Made by a program: the position numbers and the translations under genes. The notes beneath the pieces are model-generated. The model worked only from the letters and a program-made list of their open reading frames with translations, had not been told where the DNA came from and did not search any database. From Peribacillus frigoritolerans (GTDB lineage Bacteria > Bacillota > Bacilli > Bacillales > DSM-1321): a stretch of DNA of 64,000 bases. How positions within the stretch are numbered: the first letter of the stretch is position 1; each line of letters starts with the position of its first letter. The stretch lies in contig JAUPFL010000001.1 of the NCBI GenBank assembly GCA_030562215.1, positions 868,001-932,000 of the forward strand, read 5' to 3'. Positions 1 through 64,000 of the stretch are shown piece by piece.

Positions 1-549
1 GTCCTAACGGCAATTAAGGATGCTGAAAACGGTGACAAGATCCATCTTGCCATGTTCTACATTGCCGATCGCGAGGTTGTCGAGGCATTAACGGATGCAG
101 CTAAACGGGGTGTGAAGATTGAAATGATATTGGATCCGAATCAAAACGCATTCGGAAGTGAAAAAATCGGGCTGCCCAATCTTCCGGTTGCCGCCGAATT
201 CGAAAAACTGGGGGATGAAAACATCTCGATCCGCTGGTACAAAACAGATAAAGAACAGTTCCATACAAAATTGATGATGATCCAAAGGGCTAATGAAACC
301 GTTATTCTTGGAGGATCGGCTAATTATACTTCACGCAATCTAGATGACTATAATCTTGAAGCGAATGTTGAAATCCATGCTCCAAATGATGCGGACGTTT
401 CCAAGGATGTCGATAGCTACTTCCATAGACTCTGGACAAATCAAAACGGAACATACACGGTGGATTACAGTGAATACCAAAAGAAACTGCCTGTCTTCAA
501 ATACTTGACCTACCGCATACAGAAGGTATTCCGCTTCACCACTTACTAA
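1..549 (+). CDS. Phospholipase D-like phosphodiesterase, C-terminal part
   Basis: The gene is cut by the left window edge; the reading frame is open from base 1. The visible 182 residues hold one PLD-type catalytic motif, H-T-K-L-M-M followed by G-G-S-A-N-Y-T-S-R-N, which matches the HxK...GSxN signature of the phospholipase D/nuclease superfamily. The family works with two such motifs; the first must lie upstream of the window. Substrate cannot be told: cardiolipin synthase-like, nuclease-like and phospholipase members share this fold. It is followed by a stress gene with its own ribosome binding site. Confidence 0.8.
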   Translation, partial: VLTAIKDAENGDKIHLAMFYIADREVVEALTDAAKRGVKIEMILDPNQNAFGSEKIGLPNLPVAAEFEKLGDENISIRWYKTDKEQFHTKLMMIQRANETVILGGSANYTSRNLDDYNLEANVEIHAPNDADVSKDVDSYFHRLWTNQNGTYTVDYSEYQKKLPVFKYLTYRIQKVFRFTTY

Positions 550-684
550 ATATTCTTCGATATAAATGTTTATCAGTGCCCAAATGAGGTTATATAATAC
601 TATAGCCAACAAATAACTGTAATAAGCAAGATTCCATTTACCTATATTCAAGAGAATCTTAATAAAATTCAAGGAGGAGTTTAT

Positions 685-1032
685 ATGTATCAAGTACATG
701 TAGTGGAAAACGGTTTACAAGCAAAGGAAAAAATCGATGAATTAGTTACATCAGGTTATACGAAAGACGATGTATATTTATTTGCCCATGATAAAACCCG
801 TTCTAAACACCTTACCGAGAATACAAATACAGAAGGTGTAGGCATGAAGGAACAAGGTTTCCTTGATACCGTCGGAAATCTCTTTAAATCACGCGGAGAT
901 GAACTTCGTAATCGAATGAGCAACCTTGGCCTTAGTGATATGGAGGCAGAACGTTACGAGGAAGTGCTTGACGAAGGAAAAGTAGTCATCGTTGCTTCCA
1001 AACCAGATAATAAAGACGGGGTTACACACTAA
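685..1032 (+). CDS. yflT: YflT-type general stress protein
   Basis: A 115-residue soluble protein beginning M-Y-Q-V-H-V-V-E-N-G, with the N-terminal alpha/beta YflT (general stress protein 17M) domain over about residues 1-105. In B. subtilis this family belongs to the sigma-B stress regulon; its biochemical role is unknown. The start is fixed by AAGGAGGAG eight bases upstream. An AT-rich stretch at 585-605 (TTATATAATACTATAG) could contain the promoter, but I cannot assign a sigma factor. A strong terminator follows. Confidence 0.85.
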   Translation: MYQVHVVENGLQAKEKIDELVTSGYTKDDVYLFAHDKTRSKHLTENTNTEGVGMKEQGFLDTVGNLFKSRGDELRNRMSNLGLSDMEAERYEEVLDEGKVVIVASKPDNKDGVTH

Positions 1033-1063
1033 AACCCGATACCATTACCCTATATGGATTCAT

Positions 1064-1100
1064 AAAAAACGAGGCTCCTTAACCGGCTGCCTCGTTTTTT
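1064..1100. terminator. Bidirectional intrinsic terminator between yflT and moeB
   Basis: Perfect hairpin AAAAAACGAGGC / GCCTCGTTTTTT with a short loop; A-run on one side and T-run on the other let it serve both convergent genes. Confidence 0.9.
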
Positions 1101-1107
1101 ATAATCA

Positions 1108-2127
1108 TTATCCCAGGATGCTTTGGTACGCGGCCTTTGCATGGACCATGTCCTTCGTACCGTGAATCAACGCCCGGCCATCCTTGAAAATGACGATACG
1201 TTCCCCAGCTTTTTCACAGGAAAGAAGAAATGGATTGAATTTCACCAAATAACCGCTGCCGTCCAGATCTTTGGCTAATTTCTCGAGTTGCAGTTCCAAA
1301 GGTTTTGGCGGTCTTACCTGTACAGTATCCCTCCCGCAAAGAACAGCCGTTTTCGTTGCATTTTCCATTGTTAAAAAGGGGTATGTCCTCTGCTCTCCGC
1401 ATGAGAGACAATCTTTCTTTTTCGCTTTTGTCAATTTAACGGTTTGGTATTGATTTCTCCACAGATCAAAAGAAACAAGTGCAGGCCGTACCGATTCCCA
1501 ATCTTCAACAAGGATTTTCAAAGCTTCGGCAGTTTGGTGTGCCACTACCATCGTTACAGCTGGTGATATGATCCCTCCTGTGTCACAGGTCATTCCTTGA
1601 ATCGGGATCGCTTTAAGCAAACAGTGCAAACATGGAGTCTGCCCGGGAAGGATCGTCAAAGTCATCCCTACGCTCCCAACACATGCCCCATAAATCCACG
1701 GTATATGAAGCTTTTGTGATAAATCATTAATAATCATCCGTGTCTCAAAATTATCGGTTGCATCCAATATCAAATCAACATCACCAACCAGCTGTTCGAG
1801 GTTCTGGGCAGTTGCGTCCATGATGATGGCATTCACTTCAACTTCATGGTTGATATCAAATAAATGACGCTTTGCCGCTTCTGCTTTTGGCAGTTTCTCC
1901 GCTACATCCCGTTCCGTATACATTTGCTGGCGCTGTAAATTACTGGTCTCGACATAATCCCTGTCGACAATGGTAAGCTTCCCTACTCCTGCACGAGTAA
2001 GGGCCTCGGCATTAGCAGATCCCAAAGCCCCTGCACCAAGAAGCAAGACATGCTTCTTCATAATCTTCAATTGTCCCCCTTCACCAACGGGGGCGAATAA
2101 AGTCTGCCTTGAATATCGCTCTTTCAC
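1108..2127 (-). CDS. moeB: Molybdopterin-synthase adenylyltransferase MoeB (ThiF family)
   Basis: E1-like enzyme that adenylates the C-terminal glycine of MoaD so it can be converted to a thiocarboxylate. Near the N-terminus it has the nucleotide-binding L-L-L-G-A-G-A-L-G-S motif, then D-R-D-Y-V-E-T-S-N-L-Q-R-Q, both typical of ThiF/MoeB, and C-L-H-C and C-L-S-C pairs that would bind zinc. I chose the GTG at 2127 because GGGAGG sits just before it; an ATG further upstream would overlap moaD. At about 339 residues it matches the family members with an extended C-terminal part. Last gene of mobA-moaE-moaD-moeB. Confidence 0.9.
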   Translation of the reverse strand: MKERYSRQTLFAPVGEGGQLKIMKKHVLLLGAGALGSANAEALTRAGVGKLTIVDRDYVETSNLQRQQMYTERDVAEKLPKAEAAKRHLFDINHEVEVNAIIMDATAQNLEQLVGDVDLILDATDNFETRMIINDLSQKLHIPWIYGACVGSVGMTLTILPGQTPCLHCLLKAIPIQGMTCDTGGIISPAVTMVVAHQTAEALKILVEDWESVRPALVSFDLWRNQYQTVKLTKAKKKDCLSCGEQRTYPFLTMENATKTAVLCGRDTVQVRPPKPLELQLEKLAKDLDGSGYLVKFNPFLLSCEKAGERIVIFKDGRALIHGTKDMVHAKAAYQSILG

Positions 2128-2152
2128 CGTGAACCCTCCCTTCCAGACGCTT

Positions 2153-2386
2153 TTAGCCACCACTTACTGGCGGAATGAATGCAACTGTATCTCCATCAGA
2201 TAAAATCGTGTCATCATCGGCAAATTCTTCATTGACCGCTGTCATCACGGTTTCAAGACCCTCCAATTGAAAATCCACCTTCATCTTTCCTTTTAGCTGG
2301 GCAACACTCATTCCATTTCCTTCTATAGAAAGAGTCTCTTTGCCTAGCTCATCTTTCAGTTGGGCAAATAAAAGTACATTAATCAT
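2153..2386 (-). CDS. moaD: Molybdopterin synthase small subunit MoaD
   Basis: A 77-residue ubiquitin-fold sulfur carrier ending in the obligatory Gly-Gly (P-P-V-S-G-G). It is adenylated by MoeB, encoded immediately downstream, thiocarboxylated and then paired with MoaE. The ATG at 2386 overlaps the restored end of moaE, as expected for translational coupling; a TTG one codon earlier is the alternative start. Confidence 0.92.
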   Translation of the reverse strand: MINVLLFAQLKDELGKETLSIEGNGMSVAQLKGKMKVDFQLEGLETVMTAVNEEFADDDTILSDGDTVAFIPPVSGG

Positions 2387-2842
2387 CAATATCCCCCTCT
2401 TCCGGTTTCCCTGATGGATATGGAACGGTTTCCAACTGGTTTCCTACCCATGTCTCCCCATCTTCCCAGTGTTCTTTTTCCAAATAGGGACGATTTCTTT
2501 AATTCTTTCAATCGCATACCTGTTCGCCTCATATGCATCATTTCGATGTGGCGTACTAACGGCAATAACCACTGCGATATCCGTGATTTCAAGTTTACCT
2601 ACACGATGGGTGATCGCCGTTTCTGCATCAGGCCAACGCTCCTTGATCTCAGATCCGATTTGTTCCAATTTCTTGATGGCCATCGGTACATACGCTTCGT
2701 AAATTAAGAAGAGAGTCTTTTTTCCTTTCGTCATTTCCCTCACTGTACCAATAAAGGTCGTGACGGCACCTGCATTTCGACTGACTACTTTATCAATCAC
2801 TTCCTGGATGACAATCGGTTCTTTTGAAATATTATAATTCAT
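2379..2842 (-). CDS. moaE: Molybdopterin synthase catalytic subunit MoaE (frameshifted)
   Basis: Large subunit that inserts two sulfurs into precursor Z. The protein runs normally through G-A-V-T-T-F-I-G-T-V-R and S-T-P-H-R-N-D-A-Y to I-V-P-I-W-K-K, then hits a premature stop at 2444. Shifting -1 at the A-run near 2482-2487 restores the family ending K-E-H-W-E-D-G-E-T-W-V-G-N-Q and a stop overlapping moaD. The simplest explanation is one missing A; true slippage at AAAAAG is a lesser possibility. ATG 2842 is preferred over 2851 because AAAGGA precedes it at proper spacing. It overlaps mobA by 11 bases. Confidence 0.88.
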
Positions 2843-3467
2843 GTCTACCATCCTTTATATATAATTCAGTTTGATCAATATAACCTGCCTCTTGATAATC
2901 TTCCTTCGTATTCATATTGAAAAAAATGTAGTGAAAATGTTCAGGATTCTCGCGATATAACTTAAAGTCGATTTCTTTCATGATTTTCACCGAAATCTTT
3001 TCCAAGAATAGACTCATTTTTACTTCATGTTTTAATAAACACTCCGTCAGTACAGGAAGACACCTTTTATGGTAAACAGCAAAAAGCGGCTGGAGCCTTC
3101 CATTTATTTCTGGAATGACAGCATCGAATTCAGGTTCATAATGGGAAATGATATCCTTTATGGCATCTGCACTCACAAACGGCATATCACACGCCGCAAG
3201 GAACTGAAGCTCCGTTTTCGATGAGGTCAACCCTGCATGCAATCCGCCAAGAGGTCCTTGATCTTTATGTAAATCCTGAATTAGCGGAAGTTGCAGAAAA
3301 TGATATTCTTCAAATGTATTCGTAATGACCATAATGTTTCCTGACACCTTTTTCAATTCGGATGCCACTCTTGAAATGTTCACAACGCCGCCTATGGTCA
3401 AAAGTGCCTTATTCACTCCCATACGGCTTGATTTCCCACCAGCTAAAAGCAACATTGTCCATTCCAT
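2832..3467 (-). CDS. mobA: Molybdenum cofactor guanylyltransferase MobA
   Basis: Transfers GMP from GTP to molybdopterin. The N-terminal nucleotidyltransferase signature L-A-G-G-K-S-S-R-M-G is followed by K-A-L-L, and later D-Q-G-P-L-G-G and A-C-D-M-P-F carry the Mg/GTP-binding residues. About 211 residues, normal for MobA. The ATG at 3467 follows AAGGGAGG with nine bases between; an in-frame TTG sits too close to that site. First gene of the molybdopterin cluster. Confidence 0.92.
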   Translation of the reverse strand: MEWTMLLLAGGKSSRMGVNKALLTIGGVVNISRVASELKKVSGNIMVITNTFEEYHFLQLPLIQDLHKDQGPLGGLHAGLTSSKTELQFLAACDMPFVSADAIKDIISHYEPEFDAVIPEINGRLQPLFAVYHKRCLPVLTECLLKHEVKMSLFLEKISVKIMKEIDFKLYRENPEHFHYIFFNMNTKEDYQEAGYIDQTELYIKDGRHEL

Positions 3468-3837
3468 AAGAATCAACCTCCCTTTTTGGGTTTAATCCAG
3501 GATCGAACGGTAAAGCTATACTAAATGTATCTCCACTATATTAAATATTTTAAATCAACTTTGAAAATAATGACACTTCCACAAACTTCGCTTTTCCTAC
3601 CAAAAGGTGGAAGTAGGATCCGAGGCTAAAAATGCTGGCTGCCCATCCATTCAATTCCCTTAATTCGAGGTCCGAAAAATGACTTATGCGAGGCGATTGC
3701 ACTTCCTTCTCCAAGACACTCATATTAGGCTGAAAACTAAGTTTTACATAAAAGAAATTTTGGTATATTCTAAAAAATAGGATATTAACTGGTATGCTGA
3801 TAATATCGATATCTAATTCTCCTGAGGAGGTCACATA
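3468..3837. other. Divergent intergenic region mobA / pdxK
   Basis: 370 bases with no supportable gene. It must hold both promoters. AT-rich stretches at 3741-3785 (TTTACAT, then TATATT) are reasonable -35/-10 material for pdxK but spacing is short (about 15), so no firm promoter is called. The pdxK ribosome binding site GAGGAGGT is at 3823-3830. Confidence 0.4.
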
Positions 3838-4665
3838 ATGACTATGAAAAGAGCTATGACAGTTGCCGGATCTGATTCGAGCGGCGGCGCGGGACTTCAA
3901 GCAGATTTAAAGACATTCCAAGAATTCGGCGTTTACGGCATGTCCGCTTTAACCACAATCGTGACGATGGATCCGAAGAATGGCTGGGCCCATAATGTAT
4001 TCCCTACACCGGTCGAAGTTTTGGAAGCCCAAATCGAAACGATTCTATCAATCGGCATTGATGCCATGAAAACGGGAATGCTTGGATCAGTGGAAATCAT
4101 TGAACTTGTTGCCCGTAAAATAGATGAGTTGAAGCTGGACAAAGTCGTAATCGATCCAGTTATGGTATGTAAAGGCGAAGATGAAGTATTGCACCCTGAA
4201 ACGGCTGTAGCTCTGCGCGAACTGCTTGTTCCACGTGCAACTGTAGTCACGCCTAACCTGTTCGAGGCCGCTCAGTTAGCGGGAACTGCGCCTATCAAGA
4301 CGATTGATGATATGAGGGCTGCAGCTGAAAAGATTCATGCGCTTGGTGCAAAATATGTCTTGATCAAAGGCGGTAATAAGCTGGATCATGATAAAGCCAT
4401 AGACCTTTTATTTGATGGACAAGAATTTGAAATCCTTGAATCGGAAAAAATCGAAACGACCAATACACATGGTGCCGGCTGTTCATCTTCTGCAGCCATC
4501 GCAGCTCAGCTGGCTGAAGGGAAAAGCCCTCGTGAGGCTATCCTCATTTCTAAAGACTTCATCACCGAGGCGGTTCGCCATTCTTGGAAGATGAATGACT
4601 ATGTCGGTCCGGTCAATCATGGTGCATACCATAAATATGGAATTGCTGAAGAAACACAAAAATAA
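3838..4665 (+). CDS. pdxK: Pyridoxal/hydroxymethylpyrimidine kinase PdxK
   Basis: Ribokinase-fold kinase of the ThiD/PdxK family. It opens with the signature A-G-S-D-S-S-G-G-A-G-L-Q-A-D-L-K and has D-P-V-M-V-C-K-G for substrate and Mg binding. The anion-hole/catalytic segment is T-H-G-A-G-C-S-S-S-A-A; the G-A-G-C form, where ThiD usually has G-T-G-C, together with overall likeness to B. subtilis PdxK, favours the pyridoxal kinase of vitamin B6 salvage over a strict HMP-P kinase. 275 residues, intact. Monocistronic: strong GAGGAGG site upstream and a terminator right after it. Confidence 0.88.
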   Translation: MTMKRAMTVAGSDSSGGAGLQADLKTFQEFGVYGMSALTTIVTMDPKNGWAHNVFPTPVEVLEAQIETILSIGIDAMKTGMLGSVEIIELVARKIDELKLDKVVIDPVMVCKGEDEVLHPETAVALRELLVPRATVVTPNLFEAAQLAGTAPIKTIDDMRAAAEKIHALGAKYVLIKGGNKLDHDKAIDLLFDGQEFEILESEKIETTNTHGAGCSSSAAIAAQLAEGKSPREAILISKDFITEAVRHSWKMNDYVGPVNHGAYHKYGIAEETQK

Positions 4666-4677
4666 AACATCATGTTT

Positions 4678-4710
4678 AAAGGCCGCTCAAATTCATCGAG
4701 CGGCCTTTTT
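4678..4710 (+). terminator. pdxK terminator
   Basis: Hairpin AAAGGCCGCTC / GAGCGGCCTTTTT with an eight-base loop and T-run. Confidence 0.9.
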
Positions 4711-4789
4711 CGCTTTTTTTGTTTTTATTTAGTAAAATAGAAAGAAGGAAAAGCTTATCTAGCCGCCCAGTTAAGGAGGAAATTATCGA

Positions 4790-5137
4790 ATGAAACCAAT
4801 AGACCGTACAGAGGTGCAAAATGCCATTGATTCTTTCGCCGGACAAGATGTATATCTTCACCTTGAAACGACAAATGGTGCCTATGCCACTCATGTAGAT
4901 GAAGCTTTCTTTTCGGCAGGTGCTTATATTCGTAACGCTTTTATACAGTATGAACATGGCAAGATAGTTGGGGATGGACCCTACCGCGTCGGCTTGAAGC
5001 TCAATATTGGCTGGGTATATGCAGAAGGCGTTAACCATTTCGAAATGGATGAACAGGGGAGGTTGCTATTGGCAGGCCTTGATTTTTCCGGAAAGCTTGC
5101 TGTCTCCATGCAGCTCAGTCCCACTCCCTTTGAATGA
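4790..5137 (+). CDS. yojF: YojF family protein (DUF1806)
   Basis: 115-residue soluble protein of the YojF family, whose gene nearly always precedes the bacillithiol deacetylase yojG/bshB2, as it does here. No catalytic motif can be recognised; the conserved pattern includes G-A-Y-I-R-N-A and the G-W-V-Y-A-E-G-V segment. AAGGAGG lies ten bases upstream of the ATG. Function is unknown; context suggests an auxiliary role with BshB2. Confidence 0.85.
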   Translation: MKPIDRTEVQNAIDSFAGQDVYLHLETTNGAYATHVDEAFFSAGAYIRNAFIQYEHGKIVGDGPYRVGLKLNIGWVYAEGVNHFEMDEQGRLLLAGLDFSGKLAVSMQLSPTPFE

Positions 5138-5234
5138 TGACAACTTTCTTGATATATATCATATAATTCCGATGATAACTCCCATTCACCGATAACCATA
5201 CTCACTGTAAGTAGAACGGAAGGAGAAATATACC

Positions 5235-5915
5235 TTGGAAAAAGAACGCCATGTATTAGTTATATTCCCACATCCCGATGATGAAGCCTTCTCGGTCTCC
5301 GGAACGCTTGCCCTTCATAGAGAAGCGGGCACTCCTGTCACCTATTTATGCTTAACTTTAGGAGAAATGGGACGTAATTTAGGAAACCCTCCATTCGCAA
5401 CAAGGGAATCGCTCCCTAAAATTCGAAAAAAGGAATTAATCGATGCAGCAAATGCGATTGGCATCCAAGATTTACGCATGCTTGGATTGCGTGATAAGAC
5501 AATTGAATTCGAAGATGATGAAAAGCTGACTTCATTATTTACCGATGCCATCAATGAATTGAATCCTTCATTGATCATTACGTTTTACCCAGGATACAGT
5601 GTCCATCCAGACCATGAAGCGACAGCACGGGCTGTAGTTCGGGCCGTGGAAAGAATGGAAGAGAAAGAGAGACCTAAACTTCATTGTGTCGCCTTCTCGA
5701 ATAACTGCATTGACGAATTGGGACAGCCTGACATCATTCATGATATCTCTGCAGTCGAAGAAAAAAAGGTAGCTGCATTCACTGCCCACCGTTCGCAAAC
5801 GCAGGCAATGGTGATCGATTGGAAAGAGAAATTCGAAAATCAGGATGCAGATTTTCTAGACTGGATCCGCAAAGAAAGATTATGGACCTATAAATTCCAA
5901 GAAAACCGCCAATAA
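5235..5915 (+). CDS. bshB2: Bacillithiol biosynthesis deacetylase BshB2
   Basis: LmbE-like zinc deacetylase that removes the acetyl group from GlcNAc-malate in bacillithiol synthesis (or bacillithiol conjugates in detoxification). Zinc ligands are visible in H-P-D-D-E near residue 13 and in V-H-P-D-H-E around residue 125. 226 residues, TTG start preceded by AGGAG. Downstream partner of yojF. Bacillithiol is the low-molecular-weight thiol of Bacillaceae, which supports the taxonomic guess. Confidence 0.9.
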   Translation: MEKERHVLVIFPHPDDEAFSVSGTLALHREAGTPVTYLCLTLGEMGRNLGNPPFATRESLPKIRKKELIDAANAIGIQDLRMLGLRDKTIEFEDDEKLTSLFTDAINELNPSLIITFYPGYSVHPDHEATARAVVRAVERMEEKERPKLHCVAFSNNCIDELGQPDIIHDISAVEEKKVAAFTAHRSQTQAMVIDWKEKFENQDADFLDWIRKERLWTYKFQENRQ

Positions 5916-5928
5916 GGCGGTTTTCTTT
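5902..5928 (+). terminator. bshB2 terminator
   Basis: AAAACCGCC / GGCGGTTTT with loop AATAA, overlapping the bshB2 stop codon. Confidence 0.85.
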
Positions 5929-5940
5929 GTTTATGGCATA

Positions 5941-5967
5941 AAAAAAACGCCTGTGGATTACAGGCGG
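5941..5967 (-). terminator. MFS gene terminator
   Basis: On the minus strand CGCCTGT / ACAGGCG is followed by a run of seven T. Confidence 0.8.
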
Positions 5968-6021
5968 AGAAAAGGGGATACTTTGGAAAATCAATCATAA
6001 TATAAGCATCCCCAAAATTCT

Positions 6022-7252
6022 TCATTTTATACAATCATATTTAAAAAAGTTAGGCAGACAAGCGTTCCTCATGCTGCATTTTCGTTCTTGCCGAGGCTTT
6101 TTTCCATGTGCCAAGAAATAAATGCCAATAAGCACGAATGCTAAGATCGACATTCCCATGAATAACCCTTTGAACCCTGTAAATGGAATAAGGAATCCCA
6201 ATAGGAATGGGCCAACACCAATACCGAAGTCATACATTGTATAAAAGGTGGATGTAGCTAATCCCATCCGATTTGGTGGGGCTTCCTTGATGGAAATCGC
6301 TTGACAGCTTGATTGGAATGTACCGTACCCCACTCCGATCAAGGCGCCGGCAATCAGAAGCGTGATACCATGATGGGATTGACTCAGGATGACCATACCG
6401 ACGGCAAATAGTAAGAGCGATGGGTAAATAACTGCATTTTCCCCCTTCACATCAAACATCCGACCTGTAAACGGACGGGATGCCAAAAGGAAAACAGCAA
6501 AAACGACAAAGAAAAAGCTTGCCGCATCCATTAAATCCATTTCCTTTGCAAAAGACGTTAAATAGGACAAGATGCTCGAATAGGTAAATCCGGCAAATCC
6601 GATAAAAATGGAAATGGGCAGTGCCCTTTTTTCAAAGTAATCGCTGATCTTAAATCCTTTTTGTGGTGAAGATCCGCCCTTTTCCCCTTCAGGCACATTC
6701 ATGAATAATGATGCAACTAAAGAAAATGCGGCAAATAAGGAGGCAGCATAGAAAATGATGGAATAACTGAAATGCTGTGTTATCAGCAATCCAATGAACG
6801 GACCGAATGCCATTGCCAAGTTTGTGCTCATGGCAAAGTAACCTGTACCTTCCCCGCGTCTTTCATTCGGAATGATATCTGCAGCAATCGTTCCAGTTGC
6901 CGTAGTGGCAAGGCCAAACGCAAAACCGTGAATAAGCCGATCGATCAATAAGAGGGATAAACTATTCACCAAGAAATAGCCAATGGATGCAATCAGGAAT
7001 AGAACCAACGAGCCAAGCAACATCTTTCTGCGGCCGATCTTGTCAATTTTTTCCCTGCAATCGGTCTGACAAGCACAGCCCCCAGAACAAAAATACTTGA
7101 AGCAAGCCCTGCCTCTGCTTGCGACGCATGAAAATTATCCATCGTATAAATGGTCAATGTCACCATCAAGACATAAAAAGTTAAAAATAGAAAAAGTTCG
7201 CAGACGAAACAATCAGAAAGTCTTTCGTCCACAATTTCGGTTTGTGATTCAT
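6022..7252 (-). CDS. MFS efflux-type transporter (frameshifted)
   Basis: Major facilitator superfamily protein. Two frameshifts near 7020-7045 and 7195-7205 split it; adding one T to the T-run in the latter restores N-F-F-L-F-L-T-F-Y. Reassembled it has about 12 hydrophobic segments, the loop 2-3 motif G-K-I-D-K-I-G-R-R-K typical of MFS motif A, and an N-terminus starting M-N-H-K-P-K-L-W at 7252 with a GGAAGAAGGA site. The substrate is unknown; the adjacent MarR regulator suggests drug or metabolite efflux. Confidence 0.85.
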
Positions 7253-7270
7253 TTCAATCCTTCTTCCTTA

Positions 7271-7690
7271 CTATTGTTTTAATTTTTCCTTTAGGAAAAT
7301 CAACGTTCGCAATGTTGCCTCCCGGTCTTCTTCAGCCAAACCGCTCATTAATTGAAGTTCAAATTCTTCAACTACCTTTTTGGCCTCTTGATAAGTCCTT
7401 AAACCTGACTCCGTTAACTGTATTCTCCGTTCCCGTTTATCTTTTCCTGGGACTTGTTCAATCAACTCAAGTTCTTCCAACCGGTTTACCGTCCTTGTTA
7501 CCGTCGGTTTCTCCACATCTAAATAAGTGCTTATTTCAACAAGCGTAGAACAGCCAAACTGACTCAGATAATATACAATCGACCATTGGGAATGATAAAG
7601 ATCAACCTTGGCCAATTGTTCATTTAACTTTTTCGTAAAAGACCTTGAAAATTGTAAGTTATGATGAAAAAAACCATTTTGAAAGGACAA
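7271..7690 (-). CDS. MarR family transcriptional regulator
   Basis: About 139 residues with the winged-helix core: C-S-T-L-V-E-I-S-T-Y-L-D, then the recognition helix V-E-K-P-T-V-T-R-T-V-N-R-L-E and the wing D-K-R-E-R-R-I-Q-L-T. Probably represses itself and the MFS gene 18 bases downstream. The TTG start at 7690 follows ACAGGAGGA; the in-frame ATG at 7732 lies beyond the operator palindrome and has no such site. No cysteine arrangement clearly indicates redox sensing. Confidence 0.87.
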   Translation of the reverse strand: MSFQNGFFHHNLQFSRSFTKKLNEQLAKVDLYHSQWSIVYYLSQFGCSTLVEISTYLDVEKPTVTRTVNRLEELELIEQVPGKDKRERRIQLTESGLRTYQEAKKVVEEFELQLMSGLAEEDREATLRTLIFLKEKLKQ

Positions 7691-7709
7691 AGATATTCCT
7701 CCTGTAAAG

Positions 7710-7727
7710 TAGTTACCTAGGTAACTA
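7710..7727. promoter_or_regulatory. Probable MarR operator palindrome
   Basis: Perfect 18-bp inverted repeat TAGTTACCTAGGTAACTA lying 20 bases upstream of the marR start codon. Size and symmetry fit a MarR dimer site, implying autoregulation of marR-MFS. Confidence 0.75.
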
Positions 7728-7849
7728 TACACCTACTCATTAAAAAAGTCTAGCCCTCAAGATAACGAAAAAGTCGTATGCACACTGTATCCTCAGCTTC
7801 TCCATCACTCCCGGGACAAAAAAATCCCCCTTTCAGGAGATTCAAGCTT

Positions 7850-8028
7850 TTCTGTGAGTTTCGAGCAAATACTCGTGAATTTGGACGTTACTCGTGAGTT
7901 TCACGCTTTTACTCGTGAGTTTCACACTTTTACTCGTGAGTTTCACGCTTTTACTCGTGAGTTTCGCGCTTTTACTCGTGAGTTTCACACTTTTACTCGT
8001 GAGTTTCACGATTATTCTCGTGAGTTTG
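7850..8028. repeat. 21-bp tandem repeat array (about nine units)
   Basis: Units read ACTCGTGAGTTTCACGCTTTT with small changes (ACGC/ACAC/GCGC). Six units from 7890 to 8015 are exactly 21 bp apart; the outer units (7850, 7871, 8016) are degenerate. Each unit contains the near-palindrome ACTCGTGAGT. The frames are open as repetitive peptides but have no ribosome binding site, so I treat it as non-coding. Confidence 0.9.
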
Positions 8029-8101
8029 GGGCCAAACACAAAAGTAAACCCCGCTATTAGCGAGGTCCGAATATATGCTTCTTTTCTTCTCATTGATAAC
8101 A

Positions 8102-9189
8102 TCAAGGCATATTTAACCGAGATAGCGGCAAACGATATAGCTTATCATCCTTTTCATCAGGATTTCCTCGGCCGTCCGTATTGTTGCTTATGAAATAAAG
8201 GGATTCTTCATCAACGAACACATCACGTATCCTTCCTGAGCCCGTGATGATATTAGTCAGTTTTCCGCTCTTTACATCATAACTCTTAAGCGCTTCGCCC
8301 CTTAAAGCTGCAAAATAGAGCTTTCCGTCAAAATAGGCCATGCCTGAAGGAGCCCATGTATTTTCACCGGAATGAATCAATGGTTTTACCATATCAGGTT
8401 TTTGCTCATCGCCCTGTATCTCTGGCCAGCCATAGTTCTTACCCGGGTCAATTTTATTTAATTCATCGTGAGCCGAATCTCCGTGCTCACTTTCATACAA
8501 CTGTCCTGCTTCATCCCAAGCCAGACCTTGTGGATTACGGTGACCGTATGAATAGACGTACGAATTCCCGAAAGGATTATCTTTCGGAATGGTGCCATCC
8601 AGGTTCAAGCGCAGAATTTTCCCGCCTAAAGAATCTATGTCCTGTGCGATCTCGGACTTTCTGGCATCACCTGTCGTTGCATATAGCTTATCATCCGGTC
8701 CAATCTTGATCCTGCCGCCATGGTGGAAGTCCCCGCTTGGTATTCCGTCGATTAAGGTCTCCATCTCCTGCCATTTATCATCATTTTTTCTAAAACGACG
8801 ATGCGATTGATGGATTCCCCGCCCTCTTCATAAGTATAATAGGCGAAAGCTTGCCCGCTCTTAGAGAAATCGGGCGCTAGTAAAAATCCAAGCAACCCAG
8901 CTTCCGCTTTAGCTGACAATGTCTTTTTAAGGTTGACCTTTTGCCGTGTCATCTTATTCTTGTCCCATTCGACGATGGTTCCTGTCCGTTCTGACACATA
9001 CATTATGTCCCCATTCTTCTGAATCGACCACGGGGCCTGCAGGTTCGTTACCAACACATCCGGATTTTCCCCTAAAGTGCCCGTCACTTCTTTGTCAGGA
9101 TTCGGCTGGTTTTTGCTATCGTCATCATTCATGTTGCAACCAGTTAAAAATAATGTAGCCATAAGGAAAAATAAGAGCAATTTTTTCAA
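8102..9189 (-). CDS. PQQ-dependent sugar dehydrogenase-like lipoprotein (frameshifted)
   Basis: Exported lipoprotein: signal peptide with lipobox L-T-G-C-N at about residues 15-19. The rest is the six-bladed beta-propeller of the soluble aldose/glucose-sorbosone dehydrogenase family, with H-H-G-G-R-I and G-H-R-N-P-Q-G-L-A-W, the hallmark blade motifs, and A-P-S-G-M-A-Y-F. One missing A near 8757 breaks the frame; with it restored V-L-E-K-N-D-D-K-W joins the halves. Probably oxidises sugars outside the membrane if PQQ is available; many Bacillus members are of unproven activity. Confidence 0.87.
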
Positions 9190-9216
9190 AGTCTTTTCCC
9201 CCTTCGATTCATCAGT

Positions 9217-10083
9217 TTAATAGGCTGACTGTTTAAGTACCTTTAAAATGGCCTCCGCGACACCGGATTCATCATTCTTGCCTGTTACTTCATCACAAAG
9301 CTTTTTAATTTCGAGAGGGGCATTTCCCATTGCGACAGACAAACCTACCCGTTCAAACATGGATACATCATTATAATTATCCCCAATAGCCATCGTTTCC
9401 TGCATCGAGCCGGATTTTCCTTTCACATATGTTTCAAGTGCCGTACCTTTTTGAGCTGTTTCACTCATGATTTCCACATTTTCACGTCCCGATGAAGTGA
9501 CTGTAACTCCCTGTCCTTCCAATTTGGAAGCAATTTGATTTAATAAAGTTAAATCCTTTGAAAAGCTGAGAATTTTATAATATTCCTCATTCGAACGGCT
9601 GAATAACTCGGAATAATCGGAAATGGAAGTTACCTGTCCAAGCTGTAAACGCTGCTCCGCATATTTTCGCATACTCTCAGGGTCAATGTCCGGATTGGCT
9701 GTAACGAATACATCAACCAAAACAGATATTGCGTTTTCATAGTCTTTAGAATAAATTCCCTGACTCGTATATATTTCGAAATAAATCTCTTGTTCATCGA
9801 GGAATTCAGCGACCATTTTAGCAGTGGCAGCTGACATTGGATTGGAGGCGGCAATCTTCCCTTCCTCCGTGAAGAGGGCAGCACCATTTACACAGATGAC
9901 AGGGCAAACGATGCCTGCTTCAGCTAAAGCGAACCTCGCTTCCACATAAGATCTTCCAGTAGCAATGATCACTTCCACTCCCTCGCTTTGCGCCCTCTGG
10001 ATTGCTTGTTTATTTTCCTCACTGACCTTTTGCATTTTGTTTAGCAATGTTCCGTCCATATCAATCGCAATCGTCTTTATCAA
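9217..10083 (-). CDS. Cof-type HAD-superfamily phosphatase
   Basis: About 289 residues. HAD motif I is D-M-D-G-T-L-L with the nucleophilic Asp, motif II I-A-T-G-R-S, and motif IV G-D-N-Y-N-D-V-S-M. The large cap between motifs II and III is the C2/Cof type, usually acting on sugar phosphates or other small phosphoesters. TTG at 10083 was chosen because the conserved motif I follows within ten residues; upstream residues do not look conserved. Substrate unknown. Confidence 0.88.
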   Translation of the reverse strand: MIKTIAIDMDGTLLNKMQKVSEENKQAIQRAQSEGVEVIIATGRSYVEARFALAEAGIVCPVICVNGAALFTEEGKIAASNPMSAATAKMVAEFLDEQEIYFEIYTSQGIYSKDYENAISVLVDVFVTANPDIDPESMRKYAEQRLQLGQVTSISDYSELFSRSNEEYYKILSFSKDLTLLNQIASKLEGQGVTVTSSGRENVEIMSETAQKGTALETYVKGKSGSMQETMAIGDNYNDVSMFERVGLSVAMGNAPLEIKKLCDEVTGKNDESGVAEAILKVLKQSAY

Positions 10084-10197
10084 TCCAATCGGCCCCTTTT
10101 TCAATATAATCCCTATTTTAACCGAAAGAGCGTGGATAAACACGTTTAACAAACCCGTATATATTCTTGGTATGGTTTCAATCCTTATATGTATATA

Positions 10198-10238
10198 AAC
10201 AAGCTGCACCTAATTAAGGTAGGTGCAGCTTGTTTTCT
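10198..10238 (-). terminator. Terminator of the double P-loop ATPase gene
   Basis: AACAAGCTGCACCT / AGGTGCAGCTTGTTTT, 14-bp arms. Confidence 0.85.
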
Positions 10239-11355
10239 TAATGTAGAATCGTTTTTCTATCGACATCTTGTGCCCATTCAGTAATCTGTTCATTGATGTC
10301 TTTTTGAATATCATCGATGGCTGTAAAATCCATTGCTTTTACATAAATCTTTTCGAGTTCGTCATGCAGCTCTTTTGCCTTAGCCAGATTTGCTGTCGCC
10401 TCATTCATTTTCGACCGGTACCTGGTGGAAACATCCTTTAACTGATCGGCATATATTTCATCTGTTCCTGGCAGGATGGCCGTTTTATATATATCAATGA
10501 TTTCATCCCCTCCACAACTCGGGAAGTATTCATGAGGGGATGTGCTGTCAAAAATGGCGATCCCTACCTCCCGGACGATTACCATGTCCAAGCTATGCGG
10601 ATCGAAACCACAATGATATACTTCCACATCAAAGCCCCTTTGCTCCGCAGCCTTTGCAATCTTCTTCAGCATCGTAGATTTCCCTGAACCTGGACGTCCC
10701 TTTAAAAGTACCGTTTTTGTATTCCCTCAGTAATATTGGGGATGAAATCAACTGCACCCTTTGGTGTAGCTGCACCTAAGAATCGGTGACGCACATCCGA
10801 CTTCTTATTAAGGACAATATCTCTATAAAAGCCTTCTATCAATTTATTGGTCAACCCATTCAATTTTGCGAAATCAATATTTGACTTATAAATGTCTTCC
10901 CATTCATCATGTATTCTCAATGCTTCAGCGAATAAGGCATATGCCTTCTCGAAACTCTTGCTTCTCGCATTCGTCAATTTTATGATGGCCGCTCTTTCAG
11001 AAGCCAGCTGCTGGGAATCCCAGGCAGCCCCAAGATTGACATATTCCTCAATGGCCCCTGGTGCCTTCGGCTCAATCACATGCGGCGCAGTCCCATCCAC
11101 GATACCGATTTTCAAAGCCGGTATGATTACTCCATCAATGGAATCATTATCGGACGAACAATGTAAATACTCGATGTCATAGTCTTTATCCAGCCATTCT
11201 TGGCCGATTTTTTTCATAATGGTCGATTTACCGGAACCAGGTCCGCCTTTTAATATGAATAATCTTTCCAGACCTGTTAAATTGGAATCATATAAACTAT
11301 AAAAACCTTTAGCCGTATTGCCTCCAGCAAAATAATTCATCACTTTTCCTGTCAC
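10238..11355 (-). CDS. Tandem P-loop ATPase, uncharacterised (frameshifted)
   Basis: Two similar halves, each beginning with a Walker A motif: K-G-G-P-G-S-G-K-S-T near the N-terminus and K-G-R-P-G-S-G-K-S-T in the second half. Both are followed by a comparable H-C-S/H-C-G-F-D segment. One missing A near 10722 interrupts the protein just before the second P-loop; restored sequence reads Q-K-T-V-L-L-K-G-R-P. This matches a conserved Bacillus/Clostridium family of about 370 residues of unknown function, annotated only as ATPase or nucleotide kinase-like. GTG 11355 follows GGGAG; GTG 11361 is possible. Confidence 0.8.
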
Positions 11356-11442
11356 TTTCACACTCTCCCTCACAATAAAGATGTGCTTCAAGACAGCGTA
11401 TGAAGAAAAGGCCTAATAGGTGAATACCTAAAGGTAAACAAT

Positions 11443-11917
11443 TTATTTTATCAGGGCTACAGATTCCGCTTGTGTGACTTCCAGGAATTCTGATGGTTTT
11501 AAAACGATCTGTGTACCGATTTTCCCTCCACTTACAATGATTTCAGGCAGGTTTGTTGCACTTTCATCGATAAAGGTCGGGTATTGCTTTTTCATTCCGA
11601 TCGGGGAACAGCCTCCCGAATGTACCCTGTGTATTTTTGCAGATCTTTAACCGCAAGCATTTCAATTTTTTTTGCACCTGCGGCCTTCGCCGCTTTTTTC
11701 AAATCCAGTTCGGTGGCTACAGGGATGACAAATACGTAAAGTTGCTTCGGTCCGTTATGGGTAACAAGCGTTTTAAAAACGGTTTCTGGCGCTTTTCAAT
11801 CTTGTCCGCAACAGTGATCCCGTCAATTTTTCCATCGCGGGCATCATAGCTCATCATGCCATACCCTATACGTTTGTTATCAAGAATTCGCATTGCATTC
11901 GTTTTACTGGCTCCCAT
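11443..11917 (-). CDS. ybaK: Cys-tRNA(Pro) deacylase YbaK/EbsC (frameshifted)
   Basis: Trans-editing enzyme that hydrolyses mischarged Cys-tRNA(Pro). With frameshifts near 11790 and 11620 removed, the protein reads T-N-A-M-R-I-L-D, then T-V-F-K-T-L-V-T, the invariant K of the family in [15 protein letters not shown], and ends E-S-V-A-L-I-K. About 158 residues, the family norm. ATG 11917 is preceded by AAGGGGA. Confidence 0.85.
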
Positions 11918-11973
11918 AAGAAAATTCCCCTTATCGTTTTCTACCATCTTACCATTTTAATTACCAGGCAAGA

Positions 11974-12003
11974 AGAAAAGCACAGCGCTTATGCATCTGT
12001 GCT
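11974..12003 (-). terminator. Possible terminator beyond gntK
   Basis: AGCACAG / CTGTGCT hairpin, T-rich tail on the minus strand; 137 bases beyond gntK. Confidence 0.4.
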
Positions 12004-12139
12004 ATAAGACTGTAGACAGTTTCGAAGAAAAGCCCGTTTGCCTCAGTTTTTATTGAAAAAAGTTCCAGTTGTTTTCAGAAATCAGCTCTCTTTTAAACAA
12101 CTTGAAACACAGTGCTTATTCATCTTGCTTCCCCTAAAA

Positions 12140-13680
12140 TCATTCTAAATGACGTCTTTGGAAATCGGCTATCCTCTTGTAGTCGCCTTCCAATTGCCTG
12201 CTCACGGATAAATAAATCGACATCAATTCTTCATACACTTTAACGTTCTCTTCGATCGGGACAAGTTCATTCGTTTCACCAACCATACCCTCAACCTCAT
12301 CAAGGCTTTCGATTTCACCTAAAGCATATAATCCAAGAACTGCGGCACCTAAGCTCGAACTCTCAAAGCTTTCGGGAATTGTCACATTTTGATTGAATAT
12401 ATCAGCCATGATTTGGCGCCAGAGCTTCGAACGGACAAATCCGCCGCTTGCATGAATCTTCTCGGGAGCACCAGTCAATTCCTTTACAGCAATAAGGACA
12501 CTGTACAAGTTATACATCACACCCTCCAGCACTGCCCGGACCATATGGTCACGGGTGTGATGAAGCGCCAGTCCAAAGAAGGAGCCCCTTGCATCGGCAC
12601 TCCATAATGGTGCCCGTTCCCCAGCCATATACGGATGGAATATCAACCCATCAGAACCAGGTGCAATATTAGAAGCCATATCCGTCAGAATCTCATAGGA
12701 GTCCTGTCCCGAAGCCTTCGCTTTTTCGATTTCCACACGGCCTAATTGATCTCGTGCCCATCGGAAGGTGATTCCCCCATTGTTGACCGGTCCGCCGATT
12801 ACCCAATGATTCTCGGTAAGGGCATAGCAGAATGTCCTGCCTTTGGGATCGGTAAGCGGCCTGTCACTGACGGTTCTTACCGCACCGCTCGTTCCGATTG
12901 TCACTGCCAGAACGCCTGGCTTGATTGCGTTTTGACCTAAGTTGGCAAGCACGCCATCACTCGCGCCAATCACAAACGGGGTCCCAGCATGAATGTTCAT
13001 TTTTGCAGCTAATTCCTCACTTAAGCCTGAGAGGATATGTGTTGTAGGGACAAGCGTCGGCAGCTTGTCCGCCCCAATTCCAGCAATGGTGAGTGCCTCT
13101 TGATCCCACTTCAGTTCATTCAAGTTGAACATGCCCGTTGCAGAAGCGAGCGAATAATCCATCACATACTCATTGAAGAATTTATAGATGATGTATTCTT
13201 TTATTCCTATAAATTTGTCCGTTTCGTTAAAAATCCCTGAATGTTCATTTCTTAACCACATTACTTTCGTGATTGGCGACATTGGGTGAATGGGGGTTCC
13301 CGTCCTGTGATACAATTGCATCCCCTGTTCCGAAGCCTTCAATTTCTCCGCATAGGCAACCTTCGATTATCTGCCCATGTAATGCTATTCGTCAGCGGGC
13401 TGCCGTCTTTACCCATTGCGATCAAGCTATGCATCGCCGAACTGAACGATATGAAGCCCAGTTCTTGCTTTTCAATTCCGCTTGCAATCATGACCTCGCC
13501 TATGGCAATGATGACCGCTTTATAAATTTCTTCGGGATCTTGTTCCGCAACGGAAGGAGTTGGACTGTGCAGAGGATATCCCCTTGAACAAGATTGGATA
13601 ACCTCCCCCTTTTGAAAAAGAACAACTTTCGTACTCGTCGTGCCAATATCGATCCCCATCATATAACCTGAATGTTCCAT
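12140..13680 (-). CDS. gntK: Gluconate kinase GntK, FGGY family (frameshifted)
   Basis: ATP-dependent sugar kinase. The N-terminal ATPase loop G-I-D-I-G-T-T-S-T-K and I-T-W-A-D-N-R segment come first, then A-S-D-G-V-L-A-N-L-G, G-T-S-G-A-V-R and the C-terminal A-S-G-G-F-V-R-S-K-L-W of FGGY kinases. A one-base loss near 13345-13355 splits it after W-A-D-N-R. About 513 residues. Start ATG 13680. The adjacent gntP relic supports gluconate specificity over other FGGY substrates. Confidence 0.88.
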
Positions 13681-13739
13681 ATTTACATCATGCTCCTTTC
13701 TCTTAAACAATTGAATTCAATAGTAAGATTAGGATAAGT

Positions 13740-14580
13740 GAAACGACTGATATAATCATTTCCATAGCCGTTCAAGACTTTAACGTCTGTGCGACTGCTG
13801 ATCATCCAAAACTCTGCACCATTCACGTGTGATGGAGTTAATGAGCCTGAACCGATTGCACAGACCGGCAATTTAATATAACACCAGGACAGACATGAAT
13901 TGGTTTAGCTCTACTTTATTAAAACCTCTTGCGCAACCTAATGTAAAGAATGAAACCATGTGGGCGATGATCGGTTTTCCAATGAAATCAATCCAATCAT
14001 TCAAGATTGAATCTTCACCAAACACAGCATTGAAAGCTCCAATCAACATTAAAACGACAAGATCGGCAATAAAATCGTGAAAAGGTCATGCCGAAACCTG
14101 GGAGCCAGCGGTTATGTTTATTGAAAAATTGTTTCACTGCCCCCGGGTGCCTGTACATCCATTCTTTTAGCTATGCAGGAGCCAAAAATGGGACCATAAC
14201 ATGCAATTCCGATTTTCAAAAGAAATTACACCGTTCTTTTTCCAATCGTATAAACGATTGGAAGCACGAGCCCAACATCGAAGATTACGGGCAACGATCA
14301 TCATCGCCCAATGGACTTTCTGTTCACTGAACTTATCAAAAAGGGATTCTCCACCCGACTCGGCCATCATCTTTCCAAGCGTGGTACCTGATACCGACAA
14401 TGAGTGCTTTCCTAACCTCCCCTATCTGAACAGCATCTGCAACATCCCGAATATCCATACGTGCGATGGTCCCTAAAATGACAGAAGCGAGAAGTAACGC
14501 AATAAACGGGTTCCATTTTACTTTGGCTATGATAGCGAGGCAGCAAGCCTATACATTCAATAATCCACTCTAAATCAGGA
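13740..14580 (-). pseudogene. gntP: Decayed gluconate permease gntP
   Basis: Fragments of a GntP-family permease in all three minus frames: N-P-F-I-A-L-L-L-A-S-V-I-L-G-T (about 14500), T-L-G-K-M-M-A-E-S-G-G with H-W-A-M-M-I-V (about 14360), G-K-P-I-I-A-H-M-V-S-F-F (about 13980) and G-S-G-S-L-T-P-S-H-V-N (about 13840), the last matching the family's A-G-S-V-I-A-S-H-V-N. Only about 850 bp remain of the usual 1350, and several frame changes plus stops are present, so this is real decay, not just assembly noise. Confidence 0.8.
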
Positions 14581-14672
14581 TAGGAAATCCATGAAGGTAA
14601 GATCTCAAAGAAAAAAGCATCGAACCCGTTCATTATGAACTAAACTCGATGCCTGATTCAGTCATGAAATGA

Positions 14673-15371
14673 TCATCCACCAATAAAAAGAGGACCGGAT
14701 CTATGCTTGATTTCTTCCTCCAATTGTTCAGGATAAGCAATGAGGAAGCAGGTGGATGGTCCTGATGATTTTTCAATATCGACTTCATTACTTATATGCA
14801 CAGAAACACCTTCACCACTTTGATCCAGATGCTCCCATTCATATGCAATCCCTTTTGAGCCGACTGGAAGTGCTTTAACACCTTCCATTTCACATAAGCT
14901 TTTATATAAAGATAATGGCGCGACCCAATCTTGCTGTTCCATTACTTCCTCTCCAACGAGCGGCCTGCCGATCAGAGCGATTTTCCGTAAGGGCTGTTGC
15001 TTTTTAACACGTTCATTCACTCGTTTACCGATCACCATAAGACCAAGTGCTGATTGAAGGAGCGGCATGTTACTTTCTGTGCTGCCAGTGATTGGAAGAT
15101 CGTCCATTCCCAATTCATTCAGCCCCTTCCTGACACCCCTGGTCAAGTCCACCCAGGCTTCATCACCGCAGAAATTATTTAGAACGACGGATACGGGTCT
15201 TCCGCCAACGCCCAGGCATTCCATGACGGCAACCCGAAAGGAATAATATCCAACGACCTCATAAGGGACATGGACAAGATCTTTTTCCTTCAGCCCGATC
15301 CCGCCGCTATTGTCACTTGAGACAATCAATGAATCTGATTCGGAAAATGGTAAAATCAATGAATCACTCAT
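14673..15371 (-). CDS. cblS: Probable alpha-ribazole kinase CblS (AIR-synthase-like)
   Basis: 232 residues resembling the N-terminal domain of PurM/AIR-synthase-like kinases: S-S-D-N-S-G-G-I-G near residue 18 and G-V-G-G-R-P-V-S-V-V-L-N-N near residue 53. It is the last gene of the corrinoid operon, next to an ECF-type S component. Firmicutes such as Listeria and Geobacillus use CblT plus CblS to import and phosphorylate alpha-ribazole, bypassing CobT; the pairing and absence of cobT here support that assignment. The identification rests on context and fold-level motifs. Confidence 0.68.
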   Translation of the reverse strand: MSDSLILPFSESDSLIVSSDNSGGIGLKEKDLVHVPYEVVGYYSFRVAVMECLGVGGRPVSVVLNNFCGDEAWVDLTRGVRKGLNELGMDDLPITGSTESNMPLLQSALGLMVIGKRVNERVKKQQPLRKIALIGRPLVGEEVMEQQDWVAPLSLYKSLCEMEGVKALPVGSKGIAYEWEHLDQSGEGVSVHISNEVDIEKSSGPSTCFLIAYPEQLEEEIKHRSGPLFIGG

Positions 15372-15393
15372 TCTGCGAGTCCATCTTTAAAAA

Positions 15394-15860
15394 TCATTTT
15401 TTCAAAACAGGCTCCAAGCGCGGCAGTAAAAGGACTGCTAATACTACATTTACCGCCGTCGCCACCGTTAATCCCGGAACCAATAACGTGTAAAAACCAG
15501 GGCTGATCAGAAATGCGAAAGGCATGGCTAAAACGAAGGCATTACTGATAAAGAAGAGGAAAAATGCACCTACTTTTTTTCCGTTTATATATAAAATGCT
15601 AAACATCCATGTCAGGACAGCCATTTCGACCATGATCAAAAAGTGGAATGGCCCAAGTGTCATGCCGCCGATGAACGCTGAAATGATATGACCAAGCCCA
15701 GCAACAATACCCCCGATACCGGGCCAAGTATGACAGCCGCCAAAAGGGCCGGAAAACTATCCAAAGCGATGCTTCCGATCGGTGAAGGGATTTTAATCAT
15801 TGCCCCTACCGCCGATAAGGCGATGAATATAGCAATTGCACTAATTTTTCTTACGTCCAT
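15394..15860 (-). CDS. cblT: ECF transporter S component, probable alpha-ribazole transporter CblT (frameshifted)
   Basis: Small integral membrane protein with about five hydrophobic helices. The first half starts M-D-V-R-K-I-S-A-I-A-I-F-I-A-L-S and shows the A-x-x-x-A helix pattern of ECF S components; the second half is V-E-M-A-V-L-T-W-M-F. A single-base change in the G-run near 15717-15723 breaks the frame; corrected sequence gives G-L-G-H-I-I-S-A-F-I-G-G. The specificity for alpha-ribazole is inferred from its place between pduO and the CblS-like gene. The shared EcfA/EcfT module is not in this window. Confidence 0.75.
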
Positions 15861-15862
15861 GT

Positions 15863-16447
15863 TTACTCTTTTTCCTTTCTTTTCCCTCCCCGGAACACAT
15901 TTGCGCTACGGATATATTCCACATCTTTCACACCAAGACGGAAATTGATCACACGTGCAACAGCAAAGAAGTAATCCGACAAACGATTTAAATATTGAAG
16001 TGATAATGGTGAAACGGCCGCACCCGACTTGATCAATGAAACGACCAATCGTTCTGCCCTCCTTGTCACGGTTCGGGCAATGTGAATCGTTGCAGCCGCT
16101 TTTGAGCCGCCAGGCAGGATAAACTTTTCCAGTTCCGGCGCTTCAAGTATGAAGGCATCTATTCGTTCTTCCAAATAGGTAATGGCCTCATCCGTCAGCT
16201 TTTGTGGGGCTTTCTCGGAAACGGTTGCCAAATCTCCTCCGCAGTCAAATAACTCATGCTGGATTTTCTCTAGATCGGCCAGTATATCCGTGAATATCGC
16301 AGGATCCAATTCTGTCACCGCAAGACCGATATAGCTATTCACTTCATCCACCGTTCCATAAGATTCAACACGAATGTCATCCTTGTCAAGCCGACCTCCG
16401 ATTACGCTTGTTTGTCCCTTATCCCCTGTACGTGTATAGATTTTCAT
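15863..16447 (-). CDS. pduO: ATP:cob(I)alamin adenosyltransferase, PduO type
   Basis: Adenosylates cob(I)alamin or cobinamide. The N-terminal K-I-Y-T-R-T-G-D-K-G-Q-T ATP-binding signature and the C-terminal R-T-V-T-R-R-A-E-R and Y-L-N-R-L-S-D-Y-F-F-A-V-A-R motifs are diagnostic for the PduO/YvqK family. 194 residues and intact. It sits mid-operon, two bases before the cblT start, so it supplies adenosylated substrate to the CbiB/CobU/CobS steps. Confidence 0.93.
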   Translation of the reverse strand: MKIYTRTGDKGQTSVIGGRLDKDDIRVESYGTVDEVNSYIGLAVTELDPAIFTDILADLEKIQHELFDCGGDLATVSEKAPQKLTDEAITYLEERIDAFILEAPELEKFILPGGSKAAATIHIARTVTRRAERLVVSLIKSGAAVSPLSLQYLNRLSDYFFAVARVINFRLGVKDVEYIRSANVFRGGKRKEKE

Positions 16448-16461
16448 CCCAATTACCTCCT

Positions 16462-16926
16462 CTACTTTATTCGCTGGTTAATTCCATACCAGATGATATC
16501 AACGCGCTTTGATATGGATGCTACATCTTGAAAGACCCATCCGCAGGCATCGCGCCATCTGCGGTCTCTTGCTTCCATCGGGACAATTCCCTTGGAAATA
16601 TCAGAACCGATCACAATGCAGTTGTGTTCATCTCTTTCTTTCTCCCATATTCGCCAATCAGCCATGATTTCCTTCCATCTTTTTCGAATCGAATCTGAAT
16701 CCATCTTTTCTGCATCTTGTTGAATCCATGCATCCAACCCTTGCAATACAACCGTCCTGCCTTGAAAATCAATCAATTCCGGCTGTTCTTTTCGATAACC
16801 GGATAGCCAAAGGACATCATTTTCCAAACCATACAATTGCTTTACCCATTTCGTTTTCCCATTATAGGCGCCTCCTGTAACAAAGTGCAGCGTTCTCCCC
16901 TCCTTAAGCTGTTCCGGTCTTCCCAT
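16462..16926 (-). CDS. Second CobU-like P-loop nucleotidyltransferase
   Basis: 154 residues related to CobU but distinct from the cobU gene 1.3 kb upstream. Walker A is V-T-G-G-A-Y-N-G-K-T-K; the C-terminal I-V-P-M-E-A-R-D-R-R-W-R-D-A-C-G-W matches the CobU I-V-P-x-x-x-x-x-R-x-x-R-D region. It may specialise in one of the two CobU activities or use another corrinoid. Overlaps the cobC end by 23 bases. Confidence 0.75.
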   Translation of the reverse strand: MGRPEQLKEGRTLHFVTGGAYNGKTKWVKQLYGLENDVLWLSGYRKEQPELIDFQGRTVVLQGLDAWIQQDAEKMDSDSIRKRWKEIMADWRIWEKERDEHNCIVIGSDISKGIVPMEARDRRWRDACGWVFQDVASISKRVDIIWYGINQRIK

Positions 16927-17457
16927 ACCAGCTCATATCCCCTGCCATGGGAAATTCCCCAATCAAAAAAGACTTTCCCTTCGGGGCATAGCGGACCAAT
17001 AAATCACGTATTACCCCTCCATGCGTCATTAGGGCAATTCGGTTCTCCTTACAGGCAATCAATTGTTTCCAGCCATTATTCACACGTTCGGAAAATGCCG
17101 GATAACTTTCACCCCAGGCACCAATGCCTCCATGGGACGTTCCAGCCAATTAAGATAATCTCCATCTGTCTTCAGCTCATGATACGTCCGCCCTTCCCAA
17201 CTGCCGAAGTTCATCTCACGGAACAAAGGGTTTTTGATCGGAATTGCATTTGGAAACAGCAGACGTGCAGTTTCCACACAGCGGGGCAAATCACTGCTGT
17301 AAATTTTTTCATACTGTGGGTATGAGCCCCTTAGGTCCATTATTTCCTTTTCTCCTTCGGTACTTAATGGAGAATCCGTCCAGCCTAAATAGGCCTTTCT
17401 TTCATTTGCTACTGTCAGCCCATGGCGAAGTAGTGTAATAGCCACAATATCAGCCAT
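16904..17457 (-). CDS. cobC: Alpha-ribazole phosphatase CobC, histidine phosphatase fold (frameshifted)
   Basis: Phosphoglycerate-mutase-like phosphatase acting on alpha-ribazole 5'-phosphate or cobalamin phosphate. It has the phospho-acceptor motif L-L-R-H-G-L-T near the N-terminus, S-S-D-L-P-R-C-V-E-T-A and F-R-E-M-N-F-G-S-W-E-G, and the second catalytic His in M-T-H-G-G-V-I-R. A frameshift near 17115 splits it at P-G-G-E-S-Y-P-A-F. Start ATG 17457 lies inside the end of cobS. Confidence 0.88.
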
Positions 17458-18204
17458 AACCAAAGCTCAACCCCTTCCACGGATGCCCCCAGTACATCCC
17501 CCGTTATCCCACCGAACCAACTGATGATTTTACGTTTTATATAAACCAGGAAAAACACCGCAGCCAGACACATGATGAAAAATAAGGTGACAAGCTTAAA
17601 ATCGATGACCCAGGCAAACGCCAGACTTACAAGGAGGTACAGCCAATAAATGGGCAAACTGCTTTTCATCACTGCACTTTGGAAAAAGGCACCGAGCCCC
17701 TCTTTTTTAGCCAAGGGCATCCGGATGAGTAAATACCCCATCACACATTTGCTTAAGAGCGGAAGGGCTATGATCAAGAAGTATGTCCATTCATTTACCC
17801 TTTCGACAATTTCATAGATAAATATGAACCGGGCGGCCAATAGGACTATGACGGAGATGACACCGAATGCACCTGTCCTGGAATCCTTCATGATTTCCAA
17901 TCGACGCTCTTTATCCTGATAGGAAAAAAGCATCACTTGCATCGATCCAGCCATCGAGATGCAAACCTCCCGTTAATGCCATGGTCAAAAACCAAAGGAA
18001 AAAGGCAATCGAAAGCGATGACAATGGGGTCCATTCCACAAGTGCATACAAAACACCGCCCAATATCAAGCCTAGCGCAAGACCTACTAATGGAAAGGTT
18101 TGAATGGCACGGTGAATATATTTCTTCTCCATCGGAAGCTGTTTCTTTATTGGAAAGACCGTAAAGAACTGCAGGTTAATCAAAAATCCGATCATTGTGC
18201 TCAT
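17415..18204 (-). CDS. cobS: Adenosylcobinamide-GDP ribazoletransferase CobS (frameshifted)
   Basis: Integral membrane enzyme that joins activated cobinamide to alpha-ribazole phosphate. The signature G-G-L-H-L-D-G-W-I-D-A-S-D-A is at about residues 83-96, followed by K-D-S-R-T-G-A-F-G-V, the conserved Mg-binding region. Multiple hydrophobic helices. The frame break near 17930 lies between those two motifs. Start ATG 18204 overlaps the cobU stop in ATGA. Confidence 0.9.
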
Positions 18205-18775
18205 TCCTGCATGCACCCTTTCTTCCGCAATGGAATTCCCGCTTCTACAAGATAGGCTTCATCGGCCAGCCCGACGATCGTTTGATGAAGCAGGCCCAGT
18301 GTTTTTCCGTATATATGTAGAAAATCATCTTGGAAAATCGGTTCCTGTACCAATTCATTGCTCACGACTATTAAATAATTGGATTGTTTCCTTATCTCAT
18401 TGATTCCGGTTATTATTTTTGAAAAAATGCTATCTAAAAATTCTTCTTCAAGCGGAATGCCAGGGCCAAATAGTTCGTTATCAAGCAGGGTTGTCAGACA
18501 ATCGAGCAGAATTATGGAATCCTGATCAATATCCGCCCCTATTCTTGTAATATCGGTTGCGTATTCGGAAGTCTTCCACGCAATCGGGCTGCTTTCCCTA
18601 TCTTTCCGGTGCCTAAGGATGCGTTCACCCATCTCAACATCACTGACTCGGCCACAGGCGAGGTAATGCAAGTTCCATCCACCTGGAGTGCATACTCCAG
18701 GGCTTTTCTTTCTGCGAAGCTGCTTTTTCCGGAACGGACACCTCCGGTTATAAAACAGAGCCTTGCTTTCTCCAC
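18201..18775 (-). CDS. cobU: Adenosylcobinamide kinase/guanylyltransferase CobU (frameshifted)
   Basis: Bifunctional enzyme that phosphorylates adenosylcobinamide and transfers GMP to it. Walker A is F-I-T-G-G-V-R-S-G-K-S-S-F-A-E, nearly canonical for CobU. The catalytic His region follows in M-G-E-R-I-L-R-H-R, then D-S-I-I-L-L-D-C-L-T-T-L and V-V-S-N-E-L. The frame breaks after Y-A-L-Q-V-D-G-T near 18670. GTG start at 18775, inside the last codons of cobD. Confidence 0.9.
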
Positions 18776-19820
18776 TGCCTTACCCCCTCCATCAGTGCTT
18801 CGTTATCATGTTCACTCTTCACTGCAAACCGAAGCCACCTTCCATCCAACCCCGGAAAATTATAGGTATGGCGCGGTACGATTCCTTTTTCAGCAAAAAG
18901 GGGAAAAGGGATAAGGATTCATCTTTCACCAAATAAAAATTAACTGTGCTATCGGAGACTTCCAACCCTTGCTCCTCATAAAACCGGAATAGTTTTTGCT
19001 TTTGCCAGGCAATATAGTCTCTTGTTTTTCTCATATAGGCTTCTTCTGCAAGACAGATTTTCCCTACTTCAAGTGCCACATGGTTGACGCTCCAATGCGG
19101 TTTATAATTTCTTACCCGTTTTATGATGTCAGGTGACGCAAGCAAATAGCCTAGTCTCAAACCTGGAATTGCAAAGATCTTAGTCATTGATCTCAGTATG
19201 AGTAAATGTGGATAAACATTGATTAAAGAAGCATAACTAAAGGCATCTTCCGTAAAATCATAAAAAGCCTCATCCAGGACAACCAGGCAATCCGCTTTCT
19301 GGCATTCAATGATCAATTCCCTAACTGCATCCCGCTTAAATGAAACACCTGTCGGATTATTAGGCGAACATAAGAAAATTGCATCATATTCAGGTAATCG
19401 GGGAATCAATCGTTCCAAGTCCAATTGCCACTCAGGAGCATCAAGCTGGTGGAAATCGACCTTACATCCTGCTGCCAAACAAGCTTCAGCATATTCCGCA
19501 AATGCCGGCTGAACGATTAGCACCCTTTGATTGGCTAATCCGTTCGCTACCAGCATGATGATTTCAGCACCACCGTTCCCCATCAAAACGGATTGCTCAG
19601 GAAGTGCTTCTTTTTCTGCAATTGATTTTGTCAGTTCAATGGCATGCGGATCTGGGTATTGAAGGATTCCTTCGAAAAATCCAGACCACTGTTCCTTTAT
19701 GCCTAAAGGCGGACCCAATGGGTTGATGTTAGCACTGAAGTCGAGAACCGATTCAGGCATATCGATTTCCAGCGCTTCATAAAGATAATGAGGATTAGAG
19801 CCATGAGAAGGTAATGTCAA
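18748..19820 (-). CDS. cobD: Threonine-phosphate decarboxylase CobD (frameshifted at end)
   Basis: PLP enzyme making (R)-1-amino-2-propanol phosphate for the cobinamide side chain. Aminotransferase class I fold: D-F-S-A-N-I-N-P-L-G-P-P near the N-terminus, S-P-N-N-P-T-G-V-S-F, D-E-A-F-Y-D-F and the PLP-lysine loop S-M-T-K-I-F-A-I-P-G-L-R-L-G. TTG 19820 follows AGGGGG. As printed the frame is fused in-line to cbiB, but a missing G in the G-run there explains this. A frame break near 18890 precedes the true end at 18748. Confidence 0.88.
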
Positions 19821-20758
19821 GAATAAGCCCCCTAGCCATAGCATCAGTAGAAATAGAAAAGATGACCGATGCATGATGGTAATCGTTTTTGGTATATGTT
19901 TTGCTTCCAACCGAACAAGCGGAACTCCCATCCTCGCACGGTCGGAAACAATTCCTTTGTACATATTCCGGCCTCCAAGCTGTATTCCCAAAATGGCAGC
20001 AACGCCCGCTTCACACCACCCGCTATTCGGGCTTGGGTGTTTTTTTGCGTCATTGAATAATATCTTCCATCTGGCACCGAATCCATGATGGCCGGATTTC
20101 GAGCTCAGCAACATCAGGAATCCGGTTAGGCGGCTGGGAATCCAATTGACGATATCATCAAGCTTGGCTGAAGCCCAGCCAAATTGCCCATATTTATCAT
20201 TTTTGTACCCTACCATGGAATCGCAGGTATTAATCGCCCTGTACACCATCGCGAGCGGCGCTCCGCCAATGGCTGCCCAAAATAATGGTGCTGTAATCCC
20301 ATCACTGGTATTTTCCGCTACGGTTTCCACGGTGCCCCTGACGATTTCGGATTCATCAAGATCGCAGTATCACGGCCAACGATATAGGAAAGCTTTAGCC
20401 TCGCTTCAGGAAAATCCCGTTCATTAAGCGGAAGGCAAACATCCATCCCGGCTTGCTTCAAGCCCTTCTGAGCTATCGTAGTGGAAATGACAACAGCTTC
20501 CCAAAGGATACCTGCAAGCGGATGGATGAGATAAGCCAAATAGACGGTAAGACCTGTAATCAATAACACCGCCGATAAGACGATGATCAACATGGAGAGT
20601 CCTTTCCGTTTCTTATATGCCCCTTTATTGAATGCCAGATCCAACTTGCTGATCATCGTTCCTATCCATTTGACTGGATGCGGCCAATTTGGCGGATCTC
20701 CAATTAATAAATCAAGGAAAAATGCCAGCGTAACCGCAAAAAGATGATGATAAATCAT
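19795..20758 (-). CDS. cbiB: Adenosylcobinamide-phosphate synthase CbiB (frameshifted)
   Basis: Membrane amidoligase that attaches aminopropanol phosphate to adenosylcobyric acid. It opens with the family motif F-F-L-D-L-L-I-G-D-P-P-N-W-P-H-P-V. Later motifs are Y-I-V-G-R-D-T, E-T-V-A-E-N-T-S-D-G-I-T-A-P and A-K-L-D-D-I-V-N-W-I-P-S-R-L-T. Two frame breaks: after G-R-D-T-A-I-L (about 20350) and in the G-run at 19827-19832. Restoring a G there would give a normal stop at 19795 overlapping cobD by 26 bases. Confidence 0.87.
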
Positions 20759-22226
20759 AATTCCTCAATCCGCTTCCGATTATTCGTCAATGCTTCCACA
20801 GTACAATCATATACACCGCGACTGATCAGCTTCCCTAACGGAGTGATGGTGCCTGCATATTGAAGCTTTGCTCCTCTTTGGGTTGCCGCAATCAAAATGC
20901 TGTCTGTCGATGTTCCTGTTGCACAAGTATTTGTCACCTTATCCATGACATGCAAATCATGAAGCGCTTTTACTTTTGCCTCGGTCGCAGTCACTATGCT
21001 GTGGATATATGCCTCTTCTGCCAAATGCCCATTTACGAATATCCATGTATTTATCGTTCCTGGAGCGGAACTCCAAGAATGCCGGTCAGCTAATGAAGCG
21101 TCGATGGCATTCCCTACACCCGCCGTCACAATGATAAAAACCGAGAAATCTTCAGTTCTTAATAGCTTGAAAGCAACCGTATCGAGAAAGACAGCTGTCA
21201 TCATCCCTACCGTTTCCTGAGGTTCAAAACCATGAGTTGTTAAATAGTCGGCCATTTCAACATGATGATCCTCGCAATCATAGCCATGATGGACGTGCCT
21301 ATTCACAAAATATTTATGCCAGCCCGTCCCCGAACCCGTCACTCCGGAAGACATCGTTCTAAGCGGGATTGGAGAATTCAATTGAATCATCTCAGATCCG
21401 ACTGTCAAATAAGAATCATCAATTTCCAACGGGATAGTATCATGGCCATGCTTTTCCGGAACGATGAACATCTGCGGTTTCGGAAGGGCGGGATGTGGAT
21501 GTTTTTCGATCGTCGTATGATATACACCCTGAATCCGTTCCTGTTGGAGCACTTCATTCGGTACATCAACAACCTGAATCTGCCCTTTCTCAAGCAGCAT
21601 AAGCCGATCACAATATAATCCAGCCAAATTCAAATCATGAAAAATTGAAATAACGGTCAACTTCTGCTCTTTTGCCATTTTCCTCATTAAATCAAGAAGA
21701 TCTTTTTGATAGGAAAGATCCAAATGGTTCGTAGGTTCATCCAAAAAAGGATTTCCGGCTCTTGGGCAAGGGCCTGTGCCAGCAGGACCCTTTGTCTTTC
21801 CCCTCCTGATAATCGATCAAAATGAAGATCTTGAAAATCAGCTACTCCCGTTTGTTCCATTACCCGCTGGACAGTCGATTCATCTTCTGCGGACCAACTA
21901 TGGAACCATCCTGATTGATGGGCATATCGCCCAAGTGAGACCGTCTCTTTTACTGTATAGGAGAAAGCTAATGAGGAATGTTGAGGGAGCACGGCAATGA
22001 CCTGTGCAAGTTGTTTTGACGAATAATCCTTCAAATCCCTACCGCTAATCCGTACGCTTCCGCCTTTATAATCGAGCACCCCGCTAAGCATACTTAAAAG
22101 CGTCGTTTTCCCGCTGCCATTAGGACCAAGAATCCCGAATAATTCCCCTTTATGTACATCAAAAGAGACAGAGTCCAAAACAGCTTTGTTGTGATATCCG
22201 CCTGTTAACTCTTTTACTTCAAGCAT
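20755..22226 (-). CDS. btuD: BtuD-CbiZ fusion: corrinoid ABC ATPase with adenosylcobinamide amidohydrolase domain (frameshifted)
   Basis: Residues 1-250 are an ABC ATPase: Walker A G-P-N-G-S-G-K-T-T, signature L-S-G-G-E-R-Q-R-V, Walker B and L-D-E-P-T-N-H-L-D-L (restored across a frame break near 21747). Residues 260-490 are a CbiZ domain, with G-V-T-G-S-G, T-A-G-V-G-N-A-I-D-A and A-T-G-T-S-T-D-S. CbiZ removes the aminopropanol side chain from adenosylcobinamide to give cobyric acid for CbiB. B. subtilis YvrA has the same architecture, so the fusion is known. Confidence 0.9.
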
Positions 22227-22232
22227 CCGTTT

Positions 22233-23287
22233 TTACCCTTCTCTCCGTCTCTTTAATAAAATCAGCGCAAATGCAGGTGCCCCGATAAGTGAGGTGATCA
22301 CCCCGATCGGCAGTTCCGATGGGGCTATGATCGTTCGTGCTACAAAATCCGCCAATATTAAGAATCCGCTTCCTATCAATAATGACAACGGAAGCAAATG
22401 TTTATGGTCAGGTCCCCAAATCTTTCGGACTAAATGAGGAATGACCAATCCTACAAAACCAATCGCCCCTGAAACGGCAACGGCTGCCCCTGTCAATGTC
22501 GAACCGGCTATCAGGATCCACATTTTCCGCCGCTTGACATTCACACCTAAGTGTTTTGCCCGGTCTTCCCCGAAAGTCATCGCATTCAATTCACTTGTAT
22601 TCATGATCAAGGTCAACGAACCAATGATAAAAAACGGCATAATGATTGCGATATAATTCCATCCGCGCATAGAAACGCTTCCCATCAGCCAGCCGATGAT
22701 TTGTCTTAATTCATCACCCGTCAGCGCAATCATCAATGAAATGAAGGCACTTAAAAACGAGCTGAAAATGATTCCCGTTAAAATGATCGTTTCCACTTTC
22801 ATCGATCGATCCATTTTTTTGCAAAAGTCAATACGCAGAGCATCGTGAGCACTGAGCATAAGATGCTCAATGCCGGAAGAGTATATAAACCGATGAATGG
22901 CAGTGATATATTCAAGAATATTGTCAATACGGCGCCGACCGATGCTCCTGATGAAATACCTAATGTGTAAGGATCAGCGAGCGGGTTCCGGAGCAGTCCT
23001 TGAAAAGCCGCACCCGCAATCGCAAGTGATGCCCCAACCAAACCCGCAAGCAATACACGCGGCAAGCGGATGTTCATCACGATATTCGTCAGCATCACAT
23101 CCGGATCGGCAGAAATCGGCAAGTGGAAAATCTCCTTGCCGATTATTTGTAAAAGTACGGGAATCGGTACTGACACCGAACCAAAGGAAATGCCTATCGT
23201 CATTGCGAATAACAAAATGAACAACGCAATCAAATAAGCCAACGTCCATTTAGTTGTCAAATTGGTTCGGATAGACTGATTTGGCAA
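22233..23287 (-). CDS. btuC: Corrinoid ABC transporter permease BtuC (frameshifted)
   Basis: FecCD-family permease with about ten helices. Family motifs: [34 protein letters not shown] and [12 protein letters not shown] near the ATPase contact. One base is missing near 22815, between F-A-K-K and M-D-R-S. TTG start at 23287 overlaps the end of btuF; a TTG at 23260 is an alternative. Confidence 0.9.
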
Positions 23288-24237
23288 GTTCCTCTACTCC
23301 CTCTATTAAGCGCGGACCGGAACGGGTCACCAAGTCAGAATGGACATCAAAAACTTGGCCATTTTTAACAGCATTTACGTCTTGCCATCCTTTTCGGCCC
23401 GTCACTTCACTTACTGAATCTTTCGTATAATAACCATACGTTGTAATGATGACATCAGGATTTGCAGCAATCATCGACTCTTCATCAATTTTTGCCCAAC
23501 CGTCCAAATCAGCAGCAGCATTATCCGCTGAAATAATATGAAGCATCTCATTCATGAAAGTATTTTTTCCAGGTGTGTATATTTCCGGTGAAGGCGAAAC
23601 TTCCACTAAAACGGTCTTCCTATCCTCTTCCTTTACGGATTTGGCTTTTTCCTGGATATCCTTGAGCTTCGTTTTCATATCCGCAACGATTTCATTTGCC
23701 TTATCATGTTCTCCGTTGCCTGTCCAATCATTTCAATAGACTCATAGACTTGGTCAAAGCTTTGTGCATCATTGACTACGAGAACATCTATTCCAGCATC
23801 CTTAAGCTGCTGTAAACCCTCATTTGAATTATGGGCACTTGATGCATGCGCAAGAACAAGGTCAGGCTTCATCGAGACAATCAGCTCCGTGTTCATTTCC
23901 ATTCCGCCAACTTTTTCAATTTCTTTCGTTTCTTCCGGGTAGTTATCATTGTCGGAAACACCAACGACCTTTTTCCCAAACCAAGTGCAAAGACCACTTC
24001 CGTATTACTTGGTATCAACGAAACGATTTTCTTCGGCTTTTGTTCTATCGTTACTTTTTCCCCAGTTGCATCTTTAATCGTAATCGGGAAAGCTTTGTGT
24101 TGAGCATGGTTCGTTTGCTGCTTTTCTTTTCCTTCATCAGCAGCGCCACCGCAGCCGACCATCATGCCTGCAACAAGCAACATCAACAATATCAGACCAA
24201 AAATCTTCTTCATTTTCATTCCCCACAATCTTTTCAT
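23250..24237 (-). CDS. btuF: Corrinoid-binding lipoprotein BtuF (frameshifted)
   Basis: Periplasmic-binding-type lipoprotein: signal peptide [10 protein letters not shown] and lipobox M-V-G-C-G. The mature part has [17 protein letters not shown] and P-D-V-I-I-T-T-Y, typical of FhuD/BtuF class III binding proteins. Breaks near 23970 and 23715 split it. First gene of the operon, just behind the cobalamin riboswitch, which supports corrinoid over siderophore binding. The exact start among ATGs at 24237 and 24219 is uncertain. Confidence 0.88.
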
Positions 24238-24288
24238 TTAATTTCTTCCACCTAATAAAGAAACGCAATCCTGAAAGATGCCCCCAAA

Positions 24289-24322
24289 ACGAAAAGCACC
24301 TCCCGTTAAACGGAAGATGCTT
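24289..24322 (-). terminator. Riboswitch expression-platform terminator
   Basis: Minus strand AAGCATCTTCCG / CGGGAGGTGCTTTTCGTTTT directly after the riboswitch aptamer; B12 binding would favour it. Confidence 0.8.
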
Positions 24323-24324
24323 GC

Positions 24325-24560
24325 ATGGCAACAATAATCAATACGGACTCTTTCTTAGGGTCTGCCACACACCTTCCCATCCGCGTAGGTTACAGGTGTA
24401 CGAATTCTGGCAGGTCTCCTGGCTCATGGTCATCGTCAACGGTACCTTCCCATATCTCATACAGTGGTACACAGCCGTCAGCTCCCATATACAGTGGCGG
24501 GACCGCGCTGGCATTTCACCAACTTCCCTTTTAAGTCATTAAGACACCAAAATCGTTCAT
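24325..24560 (-). ncRNA. Cobalamin riboswitch
   Basis: The minus strand carries the B12-box core AGCCAGGAGACCTGCC at 24409-24424. Upstream lie the aptamer elements GGTG near 24545, GGGAAG, and the conserved AATGCCAGCGCGGTCCCGCC around 24490-24515. The layout 5' helix, B12 box, then terminator, then btuF 50 bases later, is the standard transcriptional-attenuation form. It would shut off the whole corrinoid salvage operon when cobalamin is plentiful. Confidence 0.95.
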
Positions 24561-24672
24561 ATGTATATAATTTTCACTGCCTTCATTATACACCATGTAA
24601 GAATCGATTATTATATGATTTTTCTGAACGAATACGAAATGACCCTTCCACCTTCAATGCTTTGAAGCATTT

Positions 24673-25488
24673 TCAATCAGTGACGCAAACCCATCGACTG
24701 ATAACCCGGGTGAAATCTGAACTCGAGCATGCATCCCTTGGTCCCTTGAAGCCCCCCATGTTCGGTAGTGACTGCCATCTTGTATCCAGCTTCTTCTGAT
24801 CGCCTGAGACTCTCTTCGTTATACCGGCCAACCGGATAGGAAAGCACTGTCGTGTCCTGGTCGGGGATATGGTCGAATAATTCCTTCGACTGAACCATTT
24901 CCGCTTCTTGCTGCTCTGCCGTCATGCGGTTCAGTTCCAAATGGTTGATCGTATGGCTTTCGATCGAAATCCCAGCCTTGCTCATCTCCAACATTTGATT
25001 TTCAGTCAGGTGATGACCTTTATCAACGGACTTCCCGATCATGAAGACATTTGCTTTCATATCATTTTCTTTTAATATCGGGAAAGCCTCCGTGTAGTTA
25101 TCTGAATAGCCATCATCAAAAGTAAGCCAGACACACTTCTCACTTGGCATCCGATTCCCGGTTAAGAAGAGGAATGCTTCTTCAGGGGATAATGTATAGT
25201 AACCATTCTCCCGAAGCCAAGCCATCTGTGATCGGAATTCCCCCTTGGAACCCGAATGCTGTGATACATCAATATCGGGAGCTGGACCTGGGACTCGCCC
25301 GTTAGCCAGTCTCCCGTAAGATTTGGCCCTCCGGATCCCTGCCCGGTCACATTCTCCGCCGCTTCGACCCAATCGGTGCAGCCGTCTTTGTGCCTATCCC
25401 CTCTAAAATCCCTTGTGAACATCCAAGGTAAAATCAAAATCCCCAGCAATGCAACCATCCATAAAACTCTATATTTTCCCACTATCAT
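24673..25488 (-). CDS. Polysaccharide deacetylase, NodB domain (frameshifted)
   Basis: Membrane-anchored or secreted deacetylase: one N-terminal hydrophobic segment (residues 8-24), then L-P-I-L-M-Y-H-S-I, the catalytic W-L-T-F-D-D-G-Y-S-D-N-Y with the metal-binding Asp pair, E-S-H-T-I-N-H as the His motif, and V-L-S-Y-P-V-G. Breaks near 25255 and 24750 split it; the corrected C-terminus ends R-W-V-C-V-T-D. Likely modifies peptidoglycan or an exopolysaccharide; substrate unknown. Confidence 0.85.
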
Positions 25489-25664
25489 TCTCCTGATTTT
25501 AAACTAGTGGATAATAAAGCATTCCATTTAATGAAAAAAAGGGAAACACGGGAACTTAGCGAACTGCTAAACATTTTCGAGGATTTTTTTCATAAGTATG
25601 TGCTATTAGCTTGAAAAGTTTGCCTATAAGAAATATAATAAATAAGTCGTCGACTTTTATATAT

Positions 25665-25738
25665 GTCCCAGTAGCTCAGCAGGATAGAGCGACAGCCTCC
25701 TAAGCTGTAGGTCGTAGGTTCGATTCCTATCTGGGACG
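25665..25738 (+). tRNA. tRNA-Arg (CCT anticodon)
   Basis: Seven-bp acceptor GTCCCAG/CTGGGAC, D-loop GCTCAGCAGGATAGAGC, anticodon loop CTCCTAA giving CCT (reads AGG), and T-arm GTAGGTTCGATTCCTAT. No CCA encoded. Its 3' half is the attachment site of the 14.5-kb element that follows. Confidence 0.95.
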
Positions 25739-25742
25739 CTAA
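25697..25742 (+). repeat. attL of the integrated element
   Basis: 46-bp direct repeat covering the tRNA-Arg anticodon loop to five bases past the acceptor stem (CTCCTAAGCTG...GGGACGCTAA). An identical copy is at 40158-40203, next to the integrase gene. Confidence 0.93.
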
Positions 25743-25753
25743 TACAGACAGTA

Positions 25754-25784
25754 AAAACCCCTTATATATTAAGGGGTTTTCTGT
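25754..25784 (+). terminator. tRNA-Arg terminator inside the element
   Basis: AAAACCCCTT / AAGGGGTTTT with T-rich tail; replaces the native terminator that now lies beyond attR. Confidence 0.8.
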
Positions 25785-25820
25785 TTGATATGATTTCAAT
25801 TTTTTCATATAACAGTTTGC

Positions 25821-25841
25821 TTGCCGAAAATTTGCCGAAAA
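25821..25841. repeat. Left-end integrase arm-type repeats
   Basis: Two direct copies of TTGCCGAAAA 79 bases inside attL. Three copies of the same motif in the same orientation occur near the right end at 40012-40041. Confidence 0.7.
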
Positions 25842-25846
25842 CAAAA

Positions 25847-26660
25847 TTACCACCTGTGGTTTGACGCCATATCGGTGTTTATATTGTTAACTAAAGAAGC
25901 AAAACCATCAAAATCAGGGAATAATGTTTCAGTTCTGATATCGAAGGATTCAATCAATATTTTTTGGCTTCTTTTTTTAGTTCCGGAGAAATGGCTATAA
26001 AAATAGTCTCTCCTTTATTTTTTGGTAAAATTAAACTTCCTGTTACTTCATTACTTATCCTGCTATATAAAAATACGGCATGTTGAGCGGCAATTCTTTT
26101 TGAAACAACCGGCGGTTCCATAAATACGGGTAAATCTTCGGTGGATAATTCTTTCATAATACTTTTATAATCTCTTTTTCTAAATAACCTTCATAATTTA
26201 AGCCGCCCAATGAATATGTATGGACACCTGTTATCAGACCTGTTTTATCAATATTTGAATTTAAACAAAACCATAAAGCAACTAGCATACTCTTTGAAAA
26301 GTCCACTAACCTTGTTGCTGCGCCGTGATGTTGTAATTTTGCTAATAGTTCCATATCACTAATAGGCAAGCCTTCATTTGTTCCATATCCTTTATGCCTA
26401 GCACTTGTTAGCATTCCTTTTTCGTAACTTGACAAATATAATTCATTTTGTTCTTGACCGCTATTAACAAGCCTTCTATAAGCTCCACTATCAATAGGCC
26501 AAGAAATATCACCCTGGCCCCTCCACAACATAATGTTTTTTCCTTTAATTTTACTAAGTTGAGAAGGAATTTCCATTAATTCAACAAAACTCTCAGGCAT
26601 CTGTATTTCCCCGAATATCCCACTATTGTATTTATCCATTTTAATCCCCGTTTTACTCAT
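25847..26660 (-). CDS. FRG-domain protein (frameshifted)
   Basis: About 271 residues reassembled across two A-run losses (about 26155 and 25960). The FRG domain is clear: L-W-R-G-Q-G-D-I-S-W-P near residue 45, then L-L-A-K-L-Q-H-H-G-A-A-T-R-L-V-D-F-S near residue 110 and A-L-W-F-C. The C-terminal part P-P-V-V-S-K-R-I-A-A-Q-H-A-V-F is the family's second conserved block. FRG proteins are common on mobile elements and near defence genes; their activity is poorly known. It is encoded with an XRE regulator and a small ORF. The N-terminal start could be M8. Confidence 0.82.
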
Positions 26661-26680
26661 TCCTCTTCACCATCAAACAT

Positions 26681-26845
26681 TCAAAAAATGCTTTTTTCTA
26701 CATCTTGTATATTTCTTCCTAACTTTACTATATGAAAAGAAGAGGCATTAAACAATTCATAAGTCTGGCATCCCCCTATATAAAATCTTCTGGCAATCCC
26801 TTCCCTAATTTCCTTTAATCCCCTCTCTTTATTTACATACTCCAA
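26681..26845 (-). CDS. Small ORF between HTH regulator and FRG gene
   Basis: 54 codons from a TTG at 26845 to a TGA at 26683, overlapping the end of the HTH gene by 13 bases. The product (E-Y-V-N-K-E-R-G-L-K at the start, C-Q-T-Y-E-L-F-N-A-S-S-F-H-I in the middle) looks like real coding sequence but I recognise no family. Its position between regulator and FRG gene suggests one operon. It could also be the C-terminal part of a frameshifted larger protein. Confidence 0.45.
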   Translation of the reverse strand: MEYVNKERGLKEIREGIARRFYIGGCQTYELFNASSFHIVKLGRNIQDVEKSIF

Positions 26846-27060
26846 AAATCATCGTAATCAACAGGTTCCCCAGTAAGTTTCCTCAATGTTTTAATTAGCT
26901 TCCCCGCATTCTTCATTGATGGCTGAAAAGCATCTCCCTGGCATATCCGACTAATAGTTGCTTTATTAACTTTGCTCTCATCTACAAGTTCTTGTTGTGA
27001 AATTTTATGCTTATCTAAATACCTTCCAAATTTACTCCTTGGCTTCCCTAATCCAAACAT
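26833..27060 (-). CDS. XRE/Cro-type HTH regulator
   Basis: 75 residues; helix-turn-helix I-S-Q-Q-E-L-V-D-E-S-K-V-N-K-A-T-I-S-R-I. ATG 27060 follows GGAGGGTG. It heads the FRG gene group, so it may control that cargo. Confidence 0.8.
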   Translation of the reverse strand: MFGLGKPRSKFGRYLDKHKISQQELVDESKVNKATISRICQGDAFQPSMKNAGKLIKTLRKLTGEPVDYDDFWSM

Positions 27061-27388
27061 GATCGGCACCCTCCATAGACTTTATTTAGTCACCAGTATG
27101 TCCAAAAGTTACTTTTTCAAACGGTTACGAAAAGGGAAACTTGGACAAACAGTGCTGCATATTCTTTATCAAGGTACCTAATTTGGTAGTTAGCAACTGC
27201 CAGCCAAAGTATTTACCAAGTTATCTATCAAGGTAAGCTTATCAAGGTAATAAGTGAATACAGGTTGATATAACAAGAAATCAAAGAAGTGTTTAGAAGG
27301 AGCCGGGAGGCGAATGGATAGGGGGAGAGGCGAGAGGGGGAAATAACTTTTTTCGCACAAAACGCCGTATAGAGAGGAAGAAAACAAC
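27061..27388. other. Intergenic region with short direct and inverted repeats
   Basis: Three copies of ATCAAGGTA (27169, 27229 and 27246 areas), a hairpin GGTAGTT/AACTGCC at 27185-27201 and a purine-rich stretch 27295-27345. It separates the divergent HTH and FtsK groups and is a candidate transfer or replication control region; no nick-site consensus recognised. Confidence 0.4.
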
Positions 27389-27721
27389 ATGACATACCTA
27401 ATGCCTGGACGATGGTCTAGAACCGAGGTAATACCCTTTAAAGCCTTTATAAATAAAGAGAAAATCGAGAAGAAACCGATTCAGAAAAAGAGCCTTCCCA
27501 CCTTCGCCTTCATTCCCCTTAATCCAACGGCCATGATTGACCCGGTCTTTATCGGAATAGCTTCAGGTATCCTTTTGATTGCCTTAATTGAAAAAGTATT
27601 AGCTGATACAGGTAACGTTTCAATTGCCGCTTTTCTATCCGCTTTCCTGCGTATCTTGTTTCCTATAGCCGGTGCTGCGGCCATTTGGTTTCTGGTGAAT
27701 GATTTAAAATTCCTATTTTGA
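27389..27721 (+). CDS. Small membrane protein of the FtsK/relaxation module
   Basis: 110 residues: a basic N-terminus rich in Lys, then two hydrophobic segments at about residues 50-68 and 78-105. No known domain. It is ten bases before the FtsK-like gene and probably co-transcribed, so it may anchor the ATPase at the membrane. Start ATG after AGGAAG. Confidence 0.7.
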   Translation: MTYLMPGRWSRTEVIPFKAFINKEKIEKKPIQKKSLPTFAFIPLNPTAMIDPVFIGIASGILLIALIEKVLADTGNVSIAAFLSAFLRILFPIAGAAAIWFLVNDLKFLF

Positions 27722-27730
27722 GGTGAAGTC

Positions 27731-28883
27731 ATGAAAAAGTGGATAGCAAAACAACAAGCAAAAGCCTCCTTAATGAAGGTTTTCCGGAATGGTGAAATAG
27801 GTATTAATTACTCTTACAGTTCAAATAGTGGTTTCGTGTACCCTAAAATACTTTCTATTCGTTTCAATTACTCTGAAAAATCCCTTAGTTATTTCTTTTC
27901 CCTTCCGACTGGTATGGATCCTAAGGTAATCAAGAAAAAGGAATATTGTTTCAAGCAGGTGTTCGGGGAGCGCATTGAGCTTAAAGGAGATGCCAAGAAA
28001 TTCACGCTTATAGTGTTTACCGCCCATATCCCTAAAATCACCCCTTATGACGCCAAACGCTTCAAAGAACAGGCAAAGAAAATGAAATTACCTATTGTAT
28101 GTGGTGTCGATATGAACGGGCAAGACGTGGTTTATGACATGGTGGAAAACCCACATTTATTAATATCCGGTGAAACTGGTTCCGGGAAATCCACTCAGTT
28201 GCGTTCAATCTTGAGCTCATTGATTGAATATATATCACCGGACCGACTGAAGATGTTCTTGTGTGATCTTAAACGCTCAGAATTCCCTATATTTCGTGGT
28301 GTAGATCATGTGGAAGGTGTCTTTGTGAAACCTGCGGATATGCTTCCTATGCTAAATTATTTACGCGAAGAAACAATCAAACGAGGTGACTTACTGGATG
28401 CACATGTAGTAGCGCATATCGATGACCTCCCTAATCCACCGCATTATATTGTGCTTTGTATCGATGAATTTGCCTTATTGAAAAAGGAAAAGAAGATTTG
28501 GGACCTTGTAGAAGAAATAAGTTCCATCGGAAGAGCTTTAGGAATCTATTTAATATTGTCTGTTCTTCGACCTGATCGAAATATTTTGGATGGTGTATTG
28601 AAGAATAACCTAACTGTTCGTATGGGTTTCAGTGCGCTGATTTAATTAACTCACGTATTATCGGTACACCAGGAAGCGAAAAACTAAAGGATAACGGAAG
28701 GTTTTTACTGAAATCGAAAGGCCAAGACTTAAAGGAGATTCAAGCCCCCTATTTAGACATTGATGAAGCTAAAAAGTTATTAGAGAATCATAAGTCTCCA
28801 ATTAATAAAAATCCCTGCAAAAAGCCCTCTAAGCGTTCTGATGACCCAGAGATTATTGACGCTATATTTGAGGTGTTAGACTG
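27731..28883 (+). CDS. FtsK/SpoIIIE/TcpA-type DNA-pumping ATPase (frameshifted)
   Basis: About 384 residues. Walker A G-E-T-G-S-G-K-S-T at 147-155, L-C-D-L-K-R-S-E-F at about 183, Walker B I-V-L-C-I-D-E-F-A-L-L at about 238, and S-S-I-G-R-A-L-G-I-Y-L-I-L downstream: all FtsK-family. It lacks transmembrane helices, as expected for a soluble coupling-type ATPase. One base is lost near 28640; the restored end continues to D-A-I-F-E-V-L-D with a TGA overlapping the next ATG. Probably moves element DNA during mobilisation. Confidence 0.82.
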
Positions 28884-29533
28884 ATGAGAAAACGCGATAA
28901 AAATATACTGGCCGATTTAGACCGTTTCCGTTGTATGACACGCAATGATATTATCGATCTTCATTTTTCCGGTTTGAAGAACCCTATTACTTGCTGCAAT
29001 ACGGTTATGAAGAGATTACGAAGAGATGGACATATCGAAGTGAATGCTGCTCAACAACCTTACATCTATTTCCCTTCACCAGCTCCTATAAAAAAGACTC
29101 GGCTAAAATTCCTCACTTCTTGAAAATCGTTGAATTCTATAAGTCACTGCTGAACTTTCAGCCACCAGAAACCTTTTTAGTTGAACCTAAGTATGGTAAG
29201 GGTCATATGGAACCTGACCTCTTTATGATCTGGAAGCGTGCTCCATTCTTTGTTGAAATCCAGCGTTCTATTTATTCCGAAAAGGTAATGAATGAAAAGT
29301 TTAACCGCTATGTATCTTATTTCATGAGCAATGAGTGGCAGCAGGAACCTTGGCAACCAGAAGATAAAAAGGTGTTTCCTAAGATCATATTGATCACCGA
29401 TACAAGGTATAATTTACCGACCCATTCAGGCGTCCAATTCTTTCAAGTCCATAATATAAAGCAATTCCTTACCTTTGCTTCTAGGACTCTGGATATAAAA
29501 AAGATCCTCCAAAACAGGAAAGGATCAAAATAA
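28884..29533 (+). CDS. Replication-relaxation family protein (frameshifted)
   Basis: About 216 residues, interrupted near 29098. The N-terminal half is a winged-helix-like segment (D-L-D-R-F-R-C-M-T-R-N-D-I-I-D-L-H). The C-terminal half, M-E-P-D-L-F-M-I-W-K-R-A-P-F-F-V-E-I-Q-R-S, matches the replication-relaxation family found beside FtsK-like ATPases on Gram-positive plasmids and islands; E-P-D and E-I-Q resemble a nuclease-like D...ExQ pattern (inference). It is likely the DNA-processing partner of the ATPase. ATG overlaps the ftsK-like stop. Confidence 0.78.
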
Positions 29534-29578
29534 GTATTGGGTAAAAGCCTTTTATTCCATTAATTTAAGGCTAACTAT

Positions 29579-30291
29579 TCAAATTGTTTGAAACCAGTTT
29601 GGATATTTTTGTAATTTGGAATCGAATACTTTTGATTCTTCGCTTCTTCTATCTTGCAAATAGAAATAACAATCTGAGCAAGCATCGAAGAAATCAACAA
29701 ATGATTTTTTAGTCAATATTCCATTGAGTTTTTTATGGTCGTTAATATCAGTAGGTTTTGGGTGAATAAAATAATTTCTTGTAGTAATGAACGGCTTAAT
29801 AACTCCCCAACCTTTTTGGTCTATATACGAGTCTCCACATAAAAGTGTTAAAAACCAATCTAGTTTATCCTGTGTAGAAATTTTCCTTAAAATTTCATTA
29901 GCCTTCTTATTGCCAATTCCTTTACTTACTTTAAGCTCTGCGTTAAAAAAGTATTAACTGCATTTTCAAATATAGAGACTGCTTTAAACAAGAACATATC
30001 AGTGTTATTAGCGAAAAAATCATCTTCTACGCTTTCTAGGTTATTTAAGAATCTATCTTTCGCAGATGTAAATTCAGAATCTACCAATATGATGTCCTTT
30101 TGATCAAGAATCTTTTCTTCGTCTAATTTGTTCATTACTATCTCAATTGCAGCTTTAGGATCTTCAGAATATAATTCTTCAACTTCATATACAACTAAAA
30201 GCCATGGAAAAATCTTTTCTAACACATGTTTAGAAAGATCTTCGGTATCAAAATTTGTTATCTCTTTATTTTGTCGGTTTACCAAGCCCAT
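29579..30291 (-). CDS. HEPN-motif protein, putative defence or toxin factor (frameshifted)
   Basis: About 237 residues once a T-run loss near 29948 is repaired. Largely helical and acidic. The C-terminal half holds R-N-Y-F-I-H-P-K at about residues 172-179, matching the Rx4-6H active site of HEPN ribonucleases. I recognise no closer family. It lies alone, opposite to its neighbours, between the intact replication-relaxation gene and a diverged copy of that gene's 3' end, so it looks like swapped-in cargo. RNase activity is inference. Confidence 0.65.
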
Positions 30292-30375
30292 TCCCCCTTA
30301 TCCAGATTTCACAGTTCTTATCTTTTATTCTTAATTAAAATATTCAATATTTTTCATAAAAACCCTTTAAATAAA

Positions 30376-30404
30376 AAGGAGCCCTGAGTAGGGCTCTTTA
30401 TTTT
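30376..30404. terminator. Hairpin upstream of HEPN gene
   Basis: GAGCCCT / AGGGCTC with flanking A and T runs; could terminate either strand. Confidence 0.6.
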
Positions 30405-30429
30405 CAAATAGACTTAGTGAATGCTGTTA

Positions 30430-30628
30430 ACCTTGGCAACCGGAAGATAAAAAGATTTTCCCTAAAATCATTTTGATCACCGATACCAGATATATTTTAC
30501 CGCAAAATTCATGTGTCCAATTCTTCCAAGTCCAGGACATAAAACAATTCCTTACTTTCACCTCGATAACTCGGGAAATAAAAAAAGACCCCAAGGAAAC
30601 TCCAGGAATTCGAATAAATATTGGATAA
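30430..30628 (+). pseudogene. Diverged duplicate of the replication-relaxation 3' end
   Basis: Open in one frame without a start: P-W-Q-P-E-D-K-K-I-F-P-K-I-I-L-I-T-D-T-R then F-F-Q-V-Q-D-I-K-Q-F-L-T-F, ending I-R-I-N-I-G. It aligns along its whole length with 29346-29540 but has many synonymous-type differences, so it came from a related element rather than from a recent local duplication. Confidence 0.85.
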
Positions 30629-30833
30629 ACAAAAAAAGGCCTTCATTATCATAATTATGAGGGGCTCAAATAGAAGCTTAGATACAGGTTAAGCCTAAAA
30701 TAAATCATTATTTTCCTTTCCAGAGAGAAATAGGATGATTAATATAAAAATGTATATTAATGTAGTAATATGAAAGTTACGAACAATTTTTTTCTATTAC
30801 AAGAAATGAGAAAGTTTCAGGGGGAATACAATA

Positions 30834-33470
30834 ATGATTATTTTTGTTCCTGGTATTAAGGGCAGTGAACTATATGACGGGGATAACAAGAGATGGTTTC
30901 CGGCAACACAAAAAGATCTAGATTTATTAGACTTAAAAAATGACCTTGAGCCAAGGTCAGTCTTAAGACATGTTACACCTTTTGGAATCACCAAATTTAG
31001 TCAGGTAATTTACCGTGACCTCTTAGATGAATTTGGAGACAATAATTTATCACTTTTTCCGTACGATTGGAGAAGGTCCATATTTGATCACGTAGAAAAG
31101 CTTGCGAATAAAATAATTAATGAATCAAAGGCAAATAATGAAAAAGTTACACTAGTTGCTCACAGTATGGGCGGAATGCTTGCAAAACTTGCAATTCAAA
31201 AGCTTGAGGAGAAACAAGAATTACAGAGAATAAACAAATTCATCACAATTGGAACTCCTTGGCATGGAGCACCTGATGCATTTAAATCATTAACATATGG
31301 TGAACCTGGAATATTCGAAAAGTTATGGGTATTCTTCCAAACACTCTTATCAGCAGAAGCCACTAAAAATTTGGCTAGGATTTTACCCTCCGTTTATCAA
31401 TTACTGCCGTCTGAAACTTATTTCAATCATCCTGATGGTAAATTTATTGTTACCGAAGGAGAAATGGATATTACTTATGAAGGTTTTAAAACTAAAATTC
31501 AAAATCTTCATGACCTTGGTAAAAACGAAGATGAATTTGTAGACGTTTGGAAAAACTATATAGATCCACTTCACAAAGCTATGACCCAAGACTTGCCACC
31601 AGAACTAATTCATGACTGTTTAATAGGTCATTCAATTCCTACCTTATATAAAGTTCCTGAAATAAGTAAGAATGGAATTATACTCAAACTGTACAAGCAG
31701 CCATCAAGCTTTATGAATGGCGATGGTGTGGTGCCACTACATAGTGCTACCCCCTCACATAACGCAAACTTGTTTTTTACTGAAGGAGAACATTCAAACC
31801 TTTGTTCCCTACCCCAAGTAATTAACTTTATAAAATGGTCAGAAGGCAATGAAGATTTAAAAGTTCTACCAGACGGTATAACTTATTCAGAAAAAGATAT
31901 TCCAGTTAATAGCGGGTTAAAAGCTGGCTTAAAAGCCCGTATTATGTGTCCAGTTGAATCGACCATATTGGATGAACAAGGAGCATATGTGGCAGGAGTT
32001 TTCGATCCTAGTATAACTGAAATTAGCAAATTAGCAGAAAGTGACGATGTTAGATTCTATCACATAGGGGAATCTAAATATATCTTTTTTATGAATAGAC
32101 CAGAAGAAGACTTAACTTTTGAAATTCATGCTTATAAAGAAGGGATTGCATCTATTTCTCTAGAGATAATTGATAATCAAGAAGAAACAGAACTTAAGTT
32201 TGATACAATTCCAGTAAATAGTGAAAAATCAGCTAAATTGGTGATTCCTGCGAGCAAGCTAGTTGAAGAGTCGGTTTTGAAATATGAAGGTAAAGAAACT
32301 ACTCCTAAAAAGCGTAAATTAGTAGATAAAGATAAAATTAAGGAAATACCAGTACCCAAAATTAAAATAAACTTTCAACCTGCTGAAGGTGTTAAAAAGA
32401 TTTTGTATCGACACACTTACTCAGGCCCTGTCTTCCTAACGCTAGAATCAGATGATTTTGAAAAAATTGATGAACTTTTTTATTCTATAGATGGTAAATC
32501 AATATATAGATATAATGAAAAATCCCTTCTTGATTTAGCGCCTGGTAAACACATTATCGAGGTCTTTGGTAAGGATGTGTACAACCGCCCAATAACACCA
32601 GTAAATTCAAAAATTTATTTTGATACAGCTGCACCGAAAACAAAAGTATCGTTATTAGTTGAACCTGAAGGGATTTTTATCTCCTTTAAAGCTCAAAGCA
32701 ATAATTCACCTGCTGTAACTCACTATAGATTTTTAAATAAAGATACTGCGAAAGATGAAATTGAGTGGAAAACAACTGAAGGTGACCATAGAATACTGGT
32801 CCCTGCTAATAAACTAAGAGAAAACACAAAAGCGAGTATAGCTATCGAATTTTTCTCAAAAAATACCGAATTTGATTTTAAAGAAGAAGTGCAAAAATTC
32901 GAATTCAGTTTAGGTAATATTCCTATGCTTATGTGGGAGGAATTCACATCAGCATTAACACCAAGTATGGTTTGGGATAATATTCTTCCTCTTGGCTTGT
33001 TAGATTTATCAGAATTTAGTGTAAGTCAGCTCATCCAAAATAAATTCTACGATATTGGAGAAACTGATGTTATTGGAGACAATGTAAAAAGCATAAAGTT
33101 CCAATCAGACCCACTAACATTGGAAGTTTTTTTCTCAGAAAAATATTCCCTTTACTTTAGTGGCCCACCAACTGAGTTATTGCAATTAGGACAAGAATAC
33201 GAATTTTCGTTTGAATTAAGAACTGAGCGGGGAAATGAAAGGATTACTTCAACCAATCCAAGTGCAAGAATTCATGCTATTAAAGGAAAAAAACTTTCCG
33301 ATAAACCAATCGAACTTAAAGAGAAAAACGGTGTATTTAAAGGGAATTTCACTGTTAATAGCAACTTTAAAATTTTTAAACATAAATTAATCATAACAGA
33401 TACAAAAAATATTACTCCACCACTAAGAGAAATTCCTTTAATATTAAGTGAGCAAGTACAAGACGAGTAA
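30834..33470 (+). CDS. LCAT-like alpha/beta hydrolase with OmpL47-type domain
   Basis: 878 residues, intact, RBS GGGGG nine bases before ATG. Residues 1-340 are an LCAT/PDAT-type acyltransferase-lipase fold: F-V-P-G-I-K-G-S at 4-11, F-P-Y-D-W-R-R at 75-81, nucleophile Ser111 in A-H-S-M-G-G, G-T-P-W-H-G-A-P at 140-147, D297 in N-G-D-G-V-V-P and H320 in G-E-H-S-N as likely triad partners. Residues about 545-605 resemble an OmpL47 beta domain; the rest is beta-rich. No signal peptide, so probably cytoplasmic. Natural substrate unknown; a membrane lipid is plausible. Pairs with the next gene. Confidence 0.8.
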   Translation: MIIFVPGIKGSELYDGDNKRWFPATQKDLDLLDLKNDLEPRSVLRHVTPFGITKFSQVIYRDLLDEFGDNNLSLFPYDWRRSIFDHVEKLANKIINESKANNEKVTLVAHSMGGMLAKLAIQKLEEKQELQRINKFITIGTPWHGAPDAFKSLTYGEPGIFEKLWVFFQTLLSAEATKNLARILPSVYQLLPSETYFNHPDGKFIVTEGEMDITYEGFKTKIQNLHDLGKNEDEFVDVWKNYIDPLHKAMTQDLPPELIHDCLIGHSIPTLYKVPEISKNGIILKLYKQPSSFMNGDGVVPLHSATPSHNANLFFTEGEHSNLCSLPQVINFIKWSEGNEDLKVLPDGITYSEKDIPVNSGLKAGLKARIMCPVESTILDEQGAYVAGVFDPSITEISKLAESDDVRFYHIGESKYIFFMNRPEEDLTFEIHAYKEGIASISLEIIDNQEETELKFDTIPVNSEKSAKLVIPASKLVEESVLKYEGKETTPKKRKLVDKDKIKEIPVPKIKINFQPAEGVKKILYRHTYSGPVFLTLESDDFEKIDELFYSIDGKSIYRYNEKSLLDLAPGKHIIEVFGKDVYNRPITPVNSKIYFDTAAPKTKVSLLVEPEGIFISFKAQSNNSPAVTHYRFLNKDTAKDEIEWKTTEGDHRILVPANKLRENTKASIAIEFFSKNTEFDFKEEVQKFEFSLGNIPMLMWEEFTSALTPSMVWDNILPLGLLDLSEFSVSQLIQNKFYDIGETDVIGDNVKSIKFQSDPLTLEVFFSEKYSLYFSGPPTELLQLGQEYEFSFELRTERGNERITSTNPSARIHAIKGKKLSDKPIELKEKNGVFKGNFTVNSNFKIFKHKLIITDTKNITPPLREIPLILSEQVQDE

Positions 33471-33483
33471 AGGGTGATAGAAG

Positions 33484-34020
33484 ATGCCTACATGGTTTTG
33501 GATCCATGGAATTTTATTAGTCATTTGGATTGTCATCTGGGGTGGGATATATTACCTTCAATTATGGAGATTAAGCTTCCCTTTTGAAAAGATGACATCT
33601 TTTAAGATCGTTCTTTCCTTGTTCCTACCATTCAGTTGGCTGTCATCTTCGTTTTTAATCGGAATAATTTATTCACTTATTGGAGATTTTGTTTTTCTTG
33701 ACAAAGTCTTAGTGATATTTATCCCTTTAATAATATTGATTGTAATGTTCATTTATTATTTTATTAATTCTTCTATATACCATAAAAATGAAAACCAAAT
33801 ACAGACGAGTATTAAGAACTTAAAGGAAAATTGTCAGAAGTGGATTTTACAGTTTCCTTTTATAAGTGAAGAACAGTATGACCTACAAATTTTTATTTCA
33901 AAAGACCGACCTGTAGGAAGAATGATAATTTATGAACTTACCTGTAGTGAGGAAAGGGTTTTAAAAGAACAAACTGGTGATTTACCAAAAGAGGTTACGC
34001 TTTTATTTGTAAAAAAATAA
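33484..34020 (+). CDS. Membrane protein partner of the LCAT-like hydrolase
   Basis: 178 residues with three hydrophobic helices at about 5-25, 42-66 and 75-95, then a roughly 80-residue polar domain predicted to be cytoplasmic. Starts 13 bases after the hydrolase stop, with AGGGTGATAG as RBS, so the two form an operon. No known family. It could hold the hydrolase at the membrane, sense infection or act as its inhibitor; all three are inference. Confidence 0.72.
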   Translation: MPTWFWIHGILLVIWIVIWGGIYYLQLWRLSFPFEKMTSFKIVLSLFLPFSWLSSSFLIGIIYSLIGDFVFLDKVLVIFIPLIILIVMFIYYFINSSIYHKNENQIQTSIKNLKENCQKWILQFPFISEEQYDLQIFISKDRPVGRMIIYELTCSEERVLKEQTGDLPKEVTLLFVKK

Positions 34021-34052
34021 ATCTTCTCTATTGCACTAAATAAACGATTTAT

Positions 34053-34089
34053 AGAAACCCTTCTTCTAATAAGGAGAAGGGTTTCTACA
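34053..34089 (+). terminator. Hairpin ending the hydrolase operon
   Basis: AGAAACCCTTCT / AGAAGGGTTTCT, 12-bp arms, weak T-tail. Confidence 0.6.
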
Positions 34090-34226
34090 TGTATCTTGTA
34101 AGGTACACAACTTGATGCATTCAATTATCTAATAACCCCCCTTTCATGAAAAATTCTATTGCGGTGCGAGCGATGGACCATCGTCGTTCTTTTCGCCCTC
34201 TACTTAATGGTTTCGAGGGTAGGGGG
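34090..34226. other. Convergent intergenic region with inverted repeats
   Basis: Contains CGATGGACCATCG (perfect 6-1-6 inverted repeat, 34171-34183) and CCCTC...GAGGG at 34197-34218. No gene seen. It may serve as a cis-acting site of the element. Confidence 0.4.
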
Positions 34227-34499
34227 CTATCTGTACAATCCGGAAAGAATCTCCTTTGTTTCCTTCAATGAACTCTGACTTTCAATGATCGTTTCAACCC
34301 TCATTTTTATGTCCTGGATCATGGCTGCATGATGCTGAAATTCCTTTGTTCCTTCCTTTGACTTATCATGTTTCAATGCTTCAATTTTCTTCGAAGAATA
34401 ATCTAATTGTTCCTGAAACATTTGCAATGTCATTGCTGGCATACTCTGACGTATGATGTTCTGTTTCTCTTCTAAAGACATACTCATACTCATACTCAT
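34227..34499 (-). CDS. Small coiled-coil protein with repeated Met-Ser start
   Basis: About 90 residues, helical and charged (E-Q-L-D-Y-S-S-K-K-I-E-A-L-K-H-D-K-S-K). The 5' end is a run of ATGAGT hexamers at 34482-34505, so several in-frame ATGs are available; ATG 34499 has the best spacing from AGGAGG. Last gene of the phage-like minus-strand operon. No family recognised. Confidence 0.65.
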   Translation of the reverse strand: MSMSMSMSLEEKQNIIRQSMPAMTLQMFQEQLDYSSKKIEALKHDKSKEGTKEFQHHAAMIQDIKMRVETIIESQSSLKETKEILSGLYR

Positions 34500-34532
34500 A
34501 CTCATCACCTCCTTCGGTCCAATAAGTTGTGC

Positions 34533-35090
34533 TTATCGCTTAAAGACTTGATGTGATTCAATCAGCAGCTTCCTCATATCTTTAGGAGTAGGACCAACAG
34601 CATCCATTCCTCCCGGTGACAATCCTATATCCCTCTGAGCTGATGAACTTAACTCTCGAGTCCAATGACTAACCGCCGACCTATAGCTTGAGGCTTTAAG
34701 ATAAAGACTATTAATCTCTGATAATCCTTTTAACAAAGCATTATGCTGTGGTTCTAACTTCTTGGCCATTGCTTTTGCTTGGTCTTCAATAGACTCTATC
34801 TCCTGTATCCACTTGCCCATTTCTTCTGAGATAAGGTTCTGAATCACTGGATTGTGCTTATCCCCAATTGCTTTGATCATGTCGTTACGTCTGGATATAC
34901 GACTGTTCACTTCCTTGATACGCTCATTCGTGGAGTCAATGTCCTGTTCGGTACCGGATAAAATGGCTGTCTGATACTCTCGGCTTAATTCGTCCAGATG
35001 CTCCTTGTCTACATCATTTTGTTCTTTTAGTTGGCTTAGTTGTCCAGATACTCGGTTTCTTTCTGCTTGTACACGTTCATCTAAATTCAT
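34533..35090 (-). CDS. Coiled-coil protein, possible scaffold-like
   Basis: 185 residues, almost wholly helical with heptad-like pattern through residues 1-130 (E-R-V-Q-A-E-R-N-R-V, E-R-I-K-E-V-N-S-R-I). Starts within the end of the prohead-protease gene. Position directly after a prohead protease is where phages encode scaffold or capsid proteins, but no capsid fold is evident here. Confidence 0.7.
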   Translation of the reverse strand: MNLDERVQAERNRVSGQLSQLKEQNDVDKEHLDELSREYQTAILSGTEQDIDSTNERIKEVNSRISRRNDMIKAIGDKHNPVIQNLISEEMGKWIQEIESIEDQAKAMAKKLEPQHNALLKGLSEINSLYLKASSYRSAVSHWTRELSSSAQRDIGLSPGGMDAVGPTPKDMRKLLIESHQVFKR

Positions 35091-35611
35091 TTACTGTCAC
35101 TCTCCCATTGGATTCCTTTTAATCGAGGATCGTTTTTATTTGTGGTACACCATGTATCCTTGTTAGCTGGACTGTTACAGATGCAAACTTCAAATACTTT
35201 GATCATTTTATAATCTTGAACTATGATCTTCTCTTTCCAATTCAGTAGTTCAAATAATTCTGCAGCTCTTTGCTCTTCTTTAAAATCCCGTTCCTGTTTC
35301 ACCTTAAAAGATAAACTACAATGTCTAATCTGATTCTTTTTCACTTTTCTATATGCATCCCATGCTAAAGGTGAGTCAGGTATAATTTTAAAGAACAAAC
35401 CCCTATCATTAATGTGAATACAAAGGGTACCTCTGTCAGTACGGCCTAGTTCTTGTTCGTAATCGTGGCCGATAGTTGCGCCTACCACGTTGTCCAAATA
35501 AACTGATTCACGGTTCGTCTTTTCAAAGGTATAAGTATTCGTAAGCTTGTTATAATTCCAATAAGCATCATTGAAAGGCATCGCCAGTCCATATATAGCC
35601 CGTTCATTCAT
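35087..35611 (-). CDS. HK97-family prohead protease-like protein
   Basis: 174 residues. I-Y-G-L-A-M-P-F-N at the start, then T-I-G-H-D-Y-E-Q-E-L-G-R-T with the probable catalytic His, L-C-I-H-I-N-D-R-G-L-F-F and C-S-L-S-F-K-V with the probable catalytic Ser fit phage prohead (U35) protease. ATG 35611 follows GGGGAG; upstream in-frame codons overlap the previous gene. In phages it processes the capsid during maturation; here no capsid gene is present, so it may act on a helper phage's proteins. Confidence 0.72.
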   Translation of the reverse strand: MNERAIYGLAMPFNDAYWNYNKLTNTYTFEKTNRESVYLDNVVGATIGHDYEQELGRTDRGTLCIHINDRGLFFKIIPDSPLAWDAYRKVKKNQIRHCSLSFKVKQERDFKEEQRAAELFELLNWKEKIIVQDYKMIKVFEVCICNSPANKDTWCTTNKNDPRLKGIQWESDSK

Positions 35612-35615
35612 TCCC

Positions 35616-35839
35616 TTAACAACTCCCCTTATCTTGTTCAAGCCTGTTTTTAATGTCTTTCTTCGCCTCTTCAATGGCCTTGAGGATTTCGTTTTTTTCT
35701 AGAAGAACTTAGGTCCTCCTTGCGAATTAAGTTACTAGAATACTTTCCCGTATATCCAATTTCTCTGCTATATCCCACAACGGGATTCTTCCCTGGCTTC
35801 TCTAATTTCTACATTTTTTGGTGGGAATTGATTTGTCAT
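35616..35839 (-). CDS. Small phage-type HTH protein (frameshifted)
   Basis: Starts M-T-N-Q-F-P-P-K-N-V-E-I-R-E-A-R. With two frame changes (about 35775 and 35695) it continues L-W-D-I-A-E-K-L and N-L-I-R-K-E-D-L, then K-A-I-E-E-A-K-K-D-I. This pattern is typical of small HTH-like proteins of Bacillus prophages. It ends just before the protease start. Function unknown. Confidence 0.55.
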
Positions 35840-35840
35840 A

Positions 35841-36316
35841 CTATCCTTCTTCTCTGAATAAGGCGTCAAAATCAACTCCACAGTTTATCCTTAGTATCAG
35901 GGCAAGCTTTAACATGCTCCGGTCCCTAATTTTCACGAATGTGCCTTCGCTGATTGGTGGGTCAAATTTGAAGGTATACATTCCAAGATCCGTTACATAA
36001 TCACTCTCAAGATTTAAGTAACGTTCCTTCACAAGAAAGGCTTCTTTCTCAGGTAAACGGGAGGTCGCTTCTTCTACAGCTTCACAAAAGCTACACGTCT
36101 TCTCAGCTCGTCTACATTGTAAGCAGCAGCATTTCCAGTCTGATCGCTTGTCTCATTGGTAGGACCGTGATATCTAGGCTCTGGACTGGAAGTAATATTA
36201 GCTTCACGCCTAACAAAGGCCGTTGTTTTATAGATTCTGTAGCGTTCCAACTCGGCTTCTACAGCTTCTTTTATTAACTTTTTCTCGGCCCTTGATAACT
36301 TTTTCAACAAATCCAT
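35841..36316 (-). CDS. ArpU-family phage late-gene regulator (frameshifted)
   Basis: About 158 residues after repairing a break near 36083. The N-terminal L-S-R-A-E-K-K-L-I-K-E-A-V-E-A-E-L-E-R-Y region and the C-terminal F-K-F-D-P-P-I-S-E-G-T-F-V-K-I-R-D-R are characteristic of ArpU/RinA-like activators of packaging and lysis genes. In a satellite it could time expression of the protease operon, or respond to a helper phage. Confidence 0.75.
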
Positions 36317-36329
36317 AAACCCACCACTT

Positions 36330-36590
36330 TCATTCTTTTATGGGTTCTCTTTTTTGCTCCCTCGCATCTTCTATGTCATCACAAGCCTTGTGAATCTTCA
36401 TAAAGCCTGTTTTACAAAACTGTTTATGGAAATCCGATTCAAGTGTGTTTAACGAAAAGATGTTTGAAACAAGGTCTCTAGCGACCATTTCACGTGTATA
36501 GGCTTTGTCATTCATTAGAACATCAGCAAGCTCCAATAAATTTGCTTTCAACTTTGATACTTCCTGTAATGATGAGATTTCCATATCCAT
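36330..36590 (-). CDS. Hypothetical phage-type protein
   Basis: 86 residues, mostly helical (L-Q-E-V-S-K-L-K-A-N-L-L-E-L-A-D-V-L), charged C-terminus. Between repO group and arpU in the same direction. No family recognised. Confidence 0.6.
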   Translation of the reverse strand: MDMEISSLQEVSKLKANLLELADVLMNDKAYTREMVARDLVSNIFSLNTLESDFHKQFCKTGFMKIHKACDDIEDAREQKREPIKE

Positions 36591-36620
36591 TTCCTCTTTT
36601 CTATAAATTTTTGTTTAAAA

Positions 36621-36875
36621 TTAATCTGGCTTAAGTTCTTCTAAGTACCTTGGAAAAGCATGTACAAATGCTCTGATGTCTCCGTTATTTCCATTAGGTA
36701 AATTATCTAAGTGATATTCAGCTATCTCCTCAAAATCATCAAGACTAGATCTATCCTTCATATACTGGATTTGCTTTATTAAGTCATTAACCTTATCTTC
36801 AGGAATCTGTTTATGCTGCTTATTAAATTTTTTATAGTACTGATCAAAATAAATTTTAAAAGGAATCATCTTCAA
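36621..36875 (-). CDS. Hypothetical phage-type protein
   Basis: 84 residues, Tyr- and Lys-rich N-terminus (K-I-Y-F-D-Q-Y-Y-K-K-F), acidic helical C-terminus. It starts about 30 bases after repO and could be part of the replication module, for example a helicase loader fragment. No motif supports that. Confidence 0.6.
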   Translation of the reverse strand: MKMIPFKIYFDQYYKKFNKQHKQIPEDKVNDLIKQIQYMKDRSSLDDFEEIAEYHLDNLPNGNNGDIRAFVHAFPRYLEELKPD

Positions 36876-36902
36876 TTGCTAAATTGAAGTATGTTTTTTT
36901 CT

Positions 36903-37336
36903 TTAATACTTTCTTTTTCTTTCTTTAGTATCATCTTGTAGACCTCCAGAGGTATCACCTTGTAGACTAGGAGTAGTATCATCTTGTAGACTACCTACTG
37001 GAAAACAGTTAGCATATTTTTTAACTGTCCACTGATCATAATCTTTGTTAAAAGCAAGAACTTTCGATTTACTCCCGCCGCCTTTTTGAATTTCTAAAAT
37101 CACCTTGTTATCAACCAATGATTTCAAACTTGAACTAATTCGAGCACGAGTTAAGTTAGTTGCCCTTTCTAAAAACCTAATGAAATATCATGCTTTTTTC
37201 GGGTATATCCATATGTGTTTCTCCAAACAGCCATAATGATTTTCAATTGGTTTGTAGTGAATGTATACATTTGAATAGCCTCTAAAATTTCATTTGCTAC
37301 CCTTGTATAACCATTTTCTAACTGTACGTCCGCCAT
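36903..37336 (-). CDS. RepO-type replication initiator (frameshifted)
   Basis: Phage replication protein O domain: V-Q-L-E-N-G-Y-T-R-V-A-N-E-I-L, then L-K-I-I-M-A-V-W-R-N-T-Y-G-Y. Repairing a break near 37170 gives the winged-helix part L-T-R-A-R-I-S-S-S-L-K-S-L. The C-terminal region holds the tandem peptide L-Q-D-D-T/L-Q-G-D-T, encoded by three 24-bp DNA repeats. It should bind the element's origin and recruit host helicase. A second break near the stop may hide a slightly longer end. ATG 37336. Confidence 0.75.
36928..36991. repeat. Three 24-bp iterons inside repO, candidate origin
   Basis: GTATCATCTTGTAGAC at 36928, GTATCACCTTGTAGAC at 36952 and GTATCATCTTGTAGAC at 36976, each 24 bp apart. 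Lambda-type initiators carry origin iterons inside their own gene, so this is a good origin candidate. Confidence 0.6.
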
Positions 37337-37350
37337 ATCACCACCAACTT

Positions 37351-37764
37351 TTAATCCTCGAAATTCGATTCCCACTTTTCAAGTGTTTTCATTGCTTCAT
37401 TGTGAGTTATAAGGCGTGATTCCACTGCCTTGAATAATTCTTCGATAGCATATTTTTTCGTATTAGATTTGATGAATTTTGTCGTTTTTGGATTAACCAC
37501 AACCCGTGCCCTTGAACCTTCATAAAACGATTGTCCGAAATTCCATTTGGTGTGCATTTTAGAACGCTGGTTTACTGTAGTATTTAAGACATCATTTACA
37601 GTGACTTTCTTAAACCCATCATCTTCTTGGACCTTTATTAGATCACCTTCACCCAGACTCATATAAGAATTTCTTCCGTTTACCTCATGAACCAGTTCCA
37701 CAATATCTAATCCATAATCAACAGTAAGAAAGCCTGTTAAATAGGTTTCATCCAATTTGTTCAC
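37351..37764 (-). CDS. Hypothetical protein of the early operon
   Basis: 137 residues. N-terminal part is acidic (T-V-D-Y-G-L-D-I-V-E-L-V-H-E-V), the middle basic (K-M-H-T-K-W-N-F-G-Q) and C-terminus helical. Overlaps the excisionase-like gene by 17 bases, so translation is coupled. No family recognised. Confidence 0.65.
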   Translation of the reverse strand: MNKLDETYLTGFLTVDYGLDIVELVHEVNGRNSYMSLGEGDLIKVQEDDGFKKVTVNDVLNTTVNQRSKMHTKWNFGQSFYEGSRARVVVNPKTTKFIKSNTKKYAIEELFKAVESRLITHNEAMKTLEKWESNFED

Positions 37765-37951
37765 CAGCTTCTAATGCAGCGGATTCCTGTTGAGCAAGCC
37801 AACGATCGACTGAATCAATTTTGAATAAAATCCTACGTCCTAATTTCACACTTGGAATTTTCCTTTCTCTAACCAGCGTATAAACCAAGCCTGTAGAAAT
37901 TCCTAAATAATCAGCAACTTCTTTTGTCGTTAAAGTTGTTCTCTCCATCAT
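37748..37951 (-). CDS. Excisionase-family HTH protein
   Basis: 67 residues with the MerR-like excisionase domain: L-T-T-K-E-V-A-D-Y-L-G-I-S-T-G-L-V-Y-T-L-V-R-E-R-K-I (spanning helix-turn-helix) and F-K-I-D-S-V-D-R-W-L. ATG 37951 (or 37948) follows AAAGGGAGGGG. It probably directs integrase toward excision or acts as an early activator. Confidence 0.78.
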   Translation of the reverse strand: MMERTTLTTKEVADYLGISTGLVYTLVRERKIPSVKLGRRILFKIDSVDRWLAQQESAALEAGEQIG

Positions 37952-37979
37952 TTCCCCTCCCTTTTTTATGAGAATCCCT

Positions 37980-38198
37980 TTAAACAACTGGTATTTGGAT
38001 AACAAAAATTTCATCAAATTCGACTTCTAAAGCATCTATTATTTTCTTTGCAATTCGCGGGCTAGGGTTTCGTCTGCCATTACAAATTTGGACGGCAGTT
38101 GCTTGTCCAATCTCAGCAATATTCGCCAGAGCTCTTTTGGATAGTCCCTTTCTTATGAGTATTTCGTTGAGACGTTCAATTTTCGGCTCAATTTTCAT
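37980..38198 (-). CDS. Cro-like HTH regulator
   Basis: 72 residues: L-S-K-R-A-L-A-N-I-A-E-I-G-Q-A-T-A-V-Q-I-C is the XRE helix-turn-helix. ATG 38198 follows GGAAGGTGG. First gene of the leftward early operon, divergent from the CI-like gene, i.e. the Cro position. Confidence 0.8.
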   Translation of the reverse strand: MKIEPKIERLNEILIRKGLSKRALANIAEIGQATAVQICNGRRNPSPRIAKKIIDALEVEFDEIFVIQIPVV

Positions 38199-38218
38199 TT
38201 TTAAGTACCACCTTCCAC

Positions 38219-38328
38219 TCGAGTATTTTAGTACTCGATTACTATAGTACTCATAATATCCTGAAATAAACCTCTTGTAAATACTTTTATTTATTTTTGT
38301 ACTCAAATTGAATATAATAATACTCAAA
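38219..38328. promoter_or_regulatory. Switch region with repeated TACTC operators
   Basis: Dyad TCGAGTA-N6-TACTCGA at 38219-38238, plus half sites TACTC at 38248-38252, 38299-38303 and 38320-38325. They lie between the divergent Cro-like and CI-like genes and would let both repressors compete. Confidence 0.72.
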
Positions 38329-38342
38329 GGGGTGGTTATAAA

Positions 38343-38777
38343 TTGGAGATAAAGGAATTTGGTCAATTTATCAAAAGGTTACGTATAGATAAATCACTTA
38401 GTACGCATAGGTTAGCGGAGTTATCTGGGGTATCACAATCATATATTTCACATCTTGAGAGTGGACGAAAAAAGAATGCACCCTCTGCAGAGATTATTAA
38501 AAAACTCTCAGAAAACCTCGACGTTTCTTATATTGAATTAATGGTTGCCGCAGGATATTACGGAGAGGATGAGTTATTAGAACCAGTAGAAGAAACCGTA
38601 AAGGGTTCTATCTGGATGAAACCAGGAGCCGGTAAAACAGGTATGACCATGATTGACTTAGCTAGTATTCTGGAGCAAAAAAATTTAATCTATAAAAATT
38701 TAGTACTTACTCAGAATGACCGTAAGCGAATTTTAGATATGTTGGATATTATGTTTCAACCAAAGGAGGGTAAATAG
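38343..38777 (+). CDS. CI-like HTH repressor
   Basis: 144 residues; HTH L-S-T-H-R-L-A-E-L-S-G-V-S-Q-S-Y-I-S-H-L-E-S-G-R at the N-terminus and a C-terminal extension without an S24 peptidase or metallopeptidase motif. Relief of repression may therefore depend on a helper anti-repressor, as in phage satellites. TTG start after GGGGTGG. Last base shared with the integrase start. Confidence 0.82.
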   Translation: MEIKEFGQFIKRLRIDKSLSTHRLAELSGVSQSYISHLESGRKKNAPSAEIIKKLSENLDVSYIELMVAAGYYGEDELLEPVEETVKGSIWMKPGAGKTGMTMIDLASILEQKNLIYKNLVLTQNDRKRILDMLDIMFQPKEGK

Positions 38778-39980
38778 TGGCAGGCAACGGATCAATTAGA
38801 GAACGAGGAAAAGGCAGCTGGGAATTGACCGTTTCCCTTGGTAAAGGTGCTGATGGGAAATATAAGAAAAAGACGCGAAATGTAACTGCAAAAAATAAAA
38901 CGGAAGCAAAAGAATTGCTCAGGAAATTTGTAAGTGAAATTGAATCTGGGCAACTTGTAGATTTAGATAAGGTCCTTTTAAAGATCTAGTTGTTGAATGG
39001 AGAAAAAACATGCTTCTTCTTTAGCAATTCGAACACAACAAGGGTATGAATCAAACCTTAATTTACGGGTACTTCCCTCTTTCGGACATTTGAAGGTCTC
39101 TAATATAAAGAAGGTCCATATCCAAAACTTCTTTGATGATTTAAAAGAAGACGGTGCGAGGATAGATGGTAAAGGTTCCAAGCTTTCTAATTCCTCTATA
39201 AACAATCACCATACCCTTTTAAGCAGCATCTTTTCCTTTGCGGTTGATAGAGGTTATATAAAGGAAAACCCTATGCGGGGTGTTAAAAAGCTTAAAGTAG
39301 AAAATAAAAAGATGAATGTTTATCAAAAATCAGATATTGCCGCATTAATGGAATCCTTAAACACTGCTCCCCTCAATTGGAGAACACTAGTCATTTTAGC
39401 AATTGTCTCTGGTGCTCGAGCTGGTGAATTAGTGGGCCTTGAATGGCAACATGTTAATTTTGAAAAAGAAACTATTCTAATTGAACAGTCTTTGACCTTA
39501 AAAACAGGTGAAGGTGTTAAGGTTAAATCTACAAAAACAGAGCGTTCCAGGATTGTCAGTATTCCTCCATTTGTGATTCAGCTTCTAAAGGAATTGAAGC
39601 ACGAAAAAAACAAAGCGCGATTGCAAGCAGCTGAAATGTGGATAAGGGAATGGGATGGTGTAGAACGTGATTTTGTCTTTACAACTCCTAATGCTTTTGG
39701 ACGTCCAATCCGGCCAGATAGTGTCACTCAATGGTGGGAAAGGTTTTTGAAAAAGAATGATCACTTAAAATTCATTAATTTTCATGGACTCCGGCATACA
39801 TCCGTTTCAATTTTAATTGATGAAAATACACCTATGAAGGCAATTAGTGAGCGGGTAGGTCATGCGAAGATAGGAACGTCCATGGATATATACGGACACT
39901 TACTGGAAGAAGCGGATAAAAGGGCAGCTGCAAGTATGGACAAGGTATTTGGGGATTTAGGAATTAATGCAGGTAAATAA
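38777..39980 (+). CDS. int: Tyrosine site-specific integrase (frameshifted)
   Basis: About 400 residues after repair of a break near 38985. N-terminal AP2-like arm-binding domain (R-E-R-G-K-G-S-W-E-L-T-V), SAM-like core-binding domain, then the catalytic domain: Arg in S-G-A-R-A-G-E-L, Lys in K-S-T-K-T-E-R-S-R, H-G-L-R-H and the nucleophile in S-M-D-I-Y-G-H. GTG start. It lies 180 bases from attR and integrates the element at tRNA-Arg. Confidence 0.92.
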
Positions 39981-40011
39981 TTGCGGCGTCTTTTGACAAG
40001 GCGCTATTTTT

Positions 40012-40041
40012 TTGCCGAAAATGCCGAAAATTTGCCGAAAA
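40012..40041. repeat. Right-end integrase arm-type repeats
   Basis: TTGCCGAAAA, TGCCGAAAA and TTGCCGAAAA in tandem, same orientation as the pair near attL. Confidence 0.7.
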
Positions 40042-40157
40042 ACTCGAGATAAACAACCGATAAGTAAACCAATTTAAACATGTCACAAAAAGGTAAATGT
40101 CTATGTATCAGTAGTTTAACTCACTAAAAACCACTATAACAGGTTATATACTTACTT

Positions 40158-40203
40158 CTCCTAAGCTGTAGGTCGTAGGTTCGATTCCTATCTGGGACGC
40201 TAA
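40158..40203 (+). repeat. attR of the integrated element
   Basis: Identical 46-bp copy of the tRNA-Arg 3' part; without the 5' half, so not a functional tRNA. Confidence 0.93.
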
Positions 40204-40211
40204 AGTTTATA

Positions 40212-40257
40212 AGCCCTGTTATAATGCGGTTTCTCCGTGTTGTAGCAGGGTTTTTTC
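40212..40257 (+). terminator. Native tRNA-Arg terminator displaced by integration
   Basis: AAGCCCTG ... CAGGGTTTTTT beyond attR. Confidence 0.6.
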
Positions 40258-40372
40258 TGTTGGTATGACCGTAAAAGCCGTAAATTGTATGTAGGATAAA
40301 GGCACTTCTGTACATAGGAAACAGTGATATTCCATTTCACTATTACTTTTCTATGTCTGGAGGTGCTTTTTT

Positions 40373-40676
40373 ATGAAAAACACGTTATTAAACAGCGTGG
40401 AACAGCGTTAAAGGAACGGAAATTGACCAGTAAGACTACGGAAAGTTTCACGATTGAATACACACTGCAAGAAGCCTTAGATATTTTTCTCCGTGCAAAA
40501 GTTGCTGAAGGTGTCCGACAGCGAACATTAGGCGAATATGTACGGCACATTAGGTACCTAACGGAATACTTATCTGTTTATCATCCGTCTTTTAATTTTG
40601 TTAGCGATCTATCACTTTTTCAAAAAATATGAAGGCTTATGCAGGCGATGAACAGCGTGAGAAAACCACTACTTAA
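40373..40676 (+). pseudogene. Truncated integrase N-terminal fragment
   Basis: ATG after GGAGG; one missing A in the first codons, then L-T-S-K-T-T-E-S-F-T-I-E-Y-T-L-Q-E-A-L-D-I-F-L-R-A-K and R-Q-R-T-L-G-E-Y-V-R-H-I-R-Y-L-T-E-Y, the SAM-like core-binding domain of tyrosine recombinases. It ends about 100 residues in, with no catalytic domain. It sits just beyond attR, so it is a relic of another element that used this tRNA region, or a domesticated DNA-binding fragment. Confidence 0.65.
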
Positions 40677-40818
40677 TCAAGTTTTATTTATCACATCGAT
40701 ATATACAAATACTGGATTTCAGGATATAATCCTGTCTTTTTAAAAATATATGTTTTAACCTGTCCCATCCGGGTATACAAATACTGTAAGACATTCTCAC
40801 CAAAGGAGATGATAGTGC

Positions 40819-40893
40819 ATGATGAGTACAATCAGAAGCCAATGGAACAAAGAGAATGACGCAGCGGTGTTTAGTCCCGGTGATCAGCGTTAG
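40819..40893 (+). CDS. Short ORF, truncated paralog of the next
   Basis: 24 codons after AAAGGAGATGA; product contains Q-W-N-K-E-N-D-A-A-V-F-S-P-G-D-Q-R. The same core recurs in the following ORF, so this is a shortened copy. Confidence 0.5.
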   Translation: MMSTIRSQWNKENDAAVFSPGDQR

Positions 40894-40968
40894 AGTCAAT
40901 TGAAGAGTTGGATGATAATCAAATATGGGAATTACTAGTCTTCTCATCCAAAGGAGGAGGATACGATC

Positions 40969-41133
40969 ATGAGTATTTACAGCCTATGGAATCAAGAGAA
41001 TGATGAAGCAATTTTCAGTCCGGGTGATCAAAAGCCATTCAGTACGCTCATACGAGTAGATTCGGATAAACACACACACACTGACAAAACACTTGAATAT
41101 GAATTACATGGCACCGTACTGAATGAAATTTAA
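40969..41133 (+). CDS. Small protein of 54 residues
   Basis: ATG eight bases after a perfect AAAGGAGGAGG. Product begins M-S-I-Y-S-L-W-N-Q-E-N-D-E-A-I-F-S-P-G-D-Q and later has a His/Thr-rich stretch H-T-H-T-D-K-T. It has a strong terminator behind it and a shortened copy before it. No family recognised; too small for confident assignment but the signals are good. Confidence 0.65.
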   Translation: MSIYSLWNQENDEAIFSPGDQKPFSTLIRVDSDKHTHTDKTLEYELHGTVLNEI

Positions 41134-41154
41134 CTGAAGCATCGATATATGGGG

Positions 41155-41200
41155 AAAGGGATGGAGCGCTCGCTCCATCCCTTTCTGCCGCCTTTTTCTG
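41155..41200 (+). terminator. Terminator after the small-protein pair
   Basis: AAAGGGATGGAGCG / CGCTCCATCCCTTT, 14-bp perfect arms, followed by CCTTTTT. Confidence 0.85.
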
Positions 41201-41291
41201 TTAGACTTCATCAAGCGGCAACCTTGTTGTCAGGAAAGACGTTCCTGCCGGCAAGGACTTTGCCCAGACCTGTTCCATGCATATAACCCCA

Positions 41292-41338
41292 TAAAAAAGC
41301 GCCCTTCACCATGGAGCTAAAGGTGAAGGGCGCTTTTC
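41292..41338 (-). terminator. topB terminator
   Basis: AAAAGCGCCCTTCACC / GGTGAAGGGCGCTTTT, minus-strand T-run. Confidence 0.88.
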
Positions 41339-41339
41339 T

Positions 41340-43529
41340 TTACTTATCGAATTTCAGTTTCGCCAAGGCATCTGCCAATGCAGTATTGATCGGCTCTTCT
41401 TTATTTTGCTTTTTCATATAATTGGATACTTCATTTTTGGATACTTTTTGATTTTTATTCTGCCCTCTTCGTTTATTGTAAGAAGAAAGTTTTTCGTGAA
41501 AACCGCATTTACAGGTGAATGTCTGTGCTTCTCCTTGACCGCGCATTTCCATCTTTTTATGACATTGCGGGCATCTGGCATTTGTTACACGTGAAACACC
41601 TTTTTTATGGCCGCATTCACGATCTTGGCAGACAAGCATTTTCCCCTTTTTACTATTCACTTCAAGCATCAGCTTGCCGCAATCAGGACATTTCGTTCCT
41701 GACACGTTATCATGCTTGAATTTTTGATCACTATTTTTGATTTCATGGACGATATTTTTGGCGTAGGAGCGCATATCACCGATGAAAGCCTGTTTTGGCA
41801 GCTTTCCTTTTGCTATCGCAGTTAACTTTTGCTCCCATTGAGCTGTCAAAGCTGGAGAACGCAAGTCTTCAGGTGCCAATTGAAGAAGTTGTTTTCCTTT
41901 CGAGGTAACATGAAGGCCCTTTCCTCTCTTCTCGATCAGGAAGCTATTGAAGAGTTTTTCTATAACATCCGCACGTGTTGCAACCGTTCCAATCCCGCCA
42001 GACTCACCAAGAGTCTTGATGAGCTCTTTGCTTTCCCCTGCCATGAAACGGGCAGGATTCTCCATTGCCGAAAGAAGCGACCCTTCATTGAATGGCTCCG
42101 GCGGTTTCGTTTCACCCTCTGTTTGTTTCACAGCCGAAACGGTTAAACTGTCACCTTTTTGAACGTTCGGAAGCAGCTGCTCAGCTAGGCCATCTTTAGC
42201 TTCTTCCTCATCGAATTGGTGATCATAAACTTCCTTCCAACCTGACTTCAGGACGACCTTCCCTTTTGCCATGAACGTCTCCTGCCCCATTTTTGCGGTG
42301 ATGGTCGTTTGTTCGTATTCAAAAGGCGGCATCAATACAGCAAGGAACCTTTTAACGACCAAATCATAGATTTTCGATTCATTGTCGCTCAGTTTTCCCG
42401 GCAGCGGCGTTTGCTCAGTGGGGATGATTGCATGGTGATCAGAAACCTTGCTATCATCCACGAACGATTTATTGGTTTTAATCGGGCTGCGCAGGATCCT
42501 TGATGCATACTGGGCATATGGTTTAATGCTTACAGCCTGTAATCTTTCTTTTAGCGTATCAACCAAATCCGTTGATAAAAAACGTGAATCCGTCCTTGGA
42601 TAAGTCAAGACCTTATGGCTTTCATATAATCGCTGCATGATCGATAACGTCTCTTTCGCCGAATAGCCGAATTTCTTATTGGCGTCCCGTTGAAGTTCTG
42701 TTAAATCATATAAAGAAGGGGCAAAACTTTTCTTATGGGACTTGTTCACTTCAACCACTTCTGCACTTTTCCCCTTAACGGCTGCAAGGACCTTTTCTGC
42801 CTTGTTTTTATCAAATGTGCGGATATCCTTTGATTGGGCATCTTGCCAGACGAGGCGCAAATTGGGTTCTGCAATTGCTGAAACGCCATAATATTTTTAG
42901 GCTGGAATTGTTTTATTTCCTCTTCTTTTTGGCAATCATCGCAAGTGTCGGCGTTTGGACCCTCCCGCAAGATAACTGGGCATTGTGCTTGGTCGTCAGG
43001 GCACGTGTCGCGTTCATCCCAACGATCCAGTCCGCTTCCGCCCTTGCTACTGCTGAGGCAAATAGGTTTTCATACTCCTTGCCATCCTTCAGATTTTTAA
43101 ATCCATCTTTGATCGCTTTATCCGTTACAGAGGAAATCCAAAGCCGCTTGACCGGCTTCTTCACATTCGCTTTTTCGAGAATCCAGCGTGCAACAAGTTC
43201 CCCTTCACGGCCTGCATCGGTTGCAATGATGACATCCTTGACATCCTTGCGATTCAATTGTGTTTTAACCGATTGAAATTGTTTTCCCGATTGCTTGATC
43301 ACGACCAATTTCAAAGTAGGCGGCAACATGGGCAGGTCCTCAAGGCGCCAAGTTTTATATTTTTCATCATAAGATTCCGGATCTGCATGGGTGACCAAAT
43401 GACCCAGTGCCCAAGTGACGATATACTGATCGCCTTCAAAAAGCCATTCCCCTTTTTCCCGCAATTCAGCACTTTTGCTATATCTCTGCCGACCGAAGGT
43501 TTCTCGGCCAGTACGACTGTTTTACTCAT
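41340..43529 (-). CDS. topB: DNA topoisomerase III (frameshifted)
   Basis: Type IA topoisomerase. Toprim domain: [14 protein letters not shown] at the N-terminus and [14 protein letters not shown]; active-site Tyr lies in [10 protein letters not shown]. The C-terminus carries Cys pairs K-C-P-D-C-G-K and R-C-P-Q-C-H-K, zinc-ribbon style. Breaks near 43450 and 42895. About 730 residues, normal for Bacillus TopB. Start ATG 43529. Confidence 0.93.
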
Positions 43530-43740
43530 AATAACATCCTTTCGCTTTTAAACTGGTTCCTCTATTATCTCACATAATTTATGACAGGGCGATAATGCTC
43601 CATGGAGCCATTGGTTCACTATTAAGGAATTCCCGTACCCACATATATGTAAATTAATAGATTAGATAGCAATCCCGTGCAGATTTTAGTATGATGAAAC
43701 GTAGGGATTTTTTCAAATTAATTGGGAGGTTCAATATAAA

Positions 43741-45291
43741 ATGAGCTTACTTTCTATAGATAAATTAGCACATAGCTTTGGCGACCGTACCTTATTCAAG
43801 GATGTATCCTTCCGCCTGATGGCCGGTGAACATGTTGGCCTGGTCGGGGCGAATGGTGTCGGGAAGTCAACGATGATGAATATCATTACAGGACAACTCA
43901 TCCATGATGAAGGCCGGGTCGAATGGACACCTGGTGTCGAATATGGCTATCTTGATCAACATACGATACTTTCAAAAGGTAAATCGATCCGCGACGTCTT
44001 AAGGGATGCATACCTGCCTTTATTCGAGCAGGAAAAGGCACTGAATGAAGTTACGGAGAAAATGGGTACGGCCACTCCGGAAGAACTGGAAGAACTCTTG
44101 GAACAAATGGGTGAAATCCAGGACAAGCTGGAAGCCGGCGGTTTTTACAACCTGGATATTAAAATTGAAGAAGCAGCACGCGGTTTAGGGTTGGATGCAA
44201 TCGGCTTGGACCGTGATGTCTCTGCCCTGAGCGGCGGACAACGGACAAAGGTTTTATTGGCGAAGCTACTATTGGAACAACCGCAAGTCCTGCTGCTCGA
44301 CGAGCCTACCAACTACTTGGATGTGGAGCATATCCGCTGGCTGAGCAGCTACTTAAAGGAATACCCGCATGCATTTCTATTGATTTCGCATGATACCGAG
44401 TTCATGAACGGCGTCGTCGACGTCATCTTCCATCTTGAATTTTCTAAGCTGACCCGTTACACGGCAACTTATGAAAAATTCCTTGAGCTGGCTGAATTGA
44501 ATAAAAACCAACATATTAACGCATATGAAAAACAGCGCGAATTCATTAAAAAGCAGGAAGACTTCATTGCCAAAAATAAAGCCCGCTATTCAACGACCGG
44601 CCGGGCGAAGAGCCGTCAAAAGCAATTGAATCGCATGGAACGTATTGATCGTCCGGAAACTGCAATGAAACCTACCTTTGACTTTAAAGAGTCACGTGCG
44701 AGCAGCCGTTATGTCTTTGAAGGTGAAGATCTGGAAATCGGATATGACCGCCCATTGCTTCCGAAGTTATCCATGACCATCGAACGGGGAGAAAAAATTG
44801 CCGTGGTCGGCTGTAATGGAGTTGGTAAATCCACTCTATTAAAAACGATTTTGGGTAAAATCGATCCTCTAGGCGGTAAAAGATCACTTGGGGACTTCCT
44901 TTTTTCTTCTTATTTTGAGCAGGAAGTAAAAGCAGGCGATACGACGCCGATCGATGAAGTATGGAATGCATTTCCGCATCTGGACCAACCGCAGGTACGT
45001 GCGATTCTTGCCCGTGTCGGTTTGAAAAACGAGCACATTACACGTCCGATGAGCCATTTAAGCGGTGGGGAACAAGCAAAAGTGCGCCTTTGTAAACTCA
45101 TGCTTACCGAAAGCAATTGGCTGTTATTCGATGAACCGACCAACCATTTGGATGTAGTTGCAAAAGAAGAACTGAAACGTGCATTGAAAGAGTATAAAGG
45201 AACGATCGTCCTCGTATGCCATGAACCTGATTTCTATGAAGATTGGGTTACAAAAGTATGGGATGTAGAGGAATGGTCGGCCCAAAATTAA
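43741..45291 (+). CDS. yfmM: ABC-F family ATPase, YfmM-like
   Basis: 516 residues, intact. Two ABC domains: Walker A G-A-N-G-V-G-K-S-T and G-C-N-G-V-G-K-S-T, signatures L-S-G-G-Q-R-T-K and L-S-G-G-E-Q-A-K, and two D-E-P-T-N-x-L-D motifs. The charged linker (K-K-Q-E-D-F-I-A-K-N-K-A-R-Y-S) between them is the P-site tRNA-interaction motif of ABC-F proteins; no membrane part. Closest in pattern to B. subtilis YfmM. Probably a ribosome-associated translation factor; antibiotic protection not indicated. RBS GGGAGG. Confidence 0.87.
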   Translation: MSLLSIDKLAHSFGDRTLFKDVSFRLMAGEHVGLVGANGVGKSTMMNIITGQLIHDEGRVEWTPGVEYGYLDQHTILSKGKSIRDVLRDAYLPLFEQEKALNEVTEKMGTATPEELEELLEQMGEIQDKLEAGGFYNLDIKIEEAARGLGLDAIGLDRDVSALSGGQRTKVLLAKLLLEQPQVLLLDEPTNYLDVEHIRWLSSYLKEYPHAFLLISHDTEFMNGVVDVIFHLEFSKLTRYTATYEKFLELAELNKNQHINAYEKQREFIKKQEDFIAKNKARYSTTGRAKSRQKQLNRMERIDRPETAMKPTFDFKESRASSRYVFEGEDLEIGYDRPLLPKLSMTIERGEKIAVVGCNGVGKSTLLKTILGKIDPLGGKRSLGDFLFSSYFEQEVKAGDTTPIDEVWNAFPHLDQPQVRAILARVGLKNEHITRPMSHLSGGEQAKVRLCKLMLTESNWLLFDEPTNHLDVVAKEELKRALKEYKGTIVLVCHEPDFYEDWVTKVWDVEEWSAQN

Positions 45292-45296
45292 TTTTC

Positions 45297-45325
45297 GGGG
45301 ATGTCGCAGAAGCGGCATCCCCTTT
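45297..45325 (+). terminator. ABC-F gene terminator
   Basis: GGGGATG / CATCCCC with CTTTATT tail. Confidence 0.75.
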
Positions 45326-45337
45326 ATTATGAAATAA

Positions 45338-45375
45338 ATAAAAAGCTGACTGAAAAGGCTACTTCAGTCAGCTTT
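45338..45375 (-). terminator. Methyltransferase gene terminator
   Basis: AAAGCTGACTGAA / TTCAGTCAGCTTT; T-run on the minus strand. Confidence 0.85.
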
Positions 45376-45395
45376 CTTTTCCTCAACATGCAGCC

Positions 45396-46580
45396 TTAAA
45401 CTCGTTCCGCCACCAAGGTATATGTTTTCGGAAGCCCAATATCATGGATTTTATGATTCGGTTCTTCCTCGAGCACTTTAATAACGAGCCCTGATTGACC
45501 TATTGACGTTATAAGTTCCCCGATTGTCCATTTACGCTGTATAACTCTTGAAAGGCTCCCTTTTTCCTCATCCGGCATATGCTTCGAAAAAGCCACCTCA
45601 TTGTTTTCGATTGCCGGAGCGAAATAGTTGCCTGTGATTTTATGTTTTTTACCATTTGAAGTAATGAGCTTTGTTGAAATCGGATGAAATTCATGCAGTA
45701 CGAATCGGCCTCCAGGTTTCAGCATCTTTTTAATTTTTTTAAATAACGGCTGCAGATCTATTAAGTAATGAAGCACACCGAGCTCCATTAAAACCAAATC
45801 CTGATTCCCTGATTCATGCTCGGATGATAGGAAAGGACATCGAAACTATATACTCGATGGAGACATTGGCCCCACTTGCCAGCTCATTTGCAAACATTGC
45901 GTTTTCCTGGGAAAAATCAACAACTTTCACTTCAGCTCCCAATATGGCCAGTGCAACTGCCTTAACACCATTCGATCCCATCAAATGAGTGATTTTTTTA
46001 CCGGATATTTCCCCATATATTTATAAAAAGGGTGCAGTCTCCATTTTGGGTTTTGTTTGATTTTTGATGCCAATTCAACGGGATCTCCATAACGATTGAC
46101 AAGCGCTAAATAATTATTCTGGTTCCACGCCTGTTCATTTTCCGCTGTGAACCCCTTCTGCTCGGCTGATAAGTAAGCATGAATCTCTGCACTGAACTTT
46201 CTCATTTCTTCTTCGTATAAATAACTGTATAACGACCTGCACCAAACCTCCAAATCCCCCATCTTTATGGACAAACGATAAGGGTCCGTTTTAATGGTCG
46301 TGTTAAACCGGCAGCGAACAGTGACGGAAACCCCCTCAACATCCATTAGAAAGAACGCAGTCTCAGGACTTCTTTCAGGCTTTGTTGGCGAGTACCCGGA
46401 AAAAAGCTCTAAAGCCTCATTAAAGACATCCCATTGTACATCCATGTCGATTTTCTTATAATCATCGATATCCACTCCTTGTACGAATAGCGCAGATCGA
46501 CCTGTATATTGGTAGGGAATATTAGCTTGTTCCAATATGGTCGCCATTAATGTGATTGTATGATAATAACTTGCCTTCAT
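45396..46580 (-). CDS. Nucleotidyltransferase-like domain fused to SAM methyltransferase (frameshifted)
   Basis: Residues about 1-140 resemble a small nucleotidyltransferase-fold domain (L-E-Q-A-N-I-P-Y-Q-Y-T-G-R-S-A-L and D-M-D-V-Q-W-D acidic motif). They run in frame into W-N-Q-N-N-Y-L-A-L-V-N-R-Y-G-D-P and K-Q-N-P-K-W-R-L-H-P-F-Y-K-Y-M-G, the start of a class I methyltransferase whose SAM site is I-T-H-L-M-G-S-N-G, with V-V-D-F-S-Q-E-N. Breaks near 45990 and 45830 separate off the C-terminal half (K-P-G-G-R-F-V-L-H-E-F-H-P). Substrate unknown. Confidence 0.75.
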
Positions 46581-46613
46581 ATGTACCTCCTAAACATCAA
46601 AAGAGCATGACAA

Positions 46614-47522
46614 TTATTCTTCTATAGCAAATTTCAAACCGGTACTCGTAATGGCAATCAGCTGTTCATCATGGCGGTCTATGCCATAAACGAGTAATGT
46701 AACAAGCATATATATGGCCCTGAACCGGGCTAAGCTCTCTGTTTCCTTTTCGATTTCACCATAGATTTCGAAAAAAGCCCTGCGCGCCTCTTTTGGGAAA
46801 TAACTGTATAAAAAGGAGAAATCAATGGCTGGATTCCCGACATGAACATCTCCCCAATCAATGATACCTGCGAGAACCCCTTCGTCATCAAGTAAAACAT
46901 TCCGGATATGAATGTCTCCGTGAACGAGTGAAATCGGATGCTGAACATCCAATTCGCCCAAGGTTTCAACAAAATCCTTAACCGCATGCGCCTGTTTAAA
47001 GTATCCTAGCTTTAAAAGATTCGAGACATTTTCCATTAGCGATTTCTTTCGGTAGGATACATCAAGCCTCATCATTCCATCAGGCTGCACACCTAAACGC
47101 ATGGCCCTTTCGACAGGGAAACTGTGAAGGACCTTCAAAAAATGGGCAAACCTTTTTGCCGATTCGACCTTATTTGCTTTTGTTCCTTCGACAGGCAAGT
47201 GTCCCTTCACCATTTTATAACCGGTAAAAGGATAAGGATACAAAGTACTTGGTTTCCCAAAAAAGATTGGTTCAGGGATAGCAAGGGGAAAAGTGCCTGC
47301 AATGGAAGGCAAAAGCTGATTTTCCACCTGAATCAACGTAACTGCAATAGGGCGGCGGGGGAAACGGAATACAAATTGCCCATTGATTTGTATGACCGTG
47401 TTATCGAAACCCTCCCCAAGTTGCTTGATCTCTTTTAACTCAATTTCCGGAAACTGCAGCATGATCAATTTCCCTGCCAGCTCCAGCGAAACTGGATATT
47501 CTGCCAACCAAGGCTTTTCCAC
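46614..47522 (-). CDS. Aminoglycoside phosphotransferase-family kinase
   Basis: 302 residues, intact. Kinase-like fold with F-D-N-T-V-I-Q near the N-terminus, catalytic loop L-V-H-G-D-I-H-I-R-N-V-L and metal loop I-I-D-W-G-D-V-H-V-G-N-P. APH-family enzymes phosphorylate antibiotics or small metabolites; nothing here shows which. It overlaps no neighbour and is transcribed with the fusion gene downstream. Confidence 0.88.
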   Translation of the reverse strand: MEKPWLAEYPVSLELAGKLIMLQFPEIELKEIKQLGEGFDNTVIQINGQFVFRFPRRPIAVTLIQVENQLLPSIAGTFPLAIPEPIFFGKPSTLYPYPFTGYKMVKGHLPVEGTKANKVESAKRFAHFLKVLHSFPVERAMRLGVQPDGMMRLDVSYRKKSLMENVSNLLKLGYFKQAHAVKDFVETLGELDVQHPISLVHGDIHIRNVLLDDEGVLAGIIDWGDVHVGNPAIDFSFLYSYFPKEARRAFFEIYGEIEKETESLARFRAIYMLVTLLVYGIDRHDEQLIAITSTGLKFAIEE

Positions 47523-47536
47523 TCCCGTATCCCCTT

Positions 47537-49135
47537 TTACCGGTTTCTCCCTCTATTGGGGCTGCTTCCAGATCTACCTCTAAGATTACTCGCCCCTTGT
47601 GTACTAGTCGATCTACGGCTGTCTCTTTGATCTCTTCGTGGATTGTCACGCTTTGGTCCACGGCTGTCTTCCGAGCGGCCACTCCGAGGATTCTCTCGCC
47701 TTGGTCCACGGCTGTCTTCCGAGCGGCCACTCCGTGGATTCTCTCGCTTTGGTCCGCGGCTGTTTTCCGAACGGCCTCCCCGTGAATCCTCACGTTTAAG
47801 TCCGCGGCTGTTTTCCAAACGGCCTCCCTTGGTTTCTCCCTCTCGAATTCACGATTGTCCGCTTGATTTACAGAACGGTGACTGCCTCGATTCGGTCCTC
47901 TCGTATCGATCCGTTCCCGATGGCGCCTTCCCCTCCCGAACGCGGGCGGCGGGTACCCTCATCAGAAGAGTCTTCATGACGCTTCCTTTTTGCCTCACCT
48001 CATCGGGTTGGAACATTTTCACTCCTTCTATCGTCCTTCTTTCGATTTTCATGGAGATTCCTTTTTCAATATCGCTTAAAAGCTGAAGATCCTTCGTTGC
48101 TATGAAGGTTACAGCCAAACCATTCTCACCCGCGCGGCCCGTTCGGCCGATTCGGTGGATGTAACTTTCTGCATCCTCGGGAACATCATAATTAAACACA
48201 TGGGTCACGCCTTCTACATCAAGCCCTCGTGCAGCAACGTCCGTCGCCACTAAATATTGAAGCTTTGCGTCTCTGAAGTTTTTCATGACACGTTCCCGCT
48301 TTGCCTGTGAAAGGTCACCATGAAGCTCTTCAGAATTGAATCCAGCTGCCTTCAGTGCATCATTCAAAACCGAAACGCGACGTTTTGTACGGCAAAATAT
48401 GATCGCAAGGTATGGCTGTTCTTCTTTGATCATGTTGATTAGTGAAGACTGTTTGGCACGATCGGTCGTCTCGATGACAAGCTGCCTGATTTTCTCGACC
48501 GTTACTTGCTCAGCCTTCACAGCGGCAGTTAATGGTTTAGTCATGTAGCGTTTTGCCAATTGATGCACCTGTTCAGGCATCGTCGCTGAAAAGAGCAGCG
48601 TTTGGCGCTCCTCTGGAAGCTGTCCCATGATCTCTTCCACTTCTGGTAAAAAACCAATATGAAGCATTTGATCAGCTTCATCAAGCACAAGTGTTCCAGT
48701 TTGTGAGAGATCGATGGTGCCTCTTCGTAAATGATCTAATAACCTGCCGGGCGTGGCGACCACCACGGAGATGTTTCTTGTCAGCTTTTTCATTTGCTGC
48801 TCGACATCCTGTCCGCCATAAACTGCAAGTACATGAAGTCCTTCGATTTCATCAGCGAATTTTTTCAATTCAGCTGTGATTTGCAAAGCCAATTCCCTGG
48901 TTGGCGTGACGATCAGTGATTGTATGTGGGATGCGGCGGGATCGACTTTTTCCAGGATTGGCAGCAAAAATGCCAAAGTCTTCCCCGTTCCCGTCTGCGC
49001 CTTCGCGATGACATCCCTTCCAGCAAGGATATCTGGTATCGATTTCTCCTGAATCGGGGTGGGGGCGGATATTCCGATTTGCTTTAATATCTCATTAATC
49101 GCCGGGCTGACGCCAAGGTCGATGAATTCTGTCAT
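47537..49135 (-). CDS. DEAD-box RNA helicase with RG-rich repeat tail (frameshifted)
   Basis: Core motifs in order: Q-motif [19 protein letters not shown] (I), P-T-R-E-L-A (Ia), V-L-D-E-A-D (II), S-A-T (III), [10 protein letters not shown] (V) and [10 protein letters not shown] (VI). One break near 47850-47900. The tail has three copies of a 16-residue unit, [16 protein letters not shown], then an RG-rich end. Relatives in Bacillus (Csh proteins) act in cold growth, ribosome assembly and RNA decay. Confidence 0.9.
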
Positions 49136-49428
49136 GTATGGGCCTACTTTCTGAATTTCTTCATTTAATTGACTGATAAATCCACTTTAATGGTAACAGC
49201 TTCGTTCACTTCATGTCATTATCCTTAGTCTAAGCTATTTGTTAGTATATCATTATCTATTTTCGAGAAAACCTGTACCTTGAAATTTTTCATCCTATTG
49301 TACTTTAGTTATTTTTCTAATATAATTTATAAGATTTATTATCATCGAGCTACTTACTTGAAAAAGGGTAAGCATCTCCTCCTTGTAGATTTTTGCAAGG
49401 ATTTTTGTATAGAAAAAGGAGTGACCGC
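49136..49428. other. pbuG leader and divergent promoters
   Basis: About 290 bases without a gene. A small hairpin TCCTTG/CAAGGA followed by TTTTT at 49380-49406 could be a leader terminator for the permease gene. I looked for a purine riboswitch core and did not find one. Confidence 0.45.
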
Positions 49429-50720
49429 ATGTTTAAATTAAAAGAACGGAATTCAAATATTAAGGCGGAAGTACTTGCGGGGCTTACAACCTTTTTAACA
49501 CTGGCCTATATTATCGTTGTAAACCCAATGATCCTTTCTGATGCAGGTGTTCCATTCGACCAGGCATTCACAGCAACCATAATCGCAATAATAGTCGGCA
49601 CCCTATGCATGGCCCTTTTAGCCAATTACCCAATTGTCATAGCACCGGCAATGGGATTGAATGCTTATTTTGCATACTCGGTATTGGGAACCCATGATAT
49701 CTCATACACAGTTGCCTTCTCTGCAGTCTTTGTTACGGGCATCATCTTTATCCTTTTATCCCTAACCTCTTTCCGCTCAAAATTGATCGAGGCCATACCA
49801 AGTAACTTGAAGCATGCAATCAGTGCCGGAATCGGGCTTTTCATTACCTTCATCGGACTTCGTTTGTCAGGTGTCGTAACACAGCATGAATCCAACCTGG
49901 TTACCCTTGGAAGCTTCAGGGATCCCAGTGTGGCACTTACATTGGTTGGTCTGGTCATAACGATCGTGCTGATCGTCCGTAATGTACAGGGAGCGATATT
50001 CATCGGAATGATCGTGACAGCCATAATCGCTTTTTTACAGGCCAATTGGAAATTGATGGCCTGGTCTCCACCCCTTCCTTACCTGAAGGAATAATAGTCG
50101 CCAATCCGATAACATCTATCGTCGATGTTATTAACTACGGGCTTTATGGCGTCGTCTTCTCCATTTTGCTTGTCATGCTATTCGATACGACCGGTGCTTT
50201 ATTAGGCATTGTCCGTCAAGCTGGGTTGCTGAAGGACAATAAGCTTGAAAAATCCGGCAGTGCCTTCTTTGCAGATTCCGTCGGCACTACTGTCGGCGCC
50301 ATGTTCGGTACAAGCCCGACCGCTGCCTCGGTTGAATCATCAGCTGGTGTAGGAGCGGGGGGCAAGACAGGTTTAACAGCATTGGTAGTGGCCATCCTAT
50401 TCTTAATAACTGCCTTCTTCAGCCCGCTGATAGGAGCTGTCTCAAATGTAGCGGCAATCACGGCACCTAGCTTGATCATCGTGGGAAGCATGATGATTAA
50501 GAGCATTAATGAAATTGACTGGACACACTTTGATGAATCATTCCCAGCCTTTTTGGTCATTGTCGCCATGCCTTTAACATCAAGCATCGCTAACGGGATC
50601 GCACTCGGATTCATCGCCTACCCCATTTTAAAAATGGCAAGAGGCAAATTCAGTGAAGTGCATCCGTTCGTGTACATGTTTGCTGCTCTATTTCTTTATC
50701 AACTGATTTTCCTAGCTTGA
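49429..50720 (+). CDS. pbuG: NCS2-type purine permease, PbuG/AzgA family (frameshifted)
   Basis: About 430 residues, 12 or more helices. Family signatures: A-G-L-T-T-F-L-T-L-A-Y-I-I-V-V-N-P, A-P-A-M-G-L-N-A-Y-F-A-Y and G-T-S-P-T-A-A-S-V-E-S-S-A-G-V, the purine-binding helix breaks. A break near 50045 splits it in the middle. Transports hypoxanthine/guanine or adenine with protons. ATG 49429 after AAAGGAG. Confidence 0.9.
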
Positions 50721-50749
50721 TCATCTCATGAAGGGCACCATGGGGTAAT

Positions 50750-50793
50750 AAAAAGGAGTGTTCAATTACGTTAATTGAACACTCCTTTTTTGT
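50750..50793 (+). terminator. pbuG terminator
   Basis: AAAAAGGAGTGTTCAATT / AATTGAACACTCCTTTTTT, 18-bp perfect arms. Confidence 0.92.
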
Positions 50794-50829
50794 TTACGTG
50801 CAATTATTTTATAACGTTTTCTTTCTGCA

Positions 50830-51080
50830 TACCTTTAATCACACTTGGACTCCAACTGCCGTGCAATTATCGGGGACGGATGTCAAAACAACTGCATTTG
50901 CCCCCACTTTCGAATTCTTGCCAATTCGATGCCGCCCAATATTTTAGCGCCCTCGCCAATATATGCATAATCATAAACCTCAGGAGCAGCGTTTGATTTA
51001 ACTTCCCTTTATTGTCCAATAACTGAATCGCGGTGCCTGTTGTGGGACTGCAGACCTCGCTTGCCCCAATGGCAGTTGAC
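50830..51080 (-). pseudogene. Relic of a hexapeptide-repeat acetyltransferase
   Basis: In changing minus frames one reads A-P-E-V-Y-D-Y-A-Y-I-G-E-G-A-K-I-L-G-G-I, then S-K-V-G-A-N-A-V-V-L-T-S-V-P-D-N-C-T-A-V-G-V, the left-handed beta-helix end of serine acetyltransferase-like proteins. The N-terminal part is missing, so this is a degraded fragment. Confidence 0.65.
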
Positions 51081-51359
51081 TGAAAGGAGATCTAATTTTA
51101 CAAGGGGAGTGAGATTTGCAAATGTACGATTAATTCGACAATTTTCCCATACAAAAAACCTTCAATCGATCATGGGTAAACCGGATTGTGATTGAGGAAA
51201 AACAAACCTTCCTGCGCCATTATTGAAAAGAGAAGGAATGTGTCCGGCGATTACAAGGGGGTAATCTCTCACTCGAAAGAACTTCCCCGAAGTTGGCTGG
51301 GAAAAGGCTGCAGCTTGATATACTCTTTTTTTGTGTCATTCCTTATACCCCCGCAAAAG
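51081..51359. other. Gene-free region
   Basis: Nothing I can support; probably decayed sequence beyond the acetyltransferase relic. Confidence 0.4.
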
Positions 51360-51397
51360 AAAAAGGAGGATATCCAACTTGTCGCCGGATATCCTCC
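51360..51397 (-). terminator. parR terminator
   Basis: GGAGGATATCC / GGATATCCTCC, 11-bp arms, T-run on minus strand. Confidence 0.85.
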
Positions 51398-51408
51398 TAT
51401 ATGTTCAT

Positions 51409-51951
51409 TCACTGGTTCATTTGATCAAGAAAATCACCCAGGAGATCGTCGAGATTTTCCTCTTCCGGTTCGGGTTCTTCCTCTTGTTGTTCGGGTACAT
51501 CCAAACTCCAATCAAAGTCATCCAGGTCTTTCTTAGGCAGTTCTTTTTGAACCTGCTCGGCTTCCTTTTCTTCAGGCTCGGCCTGCACATAAAATTCCTC
51601 ATCCAGTACATTATTGTTCAAAGAGGCTAGCAAGGCCGTAGCGCGTAAAGGATCGGATAAAAGGTGGTACATAATCGTTCCAAGCATAGCTTCTGAGTGG
51701 GAATGCTTGAGCCAATCACGCTGAGATTTGCTTAGCTTGTTCGGCAAGGGCAGGGCAATCATTTCCCGATCCTGATGGGTGGATTGCCCGACTCCATCGA
51801 GAACATACTCTGCAATTTTACTGGAAAAATTCCTTCTTTCCGTTTCCTTCAATTTCTGCAGCTGTCTTAACGTATAGTCTGATACATCCGAAGGGATACG
51901 AAAAGTGATGGCTTGTCCTCTTTTAATTTCAGAAGAAGCTGTTTTTTTCAT
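51409..51951 (-). CDS. ParR-like centromere-binding protein
   Basis: 180 residues. The N-terminal third has a ribbon-helix-helix pattern: strand I-T-F-R-I-P-S, helices Y-T-L-R-Q-L-Q-K-L-K-E and N-F-S-S-K-I-A-E-Y-V-L-D. The C-terminal third is very acidic with E/Q/P runs, ending D-D-L-L-G-D-F-L-D-Q-M, as in ParR/AlfB adaptors whose tail meets the actin filament. Encoded eight bases after the ParM-like gene. Assignment rests on layout and operon. Confidence 0.68.
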   Translation of the reverse strand: MKKTASSEIKRGQAITFRIPSDVSDYTLRQLQKLKETERRNFSSKIAEYVLDGVGQSTHQDREMIALPLPNKLSKSQRDWLKHSHSEAMLGTIMYHLLSDPLRATALLASLNNNVLDEEFYVQAEPEEKEAEQVQKELPKKDLDDFDWSLDVPEQQEEEPEPEEENLDDLLGDFLDQMNQ

Positions 51952-51959
51952 TCTCTCAC

Positions 51960-53152
51960 CTATTTAGCGGAACCCGTTCGTTGCTCTTTCTTCTTTTGCT
52001 GTGACTGGTTCTGTTCCTTTGCATTCCGGCGATTAAAATCCGAAATCAATTTATAATAGGCGTTTGCCATCATCCAAACGCTTTCCCGCTCATCTTCGAA
52101 AAAGTCTATATTGTAGCCATCGAAATTTTGATTCAATGTTTTCAAGTAGTCTTTCAGGACTATCGATCCCCCGCCTACAAAATAGCAGATTTCCGTTTGT
52201 GAATTTTTTTGCCATACGTTACGCAGGTGGCGATATTGCTTTTTGGCCAGTTCTCCCAAAATGCGGTCAACGATATCATGGACGCTTGTCCGGCTTCCGC
52301 GTACCATAATATGATTGCGATCATTTTTCTTCGTGATGATTTCGACGACATCGCGCCTACTATCCAGCTCGACACCATGTTTCTTCCTGATTTCCTCACG
52401 GATCGATTCAAGGGCTTCGGCTACTCCCAAATTGAATCCTTGTGCTTTATCATCGTCCACTTTACGATTTTTAATGACCGCGATATCTGTCGATAGTCCA
52501 CCGATATCCTGAATGAGGATTCTTCTATCGATCAATTCACGGTTAATGATATTCAAATCATTATCCATGACCAAATTTATGTATGCTGCGAAGCCCTCTG
52601 GATAGACTTTCACTTCATCGAATTTGATATTAACCTTCATGCCTTGGTATTTAGGGGTAATTAAAAATTCGACCTGATGGACAGATCCGAGTAATTTCGA
52701 ACGATACCCGACGTCTTTTCCCTCTTTAACCTCACGAAGAGGCAAGCCTGTTCCAAGCGTATAATTGGCTTCCACAACATTATTCACTTTTTTGAATTTA
52801 TCATTGTTCCCCTGTTTGGCAGCGTCTAATGCCAGGGCCGCAAAAAGCATGACCAATGTTTGATCTTCTTCTGATTTACTGCTCCCCATATCAAGTTCTG
52901 AAGGATTATCGCTTTTTGTCGCCAAGTTTCCAACGCGATAAATAGCATTATTATCTTGAAGGGCTGGTGAATGAACTCTGATATGAATCCCTTCCAATGG
53001 GTTTTTTCATTAAGTTCCTCAATCCCGATGACCGGACGATCCTCTATGTCTTTTGCAATGACGTTCGGTATATAAAGTTCAGACTCTAGCTTTCCAAAAA
53101 TAGCCTTGATAGCATCATTTCCTACGTCTACTGCTGCGATTCTAGAACTCAT
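51960..53152 (-). CDS. ParM/StbA-type actin-like segregation ATPase (frameshifted)
   Basis: About 397 residues. Actin-fold phosphate loops: A-A-V-D-V-G-N-D-A-I-K at the N-terminus and I-Q-D-I-G-G-L-S-T-D-I-A-V in the middle; adenine-site C-Y-F-V-G-G-G-S-I-V-L near the C-terminus. One missing A near 52995; restored sequence reads N-E-K-N-P-L-E-G-I-H. It should form filaments that push apart DNA bound by the downstream ParR-like protein. ATG follows AAGGGGATG. Confidence 0.85.
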
Positions 53153-53264
53153 CTAAAAACATCCCCTTTTTAATAGAAAAAATTTAAGTGAAGCTTTCCC
53201 TTTAAGAATAGGAAAAGTTGCCACGATAGTCAATCCTTCATAAGTTGTAGCTATATTTGTCGAA

Positions 53265-53405
53265 TTGTTTTCAAATTGTTTACAATAGGAACAAATGTGT
53301 ATACACCTTATATATAGCCATGTGTACGCGTTTGTAAACATGTATACATATTTGTGTACAAACCATCTCCTTTTGTTTACATGTATACTTAATTGTAAAC
53401 AAACC
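53265..53405. repeat. Centromere-like repeat region upstream of parM
   Basis: Repeated TTGTTTACA/TGTAAACAA, GTGTATACAC and ATGTATAC elements: 53276, 53297, 53320, 53331, 53351, 53372 and 53391. Several are inverted copies of one another. ParR-type proteins bind iterated sites in just this position in parC loci; the spot also carries the parMR promoter. Confidence 0.7.
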
Positions 53406-53516
53406 AAATAATGTATTTTTTTATCTTTCTTCTTATAAAAAATAAGCGTATAAATAGCGGATTTGGGTATGGTAATAAATGGACGATTTACTAATGAACT
53501 GTAAGGAGGTATTCAA

Positions 53517-55036
53517 ATGACTGAAAAAAATACAGACCTTCCCCGATTTCCAGAACCTTATTGGCGCAGTGCGTTGACTTTCCCTTCTTTCTCTAAACTA
53601 GATACAGATTTAACCACTGATGTCTTAATAGTAGGCGGCGGAATCACTGGAATCACTTCTGCTTATCTACTAGCTAAACAAGGTGTTAAAGTCACACTGA
53701 TTGATGCTGGTGTAATCCTTAATGGAACGACAGGACACACTACAGCAAAAATCACGGCCCAGCATGGCTTGATATACGACCAATTGATCACTGACCATGG
53801 CGAAGAGAAGGCCAAACTTTATTATGAAGCCAATTCAGATGGTATGAAGCTAATCAAAGACTTGGTAGAAGAACATTCCATCGATTGTAATTTGGCTGCA
53901 CAGGATGCCTATGTCTACGCAAATACTGATGAATATAAAATCAAAATTCAAAATGAATTGAAAGCCTATCAAAAACTTGGCATTCGCGGGGATTATGCCG
54001 AGAATATCCCTTTCTCCATTCCTTGTAAGGCTGCTGTGATAATGAAAGATCAAGCACAGTTTCACCCATTAAAATACTTAACGTCCCTCATTTCGACTAT
54101 TCTCGATGCAGGAGGCACAATTTATGAACGGACAACGGCAATGAAGATTGAAGACGGTGATCCACCAACCGTTCTGACGGATACGGGACATTCCATCAAA
54201 AGCAATCAGGTTATCGTCGCCTCCCACTTCCCTTTCAATGATGAAATGGGCTTATACTTTGCCCGTGTTCATGTAGATAGGTCCTATGTACTCGGTATCA
54301 AGACTGAACAGGAATATCCAGGTGGGATGTATTACAGTGCAGACAGCCCTACCCGCTCCCTTCGCTATACGGAATTGGACAATGGGGAAAACTTATACTC
54401 GTCAGCGGCGACGGTCATAAAACAGGCCAGGGCGTCCCGATGATCGAGCATTATGAAGCACTGAAGGACTTCAGCTCCCGGTATTTCGATGTGAAAGACA
54501 TTCCCTACCGCTGGTCGGCACAGGATATTGTGACACCAGATAATATCCCCTTCGTCGGTCCAGTGACACCCAATCATCCAAACGTCCTGATAGCTACCGG
54601 CTATGCGAAATGGGGAATGACGAATGGATCGATTGCCGCCACGATTTTAACTGACCGGATTTTGCAAAGAGATAACCGGTATGCGGAATTGTATGATCCT
54701 GCCCGTTTAAAAGGCGTGAAGAATATTCTCCAAGATAATGCTGATGTGGCGAAGCATCTGATCAAAGGAAAATTGGCTGTCAATCATAAAACGCCTGAAG
54801 ACATAGGAATTGATGAAGGAGCAATCGTGAAGGTGAATGGAGACAAAGCTGGATGTTACCGTGATCATGATGGCCAGCTTCATATCGTTGATTCCACATG
54901 TACACACATGGGGTGTGAAGTTGCCTGGAATAGCGGCGACCGTACTTGGGATTGCCCATGCCATGGCTCCCGCTACTCCATCGCAGGTGAAGTGTTAAAT
55001 GGCCCTGCTGTCGAACCATTGAAAAAAATACGCTGA
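53517..55036 (+). CDS. yhfW: FAD oxidoreductase with C-terminal Rieske domain, YhfW-like (frameshifted)
   Basis: About 507 residues. N-terminal FAD-binding D-V-L-I-V-G-G-G-I-T-G-I-T-S-A (DAO-type), then a long oxidase domain, then at the C-terminus Rieske ligands C-T-H-M-G-C and C-P-C-H-G-S-R-Y for a [2Fe-2S] cluster. One break near 54405 (restored G-D-G-H-K-T-G-Q-G). Layout matches B. subtilis YhfW. Substrate unknown. Upstream, GTATAA...GGGTAT near 53446-53468 hints at a sigma-B promoter but spacing is short. Confidence 0.88.
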
Positions 55037-55146
55037 TGGCCATCGTGATTTTATCTAATATTCGACTGGGCCCGCCGTATTCCTTATACTGAAGTTACTG
55101 CATGGTTGAATGATTGCAAATAACTCTGAAAAGGATTGAATTGAAC

Positions 55147-55341
55147 ATGAACGGTAAAAACCGGAAAGATATTACCCCAGGTACATCTGTGGACATTGTA
55201 CTTAAAGCAGATCAACGCAGCGGAAAACTGACAAGCGGCACTGTAAAGGATATTTTAACCAATTCAAGCACTCACCCTCATGGAATTAAAGTAAGATTGA
55301 CTGATGGCCAGGTTGGCAGGGTTCAAGTCATTCATAAGTAA
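55147..55341 (+). CDS. ywbE: YwbE family protein
   Basis: 64 residues: N-R-K-D-I-T-P-G, V-D-I-V-L-K-A-D-Q-R-S-G-K-L-T-S-G and H-P-H-G-I-K-V-R-L-T-D-G-Q-V-G-R-V define the YwbE family, a small beta-rich protein of unknown function. ATG 55147 is chosen because the family begins M-N-G-x-N-R; a TTG nine bases upstream is possible. Confidence 0.9.
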   Translation: MNGKNRKDITPGTSVDIVLKADQRSGKLTSGTVKDILTNSSTHPHGIKVRLTDGQVGRVQVIHK

Positions 55342-55344
55342 TGT

Positions 55345-55373
55345 GCACTCGGTCCAGGCCGAGTGTTTTTTTG
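55345..55373 (+). terminator. ywbE terminator
   Basis: CACTCGG / CCGAGTG followed by seven T. Confidence 0.88.
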
Positions 55374-55480
55374 TGATCATTCGACCGAATTAATGGCGAT
55401 GGGGATATTTCAATCATGTTTCCCGAACATAATTCGTACAATAGGGGTGAGATTATCTCTTTAAAAAGGCTGGTGTCAAA

Positions 55481-56140
55481 ATGAAACAAGAATACAATGC
55501 CCCCGATAGTGTTCATTACCGTAACGATGAACATATATTGAAAGTTTCCGGCTCAGAGACGCTATCTGCTGCTCCGGATCAAGCCACGATCACCCTTGGA
55601 GTCATAACAGAGGATGAGGACCCGCAAAAGGCCCAGCAAGCCAATTCCCAAGCAATCGCAAAAGTCATCGCAGCACTTAAATCCACAGGCATTCCCGAAG
55701 AGCAATTGAAAACGAGTGATTACAGAATCGATCCACAATATGATTATATTGACGGGAAGGAATTGTTCAAGAACTACAAAGTCCAGCACATCATACAAGC
55801 CCAAACGACCGACATCGAGAAAATAGGCAGCATAATCGACACGGCCGTCAGAAGCGGCGCCAATTCAATCACCAGCATCCGCTTCTCCTTATCCAATCCA
55901 GAAGCATACTATAACCAGGCACTTTCTCTCGCTTTAAAAAATGCATATGAAAAAGCACTCTCCATGGCTCGAACGCTAGGAATCTCATTGAACCCAGTCC
56001 CTAATAAGGTTGAAGAGCTATCTGAAACAGCAACTCCAATGCTTTACCAAACAAGTACCTTTGCAAAAATGGCGACTACCCCGATTCAGCCTGGTGAATT
56101 GAACATCACTGCCTCAGTAAGGGTGGAATACACGTACTAG
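55481..56140 (+). CDS. SIMPL-domain protein (DUF541)
   Basis: 219 residues, intact. V-S-G-S-E-T-L-S-A-A-P-D-Q-A-T-I-T-L-G-V near the N-terminus and V-R-S-G-A-N-S-I-T-S-I-R-F further on are the repeated beta-alpha units of SIMPL (BP26/YwqA-like) proteins. No signal peptide visible. Members form oligomeric rings; cellular role unknown. Confidence 0.87.
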   Translation: MKQEYNAPDSVHYRNDEHILKVSGSETLSAAPDQATITLGVITEDEDPQKAQQANSQAIAKVIAALKSTGIPEEQLKTSDYRIDPQYDYIDGKELFKNYKVQHIIQAQTTDIEKIGSIIDTAVRSGANSITSIRFSLSNPEAYYNQALSLALKNAYEKALSMARTLGISLNPVPNKVEELSETATPMLYQTSTFAKMATTPIQPGELNITASVRVEYTY

Positions 56141-56159
56141 CACTCACTAAATTCCATCC

Positions 56160-56195
56160 TAAAAACCCCCTTGGCAGCCCAAAGGGGGTTTTTCG
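56160..56195. terminator. Bidirectional terminator SIMPL / purU
   Basis: AAAAACCCCCTT / AAGGGGGTTTTT. Confidence 0.88.
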
Positions 56196-56197
56196 CT

Positions 56198-57100
56198 TTA
56201 AAAGACTACCGTTTTATTTTCATGAACAAGGACGCGGTCCTCCAAATGCCATTTAACGGCACGTGCCAGCACCCTGCGTTCAGCTGAACGACCGATTTTC
56301 TTCATATCCCCGGCAGAATCACGATGGTCCACACGTTCAATATCCTGCTCGATGATTGGACCTTCATCCAAATCATTCGTCACATAATGGGAAGTCGCCC
56401 CAATCAGCTTAACGCCCCTGTCATAAGCTCGTTCATAAGGCCGAGCTCCAATGAAGGCAGGTAAAAATGAATGATGGATATTGATGATTCTGTTCGGATG
56501 GGCCGCTACGAAGTCCGGCGTCAATATCTGCATATACCTGGCTAAAACAATAAGGTCCACTTTGAATTCTTCCAGAAGTCCCAACTGTTTAGTCTCCACT
56601 TCCTTACGTATATCCTTATTTGCAGGAATGTAATAAAACGGGATGCCCATCGATTCGACAATTTCCCTCGTATCCTCATGATTGCTGATGACCAGCGCAA
56701 TGTCAGCCAATAAATCCCCGCTTTGCCACTCCCATAGCAATTCCAGAAGGCAATGCGGTTCCTTCGAAACGAAGATTGCCGTCCTCTTCAGATCACTCAC
56801 ATGATTAAATGTCCATTGCATCGAGAATGCTGTCGAAACTTCCTGGAATGCCAGTTGCATATCCGCTGCCTTGTCATTCAATCCTGGACAATCGAACTCG
56901 ATCCTGGTGAAAAAGGTACCGCCCTCAGGATTCATCGAATACTGACTCAATTCAACAATATTTGCATCATATTCTTTAAGAAAAGCCGTAACTGTCGAAA
57001 CAATTCCAGGCTGGTCCGGACATTTTATAATCAAACGTCCTCTATCTTGATTTCTTTCGCGAAATTCCTGTAACTGCTCTTGCACAAAGTTGCTTACCAT
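56198..57100 (-). CDS. purU: Formyltetrahydrofolate deformylase PurU
   Basis: 300 residues, intact. N-terminal ACT domain (C-P-D-Q-P-G-I-V-S-T-V-T), then formyltransferase-like domain with I-S-N-H, catalytic N-I-H-H-S-F-L-P-A-F and D-E-G-P-I-I-E-Q. Hydrolyses 10-formyl-THF to formate and THF, balancing the one-carbon pool. ATG after TTGGGAA. Confidence 0.93.
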   Translation of the reverse strand: MVSNFVQEQLQEFRERNQDRGRLIIKCPDQPGIVSTVTAFLKEYDANIVELSQYSMNPEGGTFFTRIEFDCPGLNDKAADMQLAFQEVSTAFSMQWTFNHVSDLKRTAIFVSKEPHCLLELLWEWQSGDLLADIALVISNHEDTREIVESMGIPFYYIPANKDIRKEVETKQLGLLEEFKVDLIVLARYMQILTPDFVAAHPNRIINIHHSFLPAFIGARPYERAYDRGVKLIGATSHYVTNDLDEGPIIEQDIERVDHRDSAGDMKKIGRSAERRVLARAVKWHLEDRVLVHENKTVVF

Positions 57101-57587
57101 TTTCCCAACTGCCCTTCTTCTATTTTGCTATATTATACTTCAATCCATGGGCAAAATTAAAGTCAGTCAAACAATTCGGGATTTTGTTGGCGGCCAATAT
57201 TGACCTTTTTTAAATCCTCCACAGTTTTACCCCATCCCATTCACTAGATACGGTTTTTCATCTGTTTTTCTCTTTCGATAGAGTCTATCATCCTGAATTG
57301 TTTTACATTCGTCTCTAGAGTTGAATCTAGCCGAAATCTCTTACTCTTTTAAATGATTATTGTCATTATTTCTAGAAATTACCGGTAATTTGGAAGGAAA
57401 TGAAGGCAAAGGCCGAGAACCTTTATGAAATGCATAGTGAAGGGGGATTCTTGAATGAAATGTCGGCATGATCTGGACAACCTTTTTTATTTCAGTTTTA
57501 TTTTCCCTAGTTAATAAGGTTATTCACTGCCTCATAAGGGTATAGACCATTCTACTAGTTTTTTTCAAAGGGGGAAATGAAATTATC
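57101..57587. promoter_or_regulatory. Intergenic region upstream of the amino-acid ABC transporter, with 16-bp palindrome
   Basis: Contains a perfect palindrome AAATTACCGGTAATTT at 57376-57391, a good repressor or activator site, and a short ORF at 57455-57514 (19 codons, GAAGGGGGA before it; M-K-C-R-H-D-L-D-N-L) that might be a leader. No S-box, T-box or lysine riboswitch core seen. Confidence 0.5.
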
Positions 57588-58367
57588 ATGAAATCATCAT
57601 TTACATTCATTGTATCCATTCTGGCTGTTCTTGGTCTTCTGTCCGGCTGTGCTGAAAAGGACCAGCTGGAGGACGGGAGTAAGCTGATCAATGAGGACCA
57701 GTTTGTTTTCGCTGCCTCAGGTGAATTCAAGCCATTCAGTTATGTCAATGATGACATGACCGTAACCGGGTTCGATATTGAAGTTGGCGATGCAATTGCA
57801 AAGGAACTCGACCTAGAACCAGTGCCTAAACGGATAAAGTTCAAAGGTATCGTGGAAGGTGTCAAGACCGGTCGGGCAGATGCCGCGGTTGCCAGTCATA
57901 CAATCAATGAACAACGAAGAAAACATGTCGCCTTCTCAACCCCTTATTACTACTCAGGTCCTCAAATTTTCGTCCGTTCGGATAGTGATATTAAAACGGT
58001 TGAAGATTTAAAGGGTAAGGAAGTTGCAGCTTCTAAAGGCTCTACGTACGCAACCACAGCAGAAAAATATACAACCAATGTAAAAACCTATGACAGTGAT
58101 ATCACCGCCCTGAAGGCATTGAGCGGAGGACGTCATGATGCCGTGATCACCGACTTCGTAACCGGCAAGGAAGCGACCAAGGAAGGTTTCGACATCGAAG
58201 GAAGGCAATTGATCGAACGAAGCGAGCAGGCCATCGTACTGCCTAACGACAACCCTCAGCTGCTTGCACGCATCAACGAAGCACTTGAAAACCTCCGGGA
58301 AGATGGAACTCTTGCGGAAATCAGCAAAAAATACTTTGGTGAGGACATCACAACTAAGCCTGAATAA
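57588..58367 (+). CDS. Polar amino-acid ABC transporter binding lipoprotein
   Basis: 259 residues: signal peptide with lipobox L-L-S-G-C, then family 3 solute-binding fold (F-A-A-S-G-E-F-K-P-F-S-Y, G-F-D-I-E-V-G-D-A-I-A, F-S-T-P-Y-Y-Y-S-G). First gene of a binding protein-permease-ATPase operon. The ligand, likely a polar amino acid or cystine-like compound, cannot be told. RBS AAAGGGGGAA. Confidence 0.9.
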   Translation: MKSSFTFIVSILAVLGLLSGCAEKDQLEDGSKLINEDQFVFAASGEFKPFSYVNDDMTVTGFDIEVGDAIAKELDLEPVPKRIKFKGIVEGVKTGRADAAVASHTINEQRRKHVAFSTPYYYSGPQIFVRSDSDIKTVEDLKGKEVAASKGSTYATTAEKYTTNVKTYDSDITALKALSGGRHDAVITDFVTGKEATKEGFDIEGRQLIERSEQAIVLPNDNPQLLARINEALENLREDGTLAEISKKYFGEDITTKPE

Positions 58368-58392
58368 AGATTGATAGAAAGGAGTCATTACA

Positions 58393-59057
58393 TTGCCAAG
58401 TTTTTCACATTTTTTGATACATTATTTAGCTCCTCGGACGTATTCATCCGAGCCATGCTCCTCACATTGGAACTGACGGTAGTTTCCATATTGGTAGGTA
58501 TCGTCATCGGGTTGCTATTCGCACTTTTAAAAATATCCAATATAAAAATTCTTACATGGATTTCAGATACATATGTATTCCTGGTACGTGGAACACCTTT
58601 AATCGTACAGATATTCATACTCTATTTCGGTATCAGCAATCTCTTCTTACTGCCGGACTTCTGGGCGGCGTCACTTGCCCTGGCCTTCCATAATGGAGCT
58701 TATATCTCAGAGATTTTACGTGGTACGATTCAATCCATCGATAAAGGCCAAATGGAGGCAGGACGCTCCCTTGGCATGAGCAATTCGCTTACCTTAAGGA
58801 GAATCATCTTGCCTCAAGCCTTCCGCCGCGCATTGCCGCCGCTTGGCAACCAATTCATCATCGGACTGAAGGATTCATCACTGGCAGCCTTCATATCCAT
58901 GAATGAGCTGTTTAATGTGGCGACTACGTTAGGCTCGAATAATTTCGATGAAATGACTTATTTATTGATTGTAGCGGTCTACTACTTGATTCTAGTGGCT
59001 TTCCTGACCATTATCGTCAATTTATTCGAAAAGAAACTGTCCATTAGTGATCGATAG
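58393..59057 (+). CDS. Amino-acid ABC transporter permease (frameshifted near start)
   Basis: About 222 residues, five helices; family motif [18 protein letters not shown] and [15 protein letters not shown] (the EAA loop). The best start is TTG 58393 after GAAAGGAG, needing one T added to the T-run near 58412; otherwise translation would have to start at 58371 with no site. Confidence 0.88.
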
Positions 59058-59068
59058 GGGGAATTGAA

Positions 59069-59809
59069 GTGGAACAAAAAGAAATGATTCGGATAAGGAA
59101 TTTAAATAAATCGTATGGAAACCTGCATGTACTTAAAGATATTGATATGAAGGTACTCGATAGCGATGTTGTCTGCCTGATCGGACCAAGCGGCTCCGGA
59201 AAAAGCACCCTGCTCCGCTGCTTGAATTATTTAGAGAAGAAAGACAGCGGCCAAATCCTCATCGAAGGAACGGAAGTCAATCCGGGTACCCATGATATTA
59301 ATAAAATCCGCGAGAAAGTCGGAATGGTATTTCAGCATTTCTACCTGTTTCCTCATATGACCGTACTGGAAAATGTCATCGAAGCACCGACACACGTCAA
59401 AAAGGTCCCTAAGGCCCAAGCAATTGAAGAAGCAAAGGCATTGCTTGCCAAAGTCGGTTTATCAGATAAAGCGGATGTCTATCCCAGCAAGCTCTCAGGC
59501 GGCCAGAAACAGCGTGTTGCCATCGCCCGCGCCCTAGCCATGAAGCCTGATATCCTGCTCTTTGATGAGCCTACCTCGGCTCTGGATCCCGAACTTGTCG
59601 GGGAAGTTCTTGCCACGATGAAGGAACTTGCCTTGGAAGGGATGACAATGGTAGTCGTTACACATGAAATGAGCTTTGCACGTGAAGTCGGGGATTGGAT
59701 TGTCTTCATGCATAATGGGAGGGTTGTCGAAAGCGGACCGCCAAAAGAATTCTTCACCAATCCAAAAGAAGAGCGTACAAAAGAATTTTTGCAAACGACA
59801 GTCTTTTGA
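59069..59809 (+). CDS. Amino-acid ABC transporter ATP-binding protein
   Basis: 246 residues, intact. Walker [10 protein letters not shown], signature [13 protein letters not shown], Walker [14 protein letters not shown] and [10 protein letters not shown]; GlnQ/HisP type. GTG start after GGGGG. Third gene of the operon. Confidence 0.93.
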
Positions 59810-59845
59810 TTTTAATTCTAGAATCTGTCTGCTAGCGAGATTATA

Positions 59846-59880
59846 AGCAATACAGGCGTGAATTCCTGTATTGCTTTTTT
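59846..59880 (+). terminator. ABC transporter operon terminator
   Basis: AGCAATACAGG / CCTGTATTGCTTTTTT. Confidence 0.9.
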
Positions 59881-60108
59881 GAATGATAAAGGATTTATTG
59901 GTTTCTTTACTATCCAGTTAGGTAGTTCCCTAAATTACATGATCAAAGTTTCAGGGATATTTCCCGCTCTGATTGTACAAACTAAATACTTGATGAATTG
60001 TTTCAGATAAATCCTGATTCCGGCTCGAACATGGAAAAATATCTGTATTTATGGTATATATACAGGTAAAATTAAAAGAAGTATATAAATGAAAGAGGTC
60101 GAATTCAG

Positions 60109-61761
60109 TTGGAAAATAACTCTTCGAATTTTATTAAAAATATTATAAAAGATGACCTAGAGTCCGGAAAACATGATCATGTCATCACCCGCTTCCCTCC
60201 TGAGCCGAACGGATATTTACATATCGGGCATGCCAAATCAATCATTTTGAATTTTGGGGTGGCTGATGATTTCAATGGGAAAACCAACCTTCGTTTCGAT
60301 GATACGAATCCATTGAAAGAGGATATTGAGTTTGTCAACTCCATTAAGGAAGATGTAAAATGGCTCGGTTACGACTGGGATAACCTTTTCTTCGCTTCCG
60401 ACTATTTTGATGAAATGTATAAAAGAGCTGTGCTGCTCATCAATAAAGGACTGGCATATGTGGACGACCTTAATGCCGACCAAATCCGTGAATATCGCGG
60501 AACGCTGACAGAGCCGGGAAAAGACAGCCCCTACCGCAATAGAACCGTCGAGGAGAATCTTGAACTATTTGAAAAGATGCGCAGCGGTGAATTCGAAAAC
60601 GGCGCAAAAGTATTGCGTGCAAAAATCGATATGAGCTCACCTAACATTAATTTGCGTGATCCCGTCATATACCGTATTTCCCATACTGAACACCATAATA
60701 CCGGCAACAAATGGTGCATCTACCCAATGTATGCCTTTGCCCACCCAATTGAAGATGCCATCGAGGGAGTCACACACTCCATTTGTACGCTTGAGTTCGA
60801 AGATCAACGCCCTCTTTATGACTGGATCGTTGAGAATTGTGAAATGGAAAGCAAACCAAAACAATATGAATTTGGCCGTCTTAACCTGACCAATACAGTA
60901 ATGAGCAAGCGAAAACTGAAACAGCTTGTCGATGAGGGCTTCGTGGACGGCTGGGACGACCCGCGGATGCCTACTGTTTCAGGCTTGCGGAGACGCGGGT
61001 ATACACCCGAAGCTATTCGTGCATTCTGCCAAGAGATAGGTGTCGCGAAAACAAGCGGTGTCGTAGATTCTCAAATGCTTGATCACTTCGTACGCGAAGA
61101 CTTAAAGCTGAAGGCTCCAAGGACTATGGCTATCCTGAACCCGCTTAAAGTGGTCATCACCAACTATCCGGAAGGCGAGATAGAGTGGCTGGATGCTGAG
61201 GTCAATCCGGAAGTTCCAGAAATGGGTACACGCCAAATCCCGTTTTCACGTGAAATATATATCGAACAGGACGATTTCATGGAAAACCCGCCGAAAAAGT
61301 ATTTCCGACTTTTCCCGGGCAATGAAGTCCGTTTGAAACATGCTTATTTCATTAAATGTGAAGAAGTGATAAAAGACGAAGCCGGTAATGTCATTGAACT
61401 TCGCTGCACATACGATATTGAAACGAAAAGCGGATCGGGCTTCACTGGCCGTAAAGTGAAAGGTACATTGCATTGGGTCGAAGCTTCACAAGCCGTTTCA
61501 GCAGAATTCCGCAACTATCAGCCTCTAATCTTGGATGAGGAAAATGATGAAGAGGAAGAAAAATCATTCTTGGACCGGGTAAACCCTGATTCTATAGAAA
61601 TTTTACAAGGGTTTGTCGAGCCTAACATGAAAGATGTTAAGCCTCAGGATAAATTCCAATTCTTCAGGCATGGCTATTATAATGTTGATTCAAAACTCAC
61701 TGCGGCCGATCACTTGGTCTTCAACCAAATCGTCGGGTTGAAAAGTTCATTCAAGTTATAG
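60109..61761 (+). CDS. glnS: Glutaminyl-tRNA synthetase GlnS
   Basis: 550 residues, intact. Class I motifs H-I-G-H at about residue 38 and V-M-S-K-R-K (KMSKS-like). [23 protein letters not shown] and G-W-D-D-P-R-M-P-T are shared with E. coli GlnS rather than GltX. The C-terminal anticodon-binding beta barrels are present. TTG start after GAAAGAGG. No T-box leader found in the 300 bases upstream. Unusual for Bacillaceae, most of which make Gln-tRNA by amidation; probably acquired by transfer. Confidence 0.93.
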
Positions 61762-61767
61762 AATCAC

Positions 61768-61805
61768 GAAAAAGACCAGATTCCTAGCGGATCTGGTTCT
61801 TTTCA
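61768..61805. terminator. Bidirectional terminator glnS / rsbR-like
   Basis: AAAGACCAGATTCC / GGATCTGGTTCTTTT. Confidence 0.75.
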
Positions 61806-61817
61806 TTTTCTGCACCC

Positions 61818-62675
61818 TTATATCATTTTTTTGTAAAGTTTGATCCCTTGCTTGGAAAGGGCCTGTTTAAGAGTACTATGTGTCGAAACCTGATTAAAAT
61901 CTAGACCTAACTGAATCGATGTCTGGGCCACTTCAGGACGAATCCCGGAAATGGTCGATTGAATGCCTAAAAGGTTCAGGGTACTTATCAATTGATAGAT
62001 CTGTTGGGCAACCATCGTATCCAAAAGGGAGACTCCCGATAAATCGATGAATAAGTGTGTGATATTTTTGCTAATGCATTTGCTTGGAGTCCCATTCAAA
62101 ATTTCCTTTGCCCGATAGGTATCGATTTCACCGATTAACGGCAATACCGCAATGGCATCAACAATGGGAATGACAGGTGCGCCCAGTTCATTAATCAGCT
62201 CCTGCTGAGCTGACAAACGTTCTTTTGTCAAAAGGTAATACTGCTCAGTGAACTCACGGTTCAATTGATCGAAGGCACGATTAATAAGCCGGCTCCACCG
62301 GATGATTATTTCTTTCGTTATCTTCGTATCCATGAGCATATAATCAGTGATGAATCCCCAATATGTTTCCCGTACCTTATTAAGCGCTTCCAACACTTCG
62401 TAAATGGGTGTGTCCGATTCAACCCTGCTCTTCGCAACAAGTGCGGCCCACTGCTCCATCGTTTCAATAAAGGCAGTTTTATCTTCAAGTAAAGCACTTG
62501 TCACTGTCTTGATGGTCAATGTATTCTGTTCCCTAAGCAGCTTTTCGATTTCTTCATCAGAATCCATTGAATAGATGGAGCCAGACTGCTTCTCCCTTAA
62601 AGCCAGCCAGTTTTCCGTAATCTTGGATGAGTTATCAAGGATATATCGATATAATCTTTCATCTATTGTATCCAT
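61818..62675 (-). CDS. RsbR-type stressosome protein
   Basis: 285 residues. N-terminal about 160 residues helical, non-heme globin-like sensor fold of RsbR paralogs; C-terminal STAS domain beginning V-I-P-I-V-D-A-I-A-V-L-P-L-I-G with the phosphorylatable D-L-S-G-V-S-L-L-D-T. Would assemble with RsbS/RsbT and control sigma-B; the input signal is unknown. Confidence 0.85.
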   Translation of the reverse strand: MDTIDERLYRYILDNSSKITENWLALREKQSGSIYSMDSDEEIEKLLREQNTLTIKTVTSALLEDKTAFIETMEQWAALVAKSRVESDTPIYEVLEALNKVRETYWGFITDYMLMDTKITKEIIIRWSRLINRAFDQLNREFTEQYYLLTKERLSAQQELINELGAPVIPIVDAIAVLPLIGEIDTYRAKEILNGTPSKCISKNITHLFIDLSGVSLLDTMVAQQIYQLISTLNLLGIQSTISGIRPEVAQTSIQLGLDFNQVSTHSTLKQALSKQGIKLYKKMI

Positions 62676-62697
62676 TTGTGTTCCCCTATCTCACTAG

Positions 62698-63654
62698 TTA
62701 TTTCATTTTAAATAGAATTAATAAATCTCCATATCCCGCTTTTTCCATTTCATTTCTAGGAATGAATCGAAGGGCTGAAGAGTTTATGCAATATCTCGTG
62801 CCTTTAGGACTTGGGCCATCAGGAAAAACATGTCCAAGGTGTGAATCGGCATCCCTGCTGCGCACCTCGGTCCGGGTCATTCGGTGGCTGAGATCCATTT
62901 TTTCATTGACACTTGCCGACATGATGGGCTTCGTGAAGCTTGGCCACCCACAACCGCTATCATACTTATCCCGCGAACTGAATAGAGGCTCCCCGGAAAC
63001 GACATCCACATAAATGCCTTCTTCAAAATGGTCCCAATAGGCATTATCGAAAGGCGGCTCCGTGCCATTTTCCTGGGTGACATGAAACTGGCTCTCCGTT
63101 AAGGTCTTTCTAAGGTGTGCATTATCCTTAGGCCAATTTTCTTTAATGAAAGCATCCCGTCCTGAGCCTTTACGATACAATGCATAGCGAAATTGATTTT
63201 TCCGATAGAATGCTTGATGATATTCCTCAGCATCGTAAAATTCCCCGAGGGTAGAATACCCGTAACAATAGGTTTCTTAAACCGCCCGCTCATCATTAAA
63301 TCTTCCTTCGATTGTTCTGCCTCCTGTTTCTGACGTTCATTAAGATAGAAAATGGCTGCATTGTATTGCTTTCCCTATCCGAGAACTGTCCATCGTCATC
63401 CGTAGGATCGATTTGGCGCCAGAATATATCTAATAACGTTTTATAGGAAATGATTGATGGATCGAATACCACTTGAACCGCTTCAACATGATCAGTCGCA
63501 CCGGTAATCACTTGTTTATAACTAGGAGCGGCAAATTTACCGCCTGTATAACCTGATGTCACTGAAATGATTCCATCCATTTCATCAAGGGGGCAACCAT
63601 GCACCAAAAGCAGCCTCCTGCAAAGATAGCTGTTTCTTTTCCATCCATCGTCAT
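62698..63654 (-). CDS. msrAB: Fused methionine sulfoxide reductase MsrA-MsrB (frameshifted)
   Basis: N-terminal MsrA with catalytic Cys in A-G-G-C-F-W-C-M and T-S-G-Y-T-G-G, C-terminal MsrB with [18 protein letters not shown] and catalytic Cys in R-Y-C-I-N-S. Together they reduce both sulfoxide diastereomers. Breaks near 63605, 63370 and 63240. The MsrB part lacks one pair of zinc Cys. Start ATG 63654 after GGGGAG. Confidence 0.88.
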
Positions 63655-63754
63655 CCTAAAACTCCCCTTTCACGCCTGTCATTTTATGTATTATATACCA
63701 GCAGGCCAAACACCTTCAAATTCAAAAATTCTATCTTTCGTAACAAATATAAAA

Positions 63755-63788
63755 GAGGCACTTAGGAGTAACCCCAAGTGCCTTTTTG
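63755..63788. terminator. Bidirectional terminator
   Basis: AGGCACTT / AAGTGCCTTTTT between convergently ending genes. Confidence 0.8.
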
Positions 63789-63803
63789 TGTTAGATCCGT
63801 TAT

Positions 63804-64000
63804 TTAAAGTATCACACTTACAATGATCGCTGATAGGATGCTGACAAGAGTCGCACCGTATAGCAGCTTCAAGCCGAAACGGGCTACAACATTTCCCTGT
63901 TTTTCATGAAGTCCTTTGACTGCACCGGCAATGATTCCAATTGATGAGAAATTAGCGAATGAAACCAAGAAAACCGAAACGATCCCTATCGTCCTTTCGC
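63804..64000 (-). CDS. nupC: Concentrative nucleoside transporter (NupC/CNT), C-terminal part
   Basis: Cut by the right window edge; 65 residues visible, ending [27 protein letters not shown] pattern (here [12 protein letters not shown]) is the C-terminal CNT signature. Sodium- or proton-coupled nucleoside import. Confidence 0.85.

Follow-up and report, generated by a model that had tools for sequence, protein, structure and literature searches.

An α/β hydrolase of the LCAT/PLA2G15 type and a small membrane protein are encoded by a tight gene pair within the window, the 64,000-nucleotide stretch of Peribacillus frigoritolerans DNA analyzed here. The pair is cargo of prophages, a satellite, and islands, and its role is probably that of a phage-exclusion or abortive-infection effector. 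The evidence from sequence comparison and structural modeling is described below, along with the alternatives that were considered.

The hydrolase and its membrane partner

The hydrolase gene (30834–33470, forward strand) starts with ATG, is preceded by a Shine-Dalgarno-like GGGGGAA, and encodes an intact protein of 878 residues, as originally predicted. The protein matches the LCAT family of Pfam (PF02450) with 70.7 bits (curated cut-off 21; E = 1.7e-19) and consists of a catalytic part (residues ∼1–340) and a β-rich tail of ∼500 residues (∼366–878). Its best match among solved structures is lysosomal (group XV) phospholipase A2 (PDB 4x90, profile E = 3e-17), in an alignment that takes in the Ser, Asp, and His of the hydrolase. 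The predicted nucleophile, Ser111 in the motif AHSMGG (codon 31164–31166), is aligned with AHSMG of the phospholipase; the predicted triad acid, Asp297 in NGDGVVP (31722–31724), with GDGDGTV; and the predicted base, His320 in GEH (31791–31793), with EH, all three codons being on the forward strand. The Ser-Asp-His order is that of LCAT, and each residue is unchanged across all nine aligned hydrolases, at identities as low as 22%, which favors the original designation of these residues as the likely triad. The structural model of the hydrolase is modest (pLDDT 69) and was matched by Foldseek to group XV phospholipase A2/LCAT with a TM-score of 0.55 over the target and an rmsd of 7.4. The pLDDT drops below 50 at residues 268–305, around Asp297, so the model lends no independent support to the triad geometry.

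In the same model the C-terminal part is β-rich and sandwich-like, with residues 406–878 forming mostly strands and five short helices. The top Foldseek rows for the hydrolase are complement C3, with TM-scores near 0.1, and mean no more than an array of β sandwiches as modeled. Of the OmpL47-like β domain that had been proposed, the β-rich, sandwich-like tail is thus retained in the model, but the OmpL47 label is dropped, as no Pfam match was obtained up to E = 1. The predicted absence of a signal peptide was borne out: none was found in the window hydrolase, which begins at the first β strand and has no hydrophobic segment. A mean hydropathy of 1.6 over 19 residues was reached by none of the nine hydrolases (maximum 1.41), and 0–5 residues lie ahead of the first strand; both results refer to the starts as set in the analysis, leaving out longer in-frame starts in L024 (+11 aa), L069 (+20), L070 (+6), and L071 (+11).

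Only 13 nt separate the hydrolase stop from the start of the partner gene (33484–34020, forward strand), at the spacing first noted. This gene is intact, has an ATG start and an upstream Shine-Dalgarno-like AGGGTGA, and encodes 178 aa. A 16-pair hairpin with no clean run of T in its tail lies 3′ of the operon (34052–34087, forward strand) and is a possible terminator. The partner had been described as a three-helix membrane protein with a cytoplasmic tail, and its model (pLDDT 87) agrees, with long helices at residues 3–24, 36–66, and 71–122, modeled as three transmembrane (TM) helices, followed by a β-β-α-β tail that probably faces the cytoplasm. The membrane topology and the folds of the pair are predictions from such models. 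Plain hydropathy windows give four hydrophobic stretches in the window partner and two to four across the nine partners, and an N-terminal lipobox cysteine is absent from its sequence. In the PDB, the partner model resembled ring-building and CDF-type cytoplasmic domains (Z ≤ 7.3), possibly just reflecting a common arrangement. A viral structure library yielded no match to the partner model at E ≤ 0.001.

Recurrence of the pair and its carriers

Conservation of the pair elsewhere had been set beforehand as a test of the original prediction. Eight further hydrolase relatives of similar size were recovered, making nine loci with the window, and in all nine a gene for a membrane protein of 178–199 aa lies 7–25 nt downstream of the hydrolase on the same strand. 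This recurrence far exceeds chance and does not refute the prediction. Alignment-based searches were the source of the relatives; single-protein searches of genome contigs and IMG/VR gave nothing or the query alone. The profile match of the distant lipases L069–L071 spans only 492–551 of 881 positions, and homology of their partners to the window partner was not demonstrable. Among six close loci the distances of lipase and partner proteins correlate (r = 0.71, permutation p = 0.012), a correlation that is also expected from linked inheritance alone. In both comparisons made (window with L022 and window with L024), the third codon position of the lipase gene varies most, indicating that the lipase is under constraint.

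The pair is sporadically distributed. A match was present in 0 of 20 same-genus genomes, tblastn of phage records returned none at E ≤ 1e-5, and 13 and 4 plasmid records matched, none covering 80% of the query. A class-level search matched 38 genomes; besides the window's own genome, G742, G533, and G595, the remaining 34 aligned over the catalytic core only. The flanks of five such core-only matches (L061–L064 and L067) were inspected and hold at least ∼450 residues before the LCAT core, and these candidates were rejected as another architecture. Distant LCAT matches of ∼420 aa in the same phylum lacked the partner in the seven inspected (L080–L082, L089–L091, and L094), where we take the flanking ORFs to be ispD- and ispF-like, and were set aside as another family. 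Long LCAT proteins of family f68 likewise have a small membrane protein downstream, so a lipase-plus-membrane arrangement need not signify defense.

The window pair is carried by a satellite-like element of 14.46 kb, bounded by 46-bp perfect repeats of a tRNA-Arg 3′ end. The first att repeat (25697–25742, forward strand) lies at the 3′ end of tRNA-Arg(cct) (25665–25739), and the second (40158–40203, forward strand) is identical to it at 46 of 46 positions. The element encodes a tyrosine integrase (38997–39980, forward strand; phrog_1, E = 3e-70), two divergent repressor-type regulators, one CI-like by place (38343–38777, forward strand; phrog_8, E = 2.4e-11) and one Cro-like by place (37980–38366, reverse strand; phrog_3, E = 6.8e-10), an excisionase-like HTH_17 protein (37748–38017, reverse strand; PF12728, E = 6.7e-16), and a prohead protease-like protein of the Peptidase_S78 family (35087–35674, reverse strand; PF04586, E = 1.5e-17). 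Together with the repeats, these genes support a satellite-like nature of the element, as first proposed from its sequence. The integrase, tRNA att repeats, repressor-type regulators, and excisionase-like gene resemble those of PICI-type satellites. A gene for a coiled-coil protein (34533–35090, reverse strand) adjoins the prohead protease-like gene, and the two stand in the same order in L100, a relative that we take to be a PICI-type phage satellite and whose coiled-coil protein was judged alike by eye. Satellites sharing the prohead protease were found in 1 of 149 other relative genomes and in none of the IMG/VR entries. Unlike PICI-type elements, the window element has no recognized terminase and no primase among the genes searched (no unassigned ORF in it exceeds 200 aa) and carries instead an FtsK/SpoIIIE-like ATPase gene (27731–28645, forward strand; PF01580, E = 1.4e-23), with its reading frame broken at the 3′ end, and a replication-relaxation gene, of which this frame holds the C-terminal part (28991–29533, forward strand; PF13814, E = 1.7e-5). 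A relic copy (30429–30585, forward strand; 82%) of the 3′ part of the latter gene (29346–29502) lies ∼250 nt upstream of the pair. The element also has an FRG-domain gene (26154–26660, reverse strand; PF08867, E = 3.4e-16) of the PADLOC candidate family PDC-S15 (E = 6.8e-20), which ends in an ATGA overlap with another frame.

Elsewhere, L024/L053, L025/L054, and L055 are IMG/VR contigs, L023, L069, and L071 have phage-type ORFs around the pair, as read from the ORFs, and the Fictibacillus pair has a replication-relaxation gene nearby. Clustering with defense genes had been suggested as a check, and known or candidate defense genes (PD-T7-4, Abi_alpha, FRG, and Mrr/PDC-S14) occur within ∼20 kb of four of the nine pairs. 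The L024/L053 pair adjoins a PD-T7-4 homolog (E = 4.1e-46) and a TIR-type effector match (E = 6.3e-14), Abi_alpha (E = 1.3e-44) is 2.5 kb from the L025/L054 pair, and the Fictibacillus pair has Mrr at 4.5 kb and PDC-S14 (E = 9e-141) at ∼20 kb; no specific defense neighbor was seen at L023, L055, L069, L070, or L071. Of 76 genes near the pairs, 4 were counted as defense genes, as was 1 of 68 genes farther out; this enrichment is not significant (p = 0.37), and generic PADLOC matches were omitted from the count by judgment. With all PADLOC matches included, the two zones do not differ, having no more than 10 in 76 and 12 in 68, respectively.

Proposed function and alternatives

The balance is even on whether the pair is a two-gene mobile cargo in which a cytoplasmic LCAT/PLA2G15-type (phospho)lipase or acyltransferase, docked at the membrane, aborts infection or excludes a second phage. 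The original interpretation is supported in part, for the lipase without a signal peptide, its constant partner, and the mobile carrier, with the abortive-infection role as a proposal. More tentatively, and with some doubt, we propose that the pair is an anti-phage system of two genes not described before: a cytoplasmic LCAT/PLA2G15-family phospholipase, controlled by a three-TM partner, would destroy the cell's own membrane on infection, and prophages, satellites, and islands would carry the pair against rivals. The partner would dock the lipase to the inner leaflet, restraining or positioning it. Either the TM protein or the β array would act as the sensor of infection or of another membrane change; no sensor domain was recognized in the pair. 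Once triggered, the lipase, whose substrate may be phospholipid, would hydrolyze the membrane phospholipids of its own cell, and infection would abort or a second phage be kept out, from which the resident prophage or satellite would profit. If true, an effector chemistry common to animal lipid metabolism would be added to bacterial immunity in the form of a simple two-gene cassette, and there would be a reason why phage-type elements of Bacillota maintain an intact 3.2-kb cargo. Should the pair turn out to serve lysis or lipid modification, it remains an unnamed conserved cargo.

The LCAT family has acyltransferases among its members, and the f68 genomes pair long LCAT proteins with small membrane neighbors, both of which would suit an acyltransferase or lipase that alters membrane lipids or lipoteichoic acid in lysogenic conversion, for fitness or receptor change, rather than a triggered killer. 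Such a role is unlikely, however, given that no signal peptide was seen in the nine hydrolases with starts as set and that the distribution is sporadic, extending to none of the 20 same-genus genomes searched.

Lysis-type ORFs (endolysin or holin, labels read from translations) directly precede the pair in L023, L025/L054, and L055, where it forms the next module. The lipase and membrane protein could therefore be lysis accessories that join holin and endolysin in disrupting the membrane as the phage cycle closes. Yet in these same loci the pair is set off by ∼220–350 nt from what precedes it, as a unit of its own would be, no lysis gene was seen adjoining it in the other six loci (including the window, Fictibacillus, and L070), and the tblastn search of phage records gave no match. 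As only three of nine loci fit, a lysis function is rejected as the main reading and is considered quite unlikely.

A phospholipase whose membrane-associated partner neutralizes it has a precedent in Bacillota, where TslA, a lipase of the T7SS, is a phospholipase A neutralized by the lipoprotein TilA (PMC10730906). By analogy, the lipase, set free by lysis or secretion, might be a toxin against other bacteria, and the membrane partner, which shares its operon, the immunity factor. The C-terminal partner-binding domain of TslA is helical, whereas the C-terminal part of the window hydrolase is β-rich in the model, and TilA is a lipoprotein (PMC10730906), whereas the window partner has three predicted TM helices and no lipobox cysteine. 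These differences, a hydrolase devoid of signal peptide, and the absence of a WXG100-like gene beside the pair in the window ORF list as read by eye make a toxin with its immunity factor very unlikely. Stabilization of the element in toxin-antitoxin style, with a lipase that kills cells losing the element and a membrane protein as antidote, would suit a tight two-gene operon carried by elements of several kinds, but to our knowledge neither toxin-first order nor a large toxin with a β array is typical of such pairs, and this role is most improbable.

Comparison with known systems

The defense reading was also set against described systems, among which the original prediction knew of none with this exact pair. 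The PADLOC 2.0.0 library (2023) has no matching family, the lipase reaching E = 0.0074 at best (LmuA) and the partner E = 0.56, and literature searches found no LCAT-type anti-phage system. An anti-phage system that is built on the LCAT/PLA2G15 fold and has a membrane partner of its own did not turn up in these searches. Membrane-attacking lipases are known effectors of bacterial immunity, and CapV of CBASS is a patatin-like phospholipase that acts on the cell's own membrane as an abortive-infection effector. The likeness lies in a phospholipase effector; CapV has a fold and catalytic dyad unlike the LCAT type and is activated by cyclic nucleotides, and no CD-NTase gene was recognized beside the window pair. 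PLA2G15 and LCAT, which are among the closest known systems, bear signal peptides and are secreted or lysosomal. The window protein differs from them in its lack of a signal peptide, its β-rich tail of ∼500 residues, and its membrane partner.

In one conflict system described by Kaur et al. (2020; PMC7159879), an α/β-hydrolase gene always neighbors caspase domains. No word beginning with LCAT or lipase occurs in the main text of that paper, so its hydrolases need not belong to the LCAT family. The hydrolase here is paired with a membrane protein and not with an NTPase or protease, and the similarity is limited to the catalytic core. No STAND NTPase or CHAT/caspase gene was present among the window genes searched. 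Elsewhere, LCAT proteins without an evident signal peptide are encoded beside STAND/NB-ARC and CHAT, beside CHAT, or fused to CHAT on plasmids.

The hydrolase and its membrane partner

The two open reading frames (ORFs) originally proposed for this module were both found exactly where predicted, on the forward strand: an LCAT-type hydrolase of 878 aa (30834–33470) and, 13 nt after it, a membrane protein of 178 aa (33484–34020). The hydrolase is matched by PF02450 (LCAT) at E 1.7e-19 and more weakly by other alpha/beta-hydrolase models. Upon comparison of a profile of nine relatives with solved structures, group XV (lysosomal) phospholipase A2 ranked first (E 3.2e-17), and LCAT itself was matched at about E 1e-5. 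Since the alignment with group XV phospholipase A2 passes through the AHSMG serine motif, the GDG acid motif and the EH histidine, the original choice of Ser111, Asp297 and His320 as the likely triad is a good one. The structural model of the lipase is modest (pLDDT 69, with parts of the catalytic domain below 50). Its N-terminal part resembles lysosomal phospholipase A2 and LCAT (TM-score 0.51–0.55 of the target, rmsd 7–9), and the modeled tail matches tandem beta-sandwich proteins. Codon differences from the lipase genes of loci L022 and L024 are most frequent at third positions (0.58, versus 0.32–0.35 and 0.23 at the others), indicating that the lipase gene is under constraint in these two comparisons.

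The model of the partner, built from six sequences, is good (pLDDT 87). Three long helices, the third extending beyond the membrane, are followed by a beta-beta-alpha-beta tail, and the loop charges (loop 1 has two K/R, loop 2 has none) are consistent with an N-out, C-in arrangement. Structural comparison places the tail near ring-building and CDF-type cytoplasmic domains (Z up to 7.3), possibly just through a common arrangement. No Pfam or NCBIfam match above cut-off, and no PHROG at E ≤ 0.01, was obtained for the partner.

Conservation of the pair

Searches of four overlapping genome sets (199, 397, 398 and 398 genomes) found full-size relatives in five genomes: the strain's own, G124, G742, G533 and G595. 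In the last three, the ORFs (842–866 aa) were aligned end to end; the profile matches 551, 516 and 492 of 881 positions (E 2e-57 to 4e-54), and homology by this match applies to the covered positions, not to the C-terminal parts. A scan of genome_contigs gave Fictibacillus arsenicus (on a contig identical to that of G124) and Paenibacillus rubinfantis, and IMG/VR gave three contigs with relatives. Merging these searches left nine distinct loci. In every one, a same-strand membrane-protein gene (178–199 aa) lies 3′ of the lipase, at gaps of 7, 10, 12, 13, 15, 18, 22, 24 and 25 nt with starts set by us.

The lipases of the eight other loci are 55, 44, 55, 41, 40, 24, 22 and 23% identical to that of the window, and the remaining five close partners share 22%–37% identity with the window partner. 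The three distant partners are alike in size, hydrophobic segments and place, their homology to the window's being without support in profile comparison. Pairwise distances of lipases and partners are correlated over the six close loci (r = 0.71, permutation p 0.012) and over all nine (r = 0.91, 0 of 5000 permutations), the latter value depending on the alignment of the distant partners. Linked inheritance alone gives such a correlation.

Context labels not derived from a family search are our reading of the translations. At three loci (L023, L025/L054 and L055), the pair directly follows ORFs read as endolysin or holin; at L024/L053, it is flanked by a replication region on one side and by HNH/terminase-type ORFs on the other, and at L069 and L071, it lies among phage-type ORFs. 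L070 is a chromosomal-looking site where an XRE gene adjoins the pair. In Fictibacillus, replication-relaxation and Mrr genes lie beside it, with RadC- and UvrD-type genes no more than about 30 kb away. That phage-type elements, an island and a satellite-like element all keep the pair suggests that it benefits them.

Defense-type neighbors and predicted role

Several neighbors are of defense type. Just upstream of the pair at L024/L053 are a match to a TIR-type effector (6.3e-14) and a homologue of PD-T7-4 (E 4.1e-46). PD-T7-4 itself was obtained in an experimental selection for genes acting against phages (PMC9519451). Abi_alpha (PF14337, 1.3e-44) lies near the pair at L025/L054, an FRG protein (PDC-S15) in the window, and Mrr_cat 4.5 kb from the Fictibacillus pair. 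As a control, PADLOC (E ≤ 1e-10) was run on all non-overlapping ORFs of at least 110 aa lying no more than 4.5 kb from one of the nine pairs (76 ORFs) or at 4.5 to 10.5 kb (68 ORFs, 12 of them chromosomal genes outside the window's element). Specific effector-type matches numbered 4/76 near (FRG, PD-T7-4, TIR effector, Abi_alpha) and 1/68 far (Mrr; Fisher p = 0.37). Dropped as generic by judgement were HTH_VI, capH, SspH, mad8 and RmrA (near) and mad3, DpdF, mad8, LmuB and AriA (far), for most of which the output does not give the matching member. With all PADLOC matches counted, at most 10/76 near and 12/68 far, there is no enrichment, and the clustering is therefore anecdotal. A close member of the PADLOC candidate family PDC-S14 (L020:8653–9501, E 9e-141) lies some 20 kb away from the pair in Fictibacillus and falls outside both sets. 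The window's FRG-domain gene (26154–26660) has an early stop, where it overlaps (ATGA) another frame in which the protein seems to continue.

Four of 13 plasmid records with LCAT-core proteins were examined. The core lies directly beside an NB-ARC/CHAT protein in Streptomyces, is fused to CHAT in Rhizobium leguminosarum and shares a gene run with CHAT in Gluconobacter, and in Rhizobium phaseoli genes for an S8 peptidase and an FRG protein are close by; by eye, none of the four has an evident N-terminal signal peptide. In conflict systems, an alpha/beta-hydrolase gene is described as accompanying caspase domains (Kaur et al., 2020; PMC7159879). These cases make it plausible that a cytoplasmic LCAT-type enzyme acts as an effector, which for the window pair is a candidate role. 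The Streptomyces (L076:1766–7254) and Gluconobacter (L077:4143–7371) genes likely place the hydrolase in conflict modules of another kind.

In the most economical reading, the lipase would be docked at the membrane and conditionally active, attacking the inner leaflet; the partner would supply membrane location and probably restraint, and the beta array binding or sensing. Phage exclusion is our best guess for the predicted role, with about an even chance of being right; roles as lipid modifier, lysis helper, toxin-immunity pair or toxin-antitoxin pair rank below it. The pair matches no PADLOC family (best E 0.0074), and an LCAT-type anti-phage system is absent from the literature searched, a scope outside which lie subscription journals, preprints and post-2023 defense catalogues. 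Membrane-damaging lipase effectors are a known kind, of which the pair would be a candidate new form.

A second kind of LCAT/membrane pairing occurs in four genomes of one family (L061–L064), where long LCAT proteins are followed by a membrane-protein ORF of 93–129 aa (for example L064:2633–3022 and L062:751–1083). The gap is about 15–90 nt in three and >300 nt in L061; the L063 protein has a signal-like N terminus, as far as the locus shows.

The satellite-like element

The window's element lies between perfect 46-bp repeats, one (25697–25742) covering the 3′ end of tRNA-Arg(cct) and the other at 40158–40203, with a 20-bp repeat inside each end. It encodes an integrase, two repressor-type regulators, excisionase-like and prohead serine protease-like proteins, and FtsK-like and replication-relaxation genes. 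GC content in 1-kb steps is 0.31 to 0.40 within it, compared with mostly 0.40–0.47 in the flanking chromosome. The FtsK-like and replication-relaxation frames (27731–29533) are interrupted; with an assembly of 3 contigs and a stated completeness of 87%, assembly indels are just as possible a cause as decay. The lipase pair is intact. Some 250 nt before the lipase gene begins lies a 157-nt copy (82%) of the 3′ part of the replication-relaxation gene, which suggests that the lipase cargo may have arrived by recombination at that site.

In another genome of the same order, a relative of the prohead protease (44% identical) adjoins a coiled-coil ORF that by eye resembles the window's. This locus (L100, about 2033–16442) is satellite-like: it lies at the 3′ end of an ORF read as glnA, has repeats of 113 nt (93%) 14.3 kb apart, and carries a long tape-measure-like ORF besides the coiled-coil and protease pair. 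Within the window, three 18-nt direct repeats spaced at 24 nt (36926–36991) may be iterons or sites for an element regulator.
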